Shown here piece after piece: positions 1 through 64,000 of a DNA stretch of 64,000 nt. Position numbers and translations under genes: made by a program. Where the stretch lies: NCBI GenBank assembly GCA_014138645.1, contig JACJIB010000006.1, positions 389,258 through 453,257 of the forward strand. The letters run 5' to 3'. The stretch's first letter is position 1. Each line of letters starts with the position of its first letter. A model generated the notes under the pieces. The model searched no databases. It was not told the DNA's origin and saw only the letters and a list, made by a program, of their open reading frames with translations. This DNA comes from Methylorubrum thiocyanatum (lineage in GTDB: Bacteria; Pseudomonadota; Alphaproteobacteria; Rhizobiales; Beijerinckiaceae).

Positions 1-71
1 CTGCTTGCCATCCAAATTGCGGAAATGACTTGCCCAGCAGGGTAGACGTTTCAACTTAAGGCTTCCCTTCC

Positions 72-2342
72 TTACGCGAAGCCGACGATGCCAGGGGACG
101 GGCCGTCCGGCGGGACGTTTCCCGCCTGACGGCCCGGTTCGACCGTGTCGCGAACCCGTCGAGCGCCGCGACGCTTCTTGTAGGTGTTCCAGTAGCACCG
201 GAACCGGTTGGGGTCGTAGCCCCTAAGGTGGTGGGGCGCGCGTTCCGTCAGGCGGTCGACGATCCTGTCCCAGTGCCCGCCCCCGATGGTCCGCCGGAAC
301 GCGGTCGTCACCGCCTTGAGTTCGCCGAACCCCTCCGGGCAGTCGGCCAGCCGGCGACCATGGACCATCTTCGCCAGCATGAGTTCGACGAGCGACCGCG
401 GATCGGAGCATAAGCCGATCCTATGGGACACGAGGCTCGCGGGGACGAGGTCGCGGATATCTGCCCACTCGTCGTCCGACAGCCGCCACGGACCTTCCGC
501 GAACGACGCCGTGCCCCTCGCACGCCTTTGCAAGACCGACGCCCCGAGGCCCTTGCAATGCGCGAGCGGCACGACGAGCTCCAGTCGTCGGAACGTATCC
601 GGAGCTTGCCCGACCGCGCTGGTCCCGAGAAGGACGTCGACCCGGAACGCGATGCCGATGCGCACCCCGCCCTCGACCGGTCCGAGGGTGACCGTGTCGA
701 AGCAGCCCCTTGCCGCATCGATGACCCGCGCGGTCGCCTCGTCGTGGACGTACTTCACCTCGCGCTTCGCGAAGTTCCGCAGCGACGCGGCCATGCCACC
801 GAGGCGCTCTGTATCGAACGCCAAAATCCCGCGGAGCCTGGGCAGGGCCGCAAGGGCATCCCGCGCTTCCGCCAGGCACCTCTCGAATCGTTGCCGGTTG
901 CGAACGACGCTTTCCGGCTGCGCCCCCTCGGTGCGGTCTTTGTCGAACGTCGCATCGACCCGCCGGGTCCAGAGGTCGACCTGCCGCTGGAGCCGCTTCC
1001 GGTCCGACGCGGTTTCCTTCTCGACGCGGCGCGCCTCCTCGTTAAGCGCATCGACGAAGGGCCGGTGCAAGTCGGGGGATTCAAGCTGGTCGGCAAGCGC
1101 CGAGAGCACCAGCCCCTCGGCCCAATCCAAGTGATAGCGCGCCCGGTGATGGCAGGTGCCTTTCTGGATGGCGTTCGAACATGCGATGTGCCTCTTCTCC
1201 AGGATGTGCATCTTGCCGCCGCACGAGGGACAAAGGGCGCGTCCGGACAGCAGGTACCTTCGCAGGATCGGACCGCCCATCTGAACCCTGGTCTGCTTGG
1301 TCGCATCCACCGACTGCGCCGCGTTCCAAAGCTCCTCCGGGACGATCTGCAGGTGGGGGACGGGGTGCACGAGCCATTCCTCCTTCGGACGGCGCGTCAC
1401 CTTGATGACGTTCTCGTCGAAGTCCTTCTCGTGCTTGAGGCGCGCCCACACCAGGACACCACGATAAAGGGGGTTCGTGAGGACCGTGCGCAGCATCACC
1501 GGGGACCAGTCCAGGCCGCGGGGAGACTTGATGCCGGCCGCGTTGAGCGAGACGCAGATGGCGCTGAAGCTCACGCCGTCCGCGCGCATCTCGAAGATGC
1601 GGATGACGGTGTCCACCTTCTCCTTGTCCTTCTCCAGCAGCCCCGGACTGCCGAGGACCCGGCGGTAGCCGAAGCAACGGCCCGCGGGATGCAGGCCCCT
1701 CAGGACCATCGCGCGACGGCCCTGTTCGGTCCGCCACACGATGAAGTCCTTCTGTTCCTGGGACATGACCCCGCGGAACGCGACCTCCGTCGCGTTCATC
1801 GGCCCGCTCTTCGCCTGGTGCAGGCTGGATCCGTGCTTCTTCAGGTATTTGAACATCCACGCGAGATCCGCGAGGTCGCGGGCCATCCGGTCCGCGTCCT
1901 CGATGATGACCATGTCCACCTCGCGGACCGCGACCCTGTCGAGCAGCGCGTTGAGGCGGGTACGATGCTTCATCGAGGAGCCCGAGAACCCCTCGTCGGA
2001 GAAGATGTCGGTGTGGTCGACGACGACGCCGATCCGCCGTGCATAGTCCATGCAGACCTCAATCTGGCGTTCGGTGCTGCTCTGGCTCTGGCCCGTCGTC
2101 GAGTATCGGGTGTAGATCGCCGCCCTGATGCCGCGAGGCGCCGCGTGCGCAGGACTCGGGACCGGGGAACGCTTCGAGACCCATGCCTCCGGCAGGAGGT
2201 CGATGGGCCTGGCACCCACCGGCGTGCCCGGCGGCGGGCCATCGACCCGGGGGGCCGCCCAAGGGACGCGCCCGAGGATCGCCGACCCGACGAACGGCTG
2301 TCCGGAACGTGTGCTGCCGTTGTCGTAGCTTGAAGTGGACAT
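72..2342 (-). CDS. Large serine recombinase with extra C-terminal domain
   Basis: This is a site-specific DNA recombinase of the large serine (resolvase/invertase) family, expected to integrate, excise or invert a mobile element. About 70 proline-rich residues precede the catalytic domain, which carries the Y-x-R-x-S motif (YTRYST, nucleophilic Ser near residue 81) and the conserved arginine segment DADRMARD. A recombinase domain follows (FGYRR...SPRGLDWSPVMLRTVLTNPLYRG), then a zinc ribbon (CPSCGGKM ... CSNAIQKGTC) and a charged coiled-coil stretch. The last ~130 residues (WRLSDDEWADIRDLVP ... AFRRTIGGGHWDRIVDRL) resemble the N-terminal helix-turn-helix of IS5-type transposases, which is not usual for this family. 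The start at 2342 is preferred because AAGG lies about 9 bases upstream; an in-frame ATG at 2351 is the alternative. The function is firm; the role of the tail is inferred. Confidence 0.88.
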   Translation of the reverse strand: MSTSSYDNGSTRSGQPFVGSAILGRVPWAAPRVDGPPPGTPVGARPIDLLPEAWVSKRSPVPSPAHAAPRGIRAAIYTRYSTTGQSQSSTERQIEVCMDYARRIGVVVDHTDIFSDEGFSGSSMKHRTRLNALLDRVAVREVDMVIIEDADRMARDLADLAWMFKYLKKHGSSLHQAKSGPMNATEVAFRGVMSQEQKDFIVWRTEQGRRAMVLRGLHPAGRCFGYRRVLGSPGLLEKDKEKVDTVIRIFEMRADGVSFSAICVSLNAAGIKSPRGLDWSPVMLRTVLTNPLYRGVLVWARLKHEKDFDENVIKVTRRPKEEWLVHPVPHLQIVPEELWNAAQSVDATKQTRVQMGGPILRRYLLSGRALCPSCGGKMHILEKRHIACSNAIQKGTCHHRARYHLDWAEGLVLSALADQLESPDLHRPFVDALNEEARRVEKETASDRKRLQRQVDLWTRRVDATFDKDRTEGAQPESVVRNRQRFERCLAEARDALAALPRLRGILAFDTERLGGMAASLRNFAKREVKYVHDEATARVIDAARGCFDTVTLGPVEGGVRIGIAFRVDVLLGTSAVGQAPDTFRRLELVVPLAHCKGLGASVLQRRARGTASFAEGPWRLSDDEWADIRDLVPASLVSHRIGLCSDPRSLVELMLAKMVHGRRLADCPEGFGELKAVTTAFRRTIGGGHWDRIVDRLTERAPHHLRGYDPNRFRCYWNTYKKRRGARRVRDTVEPGRQAGNVPPDGPSPGIVGFA

Positions 2343-2557
2343 GTTGAGCATCCTTGCGTCGAGAGCTTGTGGTCGAGGAACTTCCCCGCGCCCTGATGTG
2401 CTAGGTTATGACTCTTCCAACGCCGCGATGACAGCACAAGACCGCCCTCAAAGGCAGTAATTTCAAGCAAAAACCTGGTTATAAATGCTTTATATAGGCC
2501 GCCCGCGCTGTTGACAGAGGAATAATGCGTCGATTGCCCCGTATATTACCAGATAAT

Positions 2558-2620
2558 GATCTCTCTGGTTCGATTCGACGGTTAGATCGACGCGTAAGGT
2601 CTAGGAGATCTCTGGTTCGA
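2558..2620. repeat. Short imperfect direct repeat between the two recombinases
   Basis: GATCTCTCTGGTTCGA (2558-2573) recurs as GATCTCTGGTTCGA (2607-2620), 49 bases apart, in a locally AT-richer gap between the serine recombinase and the small ORF. Direct repeats beside recombinase genes can be binding or crossover sites, but nothing here proves that. Confidence 0.35.
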
Positions 2621-2825
2621 CCGCGTGCCAACGGCCGTCGCGGAAGTCTTCCACCCGCCCGGACGTCGACGCGGTCCCTTCGGCCGCGTCGCGCGACGCG
2701 CGCATGGCTTCCCAGGCGGCGAGCGCGCGCATGAGGCGTGCGACGGCCGGAACCGTCGACCCTTCTCCTCCCGGGACGTTCCCGGCTTGGTTCCACGCAG
2801 CAGTGGTTCCCCGGTGGTGTCGCAT
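2601..2825 (-). CDS. Small hypothetical protein in the mobile region
   Basis: A 74-residue ORF that I cannot assign to a family. It is supported by a good ribosome binding site (AAGGAG, 8 bases before the ATG at 2825) and by a plausible composition: a helical, alanine-rich middle (ARLMRALAAWEAMRASRDAA) and an acidic C-terminus. It lies between the serine recombinase and the tyrosine recombinase on the same strand, so it may be a cargo gene or a recombination accessory factor. It is also short enough to be spurious, and no motif suggests a function. Confidence 0.5.
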   Translation of the reverse strand: MRHHRGTTAAWNQAGNVPGGEGSTVPAVARLMRALAAWEAMRASRDAAEGTASTSGRVEDFRDGRWHAVEPEIS

Positions 2826-2941
2826 CCGGCTTTCTCCTTGTCGTTGTGAGTCGATGCGGTTCCGACACGCGTGGCCTCGCGACCCGGCGGTGCGACGGGC
2901 GCGGACGTCACGCTCGCCCCGGGCAAGCGTGACGGAGGGGA

Positions 2942-4396
2942 TCAGCCGCGCTGCGAGAGGATCTCGGGCTCGCGCACTGGGCTGCCGTCCAGCGGCGGCA
3001 GCCTCACCTTCGCCACCGCCCGCCTGGCGGACCGCATCGAGGGGCCTTCGCTGTAGACGTCGAGGGTGATGGTGCCGTTCTTGTGTCCTACGATGCCCGC
3101 GATCAGGTTGGCCGGAACTTCGGCCTGCTCCAACCGCGAGATGAACCAGCGGCGGAAACTGTGGAAGTTGACCAGGGACCGGCGCTTGTCAGGGAGGTCG
3201 TGGGTGACGCCGCACAGCCTGCGATAGTCGGTGAAGTGGTTCGACGTCTTGAACGAGCGCTCCCGCACCGACCCCTTCTTCCGTACCGGCGGCCACTCCG
3301 GAAAGAGGTCGTCCTCCGGTCCCTTCCCGGCGATGCGCCTGGCGATGGCCGGGGCGAGGTCCGGGTGGATCGGCACGAAGCGCAAGGTGTCTTCCTGCTT
3401 CTGCGGCTGGAACCTGAGGCACCCGTTCTCCGTGTCGCAGACCTTCAGCCCGACGATCACGTCGAGCCGTGCTCCCGTGAGCGCTCCGATGTAGATGAGG
3501 TCGAGCATGTGGGGCTTCGCCGGTCCCGTCAGCAGGGTGGCGAGTTCCCGGTCGGTGAACGGACGCTCCTTCTGTTCCCGCTTCGTCTTCTGGCCCTTGA
3601 GCTTGATCCCGGCAAAGACGTTGTGGCGCGCGGCCGGCACGCGTCCACCGAGGTACTGCCAGTAGGCCGCGAGCCGGCCCAGGTACTTGTTGCAGGTGAC
3701 ATGGGTCGTGCCGGTGGTGAGCTTGAGGTCGTCCGCGAAGGCGTAGGCCCGCTGGAGGTCGATCTGTTCGAGCATCGGCGGGATGTTCTCCCGCAGGCAC
3801 CACTCCTTCAGGTACCGCATCGCCCGAAGGTCGTCCGCCTTGGTGCGGGCCTTGACGAAGAGTTGCGCGTGGTAATCCTCGAAACGGATGTCGACGGGCG
3901 TGGCCCGGCCGAGCGCGATGTCGGAGAACGCATCGGCCCTGGCGACCTGCTCGGGATGCTCCCGCTCGACGAACACGGGCGTGCCTTCCTCGTCCTCCCC
4001 GGCGAAGACGTCGCGCGAGCCCTTGAGCCTGATCTCGTAGTGCCTCTCGCGGACCGCCTCCCGGAAAGCCTCAAGCTCCGCCTCGTTGCCGCCCCGGTCG
4101 AGGTCCTTGCGGACCTTCGCCAGTTCGAGGGCGAGCGCGGTGTCGTCCTTCCTCAGTTGCCCGACCGATGCCAGCGCGTCCTCGATGCGCCGCCGGAAGC
4201 GCTCCAGGTGCGGCTTCTTGAGGACGTTGGCGACCTTGAGGCTGTCCGTACCGAGATTGTGCTTGAGCCGCGACGCGCCGACGGCGCGCTGGGCGGCCTT
4301 CGGCACGGCCATGGACACCCGCCAGCTCCCGCCGTGGAATTCCAGGTAAGCCTTCTTGGGATCGGACGGCCTCGGCAAGGGTAGTAACACTCCCAC
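2942..4396 (-). CDS. Tyrosine recombinase / phage-type integrase
   Basis: A 484-residue site-specific tyrosine recombinase. The N-terminal ~160 residues look like an arm-binding region (YLEFHGGSWRVSMAVPKAAQ), followed by a core-binding SAM-like domain (about 170-265) and the catalytic domain (about 275-450). The catalytic set is visible: Arg310 (LTGARLDVI), His412-x-x-Arg415 (HSFRRWF), His438 (VGHKNG) and nucleophile Tyr448 (TLDVYSEG). The length is typical of integrases from genomic islands of alphaproteobacteria. It sits at one end of the element, with a tRNA-like 3' end just upstream, and shares its strand with the serine recombinase and SRAP genes. It is intact and presumably active. Confidence 0.92.
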   Translation of the reverse strand: MGVLLPLPRPSDPKKAYLEFHGGSWRVSMAVPKAAQRAVGASRLKHNLGTDSLKVANVLKKPHLERFRRRIEDALASVGQLRKDDTALALELAKVRKDLDRGGNEAELEAFREAVRERHYEIRLKGSRDVFAGEDEEGTPVFVEREHPEQVARADAFSDIALGRATPVDIRFEDYHAQLFVKARTKADDLRAMRYLKEWCLRENIPPMLEQIDLQRAYAFADDLKLTTGTTHVTCNKYLGRLAAYWQYLGGRVPAARHNVFAGIKLKGQKTKREQKERPFTDRELATLLTGPAKPHMLDLIYIGALTGARLDVIVGLKVCDTENGCLRFQPQKQEDTLRFVPIHPDLAPAIARRIAGKGPEDDLFPEWPPVRKKGSVRERSFKTSNHFTDYRRLCGVTHDLPDKRRSLVNFHSFRRWFISRLEQAEVPANLIAGIVGHKNGTITLDVYSEGPSMRSARRAVAKVRLPPLDGSPVREPEILSQRG

Positions 4397-4503
4397 GGTC
4401 GCGGTAAGTCCCGGGTTCGTCCCGGGACGAGCCCCATGAAGCGCCTGGCGCGTAAAGGAATTGTGCTGGGACAGACGCTTGGCCGGGAGGAGGCTGGAAT
4501 CCC

Positions 4504-4516
4504 CTCAGCTCCACCA
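4504..4516 (+). other. Possible attachment-site remnant (tRNA/tmRNA-like 3' end)
   Basis: The stretch CTCAGCTCCACCA reads like the 3' acceptor end of a tmRNA or tRNA including the encoded CCA, and lies about 110 bases upstream of the integrase start. Integrases of this type often recombine into such 3' ends. I could not fold a complete tRNA or a convincing T-arm from the preceding bases, so this is only a hint of an att site. Confidence 0.25.
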
Positions 4517-4660
4517 GGTTTCTTGTCGCGACGTATAAGCGTTGATTGACAGAGACTTGGTGATCGTCAGCACGGCTTAGCATCCCCCACAAAGTACCGG
4601 CTTTGCTGACCGCGATTTGCGGCGCCTCGGTGTGGCTTGAGCCGGCCTTGGCTTCCGGCC

Positions 4661-5320
4661 TCAGCCCTGGGCCGTCCCGTCGTGACGCTCGCCTCTCGCC
4701 ACCTCCTTCATGAGCCCGTCAGGCAGCGGACGTTGTAGCCTCAGCGCCTCCTCCGTGGGCGCTTCAAGCCACGTCCCGCACTCTTCCTTCGTTGTGAGCA
4801 GCACGGGCATGGCCTTCTGGTGAACCGGCCCGACCACGCCGTTGGCCTCGGTCGTGAGGAAGGAGAACAGCCGGTGCTCCTCCTCCACCCTGTCGGGGTT
4901 CTCCTTCTTGGTTCCCCTCACGCCCGTCCAGGGACGCCAGATGCCCGCGAAGGCGAACAGCGGACGGTCATCGTCCAGGGCGAACCAGACGGGGGTCTTG
5001 CGCGGCTTCGTGTCGGCATACTCGCTGAACGATGACACGGGCACGAGGCAGCGGAACTCAGGCTTGAGCCAGGGGCGCCAGTGCGGGCTCCTCACGTTGC
5101 GGACGTTGGTGACGGGGTGCTCTCCGTAAGCCTTCGGCCCGGGGATGCCCCACCGCATCCTCGTCAGCTCACGGCCCTGCGTCCCGGCCAAGACCACGGG
5201 GGCCATCTGGTCGGGGAAGATGCCGGGGAGAGGCGGGAGGTTGCCGGCGCTGTCGTGGCTCACGTCGAACCACCGCCGTATCTCATCCTGGGGGCGGTTG
5301 AGGCTGTAGAGATTGCACAT
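4661..5320 (-). CDS. SRAP-domain protein (abasic-site crosslinking, YedK/HMCES family)
   Basis: A 219-residue SOS response-associated peptidase (SRAP) protein. The family shields abasic sites in single-stranded DNA by forming a thiazolidine crosslink through the amino-terminal cysteine exposed after Met removal. Key residues are present: Cys2 (MCNLYSL), Asn75 (NVRN), Glu100 (SSFSEY) and His167 (PVHQKAMPVLL). The length matches the family. Its position beside two recombinases suggests carriage by the mobile element, where a DNA-damage-tolerance function may help during transfer or integration. A perfect 10-bp hairpin lies 22 bases upstream of the start. Confidence 0.9.
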   Translation of the reverse strand: MCNLYSLNRPQDEIRRWFDVSHDSAGNLPPLPGIFPDQMAPVVLAGTQGRELTRMRWGIPGPKAYGEHPVTNVRNVRSPHWRPWLKPEFRCLVPVSSFSEYADTKPRKTPVWFALDDDRPLFAFAGIWRPWTGVRGTKKENPDRVEEEHRLFSFLTTEANGVVGPVHQKAMPVLLTTKEECGTWLEAPTEEALRLQRPLPDGLMKEVARGERHDGTAQG

Positions 5321-5341
5321 GAGGCCCGCCTAGAGCCGGAC

Positions 5342-5364
5342 CCGACCTGATTGCATCAGGTCGG
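5342..5364. promoter_or_regulatory. Perfect hairpin upstream of the SRAP gene
   Basis: CCGACCTGAT and ATCAGGTCGG form 10-bp perfect arms around the loop TGC. It sits between the SRAP start (5320) and the downstream end of the next gene (5547), so it may be an operator for the SRAP promoter or a terminator for the gene behind it. There is no T-tract on either side. Confidence 0.4.
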
Positions 5365-5546
5365 CGTCTCCAGACCTTCGATGTGACGCGCATTCTTTCG
5401 GCGAACCGGCTTCCCCTTCGTCGGAATGCGCTCGAGCACCGAAACGGAGACGACGGCGCAGGGCGGCCGGCAACGCGTCGGACAGCCAAGGGGGCCGACG
5501 ACAGACTGCGCCTTGCTCGGCTTGGCCAGTCGCCGGCAGCTCCGAT

Positions 5547-5894
5547 TCAGTCATCGCGCTCGCTGCTGCGGCTCATGCGTCTGGCAACGTAATCCCCTGA
5601 GTACGAGTGCTGGCCGAACACCAGCCAGCCGAGCCCGAAGCCGATCGCCCCCGCGACGAGGAAGCCCGTCATCGTCGCGGTATCCACATTGCCGACCGCT
5701 CGGCTTCCCTGGCGATAGTACCGCGAGCCGTACTCCGAGGCACTGTCCCAGGCATCGGAGGCTCTATCCGTCGCATCGCGCAATGCCTGTCGGGCCTGAT
5801 CCGCGGCCCCGCCGCCACTCGATGAGCCACTCCGGCCGGATGCGGGCCCGCCATCAGACCTGCCAAGCGGGTCATGTGAGCGAATGTCTGCCAT
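5547..5894 (-). CDS. Small membrane-anchored protein, function unknown
   Basis: A 115-residue protein. The N-terminal ~35 residues are Gly/Ser-rich and disordered. A helical charged segment follows (DQARQALRDATDRASDAWDS), then one membrane segment near residues 75-93 (TGFLVAGAIGFGLGWLVFG), and a basic tail. AGGAGG lies 13 bases before the ATG at 5894. The layout resembles small stress-associated envelope proteins of rhizobia and methylobacteria, but I recognise no catalytic domain. It is on the same strand as the RND pump and about 240 bases downstream of it; co-transcription is possible but not shown. Confidence 0.75.
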   Translation of the reverse strand: MADIRSHDPLGRSDGGPASGRSGSSSGGGAADQARQALRDATDRASDAWDSASEYGSRYYRQGSRAVGNVDTATMTGFLVAGAIGFGLGWLVFGQHSYSGDYVARRMSRSSERDD

Positions 5895-6136
5895 TGCCGT
5901 AGCTCCCTCCTGCTCTTGAGGCCGATGGTGAGCGGCATGTTCGGACGCCACGCCATCGGCTTGCATCAAGGGCAACCCGCCTGCACCCCAGAGGTATCCG
6001 GCTGAGGTAGCCATGCGGCCAACGCCGTGCACCGCCAGCAGCGTGCGGTGCTCCTGGCGATTCCGAAGGGCGCGACCGGCACTCAGCGGCCTGATGCCTG
6101 TCGAGGTCGATCGCTCGAACACAGCGTACGAAGCCG

Positions 6137-9100
6137 CTACGCCGCTTGCCCGATGCCGTCTTGGCCGGTCATCGGCAGGCTTGCACCGTGCTGCTTGAGC
6201 CGCCTGTTGCCGGAGAGGCTGCGCAGCAGGACGTAGAAGACCGGTGTCAGGAACAGGCCGAAGGCGGTCACGCCGATCATGCCGGAGAACACGGCGACGC
6301 CCATGGCGCTGCGCATCTCCGCTCCGGCCCCGGTCGCCGTCACGAGCGGCAGGACGCCCATGATGAAGGCCATCGAGGTCATCAGGATCGGACGCAGGCG
6401 CAGGCGGCTCGCCTCGATCGCGGCCTGAACCGGTGAGCGGCCGGCGAACTCCAGCTCGCGGGCGAACTCCACGATCAGGATCGCGTTCTTGGCCGAGAGA
6501 CCGACCAGGACGATCAGGCCGATCTGCGTGAAGACGTTGTTGTCGCCCGCCGAGAGCCAGACCCCGAACATCGCCGCCAGCAAGCCCATCGGCACGATCA
6601 GCAGGATGGCGAGCGGCAGGGCGAGGCTCTCGTACTGCGCGGCGAGCACGAGGAAGACGAGCAGCAGCGCCAGCGGGAAGACCCAGATCCCGGAATTGCC
6701 GGCGATGAATTCCTGATACGTCAGATCGGTCCATTCGAAGGCGAAACCGCGCGGCAGCGTCTCGGCGGCGATGCGCGCTGCCGCCGCTTGCGCTTGGCCC
6801 GACGAGAAGCCGGGGGCGGCGCCCGCGTTGATGTCGGCCGAAAGGAAGCCGTTGTAGCGCATGGCCCGCTCCGGCCCTGCGGTCTGGCGGACGCGCAGCA
6901 GGGTGGAGAGCGGCACCATCTCGCCCGATCCGGCGCGGACCTTGAGCAGCCCGACATCGTCCTGGCGCGCGCGGAACGGCGCGTCGGCCTGGACGCGAAC
7001 CGAGTAGGTGCGGCCGAACCGGTTGAAGTCGTTGACGTAGAGAGACCCCAGATAGATCTGCAGCGTGTCGAACACGTCGGTGACCGGGATGCGCAGCTGG
7101 CGCGCCTTGGTCCGATCGATGTCGGCGAAGAGCTGCGGTACGTTCATCTGGAAGCTGGAGAACAGGCCGGCGAGCTCCGGCGCCTGCGCGGCCTTGGCCA
7201 TGAATGCCTTGGTCGCCTCGTTCAGCGCCTCGTAGCCGAGGCCGGCGCGATCCTCGATCTGCAGCTTGAAGCCGCCGATCGTGCCCAGGCCATTGACCGG
7301 CGGGGGCGGGAACATCGCGATGAACGCTTCCGGGATCGCGGCGAACTTCCTGTTCAGGGATTGCGCGATGGCAGCCCCGCTCAGCGCGGGATCCTTGCGC
7401 TCCGCGAAGGGCTTGAGCGTCGAGAACACGATCCCCGAGTTCGAGCTGTTGGTGAAGCCGTTGATCGAAAGCCCCGGGAAGGCGACGGCACTCTCGACGC
7501 CGGGCTCCTTCAGGGCGATCTCGCTCATCGCCCGGATCACCTCCTCGGTCCGGTCGAGGGTCGCGCCGTCGGGCAGCTGCGCGAAGCCGACGAGGTACTG
7601 CTTGTCCTGCCCCGGTACGAAGCCGCCCGGGATCTGGCGGAACAGCGCAACGGTCAAGCCGACGAGCACGAGGTAGAGGACCATCATCGCGCCCTTTCGC
7701 GAGACGACGCCGCCGACACCGCGCCCATACCCGTCCGAGGCGCGCCCGAAGGCGCGGTTGAAGCGGCGGAAGAACCAGCCGAGCAGGGTGTCGAGCACCC
7801 GGGTCAGCCGGTCCTTGGGCGCGTGATGGTCTTTCAGGAGCAGCGCCGAGAGGGCCGGGGACAGGGTCAGCGAGTTGATCGCCGAGATGACGGTCGAGAT
7901 CGCGATGGTCAGGGCGAATTGCTTGTAGAACTGGCCGGTCAGGCCACTGATGAAGGCGAGCGGCACGAACACCGCGACGAGCACCAGCGCGATGGCGATG
8001 ATCGGCCCCGAGACCTCGCGCATCGCCTGGTAGCTGGCGTCCCGCGGCGACAGCCCGGCCTCGATGTTGCGCTCGACATTCTCCACCACCACGATGGCGT
8101 CGTCGACGACGATGCCGATGGCGAGGACGAGGCCGAACAGGCTCAGCGCGTTGATCGAGAAGCCGAAGGCATGCATCACCGCGAAGGTGCCGACGATGGA
8201 GACCGGCACGGCGAGCAGCGGGATGATCGAGGCCCGCCACGTCTGCAGGAACAGGATCACCACGAGGACGACGAGGGCGATCGCCTCCAGCAGCGTGTGG
8301 ATGACGGCCTCGATCGAGGCGCGCACGAACTGCGTCGGATCGTAGACGATCTGATAGTCGACGCCCTCCGGCATATTCTTCTTGATCTCGGCCATGGTCC
8401 GGCGGACCTCGTCCGAGATCTGGATCGCATTCGATCCCGGCGACTGAGAGATCGGGATCGCCACCGCCGACTTGTTGTCGAGGAGTGAGCGGAGCGCATA
8501 ATCCGAGGCGCCGAGCTCGATCCGGGCGATGTCGCGAAGCCGCGTGATCTCGCCGTTCTCTCCGGTCTTCACGACGATGTCGCCGAATTGCTCCTCACTG
8601 GTGAGGCGCCCTTCCGCGTTGAGCGAGAGTTGCAGGTCGAGGCCGGGAACGGCCGGCGAAGCGCCGATGACGCCCGCCGCCGCCTCCACGTTCTGCGCCT
8701 GGATCTCGCGCACCACGTCGCCCGCCGAGAGGCCGTGCTCGGCCACCTTCTGCGGATCGAGCCAGATCCGCATCGCGTAGTCGCCCGAGCCGAACAGCTG
8801 CACCTGTCCCACGCCGTCGAGACGGGCGAGGCGATCCTTGATGTTCAGCACGGCATAGTTGCGCAGATAGGTCATGTCGTAGCGCCCATTGGGCGAGACG
8901 AGGTGCACGACCATGGTCAGGTCGGGCGAGGACTTCACCGTGACGATGCCGAGCTGACGCACGATGGCCGGCAGGCGCGGCTCGGCCTGCGAGACACGGT
9001 TCTGAACGAGCTGCTGCGCCTTGTCCGGATCGGTGCCCAGACGGAAGGTGACGGTCAGGGTCATGATCCCGTCCGTCGTGGCTTGGCTCGACATGTAGAG

Positions 9101-9331
9101 CATGCCCTCGACACCGTTGATCTGCTCCTCGATCGGCGTCGCCACCGTCTCGACGATGACCTTGGGGTTGGCGCCCGGGAAGGTGGCCCGCACCACCACC
9201 GAGGGCGGCACCACGTCCGGATACTCGGAGATCGGCATCGCAAAGAGCGAGATGAGGCCGCCGATGAAGATGAGCACCGAGAGCACGCCCGCGAAGATCG
9301 GGCGATCGATGAAGAACTTGGACAGGTTCAT
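6137..9331 (-). CDS. RND multidrug efflux permease (HAE1 family, AcrB/MexF-like)
   Basis: A 1064-residue inner-membrane proton antiporter that exports hydrophobic drugs or toxic compounds through a tripartite pump. The N-terminus is diagnostic (MNLSKFFIDRPIFAGVLSVL), followed by two large periplasmic porter/docking regions and two sets of six membrane helices. The TM4 proton-relay pair of acidic residues is present (LAIGIVVDDAIVVVEN). Length is normal. It follows the adaptor gene with a gap of about 100 bases and is probably co-transcribed from the operator-controlled promoter at 10.7 kb. No outer-membrane factor gene is present, so the pump would borrow one encoded elsewhere. The exact substrate cannot be told. 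Confidence 0.95.
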   Translation of the reverse strand: MNLSKFFIDRPIFAGVLSVLIFIGGLISLFAMPISEYPDVVPPSVVVRATFPGANPKVIVETVATPIEEQINGVEGMLYMSSQATTDGIMTLTVTFRLGTDPDKAQQLVQNRVSQAEPRLPAIVRQLGIVTVKSSPDLTMVVHLVSPNGRYDMTYLRNYAVLNIKDRLARLDGVGQVQLFGSGDYAMRIWLDPQKVAEHGLSAGDVVREIQAQNVEAAAGVIGASPAVPGLDLQLSLNAEGRLTSEEQFGDIVVKTGENGEITRLRDIARIELGASDYALRSLLDNKSAVAIPISQSPGSNAIQISDEVRRTMAEIKKNMPEGVDYQIVYDPTQFVRASIEAVIHTLLEAIALVVLVVILFLQTWRASIIPLLAVPVSIVGTFAVMHAFGFSINALSLFGLVLAIGIVVDDAIVVVENVERNIEAGLSPRDASYQAMREVSGPIIAIALVLVAVFVPLAFISGLTGQFYKQFALTIAISTVISAINSLTLSPALSALLLKDHHAPKDRLTRVLDTLLGWFFRRFNRAFGRASDGYGRGVGGVVSRKGAMMVLYLVLVGLTVALFRQIPGGFVPGQDKQYLVGFAQLPDGATLDRTEEVIRAMSEIALKEPGVESAVAFPGLSINGFTNSSNSGIVFSTLKPFAERKDPALSGAAIAQSLNRKFAAIPEAFIAMFPPPPVNGLGTIGGFKLQIEDRAGLGYEALNEATKAFMAKAAQAPELAGLFSSFQMNVPQLFADIDRTKARQLRIPVTDVFDTLQIYLGSLYVNDFNRFGRTYSVRVQADAPFRARQDDVGLLKVRAGSGEMVPLSTLLRVRQTAGPERAMRYNGFLSADINAGAAPGFSSGQAQAAAARIAAETLPRGFAFEWTDLTYQEFIAGNSGIWVFPLALLLVFLVLAAQYESLALPLAILLIVPMGLLAAMFGVWLSAGDNNVFTQIGLIVLVGLSAKNAILIVEFARELEFAGRSPVQAAIEASRLRLRPILMTSMAFIMGVLPLVTATGAGAEMRSAMGVAVFSGMIGVTAFGLFLTPVFYVLLRSLSGNRRLKQHGASLPMTGQDGIGQAA

Positions 9332-9434
9332 GTCGCCCTCCGGGGACGGGCATCAGGCACAAGGCGTCGGGCGGCCGCCGTGAGGGCGGTCGCGCGCGTC
9401 GGGTCGGGTCGGGAACGGTCGGAGGCGCTGGACG

Positions 9435-10697
9435 CTACGGGGCCTCGGCGCTGGCGAGCGTGCGCGCTCCGGCACCGGGCGTGCGCTCGCCCATCGCCAC
9501 CGGCTCAGGGCGCAGGAGCGTGCCGGGGCGGATGCGCTGCAATCCGTTGACGACGATGCGCTCGCCGCCGGAGAGGCCCGCGGTCACGACGCGCAGGCCC
9601 TCGACCGCCCGGCCGAGGGTGACGGCGCGGAACTCGGCGCGGTTGTCCGCTCCGACCACGAGCACGAACTTCTTGTCCTGATCGGTCCCGACGGCCCGTT
9701 CATCGACGAGGAGCAACCGCTCGGGCTTGGCCTGACCGAGGCGCATCCGCGCGAACTGACCGGGGATGAGGCGGCCGTCGCCATTGGCGAACGTGGCGCG
9801 CACCCGCACCGTGCCGCTGCGGGCATCGACCTTGTTGTCGATGAACTGCAGGTGCCCGCGGGCGCGAGCCCCGTCCACCGTCACCATCTCGACGGGGATG
9901 CGGTCGAGCCTACCGCGCCCGCCCGCCGGGCCGGCGATCGAGGCCAGTGCCTTCAGAACGACGGTCTCGTCCGCATCGAAGCTCGCGTAGACCGGATCGA
10001 CCGAGACGAGGGTGGTGAGCACCGCCGCCCCCGCTCCCGTCGCCACGAGGTTGCCCGGCGTGATCTCCCGGCGCCCGACGCGTCCCCCCACCGCTGCCCG
10101 CACCTGGGTGTAGCTCAGGTTCAGGCGCGCCGCCTCCAGCGCTGCCTTCGCCGCATCGAGGCTCGCCTTCGCCTCCTTGAAGGCGTTGGCGCGCACGTCG
10201 AGGTCGCGTGCCGTGACGATCTGCTGGTCGGAGAGGCGGCGCCCGCGCTCCAGATCGCTCGAGGTCAGGCCGACGCGCGCCTCGGCGCCGGCCACCTGGG
10301 CTTCCAGACGCTGGACCTCCGCCGCGTAGGGCGCCGGATCGATGGTCACGAGAAGATCGCCGGCCTCGACAAGCTCGCCTTCCACGAAGTGCGTGGACTG
10401 GATCGCGCCGCCGACACGGGCGCGCACGTCGATCCGGTCGACGGCTTCGAGCCGGCCGGAGAACTCATCCCAGAGGAGGACGTCACGCGGCTCGACGGTG
10501 GCGACCGAGGCCGGCGCGGCCTGCTCGGCTGGCGGCGTCGCGGCAATCGCCGCATTCCCCTCAAACAGCGGAGCCGAAACGAATTGATAGGAAGCTCCCG
10601 CCAGCAGGGCGAGAGCGAGGCCGACCCCGGCGCTGCGCCGGACGAGAAAATGGCCTAGGGACGTTTCGCGATGGGGGTGCACGGCCGGCTCCGACAT
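9435..10697 (-). CDS. RND efflux periplasmic adaptor (membrane fusion protein)
   Basis: A 420-residue periplasmic adaptor that links the RND permease to an outer-membrane channel. After a cytoplasmic leader (MSEPAVHPHRETSLGHFLVRR) comes a membrane anchor (SAGVGLALALLAGASYQFV), then a lipoyl/barrel-sandwich region (RVGGAIQSTHFVEGELVEAGDLL), an alpha-helical hairpin (QVAGAEARVGL ... AFKEAKASLDAAKAALEAARLN), and beta-barrel and membrane-proximal domains. The start at 10697 is chosen because longer frames run through the operators; the codon lies 2 bases from the first palindrome. It is the first gene of the pump operon, divergent from the TetR gene. Confidence 0.93.
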   Translation of the reverse strand: MSEPAVHPHRETSLGHFLVRRSAGVGLALALLAGASYQFVSAPLFEGNAAIAATPPAEQAAPASVATVEPRDVLLWDEFSGRLEAVDRIDVRARVGGAIQSTHFVEGELVEAGDLLVTIDPAPYAAEVQRLEAQVAGAEARVGLTSSDLERGRRLSDQQIVTARDLDVRANAFKEAKASLDAAKAALEAARLNLSYTQVRAAVGGRVGRREITPGNLVATGAGAAVLTTLVSVDPVYASFDADETVVLKALASIAGPAGGRGRLDRIPVEMVTVDGARARGHLQFIDNKVDARSGTVRVRATFANGDGRLIPGQFARMRLGQAKPERLLLVDERAVGTDQDKKFVLVVGADNRAEFRAVTLGRAVEGLRVVTAGLSGGERIVVNGLQRIRPGTLLRPEPVAMGERTPGAGARTLASAEAP

Positions 10698-10698
10698 C

Positions 10699-10726
10699 TG
10701 TATCGTCCGATACACATGTCGACATG
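10699..10726. promoter_or_regulatory. Tandem palindromes, predicted TetR operator
   Basis: TGTATCG-TC-CGATACA (10699-10714) has 7-bp perfect arms, followed directly by the perfect 12-bp palindrome CATGTCGACATG (10715-10726). A half-site CGATACA recurs at 10759-10765 close to the regulator's start. Location between the divergent pump and regulator genes is the classical arrangement for an autoregulated TetR repressor. Confidence 0.7.
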
Positions 10727-10785
10727 GACGCGGCCCGTCAAGAGACTTATCTACCACTCGATACAAAACTTGGAGCTTGCGGACA

Positions 10786-11400
10786 ATGGCGATGGGGCGG
10801 CCCCGGTCGTTCGACACGGACAAGGCCCTTGATGATGCGATGGAGGTGTTCTGGCGCCACGGCTATGACGGCGCGAGCCTCGCGATGCTGACCAAGGCGA
10901 TGGGTATCAAGCCGCCGAGCCTCTACGCGGCCTTCGGCAGCAAGGAGGGTCTGCTGAAGGCTGCCCTCGACCGTTACGCCCAGCGTCGGTCCGAGCACAT
11001 GCGCTACGTGCTTGCGGGCCCCACCGCCCGCGACGTGGCCGAGCGCTTCCTGTTCAGCATCGCGGAGAGTCACACCGACCCGGCCAACCCGCCCGGCTGC
11101 CTCCTCGTCCAGGGCGGGCTCGCCTGCGGCCAAGGCTCGGAGAACATTCCGTTCGAGCTGGCGTCTCGGCGCGCGCTGTCGGAGACGGAACTGCGCGAGC
11201 GCTTCGTCCAGGCGCAGCAGGACGGCGACCTTGCCGAGACCGCCGATCCCGCAGCACTGGCGCGGTTTCTCTCAACGGTCGCCTCGGGCATGGGTGTCCT
11301 GGCGTCGTCCGGAGCGGATCGGGGCGCCTTGCGGGAGGTCGCGCGCGTCTCGCTCAGCGCCTTCCCGGAACGCGACGAGATGCGGATCGTGAAGCCGTGA
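10786..11400 (+). CDS. TetR/AcrR-family repressor of the RND pump
   Basis: A 204-residue TetR-family regulator. The N-terminal HTH is clear (ALDDAMEVFWRHGYDGASL ... GIKPPSLYAAFGSKEGLL), followed by a ligand-binding domain with a C-terminal region of the AcrR/YcdC-like kind (GCLLVQGGLACG). It is transcribed away from the pump operon across about 90 bases containing two palindromes and an extra half-site, so it most likely represses both the pump and itself until an inducer binds. ATG at 10786 has GGAG 10 bases upstream; TTG at 10777 and ATG at 10792 are alternatives. Confidence 0.92.
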   Translation: MAMGRPRSFDTDKALDDAMEVFWRHGYDGASLAMLTKAMGIKPPSLYAAFGSKEGLLKAALDRYAQRRSEHMRYVLAGPTARDVAERFLFSIAESHTDPANPPGCLLVQGGLACGQGSENIPFELASRRALSETELRERFVQAQQDGDLAETADPAALARFLSTVASGMGVLASSGADRGALREVARVSLSAFPERDEMRIVKP

Positions 11401-11550
11401 GAAAGCGGTGAGCACCGCCGAGCCCATCACGCGGGGCTCCCGCGTTCTCCGGCCGGCCGCTGCCGACGCGCTCGCCACAAAGGGCCATCTCGTAGGGCCG
11501 GAACAGGACACGCGGAATCGTTCGTCGCTCGAATCGATCCGCAGGCCGTT

Positions 11551-11964
11551 TCAGGCGAGCGCGGCCTCGCGGACCTCGAGCACGGTCAGGCGTCGGATCT
11601 CGCCCGTGCGAGTGGCCCAATCGATGGACTGACCCTTGCTCAAGCCGATCAGGGCTGCGCCGATCGGCGTCAGGATGGAAACCTTGCCCTGCTCGATGTC
11701 GGCATCCCCGGGGTAGACCAGCGTCACGGATTGCATCCGACCCGTCGAATTGTCGCGGAAGTCCACCCGGCTGCCCATGCGTGCGAAATCGCCCTCAGCG
11801 GTCCCGCCACGGACGATCTGCACCCGGTCGAGTTCGTCCGAAAGAAAGGAGGCGACCTCCGGCGCGCGATCCATGGCGCTCGCCGCCAGTCGCGACAACC
11901 GTTCGTGGTCATCGGCCGTCATCTTGATGCGCGGCTTCGACCGAGCAGGGGAAACCTTCGTCAA
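11551..11964 (-). CDS. Rnk-type nucleoside diphosphate kinase regulator / GreA-like protein
   Basis: A 137-residue protein with a helical N-terminus (MTADDHERLSRLAASAMDRAP) and the GreA/GreB C-terminal fold (SVTLVYPGDADIEQGKVSILTPIGAALIGLSKGQSIDW). Rnk proteins bind RNA polymerase near the secondary channel without the long coiled coil of GreA, and in pseudomonads and E. coli affect nucleoside diphosphate kinase levels. The apparent start is TTG at 11964 with AAGGA-like sequences upstream; an internal ATG at residue 16 is possible. A small ORF lies 26 bases upstream on the same strand, and a paralogue is encoded at 12855. Confidence 0.85.
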   Translation of the reverse strand: MTKVSPARSKPRIKMTADDHERLSRLAASAMDRAPEVASFLSDELDRVQIVRGGTAEGDFARMGSRVDFRDNSTGRMQSVTLVYPGDADIEQGKVSILTPIGAALIGLSKGQSIDWATRTGEIRRLTVLEVREAALA

Positions 11965-11990
11965 TTCCTTGGATCCTTTTCAGGGTGTTT

Positions 11991-12164
11991 TTACGACGTT
12001 GCACGCGGCCCCGGATCGTCCCTCTTCTCCGAACCAAGCAGGAGATCTTCTTCGATTTTTGCTGGACCGGACGAATACGCGTCGTTTCGGCGCGAGAACG
12101 GAAGCACGGTGCCTGAACGCGGTGCCGCGTCATGGACGGAGATAGGTTTTTCTTGTTTCGTCAC
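11991..12164 (-). CDS. Small hypothetical protein upstream of rnk-like gene
   Basis: A 57-residue ORF starting with GTG at 12164, preceded by AAGGTGAGG. The sequence is polar and looks disordered (ISVHDAAPRSGTVLPFSRR). It ends 26 bases before the Rnk-like gene on the same strand, which would fit a two-gene transcript. I recognise no domain; the call rests on the ribosome binding site and position. Confidence 0.4.
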   Translation of the reverse strand: MTKQEKPISVHDAAPRSGTVLPFSRRNDAYSSGPAKIEEDLLLGSEKRDDPGPRATS

Positions 12165-12531
12165 CGCCTCACCTTCGCCGCCCGGAGGGTGAGGTGGCGG
12201 ACCGCGCTCAGGGGCATCCATAGATCCCGCTCCGATACGGCATGAGAACGGCCTGTCCGGCAGCGAGACCGCGCATGGTCGTCGACGCGAAGGACGCGTT
12301 CGCTTCATAGGTCGGATGAAGGATTTGGTGTGGCGGTTGCCATGCGCTCTTGCCGCGACAGGCGACAGCGCCTCGGCAAAACCCTCGCGCATCCCCGAAC
12401 TCTGCGGACGCTGCGCGTCGCCGGCCCGGGGCTACTCGCCCGCGATCAGGCGCCCTGCCCGAAGCTGGGCACGGTTGAGGACGGTCATGCTGCACATGAT
12501 TGCCTGAGCATCAGCGAAGTTGATGATCGTG
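12165..12531. other. Intergenic stretch, no gene recognised
   Basis: Six-frame reading shows only short, arginine-rich ORFs typical of out-of-frame GC-rich DNA. No repeat, RNA gene or terminator stood out. It may hold the promoter of the small ORF at 12164. Confidence 0.4.
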
Positions 12532-12807
12532 TCAATTCGCTGCGACAAGGCAATCGAGGCGACCCAGCATCGCAAAACCATCGTCCTTGGCCTGCTTGAC
12601 AGCCGCACGGCCTAGCCTATGCTCGACTAGATTATGCCGAACCGTCTTCAAAGCATTCGCCTTCTCGGGCGTGCGGGCAGCTTGCAAGCAGGCTCTTAAG
12701 CCCTGGCGCTTGGCCGGCCTGACAAGGCGCGGCCCGCTCCAGGGATCGATCTCCAGCACTTCGTTTTTTCGACGCGCAGGTCCCGAACGGGCAGCGCCGT
12801 CAGCCAC
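12532..12807 (-). CDS. Hypothetical protein, weakly supported
   Basis: A 91-residue basic ORF that could start at GTG 12807. Its C-terminal half reads like a helical, soluble protein (TPEKANALKTVRHNLVEHRL), which is the reason for listing it. The start lacks a convincing ribosome binding site and no family is recognised. It is divergent from the second Rnk-like gene. Chance ORF remains a fair alternative. Confidence 0.3.
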   Translation of the reverse strand: MADGAARSGPARRKNEVLEIDPWSGPRLVRPAKRQGLRACLQAARTPEKANALKTVRHNLVEHRLGRAAVKQAKDDGFAMLGRLDCLVAAN

Positions 12808-12854
12808 CCTGCGCGGCTTGGCCGTGCAGAGCGGTCCTGCTGTGAGGTGTCAGA

Positions 12855-13304
12855 ATGGGCGCTGTTCGGAAACGTCCCCCGATTACGCTTCCAACCTACG
12901 ACTTTGATCGTCTCGTCGCTTCTGGGCTTGCTGCGTATCAGCGCGGCGATCCTTATGCCGACCTTCTGCTTTCAAAACTCGAACGTGCGGCATCCTTTGC
13001 CGCTTCCCCGCCGCCCCGAGATGTCGTTGCCGTCACTTGTCGCGTGCGCTATCGGCTCGACGATGAGCCGACGGTGCGGGCGCATCGACTTGTCTATCCA
13101 GGCCACGTGATCGCCTCGGAAGAGGAGATCTCTGCGGCGAGTCCGCTCGGCGTTGCGATGCTCGGCCTCAGAAGAGGGGACCGCATCCCGTTTCGCGACA
13201 ACGCCACGGGAAGCGAGCACGTCGTCGAAATCGCCGATGTCGGACCGCCACGGTCCACGGTCGACACCGTGCCGCCCAGGCCATTCGATCGTCTTCTGCG
13301 CTGA
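12855..13304 (+). CDS. Second Rnk/GreA-like regulator
   Basis: A 149-residue paralogue of the protein at 11551-11964, with a diverged N-terminus (PTYDFDRLVASGLAAYQRGDP) and the GreA C-terminal core (RLVYPGHVIASEEEISAASPLGVAMLGLRRGDRIPFRDN). The pair lies about 0.9 kb apart, facing away from each other. Rnk-like proteins probably modulate RNA polymerase; having two divergent copies suggests duplication and specialisation. The ATG at 12855 follows a GGTGTCAGA-type weak site. Confidence 0.8.
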   Translation: MGAVRKRPPITLPTYDFDRLVASGLAAYQRGDPYADLLLSKLERAASFAASPPPRDVVAVTCRVRYRLDDEPTVRAHRLVYPGHVIASEEEISAASPLGVAMLGLRRGDRIPFRDNATGSEHVVEIADVGPPRSTVDTVPPRPFDRLLR

Positions 13305-13489
13305 TCCTCAGCCCTTGCCGGCAGCCGACCGGATCTGCGTTCGGCCGCATCATCGCGGCCGCAGCTTTGTAAAAACCTCACTCCCACAGGACCTTGCCTG
13401 ATGATCGAGAGCCGTTGGCCCGTGCATCGCCGCATCACCGGTCCGATGGTCATGATCGGCTCCGGTCCTCGGAGCGGAAGGCGCCGAGG

Positions 13490-14341
13490 TCAGGCCGGCA
13501 CCCCGATCGGGCTCAAGCGGGCGAGCGGCACATGGCCGGGATCGCTGTGCAGGAGCGCGAGGCAGCGTTGCTTGATCGCCGTGAAGCGCGGATCGGTGAT
13601 CAGGCCGCGGTCGCGCGGGCGCCCGAAATCGAGAGGGATGTCGTCGAGGATGCGCCCCGGCCGCGGCGTCATGACGAGGAGGCGGTCGGCCAGGAACAGG
13701 GCCTCGTCGATGTCGTGCGTCACGAACAGGATCGTGGTGCGGTGCCGGGTCCAGATGTCGAGCAGCAATTCCTGCATCGTCAGCCGCGTCTGCGCGTCGA
13801 GCGCCCCGAACGGCTCGTCCATCAGCAGGATCCGGGGCCGGTTGATGAGCGCGCGGGCGATCTCCACCCGCTGCTGCATGCCGCCCGACAATTCGGCCGG
13901 ATAGCGCCCGGCGAAGTCGGACAGGCCGACCTGCGCGAGCAGCGCGCGGGCGCGCTCCCGGCGCTCCCGGCGGCCGACGCCCTTCATCTTCAGGCCGAAG
14001 GCAACGTTGTCGGTGACGCTGAGCCAGGGAAACAGGGTGTGCTGCTGGAAGACGATGCCGCGGTCGGGATGCGGCCCGGCGATCGCCCGGCCGTCGAGGC
14101 TGACGCTGCCGCGCGACAGGGCGAGGTGCCCGGCGACCGCGCCGAGCAGGGTCGACTTCCCGCAGCCCGAGGGCCCGAGGATGCAGACGAACTGACGGCC
14201 CGGGATGTCGAGGCTGATGGCCTCGACCACGTCGAAGGCGGCCGTGCCCTGACCGAGGCGGATCGCCCCGTCGCGGATGGCGACGTGCCCGGCCTCGCTC
14301 CGATCGGTGCCCGCTTGGATCCGTGCCGCGCCCGCGCTCAT
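13490..14341 (-). CDS. ABC transporter ATPase, nitrate/sulfonate/taurine type
   Basis: A 283-residue ATP-binding subunit of an SsuB/TauB/NrtD-like importer. Walker A GPSGCGKST is at about 56-64, the signature LSGGMQQR at 151-158, Walker B ILLMDEP at 171-177, and the H-loop is in LFVTHDIDEALFLADR. The C-terminal segment is family-typical. The start codon overlaps the permease stop (ATGA), showing translational coupling. It is the last gene of a binding protein-permease-ATPase operon. Substrate cannot be read from the ATPase; organosulfur compounds are the common choice and the neighbouring redox genes agree. Confidence 0.93.
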   Translation of the reverse strand: MSAGAARIQAGTDRSEAGHVAIRDGAIRLGQGTAAFDVVEAISLDIPGRQFVCILGPSGCGKSTLLGAVAGHLALSRGSVSLDGRAIAGPHPDRGIVFQQHTLFPWLSVTDNVAFGLKMKGVGRRERRERARALLAQVGLSDFAGRYPAELSGGMQQRVEIARALINRPRILLMDEPFGALDAQTRLTMQELLLDIWTRHRTTILFVTHDIDEALFLADRLLVMTPRPGRILDDIPLDFGRPRDRGLITDPRFTAIKQRCLALLHSDPGHVPLARLSPIGVPA

Positions 14342-15201
14342 CGCTGGCCTCCCGCGCCGATCCAGGGCGTCGCCCGCGCGCCGAGCCAGCGCACGATGAG
14401 GCTCGACCCCATCCCGAGCACGCCGATCAGCAGCATGCCGACGACGATGTCGTCGTAGTTCTGCAGGGTGTAGGATTCCCAGGTGAAGTAGCCGATCCCG
14501 TACTGGCCGGAGATCATCTCGGCGGTCACGAGGCAGAACCACGCCGTGCCCATGCCGATCGCCGCGCCCGTCACGATGCTCGGCGTGGCGCCGGGCAGGA
14601 TCACCTCGCGCAGGATCGCGGCATCGCCCGCGCCGAGGCTGCGGGCGGCGGCCACCAGCCGGGGATGCACCGATTCCACGCCATGCACGGTGTTGAGCAG
14701 GATCGGGAACAGCGCGCCCGTAAAGGTGATGAAGGCCATCGACACCTCGGAGGACGGGAACATCAGGATCGCGAGCGGGATCCAGGCCACCGCCGGGATC
14801 GGCCGCAGCACCTCGAGCGGCGGCCACAGCAGGTCGCGGGCGGACCGTGAGCGGCCGATGGCGAGGCCGAGCGCGACCCCGACCACGAGCGCGGCGAGAA
14901 AGCCCGACAGCACCCGCGCGAGGCTGGCCCCCAGATGGGTTGGCAGCGCGGGGGCGTGGAGCAGCGCCCAGGCCGCCTGCGCCGCGGCCGCCGGGGTCGG
15001 CACGTTGCGGAAGGTGACGAGGCCGAGATCGAGCCGATAGCGCGCCGCCACGTGCCACGCGAGAAGGCTGAGGCCCAGGGCGAGCCCGCGCAAAGCGAGC
15101 CGCCCGAGTGGCAGCGTTCGCGGGAGCCGCACCGCCCGGCCGCGCGGCGCGCGGATCGGAGCACCCGTCTCGATCACCGAAGCGCTCATCGGCAGGCTCA
15201 T
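14338..15201 (-). CDS. ABC transporter permease, SsuC/TauC/NrtB-like
   Basis: A 287-residue inner-membrane permease with about six helices and the EAA-type cytoplasmic loop (ARSLGAGDAAILREVILPGATPSIVTGA). The ending TAEMISGQYGIGYFTWES is typical of aliphatic sulfonate, taurine and nitrate permeases. The ATG at 15201 overlaps the stop of the binding-protein gene, and its own stop overlaps the ATPase start, so all three are translationally coupled. A second ATG lies at 15189. Confidence 0.92.
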   Translation of the reverse strand: MSLPMSASVIETGAPIRAPRGRAVRLPRTLPLGRLALRGLALGLSLLAWHVAARYRLDLGLVTFRNVPTPAAAAQAAWALLHAPALPTHLGASLARVLSGFLAALVVGVALGLAIGRSRSARDLLWPPLEVLRPIPAVAWIPLAILMFPSSEVSMAFITFTGALFPILLNTVHGVESVHPRLVAAARSLGAGDAAILREVILPGATPSIVTGAAIGMGTAWFCLVTAEMISGQYGIGYFTWESYTLQNYDDIVVGMLLIGVLGMGSSLIVRWLGARATPWIGAGGQR

Positions 15202-16640
15202 CGCGCCGACAGCCGCGCGTGGCCGCCGCGCGCGGCAGCGAAGTCGATCACGTCGCCGCCTTTCGCCGCCGCATGGGCCTGCGCATCGCCCTTGAGCAGG
15301 AAGGCGCTCAACCGGCCTTGCGCATCGCGCACGTACCAAGCCTGATTGGCGAACAGCTTGATGCCGCTGCCCCGGTCCTGCGCGTAGATCGCGCGGGCCT
15401 CGCGTCCCTGGCTCTCCTGCTCGGCGAGCGCGGCGAACGCCGCCTCCGGCGAGGCGTAGTGGCGGACCTTGTCCTCGCCGCGGATCCAGAGCTGCGCGAC
15501 GCGGGACGGATCGGTGATCGGCTGGCCGGTGGCGCTGTCGTTGGCCGTAAGCGGCAGCGGGGCGTATGCTTTCAGCCGCGCCTCGTAGTCGAGGCCGGCC
15601 TCGGCCGTCGCCGCGCGGATGAAGCGGTCATCGACGAAACGGTCGAGGTCGATGTCGGAATCGGCCTTCTTCAGGAGCTTGAGCGTCTCGAACGAGGTCT
15701 TCACCGCCTGCCGGTATTCCGGCTTCCAGGTCAGGTCGCGGGTCTGGAGGCCGAGCGGTCCGTGGAACAGGTAGGCGACCTCCGCCTCGATGCCGGTCAC
15801 CCGCTCGATCAGTTCCGAATATTTTTCCGGCTCGGCGGCGATCAGCCGGTCCGCCTCGAGGGACGCGCGAAGATAGGCGGTGACGATCTCCGGGTATTTG
15901 TCCGCATAGTCGCCGTCGGCCAGGGCGCCGTGGAAGGTCGGGGCGTCGGCCTGCGCGCCGTCGTAGATCTTGCGGGCGAAGCCGCGCCAGGGGAACAGCT
16001 CGGCGAAGGGCACGAAGTCGGCATGCGCGTCGATCTTGTTGGCCAGCAAAGCCGCGCCCGCCACCTCCGGCGCCTGGGTGATGATGGTGACGTCGCGGCC
16101 CGGCTCCCATCCTTGCGCCTTCACCGCCCGCAACAGCAGCCCGTGCGCGGTCGAGGCGAACGGCACCGAGACCGTCTTGCCCTTGAGCTCGGACAGCGAC
16201 TGCACCGGGGATTCCTTCGGCACGACGATGCCGTTGCCGCTGCCGCGCACGCTGCCCGACAGCACCGAGATGAACAGCGAGCGGCGCCCGGCCTTGGCGA
16301 AGGCGTAACCGTTGAGCGAGCCGGGGAAGTCGGCCATCGCCCCGAGATCGAGCTTGCCCGCCACCATCTCGTTGGTCAGCGGCGCGCCGCTGGTGAAGTT
16401 GCGCCACTGGATGTCGTAGGTCGCGTCCTTGTAGCGGCCGTCCCGCGGCAGGAATTTCTCGAGGAGCTTCAGTTCGCGGATCAGCAGGCCGCCGGTGGCG
16501 CAATTGATCGTGGTGTCCTGCGTGCCGACGGCGACCCGGATCGTCTCGGCCCGGGCCAAGCCGGGCGTCATCGCGCCGAACGCCGTGGCGGTCAGGAGGA
16601 GAGCGGCGAGGCGGCGGCTGAGCGGGGCGTGCTGGGTCAC
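15198..16640 (-). CDS. ABC transporter substrate-binding protein, NMT1/SsuA-like, long form
   Basis: A ~480-residue periplasmic binding protein. A signal peptide (SRRLAALLLTATAFGAMTPGLARA) precedes the NMT1-type domain: IRVAVGTQDTTINCATGGLLIREL, the TSGAPLTNEMVAGKLDLGAMADFPGS ligand region and GNGIVVPKESPVQSLSELKGK. It is about 150 residues longer than SsuA or TauA (usually ~320-340); the extra C-terminal part contains a second globular segment (AQLWIRGEDKVRHYASPEAAFAALAEQ). I chose GTG 16640 because GGAG lies 7 bases upstream; GTG 16670 is also in frame. It heads the importer operon and diverges from the Crp/Fnr gene. Confidence 0.88.
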   Translation of the reverse strand: MTQHAPLSRRLAALLLTATAFGAMTPGLARAETIRVAVGTQDTTINCATGGLLIRELKLLEKFLPRDGRYKDATYDIQWRNFTSGAPLTNEMVAGKLDLGAMADFPGSLNGYAFAKAGRRSLFISVLSGSVRGSGNGIVVPKESPVQSLSELKGKTVSVPFASTAHGLLLRAVKAQGWEPGRDVTIITQAPEVAGAALLANKIDAHADFVPFAELFPWRGFARKIYDGAQADAPTFHGALADGDYADKYPEIVTAYLRASLEADRLIAAEPEKYSELIERVTGIEAEVAYLFHGPLGLQTRDLTWKPEYRQAVKTSFETLKLLKKADSDIDLDRFVDDRFIRAATAEAGLDYEARLKAYAPLPLTANDSATGQPITDPSRVAQLWIRGEDKVRHYASPEAAFAALAEQESQGREARAIYAQDRGSGIKLFANQAWYVRDAQGRLSAFLLKGDAQAHAAAKGGDVIDFAAARGGHARLSAR

Positions 16641-16792
16641 CGGGAGGCTCCGTGGGGCAGGTGTTTCCACCGCTCACGCGGGCGGCGATCCCCCGGATGT
16701 GCCGTTCGAACGCCGCGCGCGACGAGCAATTAATTTCGTCGGAGCCACGAGATGTGGGCAGAGGCACGACTGTTCTTGGTCATCGAAAAATC

Positions 16793-16822
16793 TCTTCTCG
16801 CGGAATGTTCGAGGGGAGAAGA
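16793..16822. promoter_or_regulatory. Inverted repeat in the divergent ABC/Crp promoter region
   Basis: TCTTCTC (16793-16799) and GAGAAGA (16816-16822) are perfect 7-bp arms 16 bases apart, roughly mid-way between the importer operon and the Crp/Fnr gene. It does not match the usual CRP/FNR box (TTGAT-N4-ATCAA). It may be a regulator site or chance. Confidence 0.3.
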
Positions 16823-16939
16823 ATCTGTTCTGACGACATCCTGATTTGGAATTGCTCTCAGGCAGGCCGCGCCGATAATCGAGGCGGACGACGGGGCGGG
16901 CCCGCGGCTCCGTGCGCGAACGTTTTTCCGAGGTCCCTC

Positions 16940-17704
16940 ATGTCGTCGGCATCGCTCGCCCTGTCCGAACCCCGCCGTCCGGCGCCCCTGATCGCCAGCG
17001 CCCTGTTCCTCAGCGAGACGGTCGAGGGCCTCGACGACGGCGCCGGCTTCCTCGACGGGCTCACCCCCGCCGAGATCGCCCGGGTGCGCGCCGCCGGCCG
17101 CCCCGTCAGCCTCGCGCCGGGCGAGAGCGTGTTCACGCAGGGCCAGCCGCACGAGGGGATCTTCCTGATCGAGGAGGGCCGGGTCCGGGTATTCTATTCC
17201 GGTCCGTCGGGCCGGCAGGTGACGCTGGCCTATTGGACGCCGGGCCACTTCATCGGCGGCCCGAGCATCTACGGCGGCGGTTGCCACCAATGGTCGGGCA
17301 CGGCGATCGAGCCGGTGCGGGTCACGGTTCTGTCGAGCGCGACCCTGCGCGGGCTGATCCGCCAGATGCCGGGCTTCGCGCTCTGCCTCATCGCCGCTCT
17401 GGAGGCCAAGGGCCGCTGCTACACCGCCATGGCGCAGATGCTCGGCACGCGCTCGGTGATCGAGCGGCTGGCGCAGTTGCTGCTCAACCTCGGCGACCTC
17501 TACGGCAGTTCGGAGAACGGCACGGTGATCATCCGCCGCCGCATCACCCACGACGAACTCGCCGCCCTCGTCGGCTCGACGCGGCAATGGGTGACGATGA
17601 TGCTCAAGCGCTTCCAGCGCGAGGGCATCGTGTCGATCGACGCCGCGCATATCCGCCTGCTGCGGCCGGGACGGCTGCAGGAGATCGTCCTGACGGAAGG
17701 CTAG
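16940..17704 (+). CDS. Crp/Fnr-family transcriptional regulator
   Basis: A 254-residue regulator. A cyclic-nucleotide-binding-type beta-roll (GESVFTQGQPHEGIFLIEEGRVRVFYSGPSGRQ...) is followed by a dimerisation helix and a winged HTH at the C-terminus (RRRITHDELAALVGSTRQWVTMMLKRFQREGIV). No FNR-like N-terminal cysteine cluster is seen, so oxygen sensing by an Fe-S cluster is unlikely; a small molecule or other cue is expected. It is divergent from the ABC importer and next to the PPOX gene, and probably controls the importer and perhaps the AprA-like operon. ATG at 16940 removes a long unlikely upstream extension. Confidence 0.88.
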   Translation: MSSASLALSEPRRPAPLIASALFLSETVEGLDDGAGFLDGLTPAEIARVRAAGRPVSLAPGESVFTQGQPHEGIFLIEEGRVRVFYSGPSGRQVTLAYWTPGHFIGGPSIYGGGCHQWSGTAIEPVRVTVLSSATLRGLIRQMPGFALCLIAALEAKGRCYTAMAQMLGTRSVIERLAQLLLNLGDLYGSSENGTVIIRRRITHDELAALVGSTRQWVTMMLKRFQREGIVSIDAAHIRLLRPGRLQEIVLTEG

Positions 17705-17873
17705 CCGGACAGGTCCAGGGCCGATGCCTCGGAGCGCTCGGTTCGGGCCGTCATGGCGCCGCCGGTGCCGAGGTCTCGACCGATACGACCGGCAACGCCA
17801 ACCCCGCGCCGGTCTTTGCGGCTGCAACCGCCCAGGCTAAGCCGTCCGGCGGCGTGAGGGGGGATTGCGAGCG

Positions 17874-18494
17874 ATGGCGGCTGTCCGGACGATCGCGGAG
17901 CTGGAGCGCATCTACGGCGATTTCGGTGCCGTCGGCGAGGCATCGACCGCGAAGGTCGCCGACCACATCACGCCGCATTACCGGCGCTTCATCGAGGCAG
18001 CGCCCTTCCTCGCCCTGGCGACGTCCGGTCCCGGCGGCCTGGACTGCTCGCCGCGCGGCGACGTTCCGGGCTTCGTGCGCATCGCCGATCCCCGGACGCT
18101 GCTGCTGCCCGACCGGCGCGGCAACAACCGGATCGACAGCCTGCGCAACGTCGTCGAGGACCCGCGGGTGGGACTGATGTTCCTGGTCCCCGGGGTCGGG
18201 AACGCCATGCGGGTGAACGGCCTCGCGTCGATCGAAGACGATCCTGCCCTGTGCGCGTCCTTCGCGGTGGCGGGCAAGGCGCCGCGGACGGTGATGGTGA
18301 TCACGGTCCGGGAGGTCTACTTCCAGTGCGCCCGCGCCCTGATCCGCTCCGGCCTCTGGCGAACGGAGAGCCACGTCGATCCCGGGTCGCTGCCGACGCC
18401 CGGTCAGATCCTGGCCGAGATGAGCGACGGCCGCGTCGGCGGAGCGGCCTACGACAGCGCCTGGGCCGAGCGGGCGCAGCGGACCCTCTGGTAA
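17874..18494 (+). CDS. PPOX-class FMN-binding flavoprotein
   Basis: A 206-residue protein of the pyridoxamine 5'-phosphate oxidase-like split-barrel family. Typical parts are FLALATSGPGGLDCSPRGD, the dimer/FMN-binding DRRGNNRIDSLRNVVEDPRVGL, and a C-terminal CARALIRSGLW segment, which places it near the MSMEG_1061-type subfamily of FMN proteins. Such enzymes carry out diverse FMN or F420 redox reactions; no substrate can be assigned. It follows the Crp/Fnr gene by about 170 bases on the same strand and converges on the HEAT-repeat gene. ATG 17874 follows a G-rich site (GAGGGGGGA). Confidence 0.85.
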   Translation: MAAVRTIAELERIYGDFGAVGEASTAKVADHITPHYRRFIEAAPFLALATSGPGGLDCSPRGDVPGFVRIADPRTLLLPDRRGNNRIDSLRNVVEDPRVGLMFLVPGVGNAMRVNGLASIEDDPALCASFAVAGKAPRTVMVITVREVYFQCARALIRSGLWRTESHVDPGSLPTPGQILAEMSDGRVGGAAYDSAWAERAQRTLW

Positions 18495-18533
18495 CGGGAC
18501 CGCCGCCGGCCGGCGCGGCTTCCCCGGCGCCCT

Positions 18534-19493
18534 CTACGCCGCCAGCCGCGCAAGCGCCCAGCGCGCGGTCTTGCGCACGTCCGGGTCGGGATCGTTCGCG
18601 ACACCCTCCAGCCCCGCCCGCGCCGCCGGATCGGCGATCTCCCCGAGCGCGGCGGCGGCTTCCTTGCGCAGGGAGGCCATGTCCTCCGACAGGGCCGCGA
18701 CCACCGTCGGCACGGCGCGGCGGGCCTTGAGACGGCCGAGGCTGCGCAGCGCCTTCTGGCGAACCTGCCAGGTGGCGTCATCGAGCGCCGCGATCAGGAC
18801 CTCGGCGCTCTCCGATGCCCCGACCCGTCCGAGCGCCTCGGCAGCGGTCTCGCGCACGCTCCATTCGGGGTCGCGCAGCGCGCCCGCGATCGCCTCGACG
18901 GCGCTGTTGTGGCGGGAGAAGGCGAGGCCGCCGACCGCGGCGCGGCGCACCTCGGCATCCGCGTCGCGGGTCGCGGCGATGAGCGAGGGCAGCGCCTCCT
19001 CCCGCTTCAGGTAGGCGATGACGCCGACGCCCTGCGCCCGCACCGCCGGCTCGGGGTCGCCGAGCGCCGCGACGGCAGGTCCGAGCGCCTCGGGCAGCCT
19101 GAGGCCCCGCAGGGCCCGTAGGGCGGCCGCCCGGACGAAGGCGTCGGCATGCCCGGCGAGCGGCAGCAGCGGCGCGCCGGCGCGAACATCCTTCAGCTCG
19201 GTCAGGCTCTCGGCGGCGGCCGCCGCCACCGTCCGGTCGGGATCGGTGAGCGCAGCCGCCAGCGCCGCCGCCGTGTCGGGGCCGTCGAAGCCGGCGAGAG
19301 ACAGAGCCGCCTGCCGCCGCACATCCGGGTCGGAATCGGCGGCCGCCCGGGCAAGGGGGGGCACGGCCTCCGGGTCGGCGGTCTCGGCGAGCGCGAGCAC
19401 CGCGACCCGGCGCACCGCCGGATCGGCATCGTCGAGGCCGCGGGCGATCTCGGCGACGTCGCCGAAATCCTCGAACGGATCGGTGAAGGGCAT
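18534..19493 (-). CDS. HEAT-repeat (PBS lyase-type) protein
   Basis: A 319-residue protein built almost wholly from about ten ~30-residue HEAT-like repeats (for example DADPAVRRVAVLALAETADP, DSDPDVRRQAALSLAGFDGP, DPEWSVRETAAEALGRVG, NDPDPDVRKTARWALARL). There is no signal peptide or catalytic motif. Such proteins act as scaffolds or maturation/lyase factors. It is the last gene of the DUF971-flavoprotein-ferredoxin operon, starting only 5 bases after the ferredoxin stop. A structural or assembly role for that redox complex is the natural inference, not demonstrated. Confidence 0.9.
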   Translation of the reverse strand: MPFTDPFEDFGDVAEIARGLDDADPAVRRVAVLALAETADPEAVPPLARAAADSDPDVRRQAALSLAGFDGPDTAAALAAALTDPDRTVAAAAAESLTELKDVRAGAPLLPLAGHADAFVRAAALRALRGLRLPEALGPAVAALGDPEPAVRAQGVGVIAYLKREEALPSLIAATRDADAEVRRAAVGGLAFSRHNSAVEAIAGALRDPEWSVRETAAEALGRVGASESAEVLIAALDDATWQVRQKALRSLGRLKARRAVPTVVAALSEDMASLRKEAAAALGEIADPAARAGLEGVANDPDPDVRKTARWALARLAA

Positions 19494-19498
19494 CGGGC

Positions 19499-19732
19499 TC
19501 ACCGCAGCAGGTAGGGGATCTGGACGGTGACGGCGCCGGTCGGGCAGTCGGTCTCGCAGGGCATGCAGTACCAGCACTCGTCGTACTTCATGTGTGCCTT
19601 GCCGGTGAGGTCGCTGATCCGCAGCACGTCGAGCGGGCAGACATCGACGCAGACCGTGCAGCCCTTGTCGGCGATGCATTTCTCGGCGTCGACGGTGACC
19701 GGGACCGTGCTGGGCTGGTGGGCGAGAGGCAT
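19499..19732 (-). CDS. Two-cluster [4Fe-4S] ferredoxin, AprB-like
   Basis: A 77-residue ferredoxin with two cysteine sets: Cys19, 25, 28, 32 (CIADKGCTVCVDVCP) and Cys53, 56, 59, 63 (CWYCMPCETDCP). The spacing of the first set and the aromatic CWYC motif recall the beta subunit of adenylylsulfate reductase, but it lacks that subunit's C-terminal tail (about 150 residues in AprB). It lies 15 bases after the flavoprotein gene and 5 before the HEAT gene, with AAGGAGAT before its ATG. It most likely passes electrons to or from the flavoprotein. Confidence 0.92.
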   Translation of the reverse strand: MPLAHQPSTVPVTVDAEKCIADKGCTVCVDVCPLDVLRISDLTGKAHMKYDECWYCMPCETDCPTGAVTVQIPYLLR

Positions 19733-19747
19733 CGGGATCTCCTTGGC

Positions 19748-21490
19748 TCAAGCCTGCCGGCGGACGCGCTGGCGGTCGTAGGCGCCGCGCTCTTCCGCTT
19801 CGATCGGCACGATGTAGGGGGTGACCGGCCGCTTCTCGCTGACCATGCGCCCGTCCACCTTCCGCAGGATCGTGTGGCAGAACCATTCCGCGTCGTTCTT
19901 CTCGGGGAAGTCGGTGCGGTTGTGGTAGAGGCCCCAGCGGCTCTCGGTGCGGTAGAGCGAGGCGTGGGCGGCCATCTCGGCGCAGTCGAGGATCGAAGAC
20001 GCCTCCAGCGCGCGCATCAGTTCGTGGCTGTCGCGGGCGACCATGCGCGTCTCCAGATCCTCGCGGATCTCGGCGAAGCGCCGCTGCCCGATCTCCATCT
20101 TCGCCGTCACTTTCGGCGGCTGCAGGTAGTCGTTGACGAAGCGGCGGGTCTTGTACTCGATCTGGTTGGGAGGGATGCCGTCCTCGCGCCGGGTCGGCGC
20201 CAGCACCCGCGCGCGCTCGCGGGCCACCGCCTCGGCGTCGATCTCCGGCAGATCGATCTCCCCCGCGCGGTCGATGGCGTGCTCGCCCGCCACCGCGCCG
20301 TTGGTGAAGGCCCCCAGCATGTAGTTGTGGGGGACGTTGGCCATGTCGCCGGCCGAATACAGGCCGGGCACGGTGGTGCGGGCGAATTCATCGACGAACA
20401 CGCCCGACGCGCTGTGGCCGGAGCAGAAGCCCACCTCCGAGATGTGCATCTCGACCATCCGCTGGCGATAATCGGTGCCGCGGTTCTCGTGGAAGCGTCC
20501 GCGCGAGGGCCGCTCGACCTTGTGCAGGATCGTCTCGATCTCCGAGACCGTGTCGGCGTGGAGATGGTCGAGCTTGAGGAAGACCGGGCCGTTGCCGCTC
20601 TGAAGCTCGTTGTAGAATTCCTGCATCATCTGGCCCGACCAGTAGTCGCACTCGATGAAGCGGTTGCCGGCGCTGTTGGCGGTGTAGGCGCCGAACGGAC
20701 CGGCGACGTAGGCGCAGGCCGGACCGTTATAGTCCTTGATCAGCGGGTTGATCTGAAAGCATTCGAGGTTCGCGAGTCCGGCGCCTGCGTGATACGCCAT
20801 CGCATAGCCGTCGCCGGAATTGGCGGCGTTCTCGTAGGTGCCCCACAGATACCCCGAATGCGGCAGGCCGAGCCGCCCGGCCGCGCCCAGGCACAGGATC
20901 ACCGCCTTGGCGCGGATCACGAGAAACTCGGCGGTGCGGGTGTTGACCGCCACCGCGCCGGCCGCCGCGCCGTCCGGGGCGTTGAGAAGGCGGGTCGCCA
21001 TGAAGCGGTTCGAGATCAGCACCTGCGCCTTGCGCAATTGCCGGTAGAGCGCCTTCTTGACCGTGTCGCCATTGGGCATCGGCAGCACATAGGTGCCGAG
21101 ATGGTGCACCTTCTTGACGTCGTAATCGCCGTTGCCGTCGCGCTGGAAGCGGATGCCGAAGCGGTCGAGTTCCTGGATGATCTCGAAGCAGCGCTCGGCG
21201 TATTTGTAGACCGGCGCCTGATCGCAGATGCCGTCGTTGGCGATGGTGATTTCCTTCGTATACTGCTCCGGCGTGGCGTAGCCGGGGATGACGGCGTTGT
21301 TCAGCCCGTCCATGCCCATGCTGATTGCGCCCGAGCGCTTCACATTGGCCTTCTCCAACAGGATCACCCGGGCCGCCGGGTTGCGCAGCTTGGCCTTCAG
21401 CGCCGCCATCGGCCCGGCGGTGCCGCCGCCGATCACCAGCACGTCGCAGGCGACCTCCGAGGTCGCATCCTGAATCGCGTCCTGACCCAT
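19748..21490 (-). CDS. FAD-dependent oxidoreductase, FRD/SDH/AprA superfamily
   Basis: A 580-residue flavoprotein of the fumarate reductase/succinate dehydrogenase/APS reductase superfamily. The FAD-binding motif VLVIGGGTAGPMAALKA is at about residues 17-33, the capping region lies in the middle, and GLYSAGDMANVPHNYMLGAFTNGAVAGEHA is the second FAD contact; a C-terminal helical domain follows. With the AprB-like ferredoxin next to it, it looks most like adenylylsulfate reductase alpha, yet it is shorter and no sulfate-activation genes (sat, aprM, dsr) are nearby, so the substrate is unknown. ATG 21490 follows GAGGGAGG; GTG 21505 overlaps the preceding stop and is an alternative. Confidence 0.9.
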   Translation of the reverse strand: MGQDAIQDATSEVACDVLVIGGGTAGPMAALKAKLRNPAARVILLEKANVKRSGAISMGMDGLNNAVIPGYATPEQYTKEITIANDGICDQAPVYKYAERCFEIIQELDRFGIRFQRDGNGDYDVKKVHHLGTYVLPMPNGDTVKKALYRQLRKAQVLISNRFMATRLLNAPDGAAAGAVAVNTRTAEFLVIRAKAVILCLGAAGRLGLPHSGYLWGTYENAANSGDGYAMAYHAGAGLANLECFQINPLIKDYNGPACAYVAGPFGAYTANSAGNRFIECDYWSGQMMQEFYNELQSGNGPVFLKLDHLHADTVSEIETILHKVERPSRGRFHENRGTDYRQRMVEMHISEVGFCSGHSASGVFVDEFARTTVPGLYSAGDMANVPHNYMLGAFTNGAVAGEHAIDRAGEIDLPEIDAEAVARERARVLAPTRREDGIPPNQIEYKTRRFVNDYLQPPKVTAKMEIGQRRFAEIREDLETRMVARDSHELMRALEASSILDCAEMAAHASLYRTESRWGLYHNRTDFPEKNDAEWFCHTILRKVDGRMVSEKRPVTPYIVPIEAEERGAYDRQRVRRQA

Positions 21491-21501
21491 CGCCGCCTCC
21501 C

Positions 21502-21801
21502 TCACGCCGCCGCGCCGTCGGCAAGAGCCCGCAGGTAGGGCCAGGGAAAGATCCCGCGGTCGTGTCCGTCGGAGAAGACGAGGTTCACGGCGTAGGCACC
21601 GACCGGCACGACCCCGGTGATCGCGATGTCGTGCGGCAGGGCAGGGGGAAGCCCGTCGATCCCGGCACGCACCGTCTCGGCGCTGCGGCTGTGGGCCCGA
21701 AGCGTCGCGGCCATCAGGCGGGAGGCCGTGCCGTCCTCCCAGATCACGTCGAGGCGTCGGCGCTCTTCCGTCAGCCTGATCTCGCGCGGGGTCGCCGCCA
21801 T
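21502..21801 (-). CDS. DUF971-domain protein
   Basis: A 99-residue protein with the DUF971 fold, the small domain also found at the N-terminus of gamma-butyrobetaine hydroxylase (REIRLTEERRRLDVIWEDGTASRL ... VGAYAVNLVFSDGHDRGIFPWPYLRAL). Stand-alone DUF971 proteins often sit beside Fe-S carrier or redox genes. It is first in the operon with the AprA-like flavoprotein, which starts about 11 bases later. The ATG at 21801 is preferred over 21831 because GAGGAGG lies 7 bases upstream of it. The biochemical role is unknown. Confidence 0.85.
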   Translation of the reverse strand: MAATPREIRLTEERRRLDVIWEDGTASRLMAATLRAHSRSAETVRAGIDGLPPALPHDIAITGVVPVGAYAVNLVFSDGHDRGIFPWPYLRALADGAAA

Positions 21802-22066
21802 CTTCGTCCTCCTCGACGCTGGCCCAGGCACCGAACAGGCGGGCCCGACCTCCGCGGTTAGACCGCCACGGCGAGGACGATTGAAGAAACTAATTGCCTG
21901 CCGTTCGCGGCGGCCGCCCTGGCTGCGGCGGCGTCACTCCAGCGGGTCGCCGGAGCGCCTCGCGGCGAACCCTGGCGTTCCCGGCACCGGCGTGCGGGTT
22001 CAAGATCACGCCACCGGCCTTGCCCTTCGTTGAGCTCGCGGTCCTGTGGGCCTATGGATCAACGCC

Positions 22067-24103
<2,037 letters not shown>

Positions 24104-24421
24104 CGCACTCACGCCTCCGACACCTTCATGCCGGCGAGCCGGGTCTAGGTCGGCGTCCACTCCGCGACGGACGTCCTGGCCGGCGGATGCGTCGGCTCGG
24201 CTTGGGCTGTGCTGTGCTGGATCGTGGCATTGCGCCTCCAGCGCTGCGGCCAGGTCGAGCAACCCGGTGGCAGGCCCAACCGGACGTGCCGCGGGACATG
24301 GCAACCGACAGGCTGACCGCCGATCCGGCGAGCGGCCGGTCGGCTGGCCCAGGCTCGCCGCACCGGCCGACCGGCGTGGGGCTCGGCCGATCGCCGCAGC
24401 GTCAGCGAGGCTCAGTCGCCA
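24104..24421. other. Intergenic gap, no gene recognised
   Basis: About 320 bases between the convergent YgiQ and chromate transporter genes. I see no ORF with a ribosome binding site, no repeat and no RNA gene. Confidence 0.5.
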
Positions 24422-25831
24422 TCACACGAGCCCTGCCAGGCGCAGAGCCATGCCCGCCGCAGCACAGGCCGCGAGCGTCTGGATCATGCCAAGCTTGAAC
24501 CTGAAGACCGCCATCACCGCCGCGGCAGCCAGGGTGAGCGCCCAAGGGTTGAGGCTCGATGGGATCGGCACGTCGAACCGGAGCGGCCCGACCGTCATCG
24601 GTCGCGTCTGGGCGAAGATGGTGTGCAGGGCGAACCAGACGGCAAGGTTGAGGATCACCCCCACCACCGCGGCGGTGATGGCCGAGAGCGCCGCCGCGAG
24701 CGCCCGGTTGCCGCGCAGGCGCTCGACGTAAGGGGCGCCGACGAAGATCCAGAGGAAGCAGGGCGCGAACGTGACCCAGGTGGTGAGCAGACCGCCCAGC
24801 GTCCCGGCGACAAGCGGAGGCAGGGCGCCCGGATTGCGGAAGGTTGCCATGAAACCCACGAACTGGGTGACCATGATCAGGGGCCCTGGCGTGGTCTCGG
24901 CCATGCCAAGGCCGTCCAGCATCTCCCCGGGCCTGAGCCAGCCGTAATGCTCCACCGCCTGCTGGGCGACGTAGGAGAGCACCGCGTAGGCGCCCCCGAA
25001 CGTCACCATCGCCATCTTGGAGAAGAACACCGCGACGTGGCTGAAAACATCGTCCGGCCCGAGGGCGAGGATGAGGGCGGCGACCGGCACCAGCCAGATC
25101 GCGCCCCAGGTCAGCAGCCGCCGCAGAGTAGGCCCGGCCGCAGCCCGCTCCTGCGGAAGCTCGTGGTCGTCGAGCAGGAAGGGGCCTTCGAGGACCTTGC
25201 CACCCCCGCCATGCCCTCCGGCCTTGAACTGCGGCAGCCGGGCTCGACCGCCGAGATAACCGATGACGCCCGCCGCCAGAACGATCAGCGGAAAGGGCAC
25301 GTCGAAGAAGAAGATGGCCACGAACGCCGCCGCCGCGAGCCCGACCATCACGGGCCCCTTGAGCGCCCGCTGGCCGATGCGGATCACGGCCTGCAGCACG
25401 ATGGCGAGCACGGCGGCCTTCAGGCCGAAGAACAGGCCGGCGACGAGGCCCACATTGCCGTAGAGCGCGTAGACCCAGCTCAACGCCATGATGGCGACGA
25501 CCCCCGGCAGGACGAACAGCCCGCCCGCGACGAGGCCGCCACGGGTCCCGTGCATCAGCCAGCCGACATAGGTGGCGAGCTGCTGCGCCTCGGGGCCGGG
25601 CAGCAGGGTGCAGAAGTTCAGGGCGTGCAGGAACCGGTTCTCGGAGATCCACCGCTTCTCCTCGACGAGGATGCGGTGCATCACGGCAATCTGCCCGGCC
25701 GGGCCGCCGAAGGAGAGCGCGGCGATGCGCGCCCAGACCGGAACGGCTTCGGCCAGGGTCACGGGCAACGGCGCTTCCTGGGCGGCCGCGCCGGGCTCCG
25801 GCGCGGTCTGGATGCGTATGGTCGCGGCCAT
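24422..25831 (-). CDS. chrA: Chromate transporter, two-domain CHR protein
   Basis: A 469-residue inner-membrane protein of the CHR family, which exports chromate using the proton gradient. It has two homologous halves, each with the CHR signature: FGGPAGQIAVMHR ... LLPGPEAQQLATYVGW in the first, and FGGAYAVLSYVAQQAVE ... ETTPGPLIMVTQFVGF in the second, joined by a cytoplasmic Gly/His-rich linker (AGGHGGGGKVLEG). ATG 25831 has GGGAGAGAG upstream and lies 2 bases after the ChrB stop, so the pair is coupled. Confidence 0.95.
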   Translation of the reverse strand: MAATIRIQTAPEPGAAAQEAPLPVTLAEAVPVWARIAALSFGGPAGQIAVMHRILVEEKRWISENRFLHALNFCTLLPGPEAQQLATYVGWLMHGTRGGLVAGGLFVLPGVVAIMALSWVYALYGNVGLVAGLFFGLKAAVLAIVLQAVIRIGQRALKGPVMVGLAAAAFVAIFFFDVPFPLIVLAAGVIGYLGGRARLPQFKAGGHGGGGKVLEGPFLLDDHELPQERAAAGPTLRRLLTWGAIWLVPVAALILALGPDDVFSHVAVFFSKMAMVTFGGAYAVLSYVAQQAVEHYGWLRPGEMLDGLGMAETTPGPLIMVTQFVGFMATFRNPGALPPLVAGTLGGLLTTWVTFAPCFLWIFVGAPYVERLRGNRALAAALSAITAAVVGVILNLAVWFALHTIFAQTRPMTVGPLRFDVPIPSSLNPWALTLAAAAVMAVFRFKLGMIQTLAACAAAGMALRLAGLV

Positions 25832-25833
25832 GG

Positions 25834-26664
25834 TCAGGCTCTCTCCCAGGGCTTGTTGGTGGGCCAGTTGTGCGTCTCGGCGGTGGCGTCGCGGCACCAG
25901 CGGTAGAAGGCGTCGTAGAGGAGCATGCCGGCGTCGAGTTGCTGCAGGTCGTCGGTGTAGATGCGCGACAGGCCGAGCGAGGCCGCGAGCAGGCCGGCCG
26001 CCTCCGGCGCGAGGTTGGGTCGGCCGGTGTCGGCCCCGCGCACCAGCGTGGCGAGATGCAGGAGCGGCGGCGTGGCGAGGCCGAACGCCTCGACCATGAC
26101 GTCGAAGGTGCAGAGCTCGCCCCTGTGGCTCCAGACGACGTCCGGGTCGTCGAGATCGAAGGGGGCTGCCCGGAAGCGCTCGGCCACGCCGAGGACCTCC
26201 GGGGCCGGCACGAACAGGAAGACCGCGTCGGGGTCGACGAAGCGGCGGATGAGCCAGGGGCAGGCGATGCGGTCAACCTTCGGCCGCGCCCGCGTCACCC
26301 AGACGGTGCGGCCCTGCGCGTCGCGGTCGGGCAGCGTGTCGGCCGGGACCATCGGCAACCCGGCCGCCGCCCAGCCGAGCAGGCCGCCCTCCAGGGTCTC
26401 CGCCCCGACGCCGGCGCTTCGCAGCCACGCGGCGACGCCGTGGGCGTGCCGGTGGCCGTCCGTGCAGACGATGACGGCGGACCGACCGCGCAGGGCCGAT
26501 GCCCACTCGGCCGGACGCGAAGGGGATCGGACGAGGGAGCCGGGGACGTAGCGCGGGTCGGTTTCGAACGCGTCGTGCGTGCGCACGTCGACGACGACCG
26601 GCCCCCCCGGGGTGCCGATCAGGCGCGCAAGCTTCTCGACGGAGATGGTGTTGGGCACGGGCAT
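25834..26664 (-). CDS. chrB: Rhodanese-ChrB fusion, chromate resistance protein
   Basis: A 276-residue protein with two domains: an N-terminal rhodanese-like domain (VVVDVRTHDAFETDPRYVPGSL ... AVIVCTDGHRHAHGVAAWLRSAG, with the CTDGHRH loop holding a candidate active-site Cys) and a C-terminal ChrB domain (VDRIACPWLIRRFVDPDAVFLFV ... ELCTFDVMVEAFGL ... DAFYRWCRD). ChrB senses chromate or supports its reduction and regulates chrA in other bacteria. The ATG at 26664 has AAGGA 6 bases upstream; 26682 is an alternative. It is the promoter-proximal gene of a chrB-chrA pair. Confidence 0.92.
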   Translation of the reverse strand: MPVPNTISVEKLARLIGTPGGPVVVDVRTHDAFETDPRYVPGSLVRSPSRPAEWASALRGRSAVIVCTDGHRHAHGVAAWLRSAGVGAETLEGGLLGWAAAGLPMVPADTLPDRDAQGRTVWVTRARPKVDRIACPWLIRRFVDPDAVFLFVPAPEVLGVAERFRAAPFDLDDPDVVWSHRGELCTFDVMVEAFGLATPPLLHLATLVRGADTGRPNLAPEAAGLLAASLGLSRIYTDDLQQLDAGMLLYDAFYRWCRDATAETHNWPTNKPWERA

Positions 26665-27013
26665 GACGCGTCCTTGCAGCAATTGCAGGCGGGACGCGAT
26701 TCTTCGGCCGGAGCCTCGTCGGGGGATCGCTCCCCGAAGCCTCCATTCATCGCCTCCGGCCCCGCCCTGTCAAGGCGGGGCGACCGCACCGTGACCCGCT
26801 TCATCCTCGCGGCAACCGCGTCCCCGGTGTAGAAGGCGTCGCGAACGGTGGCGAGGCTGGTACGTTCCAGTCCAGGAGGCGAGAGACCCGTCGGCCATAG
26901 GGCGGCCAGGCTCCCGCGACGATGACCAAGCTTGGTGACGATGCGGGACCACGACGAACGATGCGAGCGACCGGGGCGAGAAGCGCGACCCAACTTTGCT
27001 TGGCCGACGCGGA
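26665..27013. other. Divergent promoter gap chrB / histidine kinase
   Basis: About 350 bases that must contain both promoters. I found no clear operator palindrome, ORF or RNA gene. Confidence 0.45.
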
Positions 27014-29170
27014 ATGGCTGAGCGCGAGCGCCTCGACCCCGCCCCGCCGTCGTCGAGGGAACCAGCCCGATCCGCTCCCAGGGCGCGCTTGATCGCGCGG
27101 GCGAGCGGCGGCGTCGGCCTCGCGGCCGCCCTGACCGTCCTGTCCGGCTGGGCCTTCGACGTGCCGATCCTGAGGCGCATCGTCCCCGGCCAGCCGCCGA
27201 TGGTCGTCCTGACCGCCATCGGCATCTTGATGCTTGCGACGGCGCTCCTGCTCGGCACGGGCTCCGGCGCATCCCGTCCGGTCCGCCGGGCAGGCCGATG
27301 GATCGCCGCAGCCGCCGCGGCCGTCGGCATCGGGGGGATCCTGCAATACCTCCTGCCGCTGCCGGTCCGCCTCGACGACTGGGTCCAGCGCCTCGCCTTC
27401 GGACCTCTGAAGCCCGGGAGCGGCATGGCCCTGGCGACGGCCGCGAGCATCGCGGCCGTCGCGGTTGGTCTCCTCTTCCAGGACGCGCCGAGGCGCTGGC
27501 TGCGCGACCTCGGCACGCTCGCAACCCTTTGGGGTTTCGTCATCGCGGCCGCGGGCGTTCTCGGCTACGCGTACGGGCTCGGCGCCCTGCATCAGGCCGG
27601 CCCGTTCTCGCGCATGGCGCTCGTGACCGCGGTCACCCTGGGCGTCCTTGCCGTCGGCGCGCTGTTCAGCCGCCCGACCCGGCCCTGGATCGCGCCGCTG
27701 CTCTGCGCCGGCGAGGCAGGGTCCCCGACGCGCCACCTGCTTCCCGCCGTCGTGGTGGCGCCGCTGGTCCTGGGCTGGCTGCAACTCCAGGCCGTCCGCT
27801 CCGACCTGATCGAGGCCGAGACCGGCACGGCCCTGCTCATGGCCGTCCTCACCCTCTGGCTGGCTGCGTTGGTCGTTCGTGTCGCACGCAACATCGACCG
27901 GCGCGCGGTCGCGGAGCGGCGGCTCCGGGAGACGCTGCACGGCATGAACGAGGCCCTGGAGCGGCGCGTGGCGGCGCGCACGCAGGAACTCGCCGAGGCG
28001 CAGGACGCTCTCGTGCAGGCGCAGAAGATGGAGGCCATCGGCCAATTGACCGGGGGCGTGGCGCACGACTTCAACAACCTGCTGACCATCATCCGGTCCT
28101 CGACCGACTTCCTGCGCCGGCCGGACCTGCCGGAGGAGCGCCGGCGCCGTTACCTCGACGCGGTCTCGGACACGGTGGAGCGGGCCGCGAAGCTGACCGC
28201 GCAACTGCTCGCCTTCGCACGGCGCCAGGCGCTCAAGCCCGCGGTGTTCGACGCCGGCGAGCGCATCCGCGGCATCGCCCAGATGCTCGACTCACTCACG
28301 GGCGCCCGCATCCGGATCGTGACGACCCTGGCCGAGGGCCCATGCGCGGTGCGCGCCGACTCGGTGCAGTTCGAAACCGCGCTGGTGAACCTCGCGGTGA
28401 ACGCGCGCGACGCCATGAACGGCGAGGGGACGCTCACCATCGAGCTGACCTGCGGGCGACCCAAGCCCTCGATCCGCGGCCACGCGGGCTCGCCGAGCGC
28501 CTTCGTGGCGGTCTCGGTCTCGGATACCGGATCGGGGATCGTGAAGGAGCAGCTCACCCGCATCTTCGAGCCGTTCTTCACGACCAAGGAGGTGGGTAAG
28601 GGCACCGGTCTGGGATTGAGCCAAGTGATCGGCTTTGCCAAGCAATCGGGCGGCGACGTCGACGTTGCCAGCGTGGTGGGGCGAGGAAGCACCTTCACGC
28701 TCTACCTGCCCCAGGCCGAGGCCGGAATCGGCGGGGAGAAACCCGCCCCCGAACCGGAGGGACAGGCGCTGGAGGACGGCGACCAGTGCATCCTGGTGGT
28801 CGAGGACAACGTGGAGATCGGCCGGTTCTGCACGCAGATCTTGCACGACCTCGGCTACAGCACGGTGCTGACCCAGACGGCGGAGGCGGCGCTCGCCGAG
28901 ATCGAGGCGGTGCCGTTCCGCTTCGACGCGGTCTTCTCGGACGTGGTGATGCCGGGCATGGGTGGGATCGAGCTGGCCAAGCGGCTGCGCGCGCTGCATC
29001 CGGAGATGCCGGTGGTCCTGACCTCCGGCTACAGCCACGTGCTGGCGGCCAACGACGCGCACGGCTTCGAGTTCGTGCGCAAGCCCTACTCGGCCGAGGA
29101 AGTCCGCAAGGTCTTGCGTGAAGCCGTGGCTGCCAAGCCGAAGGTCCGCCCGGCCCCGGCGGAGACCTAG
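27014..29170 (+). CDS. Hybrid sensor histidine kinase with C-terminal receiver
   Basis: A 718-residue membrane histidine kinase. The first ~300 residues hold seven to eight hydrophobic helices with no recognised extracytoplasmic domain, followed by a coiled coil (ALERRVAARTQELAEAQDALVQAQKMEAIGQL). The HisKA phospho-acceptor is His351 (GGVAHDFNNLLTII), the HATPase domain carries DTGSGI and GKGTGLGLSQV, and a receiver domain at about 590-710 has the phosphorylation site Asp643 (FSDVVMPGMGG). No separate response regulator is adjacent, so the partner is elsewhere. ATG 27014 is preferred to TTG 26996. The signal is unknown. Confidence 0.92.
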   Translation: MAERERLDPAPPSSREPARSAPRARLIARASGGVGLAAALTVLSGWAFDVPILRRIVPGQPPMVVLTAIGILMLATALLLGTGSGASRPVRRAGRWIAAAAAAVGIGGILQYLLPLPVRLDDWVQRLAFGPLKPGSGMALATAASIAAVAVGLLFQDAPRRWLRDLGTLATLWGFVIAAAGVLGYAYGLGALHQAGPFSRMALVTAVTLGVLAVGALFSRPTRPWIAPLLCAGEAGSPTRHLLPAVVVAPLVLGWLQLQAVRSDLIEAETGTALLMAVLTLWLAALVVRVARNIDRRAVAERRLRETLHGMNEALERRVAARTQELAEAQDALVQAQKMEAIGQLTGGVAHDFNNLLTIIRSSTDFLRRPDLPEERRRRYLDAVSDTVERAAKLTAQLLAFARRQALKPAVFDAGERIRGIAQMLDSLTGARIRIVTTLAEGPCAVRADSVQFETALVNLAVNARDAMNGEGTLTIELTCGRPKPSIRGHAGSPSAFVAVSVSDTGSGIVKEQLTRIFEPFFTTKEVGKGTGLGLSQVIGFAKQSGGDVDVASVVGRGSTFTLYLPQAEAGIGGEKPAPEPEGQALEDGDQCILVVEDNVEIGRFCTQILHDLGYSTVLTQTAEAALAEIEAVPFRFDAVFSDVVMPGMGGIELAKRLRALHPEMPVVLTSGYSHVLAANDAHGFEFVRKPYSAEEVRKVLREAVAAKPKVRPAPAET

Positions 29171-29382
29171 AGTCCTCGCCGCTGCGCGACGGTCTCGGTT
29201 CGCCCCTGAGGGAGCGGGGCACAACCGCGTCTGGGGAGCCCCGCGACGGGAGCGTCCCGCCAAGCCTCTACGCGACGGGCAATGCCCCTTGTCTCGGACG
29301 AGCGGAGGCTCGCAGCGGGTCGACCCGACCGGTCCGAGTGAGCGCCGGATCGGACGGGCAGCAGGCCGCCCGGTCGGGCCTT

Positions 29383-29571
29383 CTCGTAGGGCGCGTTGAA
29401 GCCGGCATCGCCATCGGCCACCAGCGCGCCGGAGCAGCCCGCCAGATGTGCGAGCGGGCGCTCGCCCCGGCGGTCGGGTGAGGCGAAGAACACGGGCGAC
29501 GCCCTCCGCCCTCCACGGTCCACCCGATGGGAAATCCAGCCCTCCGGCACCGTGCGCGGCATGGCATCCAC
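29383..29571 (-). pseudogene. IS66 transposase remnant
   Basis: A short reading frame contains FFASPDRRGERPLAHLAGCSGALVADGDAGFNAPYE, which matches the conserved core of the IS66 TnpC transposase (family form roughly: SPDRKGEHPQAHLAGF.G.LQADAYAGFNALYE, written here with gaps). The match ends abruptly on both sides and the following residues no longer resemble TnpC. It is a scrap of about 60 codons; the rest of the 29171-29704 gap between the kinase and the sugar-binding protein shows nothing else. Confidence 0.6.
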
Positions 29572-29704
29572 CCTCTGTCAGGGATCAGGATGCCCGAAAA
29601 ACCTGCGCTCGGCGCGGCCAACCCGGCGGGTCAGGGTCGAGGGTCGCAGACCCTGGAGATCGCGCAACGCCTTGGCTTGATTCCGATGCGATGAACGGCA
29701 CCCG

Positions 29705-30628
29705 TCATCGTCCGCTCGCCAAGTCGCCGCGCGCCGGCAGGATCAATTGGTGGGGGACCCAGTCGTAGGGCTGCACGTACTCTCCGCGGGCAAGCTTCAC
29801 GGCATCGTTCACCGCCTGAGCCCCCTGCAGCGGCGCATCTTGAAGGACGCTGACCGACACGTCGCCGCTCTTCACGGCCGCGATCCCGTCCGACGTTCCG
29901 TCGACGCCGCCGACCAGGATCTTGCCCGAGAAGCCGGCCGCCTTGAGGGCGGCCACCGCACCGAGGGCCATCTCGTCGTTGTTGGCCGCGATGGCGTCGA
30001 ACTTCAGGCCACTGCGCAGCCACGCCGTGACCTGATCCTGCGCCTGCCGCCGGCTCCAATCGGCGCTCGCCTCCGCCAAGAGCTTCAGCCCTGGCCGTTG
30101 CCCGAGGATCTCCTTGACGCCGGCGGTGCGCTCCTGGGCGGCGTTGTCGCTGTCCTTGCCGCGCAGGATGGCGACGTTGCCGCGATCCCCGAGACGCTGC
30201 GCGAGCATTCGCATCTGCACCCGGCCCGCGACGAGGTGGTTGGCGCTGACGATCGCCATTCTGTTGGTCACCGGGCCGCTCGGACGCCTGTTCACGAACA
30301 CCAGCGGGATCCCGGCTGCCGCGGACATCTCCGTGATCGTCCTGGCACTGGCGTCGTCGACGGGGGTGACGATCAGGGCTGCCGGCTTCGCGTCAAGGGC
30401 TGCGCGGGCCTGGACCACCTGGGTCTCGCCTTTGCCGGCCGCCTGCGCCACCTCGACCGAAGCGGAGAACTTGGAGGCGGCCGTGCTGACGACAGCGGAC
30501 TGCAGACTATCCAGGAAACGGTCGCCCGCCTCCGGCATCAAGAAGGTGAGTTTCGTTTCGGCGGCGGCCGGCGCGGCGAGAGCGATCAGCAGCAGGGCGG
30601 CCGGCAGGGGATTGGTGCGTTGCTTCAT
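29705..30628 (-). CDS. Periplasmic sugar-binding protein (RbsB-like, Peripla_BP_4)
   Basis: A 307-residue periplasmic binding protein of the ribose/galactose type. A signal peptide (MKQRTNPLPAALLLIALAAPAAA) precedes two Rossmann-like lobes (TKLTFLMPEAGDRFLDSLQ; ALIVTPVDDASARTITEMSAAAGIPLVFVNR; AIAANNDEMALGAVAALKAAG; ILVGGVDGTSDGIAAVKSGDVSVSVLQD). Members bind a sugar and deliver it to an ABC permease, but no permease or ATPase gene is present. Instead it lies 26 bases after a chemoreceptor gene and near an OprB porin, suggesting a role in sensing sugars for chemotaxis or use with a distant importer. Confidence 0.9.
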   Translation of the reverse strand: MKQRTNPLPAALLLIALAAPAAAETKLTFLMPEAGDRFLDSLQSAVVSTAASKFSASVEVAQAAGKGETQVVQARAALDAKPAALIVTPVDDASARTITEMSAAAGIPLVFVNRRPSGPVTNRMAIVSANHLVAGRVQMRMLAQRLGDRGNVAILRGKDSDNAAQERTAGVKEILGQRPGLKLLAEASADWSRRQAQDQVTAWLRSGLKFDAIAANNDEMALGAVAALKAAGFSGKILVGGVDGTSDGIAAVKSGDVSVSVLQDAPLQGAQAVNDAVKLARGEYVQPYDWVPHQLILPARGDLASGR

Positions 30629-30654
30629 GGCAAGCCTCGATGGGAGCGCGAGCG

Positions 30655-32361
30655 TCAGGCGGCACGGACGGTGTCGAGGAACGACTGCACCTGTCGGCGC
30701 AGTAGATCGGATTGCCCGGCGAGTTCGCTCGAGGCGCACAGAACCTGCGCGGCGCCGGTCCCGGTTTCCTCGACATTGCTCGCCACGCCGGAGATGTTGG
30801 CGGTCACCTCGCCGGTGCCGCTCGAGGCCTGGGCGATGGCCTGAACGATCTCGCGCGTCGCCGCCCCCTGCTCCTCGATGGCCGACGCGATGGCGGTCGC
30901 CGTCTCGTTGATCGCGCGGACCGAGGCGGAGATGCCGTCGATGGCCGTGGCGGTCCGTCCGGTGGAGGACTGGATCGCCTCGATCTTGGCCGTGATCTCG
31001 CTGGCCGAACGGGAGGTCTGGTTGGCGAGTTCCTTGACCTCCGTGGCCACGACCGCGAAGCCGCGGCCCGCTTCGCCGGCCCGCGCCGCTTCGATCGTGG
31101 CGTTGAGCGCCAGCAGGTTGGTCTGGCCCGCAAGGGTGGCGATGGTGTCGACGACGTCGCCGATGCTGGCGGCCACGCCCGTCAGCTCGCGCACCAGCAC
31201 GGTCATGCCTTCCGTCTCCCGAACGGCGGCCCGCGACATCGCCGAAGAACGCTCGACTTGGACGCCGATCTCCGTCACCGAGGCATCGAGTTCTTCGGCA
31301 GCGCCCGCGATCGACTGGATGTTGACGGAGGCTTCCTCGGCCGCCGCAGAGACCGCCACAGCGCGCACCGATGTGGCTTCGGCCGACACCGAGAGCTGGC
31401 GGGCGGTCGTCTGCATCTGAACGGCCGCCGAGGAAACGGTCGTGACGATCCCGCCGACCGACTGATCGAACGCGTCCGCCAACTCGCGCATGGCGATGCG
31501 GCGCTGCGCCTCCGCCCCGGCGCGCTGGGCGGCCACTTCGGCCTCGAGAGCCTTGTTGCGGATCATGTTGTCCTTGAAGACTTGAACCGCAGCCGCCATC
31601 AGGCCGATCTCGTCGGAGCGGCGCTGAGCGGGGACCTCGACGCCGGTGTCCTCATCCGCAAGCCGGCCCATCGCGGCGGTCATGCGCCCGATCGGGTGGG
31701 AAATCGTCATCGTCAGAAGCCAGCCGGCCAGCGTGCAGAGCGTCAGCAGACAGGCCAAGGCCGAGACGATCCAGAAGCGGGCCGAGGCGCGGATCGCCTG
31801 GGCCGCGGCCGTGGCGATCTCGACCTCCTGTTGACGATAGGCCTGCACGGCCCGCACCGCGGTGTAGAAGTGGGCGGCCTCCGAGAGCATGTCACCCTGC
31901 AGCACAGCCGTTCCGGTCTCGCTCAGGCCGGCCCGGTCGAGGATGCGGATCTCTTCTCCGATTGCCAGGAAGTGCTGCCACGCGTTGCGCAGGGTCTCGG
32001 CGAGCTGGGTCTCGCGCGCGCCCTCGATCAGGGTCGCGTAATCGCCCCAGGCCTTCGAGAAGGCGACGCGGCCCTCCTCGGCCTCCCGCGCGTAGGCGCT
32101 GCGCTGCGTCTCGCTCGGGCTGTAGTGCTGCAGCGCCGTCAGCGCACGGAGCTGCTGGCTGAGGCGGGCGAGGTCGCCCAGCAAGGTCACGGCCGCGACC
32201 TGACGGGCCAGCGCCGCGCCGATCGCCGAGACCTGATCGACCTTGATGATCGCGAAGCCGCCGGTCAGGCCGGACAACACAACCAGGATCGCGAAGGTAC
32301 CGATGATTTTCGACTTGATGGATCGTAGGTTGATCGAGCGCATTCTCTTGCCGATCGGCAT
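30655..32361 (-). CDS. Methyl-accepting chemotaxis protein
   Basis: A 568-residue chemoreceptor. An N-terminal membrane helix ([21 protein letters not shown]) precedes a ~150-residue periplasmic four-helix-type domain, a second membrane helix ([21 protein letters not shown]), a HAMP domain ([21 protein letters not shown]) and a long signalling coiled coil with the hairpin tip ([21 protein letters not shown]) and methylation helices ([12 protein letters not shown]). It lies directly upstream of the sugar-binding protein gene on the same strand, hinting that liganded binding protein docks to this receptor. ATG 32361 follows AAGGG; ATG 32343 is an alternative. Confidence 0.93.
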
Positions 32362-32471
32362 GGCGGCGAACCCTTGAGGAGGACGTGTCCGAATGGAGTT
32401 TGATCGTGGAAGGGTGGGGCGCTTGCGTCGACGCAGGTCGCGTTGCTGCGCTGGCCCCCTGCCTGTCCGGG

Positions 32472-33965
32472 TCAGAACGTGACGCCGCTCTTGACGCCGA
32501 AGACGAGAATGTCGGTCCGTCCGCCGAAGCCACCGGGACGGTTGATGAACTGGATGTTGGGCCGGACCACCACGTCGGGAGAGAGGGCAAGGCTGTAGAA
32601 GACCTCCAGCACTCGCTCGTATCCGGGGATCGGGCGGACGCCGCCGTCGAGCAGGTTGGCGCGTTGGATGCTCTGCGCCAGGCCGTGGCTGGCATGCGAC
32701 TGGCCGATGCCGAAGCCGATCCAGTCGAGCGGACGCGCGGCCCAGAAGCCTTTGTAGACGAAGCCGATGGTCTCCTGCCTGTCGATGAACGAGGTCGAGG
32801 AATTGGCCATCGTGACGCGGACGAAGGCGGAGAGGCTGGCCAACGGATTGGCGGGGTCGGGGCGGTAGAGCTCCTGTACGGCCACGCCGTAGAGGCCGCT
32901 GCGCTCGCGGTCCGCGAGCGGCACGCCTCCGGCCACCGCCAGGGGCAGGCCTTCGCGGTTGAGGAAGAGGTCGGGCCCGCCTCTGGTCTGATACCACGCG
33001 CCGACCGTATAGCTGCCGCGATACGCGAAGGGTGGAAGCGTCGGGAAGGCCGCGGCCTCGACGATGGCCAGTGCGCCCGCGGCACCGGACGGGTCGAAGT
33101 TGAAGCCGTCCTCAAGATCGCGCGGATTGACTTGATAGACGCCGGCCATCAGGTAACCGGTGTCGGTGTTGCCGAGCCGCAGGCGGGCGGCATATTGCGA
33201 GATTGGCCAGTTGTACCAGTAATTGCCGACGAGGTTGCCGGGTTGGTTGCCGCAGAAGGTGAGGTTCTGGAATTCGCAGGCGAAGCCGGCAAAGTCGGAG
33301 CTGACCGGCAGGCGGCCGAACTTGAGGTCGACGAACTCGCCGAAGCGCTGGGTGTAAGAGAGCTGGGTCAGGCGTGGGAACCGGCCGCGGCCGAAGATCT
33401 CCTCGGTCTGCTGAAGCACCCCGAAGTGCTGGTCCGCGGTGAGGCCGCGGCCGAAGCGGTAGGTGAGAGTGACGTTGAAGGTGCCGCCGGTAAGGCCGGC
33501 GAGGCGATCCATGTCGACGGTGGAACGGACGGCGAGCTGTCCTGCGCCGCGCAGCGACTGGTAGGGGCCGCCCTGGATATTGGTCGAGGTCTGATAGTCG
33601 AAGCTGCCGTCCATGCGGATGCCGGCGCGGAAGAGGTCGTCGCGCACACCGCCGAAATTGCCGAGCACGCCCCATTGCGGGGCGGCGCTCTGGGTGTCGA
33701 GGCTGCCGGCCGGGGCCGTGTTGACCCCGGCCGCCGTCGAGGGGCGCGCCAGGGGCGTATTGGCGCGACCGAGGGCCGATCGCCCCGGCCTGGAGAGGCG
33801 GCGGAGGCGCGGAATGGTCGAGAGGGTAGGGGGCTCGGCTCCGGGCGCCGAAGCCATCCCACGGTCGGGGCCGGTTTGCGCGAGGGCAGGGATCGTCCCC
33901 GACGCGACGATGTGCACCATCGCAAGCGAGAGCGACAGAATGAGTGGTCTTCCTGGCGGCGACAT
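32472..33965 (-). CDS. Carbohydrate-selective porin, OprB family
   Basis: A ~497-residue outer-membrane beta-barrel. A signal peptide ([23 protein letters not shown]) is followed by a proline/threonine-rich linker and then alternating-strand sequence with OprB hallmarks ([87 protein letters not shown]), ending in Phe as barrels do. It admits sugars into the periplasm. The start at 33965 gives the best signal peptide; the frame opens at 34016. It lies about 110 bases upstream of the chemoreceptor and is probably part of the same sugar-response unit. Confidence 0.9.
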
Positions 33966-34033
33966 GGATTTCAGAGGTCCGGGGAGGAGGCGATCGGAGC
34001 AGGAAACCTGCCGCATATTGACTGGTATTGACT

Positions 34034-34270
34034 TGCTGCAAATACTGTCACAAAACCGGGATTTATTTAATTAGATGCGCGAATTGAGAAAGATGCAGAT
34101 TTTATTATTAGGACCCACCAGAAATCGATCGTTTTCTTCATTCGCTAAGTAAGTAAAATCGGACTAACATAAATTAAATTAACAAATGATTTCCGAGCGC
34201 CGGGTGGCAGCGAATTCGCATCCCATCCTAAGCGTAAAATCGAACAACCTTAGATGCGATACGCACTCTT
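34034..34270. promoter_or_regulatory. AT-rich intergenic promoter region
   Basis: This roughly 240-base stretch is far richer in A+T than the surroundings, with runs such as TTTATTTAATTAG and TAAATTAAATTAAC. It lies upstream of the porin gene and downstream of the cytochrome gene, with no ORF. It is likely the promoter area of the porin-chemoreceptor-binding protein group and may bind a silencer of the MucR/Ros or H-NS-like kind; that is inference. Confidence 0.45.
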
Positions 34271-34410
34271 AGACTGTCTCTGCCCGGCCAGATGGCAATA
34301 CAAGATCCCGATTGGCAGTGAGCCGAAGCAATACGGCCCATCTCAGATTGAAATACGGTCGGATCAACTTCGGAGAGAAAGGCCAGCCCAGGCGTCGCCC
34401 GGGCAACGGC

Positions 34411-35754
34411 TCACGGTGCCGGATGGGGCGCGCGCCCGACGGCGTTGAGATTGAGGGTCTTGCGCGTGCTGGCAACGGCCTCTGCGGTGACGGGGGGCGC
34501 GCGGTTGCTCCAGCTGTTGCGGATGTAGGTGAGAGCCGCGGCGATCTGCTGGTCAGACAGGTTCCAGGCGAAGGACGGCATCGCCGCCCCCGTCGGGTTC
34601 TCGGCCGTGATGGCGCCGCGCCCGCCCGCCAGCACGGTCCGGACGATGCCGGCGACCTCGTTCGACTGGATGGCCGTGTTGCCGGGGAAGCTCGGCGTGA
34701 TGTGCCGGATCCCGGTGCCGTCGGAGGCGTGGCAGGCCTTGCACTGCGCGTCGAAGACACGCTTGCCCTGGGCCATGACCGCTCCGGTGACGGCGGTGCG
34801 CGGCGCCTCGGTGGCGGGGCCCGGCGGCAGCGTCTGGAGATAGTCGGCAATCGCGGCGAGGTCGGCGTCGGTCAGGTGCTGGGTCGAGTTCGTCACGGCC
34901 TCGGCCATCGGCCCCGAGGCGACCGCCATCCGGTTACTGCCGATCTTGAGATACTGGACGATGTCGTCCTTGGACCAGTCGCCGATACCGCCGGTCTTGC
35001 TGGGCGTGATGTCGGGGGCGTACCAGGATTGCAGCACCTCGCCCTGATAGGCCTCGCTGCTCTTGTCGCCGCCGAGAATATTCTTGGGCGTGTGGCAGGC
35101 ACCGCAATGGGCGAGGGCGTCGGACAGGTAGGCGCCGCGGTTCCAGGCGGCGGACTTGTCGGCTCTCGGCTGGAACCGCTTCTGCTCGAAGAACAGCAGG
35201 TTCCATCCCATCAGCAGGGCGCGGATGTTGAAGGGAAACGGAAGCTGGTTGGTGACGACGGCGTTGCGGACCGGCGGCACCGTCTTCATGTAGAGCCACA
35301 GGTCGTGGACGTCCTGATCGGACATCTTGGTGTAGCTCGTGTACGGCATCGCCGGATAGAGGTGCTGCCCGTCCTTGCCGAGCCCCTCGCGCAGGGCGCG
35401 CGTGAACTCCGCCTCGGTCCAGCGGCCGATGCCGGTTTCCGGGTCGGAGGTGATGTTGCTCGACAGCAAGGTGCCGAAGGGGGTTTCCAGGGCATAGCCG
35501 CCGGAGAACGGCTTCCCGCTCTTCGGATTGCTGTGGCAGGCCACGCAATCGGCGGCCACCGCGATGTAGCGCCCGCGCTCGATGGCGGGATCGGGCGCCG
35601 TCTTCGGGGCCTCCACCACCTGGGGGGTGTCGACGTCCTTCGTCTGGACGGGGGCCGGCTCGGTTTCGGCCGAGGCGACGAGACCGAGGGGCAGGCACAG
35701 CGAGAGTGCCGCGGTGGCGAGGAGGGCGCGGGAACGCAAGGTCACGGTCGTCAC
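34411..35754 (-). CDS. Triheme cytochrome c subunit of a membrane dehydrogenase
   Basis: A 447-residue periplasmic cytochrome c with three CxxCH sites: Cys70-His74 (CVACHSN), Cys217-His221 (CGACHTP) and Cys338-His342 (CKACHAS), after a signal peptide (ALLATAALSLCLPLGLVASAE). This is the layout of subunit II/cytochrome subunits of alcohol, gluconate and sorbitol dehydrogenases, which move electrons from the FAD subunit to ubiquinone or an oxidase. The start is GTG at 35754, one base after the stop of the GMC subunit. It is the third gene of the operon. Confidence 0.92.
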   Translation of the reverse strand: MTTVTLRSRALLATAALSLCLPLGLVASAETEPAPVQTKDVDTPQVVEAPKTAPDPAIERGRYIAVAADCVACHSNPKSGKPFSGGYALETPFGTLLSSNITSDPETGIGRWTEAEFTRALREGLGKDGQHLYPAMPYTSYTKMSDQDVHDLWLYMKTVPPVRNAVVTNQLPFPFNIRALLMGWNLLFFEQKRFQPRADKSAAWNRGAYLSDALAHCGACHTPKNILGGDKSSEAYQGEVLQSWYAPDITPSKTGGIGDWSKDDIVQYLKIGSNRMAVASGPMAEAVTNSTQHLTDADLAAIADYLQTLPPGPATEAPRTAVTGAVMAQGKRVFDAQCKACHASDGTGIRHITPSFPGNTAIQSNEVAGIVRTVLAGGRGAITAENPTGAAMPSFAWNLSDQQIAAALTYIRNSWSNRAPPVTAEAVASTRKTLNLNAVGRAPHPAP

Positions 35755-35755
35755 C

Positions 35756-37540
35756 TCAATTCGCCACCAGCGGACCGCGCTTGTCGAGATACGTCTCGAT
35801 GATCGCTTTCGCAGTCCAGAGCGTCAGGGCGCCGACCGTTCCGGTCGGGTTGTAGCCGGCGTTGTTGGGAAAGGACGAGGCGCCGAGGACGAAGACGTTG
35901 TGAACGTCCCAGCTCTGCTGGAAGCGGTTCAACGCGCTGGTCTTCGGGTCGAGCCCCATCACCGCGCCGCCGTTGGTGTGGTCGCTGGCGAGCTGGTAGG
36001 GCGAGGCGTGCTGGTTGGTCGCGTTCGTGGCGACGACGAGCTTCGCCCCCATCTTCTTGCCGATCTCGACGCTCTTGTCCTCGATCAGCTTCGCCGAGCG
36101 GCGGTCGTTCTCGTTGTAGTCGTAGGTGAGCCGCAGCAGCGGGAGGCCGTGGATGTCCTTGTACTCGGGATCGAGGTCGAGATAGGCGTCCTTGTGCGCG
36201 AAGCTCGTACCCTGGCCGAAGATGAAGGTCCCGTTCTGGAAGCTGTGGGTGTAGGCCTTCTTCCATTCGCTGCCCCAGCGGGGCGTTCCCGGGGGAAGGA
36301 AGTCGGCATTGCCGATCGGGCGGGCGCCGCGGGAGACCACGAGGATGCCCGCGCCGCCGATGAAGTCCATGCCGGTATGGTCGAAGTTGTCGCCGTTGAA
36401 GTCGTCGATCTGGGCCGAGAGAGCGCCGGCGCCGATGAACTGGTTGAGGTACTCGTTCTCGAAGAAGATGTTCGCGCCGGAGACGGTCTGGAAGCTGTAG
36501 GCCCGGCCGACGACGCCTTCCCCGGTCGCGTGGTCGTAGGGCTTGCCGATCTTCGAGAGCAGCATCAGCCGCACGTTCTGCATCTGGAACGCGGAGAAGA
36601 CGACGATGTCGGCCGGCTGCTCCCAGGTCTTGTTATCCTTGTCGACGTAGGTCACGCCGGTTGCGGTCTTCCCGTCCGGGGCGAGGTTGGCGCGCAGGAC
36701 CGTGGACTCGGTCAGGACGCTGAAGTTCTTGCGCTGCATCAGCACCGGGACGACGCAGTTGTTGGGCGTCGATTTCGACCAGTTGCCGCAGCCGTAATAC
36801 ATGCAGTAGCCGCAATAGGTGCAGGGCCCCATCCGGACGCCGAGCGGGTTCGTGTAGGCCGCCGAGGTCTGGCCCGCCGGGACCATGAAGGGGTGGTAGC
36901 CGAGGCTGGCCGAGGCCTCGCAGAAGAGGTCGGTCAGGCGGGTCGTCTTGAGCGGCGGCAACGGATACTCGTCCGAGCGCGCGCCCTCGAAGATGTTGCC
37001 GCCGGGGATCTTTTCGCCCTTGAGGTTGCCGGCCTTGCCGGAGACGCCGGCGATCTTCTCGAACCGGTCGTAGAACGGTTCGAGGTCGTCGTAGGTCACG
37101 CCCCAATCCTGCACGATCAGGCCGTCGACGAACTGCGCGGCGCCGTAGCGCTCGACGGTCATGCTGTAGGGCTGGAAGTCGAACGGCAGGAAGCGCCACG
37201 CCATGCCGGCCCAATGGGTGCCCGACCCGCCGACATTGTAGCCCCACTCGTTGAAGTGCCAGTCCCGCGCGGGCAGCGCCTTCTGGGTCGGGTCGTTGCG
37301 GAAGGTGATGGTCTCGATGGCCGGCGGCAGCAGCATCGCCCGCCGCGTGTCCCAGCGCAGCTCGTCCATGTCGACGGAGGGCGGAAAGTCGACCGCCGTC
37401 TCGACCCAGGGACCCCGCTCGATGGCGACGACGGTGAGGCCGGCCCGGGTGAGTTCCTCGGCCATGAGCGAGCCGCACCAGCCGAGCCCAACGATCACGG
37501 CATCAACTTTGGGATGAACGTTGGCCATATCGGACGACAA
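35756..37540 (-). CDS. GMC oxidoreductase, gluconate 2-dehydrogenase alpha-type subunit
   Basis: A 594-residue FAD enzyme of the GMC superfamily. The dinucleotide motif VDAVIVGLGWCGSLMAEEL is at the N-terminus, SGTHWAGMAWRF is the second FAD motif, a cysteine-rich loop follows (GPCTYCGYCMYYGCGNW), and the C-terminus carries the catalytic His/Asn region (SFPNNAGYNPTGTVGALTLW). Such subunits oxidise gluconate, 2-ketogluconate, sorbitol or related polyols in the periplasm. It lacks its own export signal and is presumably carried out with the Tat-signal subunit encoded just upstream. Substrate is not determined by sequence alone. Confidence 0.92.
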   Translation of the reverse strand: MSSDMANVHPKVDAVIVGLGWCGSLMAEELTRAGLTVVAIERGPWVETAVDFPPSVDMDELRWDTRRAMLLPPAIETITFRNDPTQKALPARDWHFNEWGYNVGGSGTHWAGMAWRFLPFDFQPYSMTVERYGAAQFVDGLIVQDWGVTYDDLEPFYDRFEKIAGVSGKAGNLKGEKIPGGNIFEGARSDEYPLPPLKTTRLTDLFCEASASLGYHPFMVPAGQTSAAYTNPLGVRMGPCTYCGYCMYYGCGNWSKSTPNNCVVPVLMQRKNFSVLTESTVLRANLAPDGKTATGVTYVDKDNKTWEQPADIVVFSAFQMQNVRLMLLSKIGKPYDHATGEGVVGRAYSFQTVSGANIFFENEYLNQFIGAGALSAQIDDFNGDNFDHTGMDFIGGAGILVVSRGARPIGNADFLPPGTPRWGSEWKKAYTHSFQNGTFIFGQGTSFAHKDAYLDLDPEYKDIHGLPLLRLTYDYNENDRRSAKLIEDKSVEIGKKMGAKLVVATNATNQHASPYQLASDHTNGGAVMGLDPKTSALNRFQQSWDVHNVFVLGASSFPNNAGYNPTGTVGALTLWTAKAIIETYLDKRGPLVAN

Positions 37541-37566
37541 CTCTCAAAAGAAAAGACGGAAGAGGC

Positions 37567-38277
37567 TCAAAGAGTCTTGTCGATCATGCTGACCGGAACG
37601 AAGTCGAGCTTCTTTCCCTTCAAGTCGATGACGTCGCGGAAATCGTACTGCGCTCCGGGAAACCCGAGCATCCGCCAGCTGACGAGATCCTTGTTGCCGC
37701 CGTAGAGCGGGTCGGCGAGGAAGCCTTCGCGGACGTTCTGCAGGATCTGCTCGAACATCTCCTTCGCATCGACCACGCCGAGATCGAGCGTTCCGGCCTC
37801 CATCGCCGAGAGGACCTTGTCCTGCTCGGCCGGCGGCAGGGCCGCGTAGCCCTTGCCGTGGGCGGCGCGGCAGTGGCGATCGAGGGCGGCGAGGCCGAGC
37901 CGGTAGCGGTCGGCCGGGGCGAGGGGGGATTGGATGCCCTGCTCGGGGGTCCCCTTGACGAAGCGGCCGAGGCGGTACTGCGTCGCCGCCCGGCCGTAAG
38001 GTCCGGCCAGCTCACGGTCGATGAAGCGGACGCAGCCCGCCTCCTTGCCGCCGACGCTCAGGTCGTCCGCCGGGATGATCCGGTCGGCCATGGCACCTAC
38101 GGCCTCGGCTTCCGCGAGCGTGAAGAACACGAGGCGGTCCGGTCCCGGATCGGGCAACGGCGGAACCTTGGCCTGACCGGGCTCCCAGGGCATCTCGCCG
38201 CTGAGTTCCGCAGCCTGCGCGGTGGAGGCGTTGCCAGCAAGGGCCGCCATCGAGGCGAGGATTTGCCTTCTGTTCAT
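37567..38277 (-). CDS. Gluconate 2-dehydrogenase subunit 3 family protein
   Basis: A 236-residue small subunit with a Tat-type leader (MNRRQILASMAALAGNASTAQA) and the subunit-3 fold (FFTLAEAEAVGAMADRIIPADDLSVGGKEAGCVRFIDREL ... RLGLAALDRHC). It is first in the three-gene operon, ahead of the GMC subunit (26-base gap) and the cytochrome. The Tat signal is thought to export the FAD subunit by hitch-hiking. It identifies the complex as a membrane-bound FAD/cytochrome c dehydrogenase. Confidence 0.92.
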   Translation of the reverse strand: MNRRQILASMAALAGNASTAQAAELSGEMPWEPGQAKVPPLPDPGPDRLVFFTLAEAEAVGAMADRIIPADDLSVGGKEAGCVRFIDRELAGPYGRAATQYRLGRFVKGTPEQGIQSPLAPADRYRLGLAALDRHCRAAHGKGYAALPPAEQDKVLSAMEAGTLDLGVVDAKEMFEQILQNVREGFLADPLYGGNKDLVSWRMLGFPGAQYDFRDVIDLKGKKLDFVPVSMIDKTL

Positions 38278-38703
38278 GTTCCCCCCGGCGCCGATACTTT
38301 GATCGGCATGCGCTTGGCCTTCGAGATTGTGCCGAGCGTCAACACTTGCCGACCGGATTCATGTTGAATCCGGATGTGGGCAAATAAGACAGGGCATCAC
38401 ACAACTGTCGCGAAGCATGAGTGTCTGCACAAACGGCAGCACGCTCGATCACGACGGACGCCCCACGCTGCGCTCGAATTGACCACCTCTCGTTGCATTA
38501 GCATTTGTATAGATCAAGCCTGCGCGGCGGTCTCTTTCCGAAACGGACACGGTGTCTCCCCGGGCCGGCAGAAATTCGGGGTTGGCGCATCGCCGTCCCT
38601 TCCTGCCCGGCGCGCCCGCCTCGGGGCGGATCGAGAAGCGTGTCGCCCCGCAGGCCATGAGCTTGCGTGAGACCGCGGCAGCGCCACGGCCGAGTAGCCG
38701 GGC
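38278..38703. other. Intergenic gap upstream of the dehydrogenase operon
   Basis: About 420 bases without a supported ORF. The 38285-38530 part is less GC-rich and probably contains the promoter of the dehydrogenase operon. No operator was recognised. Confidence 0.4.
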
Positions 38704-38903
38704 ATGGCGGGCCTCGACGACGAGATCCGCGCCGTGGCCGACGGCGGCGACCCGCTCGATCTCGGCATCGGCACGCTCTTCGTGGCCGACCCGGAGGGCC
38801 ACACGATCGAGTTCGTCGCAGCCGACAAGGGCACCTTCGCCGGGATCCCGCCCGAGGCGCAGGATGCGTTGCGAGAGCCGTGCTCCGCCCCGATGATCGG
38901 ACC
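38704..38903 (+). pseudogene. VOC/glyoxalase-fold protein, C-terminal remnant
   Basis: The frame reads DLGIGTLFVADPEGHTIEFVAADKGTFAGIPPEAQDA, which is the C-terminal strand of a vicinal-oxygen-chelate (glyoxalase/dioxygenase) module with its metal-ligand Glu in HTIEFV. Nothing upstream in any frame supplies the first half, and after about 38900 the frame continues as low-quality sequence. I take it as a decayed VOC gene. It is interesting because the next gene carries an intact VOC domain. Confidence 0.5.
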
Positions 38904-39062
38904 GGCATTCCTCAGCCCTTGTCGTGACGCGCCTTCTTCGTCGGATTGGGCTCGAGCCCGCCACGCGCTTCCGCGACCGACCTCGGAACTCTCGCCGAGG
39001 ACGCAAGAGACCCTTGCCCCGGCGGCCAGCCACGATCGATTGTACCTCCCGTTTGCCTCCCT

Positions 39063-40769
39063 ATGCTGCCGCCGCCTTTCACCCGTCGATCCGCGCTCGC
39101 CGTGCTTGCCGCCAGCGGAGTTCTGCCCCCCATGTCGATGACCGTCGCAGCGGAGGCGCGTGCCGCCTCCGCGCCGACGCCGGCCCTCACGGTCGCGGCG
39201 CAATCCCGCTGGCTGTGCAACGGCGTCGCCGCCGCCCCGGACGGCACCCTGTTCCTCGGCCTGCCGCGCTTCCCCGACCACACCGCGACGCCCTCGCTCG
39301 TCAGGGTCGAGCCGGACGGGGCGCTGTCGCCGTTCCCCGGTGGGACGTGGAACGCCTGGAGCCGGGACGGCGACGGGCGCGAGACCTTCGTCACCGTGAA
39401 CGCCGTCCACGTGTTCAACGACGGCACGCTGTGGGTCGTCGATCAGGGCGCGGTGGGCGGTCAGGCCGTGCCGGGCGGGCCGAAGATCGTCCGTATCGAT
39501 CCCCGCACCGGAACCGTGCTCGCGGTGCTCCGCTTCGGCGACGACATCCTCCCGGCCGGCGCGGCGATGAACGACCTGCGCCTGCACGACCACATGCTCT
39601 ACGTCACGGATTCCGGGCTCGGCGGCCTCATCGTCCACGATCTCGCGGCGAACCGGACCCTGCGCCGCCTCTCGGGCCACCCGCTTCTGCGCAAGCCCGA
39701 GGGTGCGGCGCAGAAGGGGAAGGGCGGCCGCATCCTGGCCGATGCCGCCGACCGCCACCCGGCCGTCGCCAGCGACATGATCGAACTCGATGCCGACGGG
39801 GCCTGGCTCTACTGGGCGACGCCGACCGGGCCGGTCCGCCGGATCGCGACGGCTCTGCTCACGGACGAGAGCCTGACGGACGCCGACCTCGCGGCGGCGA
39901 TCCAGACCATCGCCGAGATCCCGACCATCGGCGGCACGGCGATGGACACGCTGGGCAACCTCTATCTCTCCGACGCCGAGAACCGCCGGATCGCCGTGCT
40001 GACGCCGCAGGGGCGGATGCTGACGCTGGTGCAGGACGACCGCTTGGTCTCGCCCGACGCGATCTGCATCGACGGGCAGCGGCGTCTGCTGGTTCCCGCG
40101 TCCCAGCTCGAGGATCTCGCCTCCGGAGCCGGCGGAGACGACCGGACGCGGGCGCCCTGGCAGGTTCTCGCCCTGCCGCTGCCGCGGGAACTGGCCGGCC
40201 TCCGGCTCGGTGAGGCGGTGACCGGCCGCTCGCCGCCGCGCGGTCTGTCCAACATCCACGGCATCGAGCATGTCGCGATGACGGTGCCCGACATGGAGGC
40301 GGCGATCCGCTTCCTTCAGGAGGCGTTCGGCGCGACGGTTCTCTACCGCCACCTCAAGCTGACGGACGAGCCGCTCACGGCCGCCGATGTCGGCCGGATC
40401 AACGGCCTGCCGGAGACCGCGACCCTGCGCGGCGCCTGCCAGATGCGCCTCGGCGACGGGGCCAATATCGAGCTGTTCCAGCTCACGGGAATCGCCCGCA
40501 CCGAGGCGGCGGAGATCAACGATATTGGGCTCAACCACTTCAGCCTGTTCGTGGACGACATCGCGCTGGCAACGGAGCGGTTCGCGGCCGCGGGCGGGAC
40601 GCTGCTCGACGGCCCCAACGACCTCGGCCTCAACGAGACCGGGGCGGGCAACCAGCTGTGGTTCGGCCGGATGCCGTGGGGCACCTGGGTCGAGTTCATG
40701 ACCTTCCGCTCGCCGCTCCGCTACGATGCCGGCGCGACCCAGGAGCGCCGGTTTCCGGCCCGCGGCTGA
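39063..40769 (+). CDS. Tat-exported beta-propeller (SMP-30/MRJP-like) fused to a VOC domain
   Basis: A 568-residue protein. The leader FTRRSALAVLAASGVLPPMS looks like a Tat signal. Residues about 45-390 form a six-bladed propeller like SMP-30/gluconolactonase or major royal jelly proteins (WLCNGVAAAPDGTLFLGLPR; HVFNDGTLWVVDQGAVGG; ATPTGPVRRIATALL; AMDTLGNLYLSDAENRRI). Residues about 410-550 are a vicinal-oxygen-chelate domain (GIEHVAMTVPDMEAAIRFLQEAFG ... GLNHFSLFVDDIALATERFAAAGG ... WGTWVEFMTF) with His, His and Glu as possible metal ligands. The two folds are rarely joined. A lactonase or lyase activity on a sugar-derived product is possible. It converges on the IclR gene, 7 bases apart. 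Confidence 0.85.
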   Translation: MLPPPFTRRSALAVLAASGVLPPMSMTVAAEARAASAPTPALTVAAQSRWLCNGVAAAPDGTLFLGLPRFPDHTATPSLVRVEPDGALSPFPGGTWNAWSRDGDGRETFVTVNAVHVFNDGTLWVVDQGAVGGQAVPGGPKIVRIDPRTGTVLAVLRFGDDILPAGAAMNDLRLHDHMLYVTDSGLGGLIVHDLAANRTLRRLSGHPLLRKPEGAAQKGKGGRILADAADRHPAVASDMIELDADGAWLYWATPTGPVRRIATALLTDESLTDADLAAAIQTIAEIPTIGGTAMDTLGNLYLSDAENRRIAVLTPQGRMLTLVQDDRLVSPDAICIDGQRRLLVPASQLEDLASGAGGDDRTRAPWQVLALPLPRELAGLRLGEAVTGRSPPRGLSNIHGIEHVAMTVPDMEAAIRFLQEAFGATVLYRHLKLTDEPLTAADVGRINGLPETATLRGACQMRLGDGANIELFQLTGIARTEAAEINDIGLNHFSLFVDDIALATERFAAAGGTLLDGPNDLGLNETGAGNQLWFGRMPWGTWVEFMTFRSPLRYDAGATQERRFPARG

Positions 40770-40776
40770 TCCGGGA

Positions 40777-41658
40777 TCAGGTGCCGACCGCCATCGGCAC
40801 CGACCGGCGCGAGATCGCACCGAGGGAGGCGGTGAGGTCGCGCGCGACCGTCCGGTCTCCCGGAACCCGGCGCCGGCTCAGGTCGGCCAGCAGCGCGTCG
40901 CGCGTGGTGAGAACCGCCAGGATCAGCGCGTCATGCTCGACCTCGAACCGCGCCTCCGTGGTGGAGAGGCTGACCCCCAGAAGGTCGCCCGGACCGGGGC
41001 CGGCCTGGAGCGTGAAGGCGATGCAGCAGCGGCCCTGGACCAGTTCGGAATGCTCGACCGCGTAGCCGCGCAGGCGGGCTTCGGCGAGGTTGCGCAGGAG
41101 CGCCTCGGGATCGGTGATCGTGTTTCCGGTGAAGCGCCGGAGTTCGCCCCGCCCGTAGAGGGCGCGGATCTCCCCGTCGTCGAACCGGGCGAGCAAGGCC
41201 TTGCCCATGGCGGTGGCGTGGGCGGGCAGCCGCTTGCCGACCCGCGAGACCGCGAGCACCGAGTAGCGCCCCTCCTCGCGCATCACGTAGAGCACGTCCT
41301 CGCCCTCGATCGTCGCCACGCTCGCCGTCTCGCCGGTCCGCTGCGCCAGGGCGCGCAGGGTGGAGCGGACGCTCTCCTCGAACGGAACGTTGCTCTGGTA
41401 GGCGCCGCCGATCTCCGCCGCGGCCGAGCCGAGACGGTAGTGCAGGCTTCCCGAGATCCCGGGCGCGGCCTCCTCGACGACGAAGCCGCGGGTGCCGAGG
41501 GTCTTGAGGGTGCGATAGAGCAGCGAGCGCGAATAGGTCGTCCGCTCGATCAGTGCCGCCAGCGTCATCGGGCCGTCCGCCCGCGCGAGGGCGAGCAGGA
41601 GGTCGGCCGCGCAGGCGGCGGCCGGGGCACTATACTTGAGCTTCTCGTCGGATTGCAT
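40777..41658 (-). CDS. IclR-family transcriptional regulator
   Basis: A 293-residue regulator with an N-terminal winged HTH (PMTLAALIERTTYSRSLLYRTLKTLGTRGFV) and the IclR effector domain (LRALAQRTGETASVATIEGEDVLYV ... RLPAHATAMGKALLARF ... RGYAVEHSELVQGRCCIAFTL). It lies downstream of the HpcH aldolase on the same strand. Near-identical inverted sites in the aldolase/M24 promoter gap fit an IclR operator, so this protein probably controls the whole cyclitol cluster. ATG 41658 has GGGGAG 6 bases upstream. Its stop lies inside the palindrome TGATCCGGGATCA shared with the convergent gene's stop. Confidence 0.92.
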   Translation of the reverse strand: MQSDEKLKYSAPAAACAADLLLALARADGPMTLAALIERTTYSRSLLYRTLKTLGTRGFVVEEAAPGISGSLHYRLGSAAAEIGGAYQSNVPFEESVRSTLRALAQRTGETASVATIEGEDVLYVMREEGRYSVLAVSRVGKRLPAHATAMGKALLARFDDGEIRALYGRGELRRFTGNTITDPEALLRNLAEARLRGYAVEHSELVQGRCCIAFTLQAGPGPGDLLGVSLSTTEARFEVEHDALILAVLTTRDALLADLSRRRVPGDRTVARDLTASLGAISRRSVPMAVGT

Positions 41659-41703
41659 CGGCAACTCCCCGTCGTCGAGGATCGACCTCGCCGAGACGGC
41701 GCC

Positions 41704-42474
41704 TCACGTCAACGCCTTGACCGCCCGGATCGCCTGCTGCCCGCCCTGGGCGATGAAGGCGGAATCGGAGCCGATTCCGACGAAGGCGAAGCCCATCTGG
41801 ACGTAGCGCGCGGCGGTGGCCGCATCGCCCGCGAGCACGCCGGCCCCGATGCCGGCACCGCGGCAGGCGGTGACCACAGAGCGCAGGGCGGCGGCGAAAT
41901 CGGGCGCGTCGGGGGAGGGTGTCGTGCCGAGGGCCGCGGCGAGGTCCCGCGGCCCGACGAAGAGGACATCGACGCCGGGCGTGCGGGCGATGCGCTCCAC
42001 ATCCGACAGGGCCGGCTGCGTCTCGATCTGCACGATCGCCACCACGGCGTCGTTGGCGCGGCTGAGATAGTCGGGATCGAGGCCGAAGGCGGCGGCGGAG
42101 TGGTAGGTCGCGACGCCGCGGTCGCCCTGCGGCGGGTAGCGCAGGTGGCTGACGAATTCCGCCGCCTCTTCGGCGCTGTCGAGCCGGGGCGCCATCACCG
42201 CCTCGACGCCGAGATCGAGCACGCGGCCGCACCGGATACGTGTCGGTGTCTCGACGCGGACCGCCGTGCCGACGCCGTGGCGCTTGGCGACGGCGATCTG
42301 ACCGATCAGGTCGCGCTCGTTGCCCGCCCCGTGTTCGAGGTCGAAGAGCAGCCAGTCGAAGCCCGCGATCGCGCAGACCTCCGCCGCGACCGTCGAACCT
42401 AGGCCGACGAAGGTGCCGTAGGTCGTGCCCGACCGGACGAGTTCCCCGAACGGCATCGGTTTGGTGCCCACCAT
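41704..42474 (-). CDS. HpcH/HpaI-family pyruvate aldolase
   Basis: A 256-residue class II (metal-dependent) aldolase like HpaI and GarL, which cleave 4-hydroxy-2-oxo acids to pyruvate and an aldehyde. The conserved FDWLLFDLEHGAGNERDL, the PTRIRCGRVLDLGVEAVMAPRLDSAEEA region, VQIETQPALSDVERIARTPGVDVLFVGPRDLA (metal-ligand Glu and Asp) and FVGIGSDSAFI are present. It is divergent from the IolD/IolE operon and upstream of the IclR gene. With the enolase-superfamily dehydratase of that operon it can form a dehydratase-aldolase pair, as in glucarate breakdown. Confidence 0.93.
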   Translation of the reverse strand: MVGTKPMPFGELVRSGTTYGTFVGLGSTVAAEVCAIAGFDWLLFDLEHGAGNERDLIGQIAVAKRHGVGTAVRVETPTRIRCGRVLDLGVEAVMAPRLDSAEEAAEFVSHLRYPPQGDRGVATYHSAAAFGLDPDYLSRANDAVVAIVQIETQPALSDVERIARTPGVDVLFVGPRDLAAALGTTPSPDAPDFAAALRSVVTACRGAGIGAGVLAGDAATAARYVQMGFAFVGIGSDSAFIAQGGQQAIRAVKALT

Positions 42475-42491
42475 CTGCTGCGCCCCGCTAT

Positions 42492-42504
42492 TTCATATTT
42501 GAAC
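42492..42504. promoter_or_regulatory. Predicted IclR operator, aldolase side
   Basis: TTCATATTTGAAC lies 18 bases upstream of the aldolase start. It is the exact reverse complement of the site at 42620-42632 and is itself nearly palindromic (TTCA-N4-TGAA). A related half-site (TATGAAC) is at about 42546-42552. Confidence 0.6.
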
Positions 42505-42619
42505 TCAATGCTCAGACAATGAAGCATCCTGACATCCGGATTGCAATATGAACTAAAGGTGAAATTCTGGGTTGAACTGTCGATCATCTTGTTTTAGCAA
42601 TCATCGCAAGAAATGACTG

Positions 42620-42632
42620 TTCAAATATGAAC
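42620..42632. promoter_or_regulatory. Predicted IclR operator, catabolic operon side
   Basis: GTTCAAATATGAA is the exact reverse complement of the 42492-42504 site. It lies about 38 bases upstream of the M24-type gene, in an AT-rich gap shared by the divergent transcripts, so one regulator could control both directions. Confidence 0.6.
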
Positions 42633-42669
42633 CGCTAGCAGCTCCCTCGAAGGGAGCGCAGGAGGAGGC

Positions 42670-43803
42670 ATGACGCCGGAGCATCTGTGCGATCGGGATG
42701 TCGAGGCCGTCGTCGCGACGACGCCCGAGAGCGTCTTTCTGCTCTCCGGCCATCTCACGTGGCTGGGCGAGCGGATGCGGGGCTGGATGAGTGGCACTGA
42801 GGGCGACGCCGCCTTCCTGCCGGGATATGCCGTCCTGACCCGGGACGGTCGGGTCGGCCTCGCGGCAGGCGCGGTCACCCGGACGGCGGCCGAGGCCGCG
42901 GCGCCGGACAGTCTCGTGCTGTACGGCCGCGCTTGTCCGTCGGCCGGCGCCGACGATGCGCTGTCCCGGTTGCTCGCCGAGATGGGCCTTACCGACCGCA
43001 CCATCGGGGTGGAATGGGACGGGGCCGGCCGCGGCCTCGCCCGATGCCTGGAGTCGGTCGCGACCCGGGACGCCTCCCTCTGGCTGCGCAACCTGCGCGC
43101 GGTGAAGACCGAGGCGGCGCTCGACACGATGCGGGCGGCCGCGACGGCGACCGAGGCGGCCATGGCGGCGGTGTTCGCCGCCTGGACCGCCGACGCGGAT
43201 CCGCGGGCGCTGCGGACGGTGTTCCGCGTTGCTCTGGCGGAGCGGGATTGCGACTTCGACCATCTGGTCTACGGAGCGCCCGGCGGCGGCGTGTGCGACG
43301 CCGTGAGGCCGCCGGAACCGGTCACGGCCCTCTTCTTCGACGCCGGCGCCCGCTGCGGGCGCTACTACTCGGATACCGGCACGACGCTGACGCGCACCGG
43401 CTTGACGGCCGCCGACCGCGAGCGCCACGCCGCGGCCCTCGCCGCGCTGGCGGTGGCCGAGCGCGCCCTGCGGCCGGGCCAGCGCGCCTCCTCGGCCTGG
43501 TTGGCGATGCAGGACGAGGCGCGCCGGATTCCGGGCCTCGTCGCGCAGGGGCACGGCCTCGGTCTCGGCATCCGTGAATGGCCGCTGCTCGGTCCGCCGA
43601 GCGACGCCGTGCTGAGCGACGGCCTCGGCACCTACCCGGTCGATGCCGTCCTCGCTCCCGGCATGGTGGTGAACCTCGAGGCCGGCGGGCACTTCGCCGA
43701 CGGCACCTCCGTGCAGATCGAGAAGAGCTTCGTCATCGGCGCCGACGCCGCCGTCCCGCTGGCCGCGCAGCCGCGCGACGTCCCGATCCGCCTCCCGGCC
43801 TGA
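42670..43803 (+). CDS. M24-family metallopeptidase-like (pita-bread) protein
   Basis: A 377-residue protein with an N-terminal creatinase-like domain and a C-terminal pita-bread domain as in Xaa-Pro aminopeptidase, creatinase and DMSP lyase DddP. All five dinuclear metal ligands can be seen: Asp in LFFDAGA, Asp in YYSDTGTT, His in GHGLGLGI, Glu in VNLEAGG and Glu in QIEKSF. Some family members are not peptidases. As the first gene of the IolD-IolE operon it may hydrolyse a C-N or ester bond, or a lactone, in the cyclitol substrate; this is inference. GAGG-like sequence precedes the ATG. Confidence 0.85.
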   Translation: MTPEHLCDRDVEAVVATTPESVFLLSGHLTWLGERMRGWMSGTEGDAAFLPGYAVLTRDGRVGLAAGAVTRTAAEAAAPDSLVLYGRACPSAGADDALSRLLAEMGLTDRTIGVEWDGAGRGLARCLESVATRDASLWLRNLRAVKTEAALDTMRAAATATEAAMAAVFAAWTADADPRALRTVFRVALAERDCDFDHLVYGAPGGGVCDAVRPPEPVTALFFDAGARCGRYYSDTGTTLTRTGLTAADRERHAAALAALAVAERALRPGQRASSAWLAMQDEARRIPGLVAQGHGLGLGIREWPLLGPPSDAVLSDGLGTYPVDAVLAPGMVVNLEAGGHFADGTSVQIEKSFVIGADAAVPLAAQPRDVPIRLPA

Positions 43804-43849
43804 TCCCACCCCCGAACCGATCCCCACCCTGACGAAAGGCACTCTGCCT

Positions 43850-45724
43850 ATGCCCCGACAGAAGACCATCCGGCTGACGACTGCCCAGGCGATCCTGCGC
43901 TATTTCGCGGCCCAGCACACCCGACGCGACGGACGCGAATTGCCGCTCATCGGCGGCGTGTTCGGCATCTTCGGCCACGGCAATGCCAGCGGCTTCGGCC
44001 ACGCCCTCGCGACCGGAGCCGGCGGGCTCACCTACCACCAGGGCAAGAGCGAGCAGGCGATGGTCCATGCGGCGATCGGCTATGCCCGCGCCCACAACCT
44101 CGCCTCGACCCTGGCGGTGACGGCCTCGATCGGACCGGCCTCCACCAACCTCGTCACCGGTGCCGGTACCGCCACGCTCAACCGCGTGCCCGTGCTGCTT
44201 CTGCCGGGCGACGTCTTCGCCAGCCGCCGTCAGGGCCCGATCCTGCAGGGGCTGGAGATGGCGGGCAGCTACGACATGACCGTCAACGACACCCTGCGTC
44301 CGGTCAGCCGCTTCTTCGACCGCATCACGCGGCCCGAGCAGATCATCCATTCCCTGCCGCACGCCACCGCCGCGCTGCTCGACCACGGCCAGGCCGGCGC
44401 CGTCACCGTGGCCGTCTGCCAGGATGTCGAGGGCGAGGCGTTCGACTTTCCCCTGGCGCTGTTCGAGACGCGCGTCCACGACCTCGAGCGGCTCGCGCCC
44501 TCCGAATCCGTCCTGGCGGCCGCCGCCGAACGGGTACGGACCGCGCGCAAGCCCATCATCATCGCGGGCGGCGGCGTCCGCTACGCCGAGGCGGAGGCGA
44601 GCCTCGCCGCCCTGTCCAACGCCTGCGGCATCCCGGTGGTCGAGAGTTTCGCGGGCCGCGGCGCCGGCCGGGCGGCGAGCCTCAACGCGGGCGGCATCGG
44701 CTTCATCGGATCGCCGGCCGCCAACGAACTCGCGACCGAGGCCGACCTCGTGCTCGCCGTCGGCACCCGCCTGTCGGACACGCTGACCGGATCGCACACG
44801 CTGTTCCAGAACCCCGATGTCAGCTTCGTGGCGCTGAACCTCGCCGAGCGCGACCTGTGCAAGATGGGCGCGCTGGCGCTGCGGGCCGATGCCCGGGCCG
44901 GGCTCGACGGGCTCGCGGCGGCCCTGGAGGGCCACACCGCCCCGGCCGAATGGCGGGACCGCGCCGACCGGGCGATCGTGCGCCACGTCGCCCGGGTCGG
45001 CGAGATCGTCGGGACCGAGAATCGCCGCATGACCGGCTACGAGGCGGTCGCCGAGATCAAGGACGCCGCCCGCCGCGAGGACCGCGTCGTCTTCTCGTCC
45101 TCGACGGCGATCGGGCAGGCCCACACCATCTGGGACAGCCGCAGCGATGCCCCGGTCGACATGGAATACGGCTTCAGCTGCATGGGCTACGAGATCCCGG
45201 CCGCCCTCGGCGCGGCGATGGCCGGCACGGTGAAGGGCCGCATCCTCGCGCTCATCGGCGACGGCACCTTCCTGATGGGCAACACCACCGAGATCGTCAC
45301 GGCGATCCAGGAGGGCCTCGCCTTCACGATCGTGGTCGTCGTCAACCGCGGCTGGCAGTGCATCCGCGGCCACCAGCTCGGCTCCTACGGCGAGGAGTTC
45401 GGCACGCAGTTCCGCCGCCGCGAGGGGAACGCCCGCAATCTCACCGGCGAGACGCTCGCCATCGACTACGTCGCCAATGCCCGCTCGCTGGGCGCCGACG
45501 GCGTCGACGTGCACAGCCGCGCCGAGCTCCGGGCCGCCCTGGAGCGGGCGCGCCGTTCCGACCGGCCCTTCCTGATCGCCGCGCATGTCGAGGACGCGCC
45601 GCTGCCGATCGAGAGCGGCGCCTGGTGGGAATTCGGCATTCCGCAGGCGGATGCCCCCGAGAGCCTGCGCGAGACCCGCGCCGCCTTCGAGGCGGCCGCC
45701 GCGAAGCACCGCTGGTTCGTCTGA
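43850..45724 (+). CDS. iolD: 3D-(3,5/4)-trihydroxycyclohexane-1,2-dione acylhydrolase
   Basis: A 624-residue thiamine diphosphate enzyme. IolD opens the diketo-inositol ring to 5-deoxyglucuronate in inositol catabolism. The N-terminus is characteristic (TTAQAILRYFAAQ ... GGVFGIFGHGNASGFGHAL ... TYHQGKSEQAMVHAAIGYA), the central domain carries KPIIIAGGGVRYA, and the TPP-binding motif is ALIGDGTFLMGNTTEI. The length matches the family (about 610-645). It lies 46 bases after the M24-type gene and 11 bases before the enolase-superfamily gene, in one operon. Confidence 0.95.
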   Translation: MPRQKTIRLTTAQAILRYFAAQHTRRDGRELPLIGGVFGIFGHGNASGFGHALATGAGGLTYHQGKSEQAMVHAAIGYARAHNLASTLAVTASIGPASTNLVTGAGTATLNRVPVLLLPGDVFASRRQGPILQGLEMAGSYDMTVNDTLRPVSRFFDRITRPEQIIHSLPHATAALLDHGQAGAVTVAVCQDVEGEAFDFPLALFETRVHDLERLAPSESVLAAAAERVRTARKPIIIAGGGVRYAEAEASLAALSNACGIPVVESFAGRGAGRAASLNAGGIGFIGSPAANELATEADLVLAVGTRLSDTLTGSHTLFQNPDVSFVALNLAERDLCKMGALALRADARAGLDGLAAALEGHTAPAEWRDRADRAIVRHVARVGEIVGTENRRMTGYEAVAEIKDAARREDRVVFSSSTAIGQAHTIWDSRSDAPVDMEYGFSCMGYEIPAALGAAMAGTVKGRILALIGDGTFLMGNTTEIVTAIQEGLAFTIVVVVNRGWQCIRGHQLGSYGEEFGTQFRRREGNARNLTGETLAIDYVANARSLGADGVDVHSRAELRAALERARRSDRPFLIAAHVEDAPLPIESGAWWEFGIPQADAPESLRETRAAFEAAAAKHRWFV

Positions 45725-45735
45725 GGGAGGGGATC

Positions 45736-46944
45736 ATGAAGGGTACGACGATCACGCGCGTCTCGACGCTGCGCAGCGCCCTGCAGCCGAACCTGCTGTG
45801 GGTGGAGATCGAGGATGCCGACGGGGCCGTCGGCCTCGGCGAGACCTTCTCGCTGGCCGAGACGGTGGAATCCTACATCCACGAAGGCGCGGCCGATTAC
45901 CTGCTCGGTAAGGATGGGGGCGACATCGCCGGGCACTGGACGACGCTGTTCCGCCAGCGCGGCCGCTCCGGCATCGGCGCGGAGACCCGGGGTGCGGCCG
46001 CCATCGACATCGCCCTGTGGGACCTGCTCGGCCACCGCACGGGCCTGCCGCTGTGGCAGCTCCTCGGCGGCCGCTCGCGGGAGCGGATCCGCGTCTACAA
46101 CACCTGCGGCGGCCCGAACTACGTGCGGGCCGCGGCGGTGGCGGGGCGGCAATATACCGGTGACTTCGTTCGCGACCGCTACGACGACCTCTGGGGCTTC
46201 ATGAACGAGCCCGAGCGGCTCGCCGAGAGCCTGCTCGCCGAGGGCGTGCGCCATATGAAGATCTGGCCCCTCGACGACATCTCCGTCGTGAACCAGGGGC
46301 TGCACATCTCGGCGGCGGAGCTGCGCACGGCGCTCGCCCCGCTCGCCCGCATCCACAAGGCCTTCGAGGGCGAGATGGAGGTCGCCCTCGAGATGCACGC
46401 GCGCTGGACCGTGCCGGTAGCAAGCAAGATCGCCCGGGCCGCCGAGCCGTACCAGCCGATGTGGATCGAGGATCCGGTCAAGCTCGACAACCTGCGGGCC
46501 ATCGACGAGGTCTGCCGCGCGACGACCATTCCCGTCCTCGTCGGCGAAACCCAGGGCTCGCGCTACCCCTATCGCGAGATCCTCGAACGCACGGGTGTCG
46601 GCATCATCATGTCCGACCCGTGCTGGACCGGCGGCGTGACCGAGCTGCGGCGCATTGCGGACCTTGCGGCCACCTACCAGCGCGCCTTCACGCCCCATGA
46701 CTGCACCGGCCCGATCGGGCTCGCTGCCGGCGCGCATGTCGCCCTGCACGCAGAGACGGCGATCTTCCAGGAATTCGTCCGCGCCTTCTACCACGGCTGG
46801 TACCGCGAAGTGAGCGAGGGCCTGCCGGTGATCGAGAACGGCTGGCTCAGCGCGGCCGACCGGCCCGGCCATGGCGTCACGATCCCCGACGAAGTCCGCA
46901 AGCGCGCCGAATGGTCGATGCGCACGAGCCGGAAGGGAGCCTGA
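45736..46944 (+). CDS. Mandelate racemase/enolase-superfamily sugar acid dehydratase
   Basis: A 402-residue enolase-superfamily enzyme. The capping domain (TRVSTLRSALQPNLLWVEIEDADG ... GLGETFSLAETVE) is followed by a barrel with RHMKIWPLDD (catalytic Lys region), metal ligands in VALEMHARW, MWIEDPV and LVGETQGSR, and the catalytic His in FTPHDCTGPIGLAA. This pattern fits acid-sugar dehydratases that abstract the alpha proton of a carboxylate and lose the beta hydroxyl. It sits between iolD and an SDR gene, where canonical inositol operons have isomerase and kinase genes. Substrate is inferred to be a six-carbon deoxy-aldarate. Confidence 0.9.
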   Translation: MKGTTITRVSTLRSALQPNLLWVEIEDADGAVGLGETFSLAETVESYIHEGAADYLLGKDGGDIAGHWTTLFRQRGRSGIGAETRGAAAIDIALWDLLGHRTGLPLWQLLGGRSRERIRVYNTCGGPNYVRAAAVAGRQYTGDFVRDRYDDLWGFMNEPERLAESLLAEGVRHMKIWPLDDISVVNQGLHISAAELRTALAPLARIHKAFEGEMEVALEMHARWTVPVASKIARAAEPYQPMWIEDPVKLDNLRAIDEVCRATTIPVLVGETQGSRYPYREILERTGVGIIMSDPCWTGGVTELRRIADLAATYQRAFTPHDCTGPIGLAAGAHVALHAETAIFQEFVRAFYHGWYREVSEGLPVIENGWLSAADRPGHGVTIPDEVRKRAEWSMRTSRKGA

Positions 46945-46946
46945 CC

Positions 46947-47771
46947 ATGGCGAACCCGACTTCGACGCCCGGCCTGCGCGAGGGCCTGAGCCACACGCCG
47001 CGGCACCGCCCGTCGGACCGGCTCGCGGGCGAGACGGTCGTGATCACCGGTGCCGGCAGCGGCGTCGGGGCCGAGACGGCCCGCATCCTCCACGCCGAGG
47101 GCGCCCACGTCGTCCTGAACGGGCTCACCCCCGAGCGGCTTGAAGCGGTCGCCGCCGAACTCGGCACCCGCGTGACGGTCCTGCCCGGCGACGTCACCGA
47201 CCTCGCCTATCTGGAGCGCCTCGCGGAGCGGGCGCAGGCCATCGGCGGGGGCCGCGTCGGCGTCCTCGTGAACAATGCCGGCGCCACGATCCGCGGCTCC
47301 CTGGCCGAGACCACCCCCGACAACTTCATGTCGACGGTGGAGCTCAATTTGAACGGGGCGGTGCAGCTCACCCGCCTCCTGGCACCGGCTATGTGCGAGG
47401 CGCGGCAGGGATCGATCGTCAACATGGCGTCGATCACCTCGCTGAAAGGCTTGGGAGGTGCTGTCGCCTACACGGCCTCCAAGGCGGGCATGACGGGGGT
47501 CACCCGGGCGCTGGCCGTCGAGCTGGCCCCGTTCAACGTCCGCGTCAACGCGGTCTGCCCCGGTGTGATCGATACGCCGATGACCTGGGAGCACGCCGAG
47601 GCGCAGCCCGATCCGGCCGCCCACTACACGATGCTCCGGGCACGCCAGCCGATGAACCGGCTCGCCTCCGCCCGCGACTGCGCCCTGGCGGTGCTGTTCC
47701 TGGCGAGCCCGGATTCCGCCTTCATCACCGGGGCCGCGCTACCGGTCGATGGCGGGCGCCACATCGCCTGA
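46947..47771 (+). CDS. Short-chain dehydrogenase/reductase
   Basis: A 274-residue NAD(P)-dependent SDR. The cofactor motif TGAGSGVG, the NNAG motif (VLVNNAGATIRG), catalytic Ser in VNMASITS and Tyr-x3-Lys (YTASKAG) are all intact, and the C-terminus ends with the FITGAALPVDGG motif. In this operon it may oxidise the cyclitol or a downstream aldehyde/alcohol. It starts 2 bases after the dehydratase stop with GGAAGGGAG upstream. An earlier in-frame GTG at 46911 is unlikely. Confidence 0.93.
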   Translation: MANPTSTPGLREGLSHTPRHRPSDRLAGETVVITGAGSGVGAETARILHAEGAHVVLNGLTPERLEAVAAELGTRVTVLPGDVTDLAYLERLAERAQAIGGGRVGVLVNNAGATIRGSLAETTPDNFMSTVELNLNGAVQLTRLLAPAMCEARQGSIVNMASITSLKGLGGAVAYTASKAGMTGVTRALAVELAPFNVRVNAVCPGVIDTPMTWEHAEAQPDPAAHYTMLRARQPMNRLASARDCALAVLFLASPDSAFITGAALPVDGGRHIA

Positions 47772-47833
47772 GAACGCCGACCTCGGCCCGCGACGACAAG
47801 CCGACACAGATCAACCCAGGGAGGAACGAGCAC

Positions 47834-49267
47834 ATGTCCCATGGAGTCATGGCGCCGGACACGGTCGCCCTCGATTTGCCGGAACTCGGCAAGGGCCGTC
47901 ACACCGCCCGGCTCAGCCTGATCGGCGTGATCGCCACCTTCGGCGGGCTGCTGTTCGGCTACGACACCGGCGTGCTGAACGGGGCGTTGCCCTACATCGC
48001 CGACTATTTCCGCCTGTCGCCGCTTCAGGAGGGGCTGGTCACCTTCAGCCTGCTGATGGGCGCAACCCTCGGCGCCTTGGTCAGCGGCCGGATCGCGGAC
48101 CGGATCGGCCGTCGCGCCACCATCACCGGCCTTGGAGCGCTGTTCTTCGTCGGCGCGCTCGGCTGCGTCGTGGCGCCGACCTACCACATTCTCATCGCGT
48201 TCCGCGTGGTGCTCGGCCTCGCGGTGGGCGGTGCGTCGGTCACGGTGCCGGTCTACCTCTCCGAGGTCGCGCCCACGGAGCAGCGCGGCAGCATGATCGG
48301 CCGCAACGACATCATGATCGTGTCGGGCCAATTCCTGGCCTTCCTGTTCAACGCCATCATCGGCAACCTGCTGGGTGACAGTGATTCCGTCTGGCGCCTC
48401 ATGCTCGCCGTCGCACTCTTGCCCGCCATCGTCCTGTTCGTCGGGATGCGTCGGATGCCCGAGAGCCCGCGGTGGCTGATGGCGCAGGGCCGCTCCGCCG
48501 AGGCGCTCCAGGTGCTGCGAACGGTCCGCTCCGAGGAGCGCGCGCAGGCAGAGATGGAGGAGGTGCGCGCCCTCACGAAGATTGACGCGGTCGCGCGCTC
48601 GACGGGTTGGCGCGACCTCCTGGCGGAACCGTGGTTGGTCCGCCTGCTCTTCGTCGGAATGGGCCTCGCGGCGCTGGCGCAGCTCACCGGCATCAACTCG
48701 GTGATGTATTACGGGACGCAGGTGTTGGAGCAGGCGGGCTTCACCCGGAACACCGCCCTGATCTTCAACGTCCTGAACGGCGTCATCAGCATCGTCGCGA
48801 TGCTGATCGGCGTGGCGGTGGTCAACCGCGTCAACCGCCGCACGATGCTGATCCTCGGCTTCGGCTGCGTGACGGCGCTCCACGTCTTTATCGGCGTGAC
48901 CGGCATCGTGCTGCCCATCGACAACCCGATCCGACCCTATCTTCTGACCATCGGAATGCTCGGCTTCCTGGGCTTCGTGCAGGGCACGATCACACTCGTC
49001 GGCTGGATCGTGATGTCGGAGATCTTTCCGCTGCGTGTCCGCAGACTGATGATCGGCGCGAGCGTCGCCGTTCTCTGGCTGACCAACGCGCTGATTTCGC
49101 TTGTTTTTCCTCCCGTTGTGCAGGCCCTCGACTTCGCGACGTTCCTGTTGTTCGGCGGCTGCTGCCTGTTCGGGGTGATCTTCACCGCACGCTGGCTGCC
49201 GGAGACGCGGGGCCGAAGCCTCGAATCGATCGAAGCCGAACTGGCGACGGGAGGCACCCGTGCCTGA
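47834..49267 (+). CDS. MFS sugar/cyclitol transporter (sugar porter family)
   Basis: A 477-residue twelve-helix importer of the SP family, which includes inositol and hexose:H+ symporters. Signatures are FGYDTGVLNGALPYI, GRIADRIGRR, PVYLSEVAPTEQRG, PESPRWLMAQGR, QLTGINSVMYYG and WLPETRGRSLESIE. AGGGAGGAACG precedes the ATG at 47834. Being inside the iolD-iolE operon, it most likely imports the cyclitol by proton symport. Its stop overlaps the iolE start by 8 bases. Confidence 0.94.
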   Translation: MSHGVMAPDTVALDLPELGKGRHTARLSLIGVIATFGGLLFGYDTGVLNGALPYIADYFRLSPLQEGLVTFSLLMGATLGALVSGRIADRIGRRATITGLGALFFVGALGCVVAPTYHILIAFRVVLGLAVGGASVTVPVYLSEVAPTEQRGSMIGRNDIMIVSGQFLAFLFNAIIGNLLGDSDSVWRLMLAVALLPAIVLFVGMRRMPESPRWLMAQGRSAEALQVLRTVRSEERAQAEMEEVRALTKIDAVARSTGWRDLLAEPWLVRLLFVGMGLAALAQLTGINSVMYYGTQVLEQAGFTRNTALIFNVLNGVISIVAMLIGVAVVNRVNRRTMLILGFGCVTALHVFIGVTGIVLPIDNPIRPYLLTIGMLGFLGFVQGTITLVGWIVMSEIFPLRVRRLMIGASVAVLWLTNALISLVFPPVVQALDFATFLLFGGCCLFGVIFTARWLPETRGRSLESIEAELATGGTRA

Positions 49268-50282
49268 ATCCATCCGACTCGGGGTTAGTCCGATCGCCTG
49301 GATCAACGACGACCTGCCGGAACTCGGGGCCGGAACGCCGCTGGAGCGCATGCTCCGCGAGGCCGCCGCGATCGGCTACGAGGGGATCGAGCTCGGCGGC
49401 ACCTTCCCCCGCGACCCCGAAGCCCTGTCCGCCCTCCTGGCGCCGTCCGGACTCGTCCTGGCGGCGGGATGGTACGCGAGCAGCCTCCTGACCGGCGATG
49501 CCGAGGAAGAGATCGAAGCGCTTCAGCCGCATCTCCGGCTGCTGCGGGCGATGGGCTGCGACGTCTTCATCGCCGCCGAGTGCTCGACCTCCGTCCATGG
49601 CTGCCGCGCCGTGCCCCTGTCCGACCGACCGGTCCTCGACGGGGCAGCTTGGCGCCGCTTCGGCCGGGATCTGACGCATCTGTCCGAGTACCTCGCGCGG
49701 GAGGGTTTCCGCCTCGCCTACCACCACCATCTCGGCACGGCCGTCCACGGCTTGGCCGACCTGACTGCCCTTCTCGCCTACACTCCGAGCCATGTCGGCC
49801 TCGTGCTCGACACGGGCCATGCTGTCCTGGGCGGAATCGACCCGGTCGCCGTGATCCGCGAGCACCCGGAGCGCATCGTCCATGTCCATTGCAAGGACGT
49901 GCGTCTGCCGGCCTTCGCCGCGGTCGAGGCGAGGGGCAGCTTCCTCGATGGCGTGCTGGCGGGCATGTTCACGGTGCCGGGGGACGGCAGCCTCACCTTC
50001 GGCCCGGTCTTCCGCGCACTCGCCGACATCAGGTATCGCGGCTGGCTGATCGTCGAGGCGGAGCAGGATCCCCGGATCGCCGATCCGCGCATCTACGGTC
50101 GGATCGGACTGGAGACCGTGCGTCGAGAGGCGGTCGGTGCGGGCTTGGCGGCGGGAACGGGGCTGGGCGGGGCACTCGCCCGCGCCGCGATCGAAGCGCC
50201 CGCGCCCCTCGACACGCCTTCGCAATCGCCGGTAGCGACGCCGCTTCCTCTCGCGGAGCCGGCCCTGTCCGGGCTCGCCTAG
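49260..50282 (+). CDS. iolE: Inosose dehydratase family protein
   Basis: A 340-residue xylose isomerase-like TIM-barrel enzyme. IolE removes water from scyllo-inosose (2-keto-myo-inositol) to give the diketone used by IolD. Typical are LGVSPIAWINDDLPELG, GYEGIELGGTFPRDP, LAYHHHLGTAVH, LVLDTGHAV, IVHVHCKDVR and a closing GWLIVEAEQDP with metal-ligand Glu and Asp residues. The start is GTG overlapping the transporter stop. About 45 residues of Ala/Pro-rich tail extend beyond the usual ~300-residue length. Confidence 0.93.
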   Translation: MPESIRLGVSPIAWINDDLPELGAGTPLERMLREAAAIGYEGIELGGTFPRDPEALSALLAPSGLVLAAGWYASSLLTGDAEEEIEALQPHLRLLRAMGCDVFIAAECSTSVHGCRAVPLSDRPVLDGAAWRRFGRDLTHLSEYLAREGFRLAYHHHLGTAVHGLADLTALLAYTPSHVGLVLDTGHAVLGGIDPVAVIREHPERIVHVHCKDVRLPAFAAVEARGSFLDGVLAGMFTVPGDGSLTFGPVFRALADIRYRGWLIVEAEQDPRIADPRIYGRIGLETVRREAVGAGLAAGTGLGGALARAAIEAPAPLDTPSQSPVATPLPLAEPALSGLA

Positions 50283-50341
50283 GACCCAGCCGTTCCGTCA
50301 AGCCGGGCCTCGAAGAGGCCGACTCCGCGCACATGGTGCGT

Positions 50342-51256
50342 TCAGCCCGCGCCGCCTCGGAGCGCGGCAGGCGGGGGCAGGAAGCGGTCGCGCTCCTCAC
50401 GGAAGCGCCGGGCGAGGAAGTCGCGGCAGGCGGCGATGCGGCGGCTGCCGTGATCGTCGGGATGCGACATCAACCAGTAGCTCCGCCGGAACGCCGTCTC
50501 CGGCAGGATGCGCACGAGGTCGGGCAGCGCCGCGGCGGCGAAGTCGTGCAGGATGCCGAGGCCGGCTCCCGCCCGCACCGCTTCCAGCTGCGCGACGGCG
50601 CCGACGCAGCGGAACACCCTGGCCACGCGATCCTGCAGGAAGGCGGTATAGTCCAGCGCCGAGGCGTAGGCGTAGTCGTCGACGCCGATCACCGCGGCAT
50701 GGCTTCCGAGATCCGCCACGCTCTCCGGCATCCCGGCTCGGTCGAGATAGGCCTTCGCCGCGTAGAGGCCGAGGCTGTAATCCGACAGCTTCGAGAGGAT
50801 CAGCCGGCCATGCGCCGGCCGGTCGAGCCCGATCGCGAGGTCCGCCTCCCGGCGCGAGAGCGAGAACGAGCGCGGAAGCGGCACGAGTTCGATCACGAGG
50901 TTGGCGTATCGGCTCGCGAACAGGCCGAGTTCCCGCGCCAGGAACAGGGTGCCGAGGCCGTCCGGAGCACCGATCCGCACCGTCCCGCTCGGCTCCGCCT
51001 CCTGCGCCCGCATCCGCGCGGCGACCGCCAGCACCTCGGCCTCGATCCGCTCCGCCACCGGGACGAGTTGCTCGCCCGCCTCCGTCAGCGCGGAGCCGTT
51101 CGGCCGGCGATGGAACAGCGGGGTGCCGAGCGCCGCTTCCAGCGCGTCGAGCCGGCGCGCCACCGTGGCGTGGTTGAGGCCGAGCCGACGGCCGGCTTCG
51201 AGCATCTGACTGTGCCGGGCGACCGCGAGGAAGACTTGCAGGTGGTCCCAGTTCAC
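50342..51256 (-). CDS. LysR-family regulator, divergent from mmsA
   Basis: A 304-residue LysR-type regulator. The winged HTH is at the N-terminus (LQVFLAVARHSQMLEAGRRLGLNHATVARRLDALEAALGTPLFHR) and the effector domain follows (GTVRIGAPDGLGTLFLARELGLF ... GLGILHDFAA). It is divergent from the aldehyde dehydrogenase gene across about 140 bases containing an AACGGT/ACCGTT inverted repeat, so it most likely activates that gene. It converges on the iolE end. Confidence 0.92.
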   Translation of the reverse strand: MNWDHLQVFLAVARHSQMLEAGRRLGLNHATVARRLDALEAALGTPLFHRRPNGSALTEAGEQLVPVAERIEAEVLAVAARMRAQEAEPSGTVRIGAPDGLGTLFLARELGLFASRYANLVIELVPLPRSFSLSRREADLAIGLDRPAHGRLILSKLSDYSLGLYAAKAYLDRAGMPESVADLGSHAAVIGVDDYAYASALDYTAFLQDRVARVFRCVGAVAQLEAVRAGAGLGILHDFAAAALPDLVRILPETAFRRSYWLMSHPDDHGSRRIAACRDFLARRFREERDRFLPPPAALRGGAG

Positions 51257-51289
51257 GTGTCCCTCGCCGAAGGGCTATAAAATCCGCAC

Positions 51290-51313
51290 AACGGTTCTAT
51301 GAAATATACCGTT
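51290..51313. promoter_or_regulatory. Predicted LysR binding site in the mmsA promoter
   Basis: AACGGT (51290-51295) and ACCGTT (51308-51313) form an inverted repeat with 12 bases of AT-rich spacer (TCTATGAAATAT). The position between the divergent regulator and dehydrogenase genes is as expected for LysR-type activation. Confidence 0.55.
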
Positions 51314-51396
51314 GAGCTTTATTTTTTGTAGGGCGATGAGCGGCCCGTCAATCTGCAGCGGCGTATGCCGCCCGACGCGTGACGAGAGGAAGCGCC

Positions 51397-52896
51397 ATGG
51401 CCACACCGATTCCCCACTTCATCGACGGCGCCCGCGCCCCCGGCCGCTCCGGCCGCTCCGCGCCCGTCTACAACCCGGCCACCGGCGAGGAGACCGGCGC
51501 GGTGGCTCTGGCGAGCCGCGACGAGGTCGAGGCCGCGGTCAGTTCGGCCCGCGCCGCCTTCCCGGCCTGGGCCGCCACGCCGCCGCTGCGCCGCGCCCGC
51601 ATCCTCAACCGCTTCCTGCGCATCCTCGAGGACCGCATCGACGAACTCGCCGCGCTCATCACCGCCGAGCACGGCAAGGTGCTCTCCGACGCCAAGGGCG
51701 AGATCCAGCGCGGCGCCGAGGTGGTCGAGTTCGCCACCGGCATTCCGCAGCTTCTCAAGGGCGAGGTGACGGAGAATGTCGGCACCCGTGTCGATTCCCA
51801 CTCCCTGCGCCAGCCGCTCGGCGTGGTCGCCGGAATCACCCCGTTCAACTTCCCCGCCATGGTACCGATGTGGATGTTCCCCGTCGCGCTCGCCTGCGGC
51901 AACTGCTTCGTGCTGAAGCCCTCCGAGCGCGATCCCTCCGCCGCGCTGCTGATGGCGGAATGGCTCAAGGAGGCCGGCCTGCCCGACGGCGTGTTCCAGG
52001 TGGTGCAGGGCGACAAGGAGGCGGTCGACGCGCTGCTGTACAGCCCCGGCATCAGCGCGGTGAGCTTCGTCGGCTCGACGCCGATCGCCCGCTACATCTA
52101 CGCCACCGCCACGAGCCAGGGGAAACGCGCCCAGGCGCTGGGCGGCGCCAAGAACCACATGATCGTCATGCCCGACGCCGACCTCGATCAGGCGGTCGAC
52201 GCGCTGATGGGCGCGGCCTACGGCTCCGCGGGCGAGCGCTGCATGGCGATCTCGGTGGCGGTGCCGGTGGGCGAGAAGACCGCCGACGCGCTGATCGAGC
52301 GGCTGATCCCGAAGGTGCGCGCCCTCAAGGTCGGTCCGGGCACCGACCCCGAATCGGAGATGGGTCCGCTGGTCACGCGCCAGCACTACGACAAGGTGCG
52401 TGGCTACATCGACCGCGGCGTGGCCGAGGGCGCCGAACTCCTGGTCGACGGGCGCGACCTGAAGCTCCAGGGCTACGAGGACGGCTACTTCGTCGGCGGC
52501 TCGCTGTTCGACCGGGTGACGCCCGACATGACGATCTACCGGGAGGAGATCTTCGGGCCGGTGCTCGCGGTGACGCGGGCCCCGGACTACGCGACGGCGG
52601 CGCAACTCATCAACGCGCACGAGTTCGGCAACGGCACCGCGATCTTCACCCGCGACGGCGACGCGGCGCGGGAATTCGCCCACGCGATCGAGGTCGGCAT
52701 GGTCGGCATCAACGTGCCGATCCCGGTGCCGATGGCGTTCCATTCCTTCGGCGGCTGGAAGGCCTCCTTGTTCGGCGACCACCACATGCACGGGCCGGAG
52801 GGCGTGCGCTTCTATACGCGGCTCAAGACGATCACGACGCGCTGGCCCACCGGCATCCGCGCCGGCGCGGACTTCGTCATGCCGACGATGCAGTGA
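51397..52896 (+). CDS. mmsA: Methylmalonate-/malonate-semialdehyde dehydrogenase (CoA-acylating)
   Basis: A 499-residue aldehyde dehydrogenase of the MmsA/IolA group, which turns malonic semialdehyde to acetyl-CoA and methylmalonic semialdehyde to propionyl-CoA. Family features are [23 protein letters not shown], the catalytic Cys in [14 protein letters not shown], and the ending [24 protein letters not shown]. It follows the inositol-type operon and is divergent from its LysR regulator. It could complete the pathway by removing malonic semialdehyde. GAGAGGAAG precedes ATG 51397. Confidence 0.94.
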
Positions 52897-52918
52897 CGAC
52901 GTGATCGCCTAAACTCAT

Positions 52919-52954
52919 CGGGCCTCGTCCGCGAAACGTCGTGGGCGAGGCCCG
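52919..52954 (+). terminator. Hairpin terminator after mmsA
   Basis: CGGGCCTCG (52919-52927) pairs perfectly with CGAGGCCCG (52946-52954), about 23 bases after the stop. A T-run is lacking, as is common in GC-rich genomes. Confidence 0.6.
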
Positions 52955-53440
52955 GCGCAGGGCACAGCCATTCTCGTGCCCCGCACCCCTCGGTGCGTTG
53001 CAAGCCGGTCGGCGAACGGGCGCGCCGATCTGAGCCAAGCGGGGGTAACGAAACGAGGTCGATCGGGATTCGTCCGGTACGGTCTCGGCCGACCGCGCCT
53101 TCCCTTCCGCGGAGGCTTGTCCTTGCCCGGGCCGGGCTCGACGCATCGACACGATCGGGCGGTGCCAGTCGGTACCTGCGCCGGCATTTGCTGAAGCTGT
53201 TCCGAGAGGTTGATGCGCTGGGTGCGGGTGAACGGCTCGCGCCGCACCGGGCCGCCGGTCTGCCGCGCCTTCAGGATGCCCTCGATCCGGCAACGCCGAT
53301 CGCGCCCGCAAGCAAGAATGACGGGTGGCGACTGGACACCGCCGGAACGGCCGCGGCAGAGCCATGCGCATGACAATCAAATGTGAATCGTAGGGTAATG
53401 GTCCTATCGATCCCTTGATACCCCGAAAATCGGCGTTCTA
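52955..53440. other. Intergenic gap, nothing recognised
   Basis: Almost 500 bases between the mmsA terminator and the next LysR gene. Several arginine-rich ORFs on both strands look like chance frames. No repeat or RNA gene was recognised. The last 60 bases are richer in A+T and probably contain the promoter of the LysR gene. Confidence 0.4.
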
Positions 53441-54454
53441 ATGCAGCGGATGGGGCGGCTCGACAGCATTGACGATCTTCGCGTCTTCGACGCCATCGTG
53501 CGCGCGGGCAGCCTGTCGAGGGCCGCACAGGAACTCGACGTCTCGCTCACCCTGGTTTCCAAGCGTCTCAAACGGCTGGAGGCGCAGCTCGGCGTCCGCC
53601 TGCTCCAGCGGACCACACGTCAGCTCGGCCTGACCGAGGAAGGCCAGGAATTCCTCGGACGCTGCCGGCTGGCCCTGGATGCCATCCAGGCGGCGGAGGA
53701 GGTCTGCGGTGACGGCCACAGCGGGATCGTCCGCGTGACGGCCACGGCCGCCTTCGCGCAGCGGCAGATCGCACCACGCCTGCACCGCTTCCTCGCCCTT
53801 TATCCCGACATCTCAGTCCAGATTCTGACCAGCGACGACGTTCTCGATCTCGTGGAGCGCCGCATCGACCTGGCCATGAGGCAGGCCCCTTTGGCCGACA
53901 GCCGCCTCATCGCCCGTCCTCTCGTGCCCGACGCACGCATTCTGTGCGCCTCTCCGGCCTATCTCGCAGAGGCCGGTACACCGCGAGATCCCATCGATCT
54001 GACCAAGCATGCCTGCCTGACGGTGGGCGATCCGCCGCCGGCCCAGTGGCGGCTTTGGCGCGGTGAGGAGTCGGTTGAGGTCTCGATACGCTCCGTGGCC
54101 GGCGGCAATGATGGCGAGATCTGCCATGTCGGCGCGCTGGCGGATCTAGGCATCGCGATGAAGGCGGCCTGGGATGTGGTCGACGACGTGCGTGCGGGCT
54201 GCCTCGTGCGCATCCTGCCGGAATGGTGGGGCGGGACCGACCGATGGGTCCGCATCGTCTACCCGGCGCGCCTGCATCAGCCCCGCCGGGTCCGCGCCTT
54301 CGTCGCTTTCATGGAGGAGGAGATGATGCAAGCGCTGGCCGAGTCCGCGGATCTCGGCCTGTTCGAGGCTTCGGCGCTGGCCAAGCTGCAGCCGCGCCTC
54401 GGGACTGCCCGGCGCCGTCCCCTGCCCACCCACCCCGCCGCGGAACCGGGCTGA
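53441..54454 (+). CDS. LysR-family transcriptional regulator
   Basis: A 337-residue LysR-type regulator with the HTH at residues about 12-70 (RVFDAIVRAGSLSRAAQELDVSLTLVSKRLKRLEAQLGVRLLQR) and an effector domain (GIVRVTATAAFAQRQIAPRLHRFLALYPDISVQI ... DLAMRQAPLADSRLIARPLV). The C-terminal ~35 residues extend past the usual end. Target genes are unknown; the SemiSWEET gene converges on it and the amidohydrolase lies beyond. A second ATG at 53450 is possible. Confidence 0.9.
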   Translation: MQRMGRLDSIDDLRVFDAIVRAGSLSRAAQELDVSLTLVSKRLKRLEAQLGVRLLQRTTRQLGLTEEGQEFLGRCRLALDAIQAAEEVCGDGHSGIVRVTATAAFAQRQIAPRLHRFLALYPDISVQILTSDDVLDLVERRIDLAMRQAPLADSRLIARPLVPDARILCASPAYLAEAGTPRDPIDLTKHACLTVGDPPPAQWRLWRGEESVEVSIRSVAGGNDGEICHVGALADLGIAMKAAWDVVDDVRAGCLVRILPEWWGGTDRWVRIVYPARLHQPRRVRAFVAFMEEEMMQALAESADLGLFEASALAKLQPRLGTARRRPLPTHPAAEPG

Positions 54455-54477
54455 CGCAGGCGCGCCGGGCGGACCCG

Positions 54478-54774
54478 TCAAAGCGCGCTGATCAGCGCGA
54501 GCGCCCCGAGAACGACCCCGGGGGCATTGGCGAAGGAGACCGGCCAATCGCGGCGCAATGCGCCATAGGTCGTCCACAGCCCGCAATTCACCACCGTGGC
54601 AAGCGGTTGGATGATCGAGCCCTTCTGACCGGACAGGTTGAGCGGAATCTGGTCGAGGTAGGAGACGAACATCAGCACGCTCGTGGCGGTCGCGATCCAG
54701 CCGAGCCAGCGCACGAAGCTGTCGCTCGTGCCCGTGGGGTGGCTCCGGGTGATGGCGTGTCCGTTCGAATTCAC
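54478..54774 (-). CDS. SemiSWEET-type sugar transporter
   Basis: A 98-residue protein with three membrane helices: WLGWIATATSVLMFVSYLDQI, an amphipathic loop with LSGQKGS, then PLATVVNCGLWTTYGAL and FANAPGVVLGALALISAL. This is the single three-helix bundle of bacterial SemiSWEET proteins, which dimerise to carry sugars; YLDQI stands where the PQ-loop motif lies and NCGLW holds the conserved Asn. About 20 polar residues precede the first helix. It is the only gene on its strand here, convergent with the LysR gene. Confidence 0.8.
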   Translation of the reverse strand: MNSNGHAITRSHPTGTSDSFVRWLGWIATATSVLMFVSYLDQIPLNLSGQKGSIIQPLATVVNCGLWTTYGALRRDWPVSFANAPGVVLGALALISAL

Positions 54775-54974
54775 ACATGTCTCCTCGTTCGGACGGCCTT
54801 GCCGGCAGCGCCGGCGCCGGTCGCCGTCCTGCGGCGTCGCGCATCAACGCGCGGCACGGTCCGGCCGGCCGGCCCGGAACGGAAAGGAACCTTGTCAAAT
54901 CCGGCCACAATGATCCGATCGCCGATGTCCCATACTGAGGCGAGCGGCGATCGGGCGGGAGGCCGGACGAGACG

Positions 54975-56375
54975 ATGGCGATGCGTCGGCGGGATCTGGG
55001 CAAAGCGATGTGCGGTGCCGTGCTGGCGAGCGCCTCGACCCATGCGGCGGCGGACGCGCCGCCGGGCGACACGACCCTGATCCGCGGCGGCTACGTCATG
55101 ACGATGGAGGCCGCGCGGGGCGATCTTCCCGAGGCCGACATCCTCGTGCGCGACGGGCGCATCGCGGAGATCGGGCACGGCCTGCCTGCCCCGGCCGGAG
55201 CCGACATCGTCGAGGCGGCGGGCACGGTGGTCCTGCCGGGCTTCGTCGATGCCCACACCCACGGCTCGATCAGCCAGATGCGGGGCCTCTACGGCAACAC
55301 GCCCGAGACCGCGTTCTTCTCGGTGACCAGCCGGCTGTCGGCGCATTACACGCCGGAGGACACCTATCTCGGCATGCTGCTGAGCGCCGTCGAGAGCGCG
55401 GCCTCCGGCATCACCACCACGGCGGATTTCTTCGACAACGTGCGCGACCGCGCGCATGCCGAGGCCGGCCTCACGGCGCTGCGGGATGCCCCGATCCGGG
55501 CGAGGCTGCTCTACGGAATGAAGAGCAAGACCACCGCGGACCCGATCGATCTCGCCCAGGTCGAGGAATGGCAGTGGGGCTGGGAAGAGCGCTCGGCCGG
55601 CGGCCGCCTCTCCCTCGGCCTCGCCTGGCGCCTGCCGCAAGCCCTCGACGACGCACAAGCCTGGGCGGTCAAGGACCGGGAATGGGAGACCGCGCACCGG
55701 CTCGGGCTGCCGATCCAGGTCCATGTCAGCGGCACGGTGCCCGGGCGGGCGGAGGCGATGTTCGACGCCCTGATCGCCCGGCGGATGCTGCGTCCGGGCC
55801 TACAGGTCATCCACGCGACAGACGCCCGCGACGACCAGATCGCCGCGTTGGAGGAGGCCGGTTCCGGACTCGTGGTCACCCCCTTGACCGAGCATCGGGT
55901 CGGCTACGGCCTGACCCGGATCGATCGCTTCGCCGGAATCCGGCGCCTCGGCTTCGGCATCGACGGCAGCGCACTCGCCGGCTTCACCGACATGTTCGCC
56001 CTCATGCGCCTCGCCGCGCTCACCCAGGCCGGCTCCGCGCGTAACGAGCAGGCTGTCTCTCCGCGTCGGCTTCTGGAATTGGCGACGGTCGGCGGCGCGC
56101 GGGCGTTGGGCCTCGACGCGACGACCGGCTCCCTCGCGCCGGGCCGCGCCGCCGACCTGCAGATCATCCGGCTCGACGCATGGAATTTGGCGGGATTCGA
56201 CGGAGGCGACCCGTCGGCACTGCTGGTCTACTCGGCCCGGCCGGAGGATATCACGGCCGTCATGGTCGCTGGCCGTTTCGTGAAGCGCGACGGTCATCTC
56301 ACGTCCTACAATGTCGCGGCACTCCACAACCAGGCTCGTCAGTCTATTCGAAACATCCGCAGACGCGCCCGATAG
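54975..56375 (+). CDS. Tat-exported amidohydrolase-family protein
   Basis: A 466-residue metal-dependent hydrolase of the amidohydrolase superfamily (ATZ/TRZ, cytosine deaminase-like). The leader MAMRRRDLGKAMCGAVLASA is of the twin-arginine type. The metal motif H-x-H is at residues 94-96 (FVDAHTHG), further ligands are His in IQVHVSG and VIHATD, and Asp in FGIDGSA; the C-terminal composite domain ends with DITAVMVAGRFVKRDG. Substrates in the family include deaminated heterocycles and hydrolysed amides; none is evident here. Export by Tat is less usual in the group. Confidence 0.88.
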   Translation: MAMRRRDLGKAMCGAVLASASTHAAADAPPGDTTLIRGGYVMTMEAARGDLPEADILVRDGRIAEIGHGLPAPAGADIVEAAGTVVLPGFVDAHTHGSISQMRGLYGNTPETAFFSVTSRLSAHYTPEDTYLGMLLSAVESAASGITTTADFFDNVRDRAHAEAGLTALRDAPIRARLLYGMKSKTTADPIDLAQVEEWQWGWEERSAGGRLSLGLAWRLPQALDDAQAWAVKDREWETAHRLGLPIQVHVSGTVPGRAEAMFDALIARRMLRPGLQVIHATDARDDQIAALEEAGSGLVVTPLTEHRVGYGLTRIDRFAGIRRLGFGIDGSALAGFTDMFALMRLAALTQAGSARNEQAVSPRRLLELATVGGARALGLDATTGSLAPGRAADLQIIRLDAWNLAGFDGGDPSALLVYSARPEDITAVMVAGRFVKRDGHLTSYNVAALHNQARQSIRNIRRRAR

Positions 56376-56622
56376 ATCAATGATCGCAGACCTTGACCCG
56401 CGGGGAGGGATGCGGGATGGCCCAGGCTCTGCACGGCCGTGCCCGCCGGACAAGGCGACCGTGCGGAAGGCCCGTCTGGACCTCGGGCTGCCGGTCAAGA
56501 GGCGCAAGACAGATTCGCGCGTCACGGCCGCGCAACCGGGCGCCCGCCGAGATAAAGCGCCGCAACATCGTCGCGTGCGCGCAGTGACCTGACCGGTATT
56601 TTGGACCGGGCCAGTTGCGAGG

Positions 56623-57578
56623 CTACTGCATGGTGGTGGCCATGGGTAGCCGGAAGGTCAGATCCGAGAAGCTGACAGGCGCGGGCGGCCGGTAGCCCAA
56701 GGATGAGTGCGGCCGGACGCGATTGTAGGTGTTCTGCCAGAGATCGATCACGGCCTGTGCTTCTCTCAGCGAGTAGAAGATCTCCTGGCGTAGGCACTCA
56801 TCGCGCAGCTTGCCGCTGAAGCTCTCGCAATACCCGTTCTCCCACGGCGAGCCCGGGGCGATGTACTGGATCTGAGGGCCCGTCTTGGTGACCCATTTGC
56901 GGAGTGCCTTCGAGATCATCTCAGGACCATTGTCGCACCGGATATGCTCCGGGATGCCGTGTAGGCACATCGCGTCGGCCAGCGCCTCAATCACACCAAG
57001 GCTGTTGATGCGCCGCGCTACCTTCAGCGCGAGGCACGTCCGGCTATGCTCGTCGATCAGCGTCAGAATGCGCAGGCTTCGCCCGTCGTGCGTCTAAGCC
57101 CGCACGAAGTCGAAGCTCCAGACGTGATTGCGGTGGAGCGGTCGTAGCCGCACGCACGAACCGTCGTTCAGCCACAGGCGGCTGCGGGGTCTCTGTCGGC
57201 TAGAGACCCTCAGCCCCTCGCGACGCTTGGATCGCGCTGAACCCGATCCTTGCCGACCTGCCAGCCGTCTGCTTGCAGCAGCGCGGTGACACGGCGATAG
57301 CCGTAGCGCCCGTACTCAGACGCCAGGGCAACGATGGCGCGGGTCAGCTCATCCTCGTCGGCCAGCACGGTCGGCACGTAGCATTGTGTGCCGCGGTGCT
57401 GACCGACGATCCGGCAGGCGTGACGTTCCGAGAGGCCGTACTTCTCCCGAATGCCGTCGACCGCCTGCCGGCGCCGCTCGGGGGCGAACCACGTTTCCCG
57501 AGGCGACGTCCGCCAGCACCTGACCCACCAGGGATAGGTCAGCCACGAGCCGGCGCAACCGAGCATTCTCGCGCTCAA
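56623..57578 (-). pseudogene. IS3 orfB transposase, frameshifted and nonsense-mutated
   Basis: The DDE integrase-type transposase is split. The first part (ERRRQAVDGIREKYGLSERHA ... VLADEDELTRAIVALASEYG) ends at 57210 after a frameshift. The shifted frame continues with REGLRVSSRQRPRSRLWLND and WSFDFVRA, then meets TAG at 57094-57096. The last part (IPEHIRCDNGPEMI ... SPWENGYCESFSGKLRDECL ... NRVRPHSSLGYRPP) holds the second Asp and the Glu of the DDE triad. It cannot give a full-length enzyme. Confidence 0.85.
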
Positions 57579-57768
57579 GGTCCTTCATCTTCCTGGCTTG
57601 ATCGACCTGCAGGCCGCCGTACTCCTTGCGCCAGCGGTAAGAGCTCTGCTCGGAGATCTCTGCCTCCTTGCACGCCAGCGCCAAGCTCTTGCCCTGGGCG
57701 GTCTGCACCTCGATCTGGCGCAGATTCAGCACCACCTGCTCCGCGCTCGTCTTCTGACCTCGCCGCAT
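57349..57768 (-). CDS. IS3 orfA, helix-turn-helix DNA-binding protein
   Basis: A 139-residue frame beginning MRRGQKTSAEQVVLNLRQIE, with an HTH (LALACKEAEISEQSSYRWRKEYGGL) and a leucine-zipper-like coiled coil (MKDLERENARLRRLVADLSL), the usual parts of IS3 OrfA. In an active element a programmed frameshift joins it to OrfB; here OrfB is broken. The stretch after about residue 100 is out of the OrfA frame proper and probably meaningless. Confidence 0.75.
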   Translation of the reverse strand: MRRGQKTSAEQVVLNLRQIEVQTAQGKSLALACKEAEISEQSSYRWRKEYGGLQVDQARKMKDLERENARLRRLVADLSLVGQVLADVASGNVVRPRAAPAGGRRHSGEVRPLGTSRLPDRRSAPRHTMLRADRAGRRG

Positions 57769-57835
57769 GTCCGACTCCTTCAGTTCCGGCTGATCCTCTC
57801 AATCAGCCCGGTCCAAAGCCAGCCGGTCAGGTCAC

Positions 57836-58058
57836 AAGGAGTACGGCGGCCTCCAATTCGATAAGGCGGGTAAGATGAAGGATCTAGAGCGCGAGAACGC
57901 TCGGCTGCGGCGGCTTGTGGCCGACCTGTCCTTAGTGAAGCATGCGCTGGCAGACGTCGCCTCGAGGAACTTGTAGCCCCCGAACGACGCCGGCAGGCGG
58001 TGGCGGCAATCCACGAGAAGTACAGTCCGGGGTGCAGACATGCGAGGCTGTGCCGTTG
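57836..58058 (+). pseudogene. Truncated IS3 orfA/orfB fragment, opposite orientation
   Basis: Directly outside the right inverted end, the plus strand reads KEYGGLQFDKAGKMKDLERENARLRRLVADLSLVKHALADVAS and stops at TAG 57974-57976. The overlapping shifted frame continues APERRRQAVAAIHEKYS and ends at about 58058. It is a relative of the neighbouring element lacking both its 5' end and most of orfB. Confidence 0.75.
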
Positions 58059-58140
58059 AAGTATGGGGCCCGGGCTTCCCAATAGGCGGTTACGCCCGCG
58101 GTGACCTCGGATGCGCTCATGCCGTGTCACTCCTTGACGG

Positions 58141-58905
58141 TCAGTTCGGACGGTACTCGATGTGGGGCCGACCGCTGAGGGCGGAGACGCGGACCTCGGC
58201 ACAAACCCCAAACACCTCCGCGATCATCTCGGGGTTCAGCACCGCCTCCGGCGTTCCCGAGCGGACCAAACGCCCCTCGGCCAGAACGGCGATCTCGTCG
58301 CAGAACAGGGCGGCTAGGTTCAGGTCGTGCAGGGCGACGATGCTGGTCACGCCGAGCCCTCGCACGAGGGTTAAGGCATCGAGCTGGTGGCGCACATCGA
58401 GATGGTTGGTCGGCTCGTCCAATACGAGCTCGCTCGGCTCCTGCGCGAGCGCGCGGGCAATCTGCGCCCGCTGGCGCTCTCCACCCGACAAGGTCTCCCA
58501 GGGCTGGTCGCGACGCGCGTCGAGCCCGACCCGCTCCAGTGCGCCCGCGACCGCCGCCTCGTCGACCTCGCTCCACGGGGCCAGGGCACTCCGGTGCGGA
58601 GACCGCCCGAGGCGCACGACATCCTCGACCGTCACCTGCGACTGCGTGCCCGCATGTTGCTCGACCACGGCGAGGCGACGCGCGACGGCCTGCCGGGACA
58701 AGGCGCCGATGTTCGTGCCGCCAAGGCTCACGACGCCGCTCCTGACCTTCCTCAGGCCGCAGAGCAGGCGTAGCAGGCTCGACTTGCCGGAACCGTTCGG
58801 CCCAACAAGCCCAAGCATCCGTCCTGGCGCCGCCTCCAGGGTCACGCCGTCCACGATGATCCGACCGCCCGCCTCCCATCGCAGGTCCCGCGCCGCGAGC
58901 GTCAT
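58141..58905 (-). CDS. FecE/BtuD-like ABC ATPase for metal-chelate uptake
   Basis: A 254-residue ATP-binding subunit for iron-siderophore, haem or cobalamin import. Walker A GPNGSGKSS, the Q-loop VVEQHAGTQSQVTVEDVVRLGRSPH, signature LSGGERQRAQIARALAQEP, Walker B LVLDEPTNHLD and the H-loop ALHDLNLAALFCDE are present. It is last in the TonB receptor-binding protein-permease-ATPase operon, its start overlapping the permease stop (ATGA). An IS3 fragment ends less than 90 bases past its stop. Confidence 0.94.
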   Translation of the reverse strand: MTLAARDLRWEAGGRIIVDGVTLEAAPGRMLGLVGPNGSGKSSLLRLLCGLRKVRSGVVSLGGTNIGALSRQAVARRLAVVEQHAGTQSQVTVEDVVRLGRSPHRSALAPWSEVDEAAVAGALERVGLDARRDQPWETLSGGERQRAQIARALAQEPSELVLDEPTNHLDVRHQLDALTLVRGLGVTSIVALHDLNLAALFCDEIAVLAEGRLVRSGTPEAVLNPEMIAEVFGVCAEVRVSALSGRPHIEYRPN

Positions 58906-59942
58906 GCCGGCCGCCGCGCGCGGGTGAGGATCAAGGCAAAGGCCGGCGCCCCGAACAGGGCCGTGACAACTCCGATGGGCACGACCTGCCGCGCGATCAG
59001 GACGCGGGACAGGATATCGGCCAGAACCAGGAACACCGCTCCGGTCACGAGCGCTGCCGGCAACAGGCGGCTGTGGCGCGGGCCGACGACCAACCGGACG
59101 GTGTGCGGGATCAGGAGGCCGACGAAGCCGACCGCCCCCGCGATGCTAACCATGACGGCGGTCATCGCGGCTGTCGTTCCGAACAGCACGAGGCGGACCC
59201 GAGAGACGGACACGCCGAGCGCGGCGGCGGCGTCCTCGCCGAAGGTGAACGCGTCGAGGGTGCGGGCATGCGTGAGGCAGACTGCGAACCCGGCAAGCGT
59301 CACCGGTGTCGCCAGCCACACATCCGGCCAGCGCACCCCGCCCAGGCTTCCGAGGAGCCAGAACATCACACCGCGCGCCTGCTCGGCGCTGGCGAAGGTG
59401 GTCACGATGGTGGCCGTCGCGGCATTGAAGATCTGTGCCGCGGCCACGCCCGAAAGGATGACGCGCTCGCTGGTGCCGCCGTCGCCTATAGCGAGAAAGG
59501 CGACCGTCACCAGGGCCATGACGGCGCCGAGCAGGGCGCCGCCAGAGACCCCAACCGCCGCACCGCCGAGGCCGAGCACCATGACCGCGACGGCGCCGGT
59601 GGAGGCGCCCGCCGAGATGCCCAGCAGGTAAGGTTCGGCAAGCGGGTTGCGGAGGAGCGCCTGCAGGATGACGCCGCAGACTGCCAGCGCGCCACCGCAG
59701 CACGCGGCAAACAGCGCGCGACTCAGGCGGTAGTCGACCAGCACGCCCTGCTGGATCGGGTTCACCGCGTAGCCGAGGTCGAACAGCGCGTTGCCGAGCG
59801 CCTGCAGGGCGACCTGCAGAGGGATATGCATCTCGCCGACCGTCATGGCGAGCGCAACGGCAAGACAGAGGAGTGCCAAAGACGCGAGGGCCGCGGCCAC
59901 GCAGGGCAGCCACCCGGAACTCGAAAGCGCGGCGCCCCTCAT
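58902..59942 (-). CDS. FecCD-family ABC permease
   Basis: A 346-residue permease with about ten membrane helices typical of the FecCD/BtuC family. Conserved segments are DYRLSRALFAACCGGALAVCGVILQALLRNPLAEPYLLGISAGAS, LFGTTAAMTAVMVSIAGAVGFVGLLIPHTVRLVVGPRHS and LARQV-type ending RVLIARQVVPIGVVTALFGAPAF. Only one permease gene is found, so it would form a homodimer. Both ends overlap neighbouring genes by ATGA, showing tight coupling. Confidence 0.94.
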   Translation of the reverse strand: MRGAALSSSGWLPCVAAALASLALLCLAVALAMTVGEMHIPLQVALQALGNALFDLGYAVNPIQQGVLVDYRLSRALFAACCGGALAVCGVILQALLRNPLAEPYLLGISAGASTGAVAVMVLGLGGAAVGVSGGALLGAVMALVTVAFLAIGDGGTSERVILSGVAAAQIFNAATATIVTTFASAEQARGVMFWLLGSLGGVRWPDVWLATPVTLAGFAVCLTHARTLDAFTFGEDAAAALGVSVSRVRLVLFGTTAAMTAVMVSIAGAVGFVGLLIPHTVRLVVGPRHSRLLPAALVTGAVFLVLADILSRVLIARQVVPIGVVTALFGAPAFALILTRARRPA

Positions 59943-61009
59943 CGAGCGAGCCCGAGCGCCTTGAGGTTGTCGGCCAGTTCCCTGATGCCGTCGATGGTCC
60001 CGAGCCCCGGCCGCGTCGCCGCGACATCCATGACGACGATGCGGTTCGCACGCACGGCGGCGAGGCGACGGGCGACAGGGTCGGTCCGCAGGAAGTCGAG
60101 CTTCACCGCGACGTCGTCGGCCGGGAACAGGCGCCGGTCCATGCGCACCAGCACGATCACGGCGGGGTCGGCGGCCGCAATGCTCTCCCAGCCGACCTGG
60201 GGCCACTCCTCGTCCGTGGTAATCACGTTGCGGGCCCCGAGCTTATCGAGGAGGTAGGCCGGCACGCCCTTGGCGCCCGCGACGAAGGCGTCGCCCTTCA
60301 CGTCCCGGCTGGAGAACCAGACCACAACGGGCAGGTCGCGCGCCAAGCGCCCGGCCATGGATGCGACCGCGGCATCCTCCCGAGCCTTCAGATCGACCAC
60401 GAGCGTCTCCGCCCGGGACGACACGTCGAAGAGCTGCCCGAGTTCGCGGATATTGCGGTAGACGAGGTCCATCCTGAATGGCTCCGCGCGCACGCCGTCC
60501 CCTGGCGCCGAGTTGTCCTTGCCAACACAATCGGCCGGTGAGACGTAGACCGGTACGCCCAGGTCGCCGAACTGCTCGCGGCGGGCGACCGCCCCATGCG
60601 GGCCGATATGCCAGGCGAAGGTCGCGGTCACGAGGTCCGGAGCCTCGCCGAGCACGGCCTCGAAGCTCGGCGAGTTATCAGCCAGCCGCTTCACCCCGGC
60701 GTTTGCCGCCTCGTAGGGCTCGGCCACGGGGCCGAACCAGACGGCAGTCCCGACGACGCGGTCCGCGAGGCCGAGGGCATACAGGATCTCCGTCTGCGTC
60801 TGGCCGACGGATACAACACGTCGGGGCGCCGCCTTCACCGTTATGGTCGCCCCGCAATTCTCCATGGCGAGCGGGTAGCGCGTCGGCTCCGCTCGGACTG
60901 CGCCGCAGGACGCCAACAAAAGGCTCCCGACAAGAAAAGTGGTGCTGGTCCGGCGCCAGGACGTCGATGTACTTCGACTTATGCGAGCGTGCGCCTCAGG
61001 CTTCGCCAC
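59939..61009 (-). CDS. Periplasmic metal-chelate binding protein (FepB/BtuF-like)
   Basis: A 356-residue binding protein. A signal sequence (TTFLVGSLLLASCGAVRA) leads into the cluster A-III fold (APRRVVSVGQTQTEILYALGLADRVVG ... FEAVLGEAPDLVTATFAW ... VITTDEEWPQVGWESIAAADPAVIVLV). It captures an iron-siderophore, cobalamin or haem complex in the periplasm for the FecCD-type permease. GTG 61009 has GAGGGAG 5 bases upstream; GTG 61015 is an alternative. It follows the TonB receptor gene by about 15 bases. Confidence 0.9.
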   Translation of the reverse strand: MAKPEAHARISRSTSTSWRRTSTTFLVGSLLLASCGAVRAEPTRYPLAMENCGATITVKAAPRRVVSVGQTQTEILYALGLADRVVGTAVWFGPVAEPYEAANAGVKRLADNSPSFEAVLGEAPDLVTATFAWHIGPHGAVARREQFGDLGVPVYVSPADCVGKDNSAPGDGVRAEPFRMDLVYRNIRELGQLFDVSSRAETLVVDLKAREDAAVASMAGRLARDLPVVVWFSSRDVKGDAFVAGAKGVPAYLLDKLGARNVITTDEEWPQVGWESIAAADPAVIVLVRMDRRLFPADDVAVKLDFLRTDPVARRLAAVRANRIVVMDVAATRPGLGTIDGIRELADNLKALGLAR

Positions 61010-61023
61010 CGTCACTCCCTCGC

Positions 61024-63225
61024 TCAGAACCGAACCAGCAGGGAGCCGGTGATGCGGCGGGGCGAGCCGGTGTCGACGCGAAACTGGCTAACGGAGCCGA
61101 CATAGTAGGTGGTGTCGAAGACGTTCTCCACGTTCAGGCCGAAGCGGAAACTCTCGTACTTGTAGTAGCCCAGCGCGTCGGCCACGACGTAGGTTGGGAG
61201 CTTGAACCCTGAATTGGACGAATCCCCCGCGCGCTCGCCCGCCGCACGCACCCCGCCGCCGATGCCGAGGCCCCGCAGGGGGCCGCTCTGCACTTCGTAG
61301 ACGGCCAGCATCGTGCCACTGTGCTCCGGGATGTTGAGCAGCGGGGCACCGACCGGGAGCACGTTGTCCTTGGTGATGAAGGCATCGGTGAAGGTGTAGC
61401 CGCCGATAATGCGTAGCTCTGGGGTAAGCTGGCCGGCGGCAGTGAACTCGAAGCCTTGGCTGCGCACGCCGCCGGCCGTGATCTGGAAGCCGCTGTTGCT
61501 GGGGTCGGCGGTGAGCACGTTCTCTCGGTCGATGCGGAAGGCCGCACCGGTCAGCAGGAGTGCGCCACCGTAGAGCTCGACCTTCGCTCCCACCTCGTAG
61601 CCGAGGCCGGTCTCCGGCTCGAAGGCGCGCGACCCTGCGCCGAGCCCCGCGTCCGTGCCGATATTCGGCCGGAAGCTGGTGCTGACGTTGGCGTAGAGCG
61701 CGAGCTCCGGGATGGGCTGGTAGACGAGCCCGGCCCGCGGCGAGGCGGCCGCTCGCGTCTGCTCGGCGCTGTTGCCTCCGATGCGCTGCTTGAAGGAGCG
61801 CTCGAACAGGTCGAAGCGAACGCCGGCCAGCGCTTTCCACTGCGGCGCGAGGTCGATCAGGTCCTGGGCGTAAAAGCCGGTGTCGGTCACGCTCTCCAGG
61901 GTGTTGGAGGCGCGCGTCAGCGGCGGCAGGGGCTGGCCGTAGCGCGGGTTGTAGATGTCGATCGCGTACGGGAACGTGTTGAAGTTCGAGCGCAGGTAGA
62001 GCTGCCGGTTGTCGAAGTCCTCGCGGTCGAAGCCGAGGAGCAGGATGTGGCCGACCTCGCCGGTTCGGAAGCGACCGACGAGCTCGGCCTGACCGATGAC
62101 CGAGTCGTAACTGTAGTCGCGGAAGTTGCGGTCGCGGATGACCGTACGGTTGTCGGACAGGAGGCCGCGACCCTCGGCGCTCTCGCCGTTCAGGGTGCCG
62201 GTGTTGAACTGCGTGGCGAGCCGCATCTGCCAATCGGCGTCGAAGCGGTGGTCGAGGCGCACCTGGAGCACCGCGTCGCTCTGGCGGCTCACCTGCCCGG
62301 GCTCACCCAGGAAACGGCTGATCGGCACGAACCCGAGTTGCTTGTTCACAGCGACAACACCACGGTCGACGACGATGTTGTTGCGGGTGATGGCGGCCTC
62401 GACCGTCAGCTTGGTATCGGGCGTGATCTGCCAGCTCAGGACCGGCGCGATGAAAAGCCGGTCGTCGCCGACGAAGTCGCGGTAACTGTTCTGGCTACCC
62501 CCGGCGAAATTGAAGCGGTAGAGCAGCGTCTTCTCGTCGTTGAGCGCCCCACCGGAATCGATAGTGCCGCGGAACTGCTCGAACGAGCCCCATAGGCCGC
62601 CCATCTCGACGAAGCGGATTGTGGTGGGCTGCTTGGTGACGATGTTGACGAGGCCGCCCGGGTCGCTGCGTCCAAACAGGGCGCCGCCGGCCCCCTTGAG
62701 CACTTCAATGCGCTCGATGTTCTGGGTGTCGATGAGCGGGGGCGGACCGCCGCGGTTGGCCGCGAGCCCGTTCCGGAAGATCTCGGCCGTGGTCACGCCG
62801 CGGATGGCGTAGGCGAAGGTACCGAGCCCCCCGAAGTTGTTGGTCTGGGTCAGCCCAGGCACGTAGTCGAAGGCCCGGTCGACGCGGGTGGCGTTGATGT
62901 CGGTGATGAGTTCGCGCGGTACGACCGTCACGACCTGGGGGACATCGAGCTGGCGGGTGTCGGTCTTGGTGGCGCTCACGGCCCGATCCGAGCGGAAACC
63001 CGGCGTTGGCCCGATCAGGCTGATCGCGTCCACTGAGCGGCCGAGGACGTCCGGCTGGACGGGGCCACCCGCGGTGGACTCGACCGAGATCATTTCGAGT
63101 GCGACCCTTGTCTCCTCGGCTTGCGCTGCGCCGGTCGATAGGCTGGCGGCGAGGAGCGTGCCTCGGCACAGCTGAAGCGCCAAGCATCTGCCCGGCGAAG
63201 GAGCCCCGAGGCAGTTGTAGAGCAT
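61024..63225 (-). CDS. TonB-dependent siderophore receptor
   Basis: A 733-residue outer-membrane receptor. A signal peptide ends near AAQAEE; the plug domain has DVPQVVTVVPRELITDINATRVDRAFDYVPGLTQ and NIERIEVLKGAGGALFGRSDPGGLVNIVTKQP, and the barrel ends with NVENVFDTTYYVG ... RRITGSLLVRF, the terminal Phe typical of barrels. It is of the siderophore-receptor subclass (FhuA/FpvA-like). It is first in the uptake operon. An AT-rich stretch (63246-63263, TTACAATTATAAAATT) upstream may be an iron-responsive promoter, not a recognisable Fur or Irr box. Confidence 0.94.
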   Translation of the reverse strand: MLYNCLGAPSPGRCLALQLCRGTLLAASLSTGAAQAEETRVALEMISVESTAGGPVQPDVLGRSVDAISLIGPTPGFRSDRAVSATKTDTRQLDVPQVVTVVPRELITDINATRVDRAFDYVPGLTQTNNFGGLGTFAYAIRGVTTAEIFRNGLAANRGGPPPLIDTQNIERIEVLKGAGGALFGRSDPGGLVNIVTKQPTTIRFVEMGGLWGSFEQFRGTIDSGGALNDEKTLLYRFNFAGGSQNSYRDFVGDDRLFIAPVLSWQITPDTKLTVEAAITRNNIVVDRGVVAVNKQLGFVPISRFLGEPGQVSRQSDAVLQVRLDHRFDADWQMRLATQFNTGTLNGESAEGRGLLSDNRTVIRDRNFRDYSYDSVIGQAELVGRFRTGEVGHILLLGFDREDFDNRQLYLRSNFNTFPYAIDIYNPRYGQPLPPLTRASNTLESVTDTGFYAQDLIDLAPQWKALAGVRFDLFERSFKQRIGGNSAEQTRAAASPRAGLVYQPIPELALYANVSTSFRPNIGTDAGLGAGSRAFEPETGLGYEVGAKVELYGGALLLTGAAFRIDRENVLTADPSNSGFQITAGGVRSQGFEFTAAGQLTPELRIIGGYTFTDAFITKDNVLPVGAPLLNIPEHSGTMLAVYEVQSGPLRGLGIGGGVRAAGERAGDSSNSGFKLPTYVVADALGYYKYESFRFGLNVENVFDTTYYVGSVSQFRVDTGSPRRITGSLLVRF

Positions 63226-63287
63226 CGTGCGAGCCCTGCTGGCTTTACAATTATAAAATTCGTCGCTGGTCTGTATTGAAGCCGCCC

Positions 63288-63499
63288 ATGAGCCAAAGGG
63301 CTGCTGCTACGACAATGCTCCGATGGAGAGCTTCCTCCTCACCCTCAAGTTTGAGCTCGTCCATCAGCGACGGTGGGCGACCCAGGACGAGGCACGAGGC
63401 GAACTGTTCGCTTACATCGAGCGCTACTCCAATCGGCAACGCATTCATTCGGCGCTCGGTTATCTCCCACCCGAGCAGGCCGAGCGGGCCGCGAAGTAA
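63288..63499 (+). pseudogene. IS3-family orfB transposase, C-terminal remnant
   Basis: One frame reads CYDNAPMESFLLTLKFELVHQRRWATQDEARGELFAYIERYSNRQRIHSALGYLPPEQAERAAK and stops at TAA 63497-63499. This is the C-terminus of an IS3-group transposase, with the DDE glutamate in MESF. The beginning (ATGAGCCAAAGGG) is one base out of frame with the rest, and everything upstream is missing. It lies just upstream of the TonB receptor gene in the opposite direction. Confidence 0.8.
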
Positions 63500-63529
63500 T
63501 TTATCTTCGTTTGTGAAATCAGCGCAGTA

Positions 63530-63589
63530 TTAACACACCCGTTCCGGCAATGGATCGTAGTACCATTGCCGGAACGATGAGGGTGTTAA
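63530..63589. repeat. 60-bp imperfect inverted repeat
   Basis: TTCCGGCAATGG (63542-63553) and CCATTGCCGGAA (63563-63574) form perfect 12-bp arms around a 9-base loop. Outside these, TTAACAC (63530-63536) and GTGTTAA (63583-63589) match again, with a short mismatch between. It may be two abutting transposon ends, a MITE-like element, or a bidirectional terminator for the converging genes; there is no T-run. Confidence 0.7.
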
Positions 63590-63624
63590 TCAGCGAGCTC
63601 GAGTTCGCCCTTCCTTTATCGTGA

Positions 63625-63906
63625 TCACTGAAGGCCCGGAAAGAAGATGCCTTCAACATGTCCGACGAACAGCACCAGCCCCATGCCAGCCACGGTGGCG
63701 CCCACGAGGCGCAACTTCATTGGACGAGCAGCATCACTGTGGATCACCCAGCGCGTGCCGAGACCGGCGAGCACGCCCACGACCAACTGGACCGCCGTGA
63801 AGCCGGCAAGATAGGCGACGAGCGGCGTTTGCTCCGCACCGAAGATCGATTCGCCGTAAGCCCACCCATGAAAGATCCCAGCGCCGGCGAAGAGAACGGC
63901 AAGCAT
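63625..63906 (-). pseudogene. HupE/UreJ-like membrane protein, C-terminal half
   Basis: A 93-residue frame with three membrane helices resembling the C-terminal half of HupE/UreJ proteins, small putative nickel or cobalt permeases (LAVLFAGAGIFHGWAYGESIFG ... VAYLAGFTAVQLVVGVLAG ... LVGATVAGMGLVLFVGHVEGIFF). Full-length proteins have about 190-200 residues with a signal peptide; here the first half is missing and an IS3-type transposase end begins 12 bases upstream of the ATG. It is most simply a gene cut by insertion, although a GGGGG-rich site precedes the ATG and a short protein might still be made. Confidence 0.6.
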
Positions 63907-63917
63907 GTTGTTGCCCC

Positions 63918-64000
63918 CTAAAGACCGGACAAGGTCTCCTGGGTTAATCGGGCAATGAACTCGCGCGGCGAGCGGTAGCCCAGCGCGCGATGAGGGTGAA
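63918..64000 (-). CDS. IS3-family transposase orfB, C-terminus, continues past window
   Basis: The frame reads HPHRALGYRSPREFIARLTQETLSGL and ends at TAG 63918-63920. The R/HPHxALGY motif is the signature close to the C-terminus of IS3-family OrfB. The gene runs off the right edge, so its completeness is unknown. Its end lies just upstream of the truncated HupE-like frame and probably marks the insertion boundary. Confidence 0.75.
   Translation of the reverse strand, partial: HPHRALGYRSPREFIARLTQETLSGL

What the first reader, a model, noticed from the sequence alone, without database searches (positions are those of the whole stretch)
40777..52896. Candidate non-phosphorylating cyclitol/inositol pathway: IolE-IolD plus enolase-type dehydratase plus HpcH aldolase plus MmsA
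The operon has IolE and IolD but, within the window, no IolB isomerase, IolC kinase or IolJ aldolase. In their place are an acid-sugar dehydratase and a divergent pyruvate aldolase under probable shared operators. Known chemistry fits: IolD gives 5-deoxyglucuronate; oxidation of its aldehyde would give a 2-deoxy-hexarate; dehydration would give 4-hydroxy-2-oxoadipate; HpcH-type cleavage would give pyruvate and malonic semialdehyde, which MmsA converts to acetyl-CoA. No kinase is needed. The order of steps and the aldehyde oxidation (SDR or MmsA) are my inference.
Basis: partly seen in the sequence, partly recalled or inferred. Interest (0 to 1): 0.78.

Follow-up and report, generated by a model that had tools for sequence, protein, structure and literature searches.

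The report
Kinase-free inositol breakdown gene cassette
A Methylobacterium-like bacterium carries a compact gene set that appears to break down inositol-like ring sugars by oxidation, water removal and carbon-carbon cleavage instead of the textbook phosphorylation route; the chemistry is predicted, not yet tested.

Summary
Window 40777-50282 encodes an IclR regulator and HpcH/HpaI aldolase, divergent from M24 hydrolase, IolD, enolase-superfamily (MR) dehydratase, SDR, sugar MFS and IolE; LysR and MmsA follow. The genome (5.63 Mb, 100% complete) has no IolB/KduI, no IolC above cut-off and no DUF2090-type IolJ. The cassette recurs in order in two more genomes of the genus, with the same operator pair; against one of them all eight genes are under purifying selection. 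MmsA-LysR is not part of the conserved unit.

A possible first step lies upstream: a GMC dehydrogenase with cytochrome c and OprB porin. Other unusual iolD clusters (Pantoea, Klebsiella, Acidiphilium, Shinella, Rhizobium) also carry an HpcH aldolase, suggesting a recurring lower branch of which I found no description.

The parts
40777..41664 (-). IclR-family regulator, probable regulator of the cassette
   Evidence: Pfam IclR_C 121 bits; 96.6% aa identity in G201
41704..42474 (-). HpcH/HpaI class II aldolase, proposed 4-hydroxy-2-oxoadipate (or enantiomer) aldolase
   Evidence: Pfam HpcH_HpaI 134.5 bits; HpaI 192.8 and GarL 190.4 bits, both below equivalog cut-offs; motifs D45-x-E47-H48, R73, E151, D177 (positions, residue roles recalled)
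42475..42669 (.). Divergent promoter region with two copies of GTTCAAATATGAA (42492-42504 -, 42619-42631 +)
   Evidence: the exact or 1-mismatch sites of the extended pattern in G000 lie only here
42670..43803 (+). M24-family metal hydrolase, role unknown, five metal-ligand motifs present (ligand roles recalled)
   Evidence: Pfam Peptidase_M24 66.6 bits; weak prolidase match; motifs
43850..45724 (+). IolD-like ThDP hydrolase, highly divergent
   Evidence: TIGR04377 688.3 bits, cut-off 715; 45 of 185 conserved columns changed
45736..46944 (+). Enolase-superfamily (MR subgroup) acid-sugar dehydratase, proposed 5-deoxyglucarate dehydratase
   Evidence: Pfam MR_MLE_N and MR_MLE_C; galactonate dehydratase 200 bits, cut-off 311; motifs K175-I-W, E219-x-H221, E245, E271, D294, H321 (positions, roles recalled)
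46947..47771 (+). SDR oxidoreductase, proposed oxidation of the IolD product at C1 (or of the cyclitol)
   Evidence: glucose 1-dehydrogenase subfamily 222.4 bits, over cut-off 215; best solved relatives annotated glucose/ribitol dehydrogenase 158 bits, sulfoquinovose 1-dehydrogenase 124.6 bits
47834..49267 (+). Sugar-porter MFS transporter
   Evidence: TIGR00879 327 bits, cut-off 237.8
49260..50282 (+). IolE inosose dehydratase
   Evidence: TIGR04379 350 bits, cut-off 290; solved IolE 9zmu E=1.6e-75
50342..51256 (-). LysR regulator, divergent from MmsA; not part of the conserved cassette
51397..52896 (+). MmsA, CoA-acylating (methyl)malonate-semialdehyde dehydrogenase; the only copy over cut-off in this genome; linkage to the cassette not conserved
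   Evidence: TIGR01722 715.5 bits
34411..38277 (-). Upstream syntenic genes: gluconate-2-DH-type subunit 3 (37567-38277), GMC oxidoreductase (35756-37540), cytochrome c with several domains (34411-35754): candidate periplasmic cyclitol dehydrogenase
   Evidence: Pfam; synteny in G201 and G1073; no cassette operator within 2 mismatches there
32472..34016 (-). OprB carbohydrate porin next to the GMC genes
   Evidence: Pfam OprB 298 bits; syntenic
38946..40769 (+). MRJP-VOC fusion protein, probably exported (signal judged by eye, start uncertain); possible lactonase, role unknown
   Evidence: Pfam MRJP and Glyoxalase; syntenic

Best explanation
A rare, probably inducible catabolic cassette for inositol or a close cyclitol that replaces the phosphorylating IolB-IolC-IolJ branch by an oxidative, kinase-free one. 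Proposed order: the cyclitol is oxidised to an inosose (by the GMC dehydrogenase encoded upstream, or a Gfo/Idh enzyme); MFS uptake; IolE dehydrates it; IolD opens the ring to 5-deoxyglucuronate (or an epimer); the SDR oxidises C1, giving 5-deoxyglucarate, perhaps through a lactone; the MR-type dehydratase removes water to give 4-hydroxy-2-oxoadipate; the HpcH aldolase splits it into pyruvate and malonic semialdehyde; MmsA makes acetyl-CoA. Shown here: gene content, absence of IolB/IolC/DUF2090 from the genome, conserved linkage, operator pair, motifs, selection. Inferred: every intermediate and every substrate assignment.
For: No IolB/KduI, IolC above cut-off or DUF2090 in the complete genome. 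The eight-gene cassette is collinear in G201 and G1073; 3 of 111 genomes of the genus have this IolD, and the 3 others with an IolD at E 1e-100 carry IolB, IolC and IolE beside it. dN/dS window vs G201 is 0.08-0.22 for all eight genes. Two operator copies in the HpcH/M24 promoter of all three genomes. IolE over cut-off. The aldolase scores about equally to HpaI and GarL, whose known substrates bracket 4-hydroxy-2-oxoadipate (general knowledge). MmsA is the sole copy over cut-off in this genome. Besides window and L121, 13 of 108 other IolD loci show neither IolB nor IolC, and 3 of these 13 (L142, L144, L145) have an HpcH aldolase; it also stands near iolD in L190, L191, L192 and L205.
Against: No biochemistry. 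IolD is below its equivalog cut-off and is the most divergent of 121 sequences, so 5-deoxyglucuronate as product is unproven. Nearest solved relatives of the dehydratase (2pod, 4dx3, 3dip) bear no named substrate. MmsA lies outside the stretches of about 50 kb read around the cassette in G201 and G1073. The M24 hydrolase fits no step. The GMC genes have no cassette operator. 10 of the 13 other IolB/IolC-free loci have no HpcH hit in the stretch held, several being cut by contig ends. G201 and G1073 look nearly alike here, so they are hardly two independent comparisons.
Confidence: 0.55

Rival explanations
1. The cassette degrades a cyclitol other than myo-inositol (another stereoisomer, a methylated or otherwise substituted cyclitol); IolD opens a different cyclic dione and the product is an epimer or analogue that IolB could not handle. 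The downstream logic is the same, the intermediates differ.
For: IolD departs from 42 of 175 columns conserved at 93% or more in 119 other IolDs, 41 of the 42 alike in G201, and the pair sits on the longest branch of the tree. The next most divergent IolDs are those of L119, L146, L142, L145 and L144, clusters that lack IolB/IolC nearby or, in L146, have an annotated iolB but an added ALDH and no IolC hit. M24, MRJP-VOC and amidohydrolase genes nearby are unexplained.
Against: IolE passes the inosose dehydratase cut-off; HpcH and MmsA fit the C6 acid of the inositol route.
Confidence: 0.3
2. Two separate modules under one promoter: an acid-sugar pathway (MR dehydratase, SDR, aldolase) and a partial inositol pathway, the latter completed by unrelated isomerase and kinase genes elsewhere.
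For: In 4 of 5 MR-relative loci viewed (L120, L186, L187, L189; not L188) an SDR lies within two genes and no iolD is annotated in the stretch; an overlapping MR-HpcH pair occurs in aminotransferase operons (L203, L204).
Against: No IolB match and no IolC above cut-off in the genome; gene order interleaves the two sets (IolD-MR-SDR-MFS-IolE) and is kept in three genomes.
Confidence: 0.1
3. Canonical chemistry with non-orthologous replacements of IolB, IolC and IolJ outside the window.
For: Non-orthologous replacement cannot be excluded by family models; class II aldolase type IolJ was not searched.
Against: Best PfkB hit matches ribokinase slightly better than IolC; no KduI-family match at all.
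Confidence: 0.05

Closest known systems
Canonical bacterial myo-inositol pathway (IolG-IolE-IolD-IolB-IolC-IolJ-IolA)
   Same: IolE, IolD homologue and MmsA/IolA; ends in malonic semialdehyde to acetyl-CoA
   Different: No IolB, no IolC above cut-off and no DUF2090-IolJ in the genome; dehydratase, SDR and HpcH aldolase instead; predicted products pyruvate plus malonic semialdehyde with no phosphorylation
Thermotoga maritima inositol pathway (Rodionova et al. 2013; seen only as a reference-list entry, content recalled)
   Same: Departs from IolB/IolC after inosose formation
   Different: Recalled: hydrolyses the inosose without IolE/IolD and runs into hexuronate metabolism with a KDG kinase; here IolE and IolD are kept
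Sulfoglycolytic Entner-Doudoroff pathway (start of abstract of PMC12133307 seen in the listing; the remaining steps recalled)
   Same: Works like it: SDR oxidation at C1, dehydration, aldol cleavage to pyruvate plus a C3 aldehyde, then aldehyde dehydrogenase; the window SDR matches SQ dehydrogenase chain 9gwu at 124.6 bits, though other SDRs score higher
   Different: Substrate comes from a ring-opened cyclitol; enolase-superfamily rather than IlvD/Edd dehydratase (recalled)
Type-B iolD clusters found here (Pantoea L142, L144; Klebsiella L145, L192; Acidiphilium L191; Shinella L205)
   Same: iolD together with an HpcH aldolase; no iolB or iolC annotated in the stretch shown for L142, L144, L145, L192, L205
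   Different: SSADH-like ALDH and 2-hydroxyacid dehydrogenase, no enolase-type dehydratase annotated; Pantoea aldolase only 28% identical to the window's; L191 has an iolC at its end and L205 ends inside iolD

Membership tests
Canonical iol pathway | IolE over curated cut-off | tested here: met
   350 vs 290 bits
Canonical iol pathway | IolD over curated cut-off | tested here: not met
   688.3 vs 715 bits; the other four genome hits score 196 bits or less
Canonical iol pathway | IolB present | tested here: not met
   TIGR04378 0 of 1 genome, control rang in 3 of 14 genomes; PF04962 0 of 2, control in 6 of 14
Canonical iol pathway | IolC present | tested here: not met
   best 93.9 vs 300 bits; that protein scores 99 bits to ribokinase
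Canonical iol pathway | IolJ aldolase present | tested here: inconclusive
   DUF2090 type 0 of 2; class II FBA type not searched
Canonical iol pathway | IolG present | tested here: not met
   best 116 vs 355 bits in 2 genomes; distant Gfo/Idh enzymes exist
Canonical iol pathway | MmsA/IolA present | tested here: met
   715.5 vs 448.5 bits
HpcH/HpaI aldolase family | Pfam domain and catalytic motif residues | tested here: met
   134.5 vs 25 bits; motifs (roles recalled)
HpaI or GarL equivalogs | curated equivalog score | tested here: not met
   192.8 vs 368.8 and 190.4 vs 406.75 bits
MR/enolase acid-sugar dehydratases | both Pfam domains, metal ligands and catalytic His motifs | tested here: met
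   motifs (roles recalled)
Galactonate dehydratase equivalog | curated equivalog score | tested here: not met
   200.2 vs 311 bits
5-deoxyglucarate pathway as proposed | enzyme activity on the named acids | not testable with these tools
   needs assay
Thermotoga inositol pathway | IolO epimerase present | not tested
   genome not searched; only the ten window proteins were scanned, where IolE gives 20.5 vs 300 bits

The most novel reading that the evidence does not exclude
A general, phosphate-free oxidative lower branch of cyclitol catabolism exists, in which the IolD product is oxidised at C1 and cleaved by an HpcH-type aldolase. It has arisen at least twice: with an enolase-type dehydratase (this window, giving pyruvate) and with an oxidation instead of a dehydration (Pantoea, Klebsiella, Acidiphilium, Shinella, Rhizobium; predicted to give hydroxypyruvate and then glycerate). 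Surveys that demand three of iolBCDE miss the window type by construction.
Probability: 0.45. Interest if true: 0.78.

Novelty: new variant of a known kind. Interest (0 to 1): 0.62.

Why it matters
If right, inositol carbon can be harvested without ATP investment, yielding pyruvate and acetyl-CoA; it gives a function to unassigned enolase-superfamily and HpcH enzymes, and it means that genome surveys which define inositol users by at least three of iolBCDE (PMC9430895, passages seen) undercount them. The prediction is sharp: two purified enzymes and two small acids decide it.

Tried and rejected
Dead ends: the single-sequence AlphaFold model of the M24 protein was unusable (mean pLDDT 36.5) and was not searched. 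Class (1 of 385) and phylum (1 of 398) searches found only the window's own genome, but used strict limits (E 1e-149 and 1e-145) and samples. M24 had no plasmid match at E 1e-10. A site like the cassette operator lies between LysR2 and the Gfo/Idh gene of G201 (1 mismatch), but genome-wide, at up to 2 mismatches of the extended pattern, G000 has 7 matches (reversed-pattern control 1) and G201 10 (control 3), so I did not build on it; the locus of the G000 ortholog of that Gfo/Idh gene has no site within 3 mismatches. MmsA as aldehyde oxidase of 5-deoxyglucuronate was considered and set aside for lack of evidence. Literature: ten searches used; no paper in the held library combines inositol with 5-deoxyglucarate, inositol catabolism with 4-hydroxy-2-oxoadipate, or inositol with HpcH and iolE; in the others I saw listings and starts of abstracts and found no description of this route there. 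Three papers were opened for passages only. Most subscription papers are not held.
Full report
OBSERVATION. Family scans give IclR, HpcH/HpaI aldolase, M24 hydrolase, IolD, MR-type enolase-superfamily enzyme, SDR, sugar-porter MFS, IolE, LysR, MmsA. IolE and MmsA pass curated cut-offs; IolD scores 688.3 against 715. tblastn finds neither IolB nor IolC in the 64 kb window. In the whole genome (5,626,317 bases, 29 contigs, 100% complete) IolB gives 0 matches, KduI/IolB Pfam 0 in G000 and G201, DUF2090 0 in both, IolC at best 93.9 bits against 300, a protein that fits ribokinase slightly better. IolD has no second copy (the other four hits score 196 bits or less). The class II type of IolJ was not searched.

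ORGANISM. The top-ranked plasmid match for both halves of the window tested is Methylobacterium aquaticum, and a genome of the same genus (G1050) has a contig of 458,070 bases, the length of Methylobacterium nodulans pMNOD02.

CONSERVATION. In 111 genomes of the genus, 6 have an IolD at E 1e-100: G000, G201 and G1073 with this divergent type (96-100%), and G1076, G1050, G1035 with 42-44% types that have IolB, IolC and IolE beside them. In 298 genomes of the family, 113 have an IolD at E 1e-120, but only G000 and G201 exceed 45% identity. G201 and G1073 carry IclR-HpcH-M24-IolD-MR-SDR-MFS-IolE in the same order and strands, flanked by the same genes (MRJP-VOC, subunit 3, GMC, cytochrome c, OprB, MCP on one side; LysR2 and amidohydrolase on the other). 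G201 and G1073 look nearly alike here (two flanking genes 100% identical; promoter nearly identical; no full alignment made), so they count as little more than one independent comparison. Window against G201, dN/dS is 0.08 (MR) to 0.22 (MFS). IolB absence was tested in G000 and G201, not in G1073.

UNIT AND REGULATION. The divergent promoter 42475-42669 holds GTTCAAATATGAA twice; both copies stand at the same places in G201 and G1073 (one with a single change) while many neighbouring bases have changed. In G000 the exact or one-mismatch sites of the extended pattern occur only here. Between IolE and LysR2 the genomes differ: LysR-MmsA in the window, an MFS and a Gfo/Idh dehydrogenase in the other two. 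MmsA is therefore not part of the conserved unit, though it is the only copy over cut-off in G000, and G201 has two elsewhere.

ENZYMES. The MR protein has K175-I-W, E219-x-H221, E245, E271, D294, H321; from recalled knowledge of galactonate-dehydratase-type enzymes these are the metal ligands and the acid and base. Its best solved relatives, 2pod, 4dx3 and 3dip, are unnamed in function. The aldolase keeps D-x-E-H, R, E and D motifs and scores about equally to HpaI and GarL. IolD keeps E68, GDG470-472 and N499 (roles recalled) but differs at 42 of 175 columns that are at least 93% conserved in 119 other IolDs, 41 of them alike in G201. Counted over all 121 (one row per distinct sequence; the G201 duplicate removed), it departs at 45 of 185 columns, the median being 2; the next are L119 (26), L146 (25), L142 (24), L145 and L144 (23), then 16 or fewer. 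L146 has an annotated iolB and a PfkB kinase, so divergence does not map strictly on loss of IolB. The tree puts the pair on the longest branch (2.88 changes per column), though treekit warns that long branches may be misplaced.

CHEMISTRY. The missing oxidation is best given to the SDR, which belongs to the glucose-1-dehydrogenase subfamily by cut-off and resembles, among many SDRs, SQ 1-dehydrogenase. That leaves cyclitol oxidation to the GMC/cytochrome c/subunit 3 genes just upstream with their OprB porin, or to a Gfo/Idh enzyme; neither is shown, and the GMC genes lack the operator.

PARALLELS. Among 110 fetched loci of at least 6 kb with an IolD, 15 show neither IolB nor IolC; 5 of these have an HpcH aldolase: the window, L121, and plasmids of two Pantoea and one Klebsiella strain (several of the 15 are cut by contig ends, and the genes may lie elsewhere in those genomes). 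The plasmid ones carry iolD-iolE-SDR with an SSADH-like ALDH, HpcH aldolase and 2-hydroxyacid dehydrogenase. The same trio stands near iolD in K. pneumoniae L192, Acidiphilium L191 (which also has an iolC at the end of the stretch) and Shinella L205 (stretch ends inside iolD). Rhizobium L190 has no ALDH hit in 49 kb; it has iolD with an SMP-30 lactonase and an SDR, while hydroxyacid dehydrogenase and HpcH remain side by side about 11 kb away; several of its genes are annotated in pieces. The swap of ALDH for SDR plus lactonase is what one expects if the IolD product is oxidised at C1. The Pantoea and Rhizobium aldolases are 28-30% identical to the window's, so this looks like parallel use rather than one inherited module.

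LITERATURE. The survey PMC9430895 (passages seen) requires at least three of iolB, C, D, E in a cluster, which excludes a two-of-four cluster. No held paper was found that joins the proposed intermediates with inositol. The Thermotoga pathway paper was seen only as a citation.

VERDICT. Real, conserved, rare in the genomes sampled, and best explained as an IolB/IolC-independent cyclitol pathway; the exact substrate and intermediates are open. New variant of a known kind.

Noticed in passing
L142:4237-12573; also L144, L145, L192, L191, L205: A second kind of iolD cluster: SSADH-like ALDH, HpcH aldolase and 2-hydroxyacid dehydrogenase near iolD (with iolE and SDR where the stretch reaches), mostly without iolB/iolC nearby. 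Possible chemistry: a 2-oxo-5-deoxy-hexarate split into hydroxypyruvate and malonic semialdehyde, then glycerate (inference).
   Followed up: partly
L190:20861-38900: Rhizobium sp. RCAM05350 plasmid: iolD with SMP-30 lactonase, SDR, IolG-like, hydroxyacid dehydrogenase and HpcH; several genes annotated in pieces.
   Followed up: partly
window 30655-38277: MCP chemoreceptor, OprB porin, cytochrome c, GMC oxidoreductase and subunit 3, syntenic in G201 and G1073: candidate dehydrogenase and sensing module for the same substrate.
   Followed up: partly
window 38946-40769: Fusion of an MRJP (Yellow-type) propeller and a VOC/glyoxalase domain, next to the cassette in all three genomes.
   Followed up: no
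window 47775-50282: DNA identity to G201 drops from 94% to 87% at about 47,780, and dS is 0.32-0.43 for MFS and IolE against 0.09-0.22 for the other six genes, as if this end had a different history.
   Followed up: no
window 50342-52896: LysR-MmsA stands where G201 and G1073 have an MFS and a Gfo/Idh gene; a Gfo/Idh ortholog (86%) sits elsewhere in G000 (C4).
   Followed up: partly
L203:7889-9837 and L204:7889-9819: Overlapping MR-type and HpcH aldolase genes in aminotransferase operons of Agrobacterium and Mesorhizobium plasmids: such pairs recur outside cyclitol pathways.
   Followed up: no
L133: The only IolD locus with IolB/IolC, among the 110, that also has an MR-type gene nearby (44% identity to the window's).
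   Followed up: no
window 6186-11368: Region with an RND efflux permease, 88% DNA identity to a Methylobacterium aquaticum plasmid.
   Followed up: no
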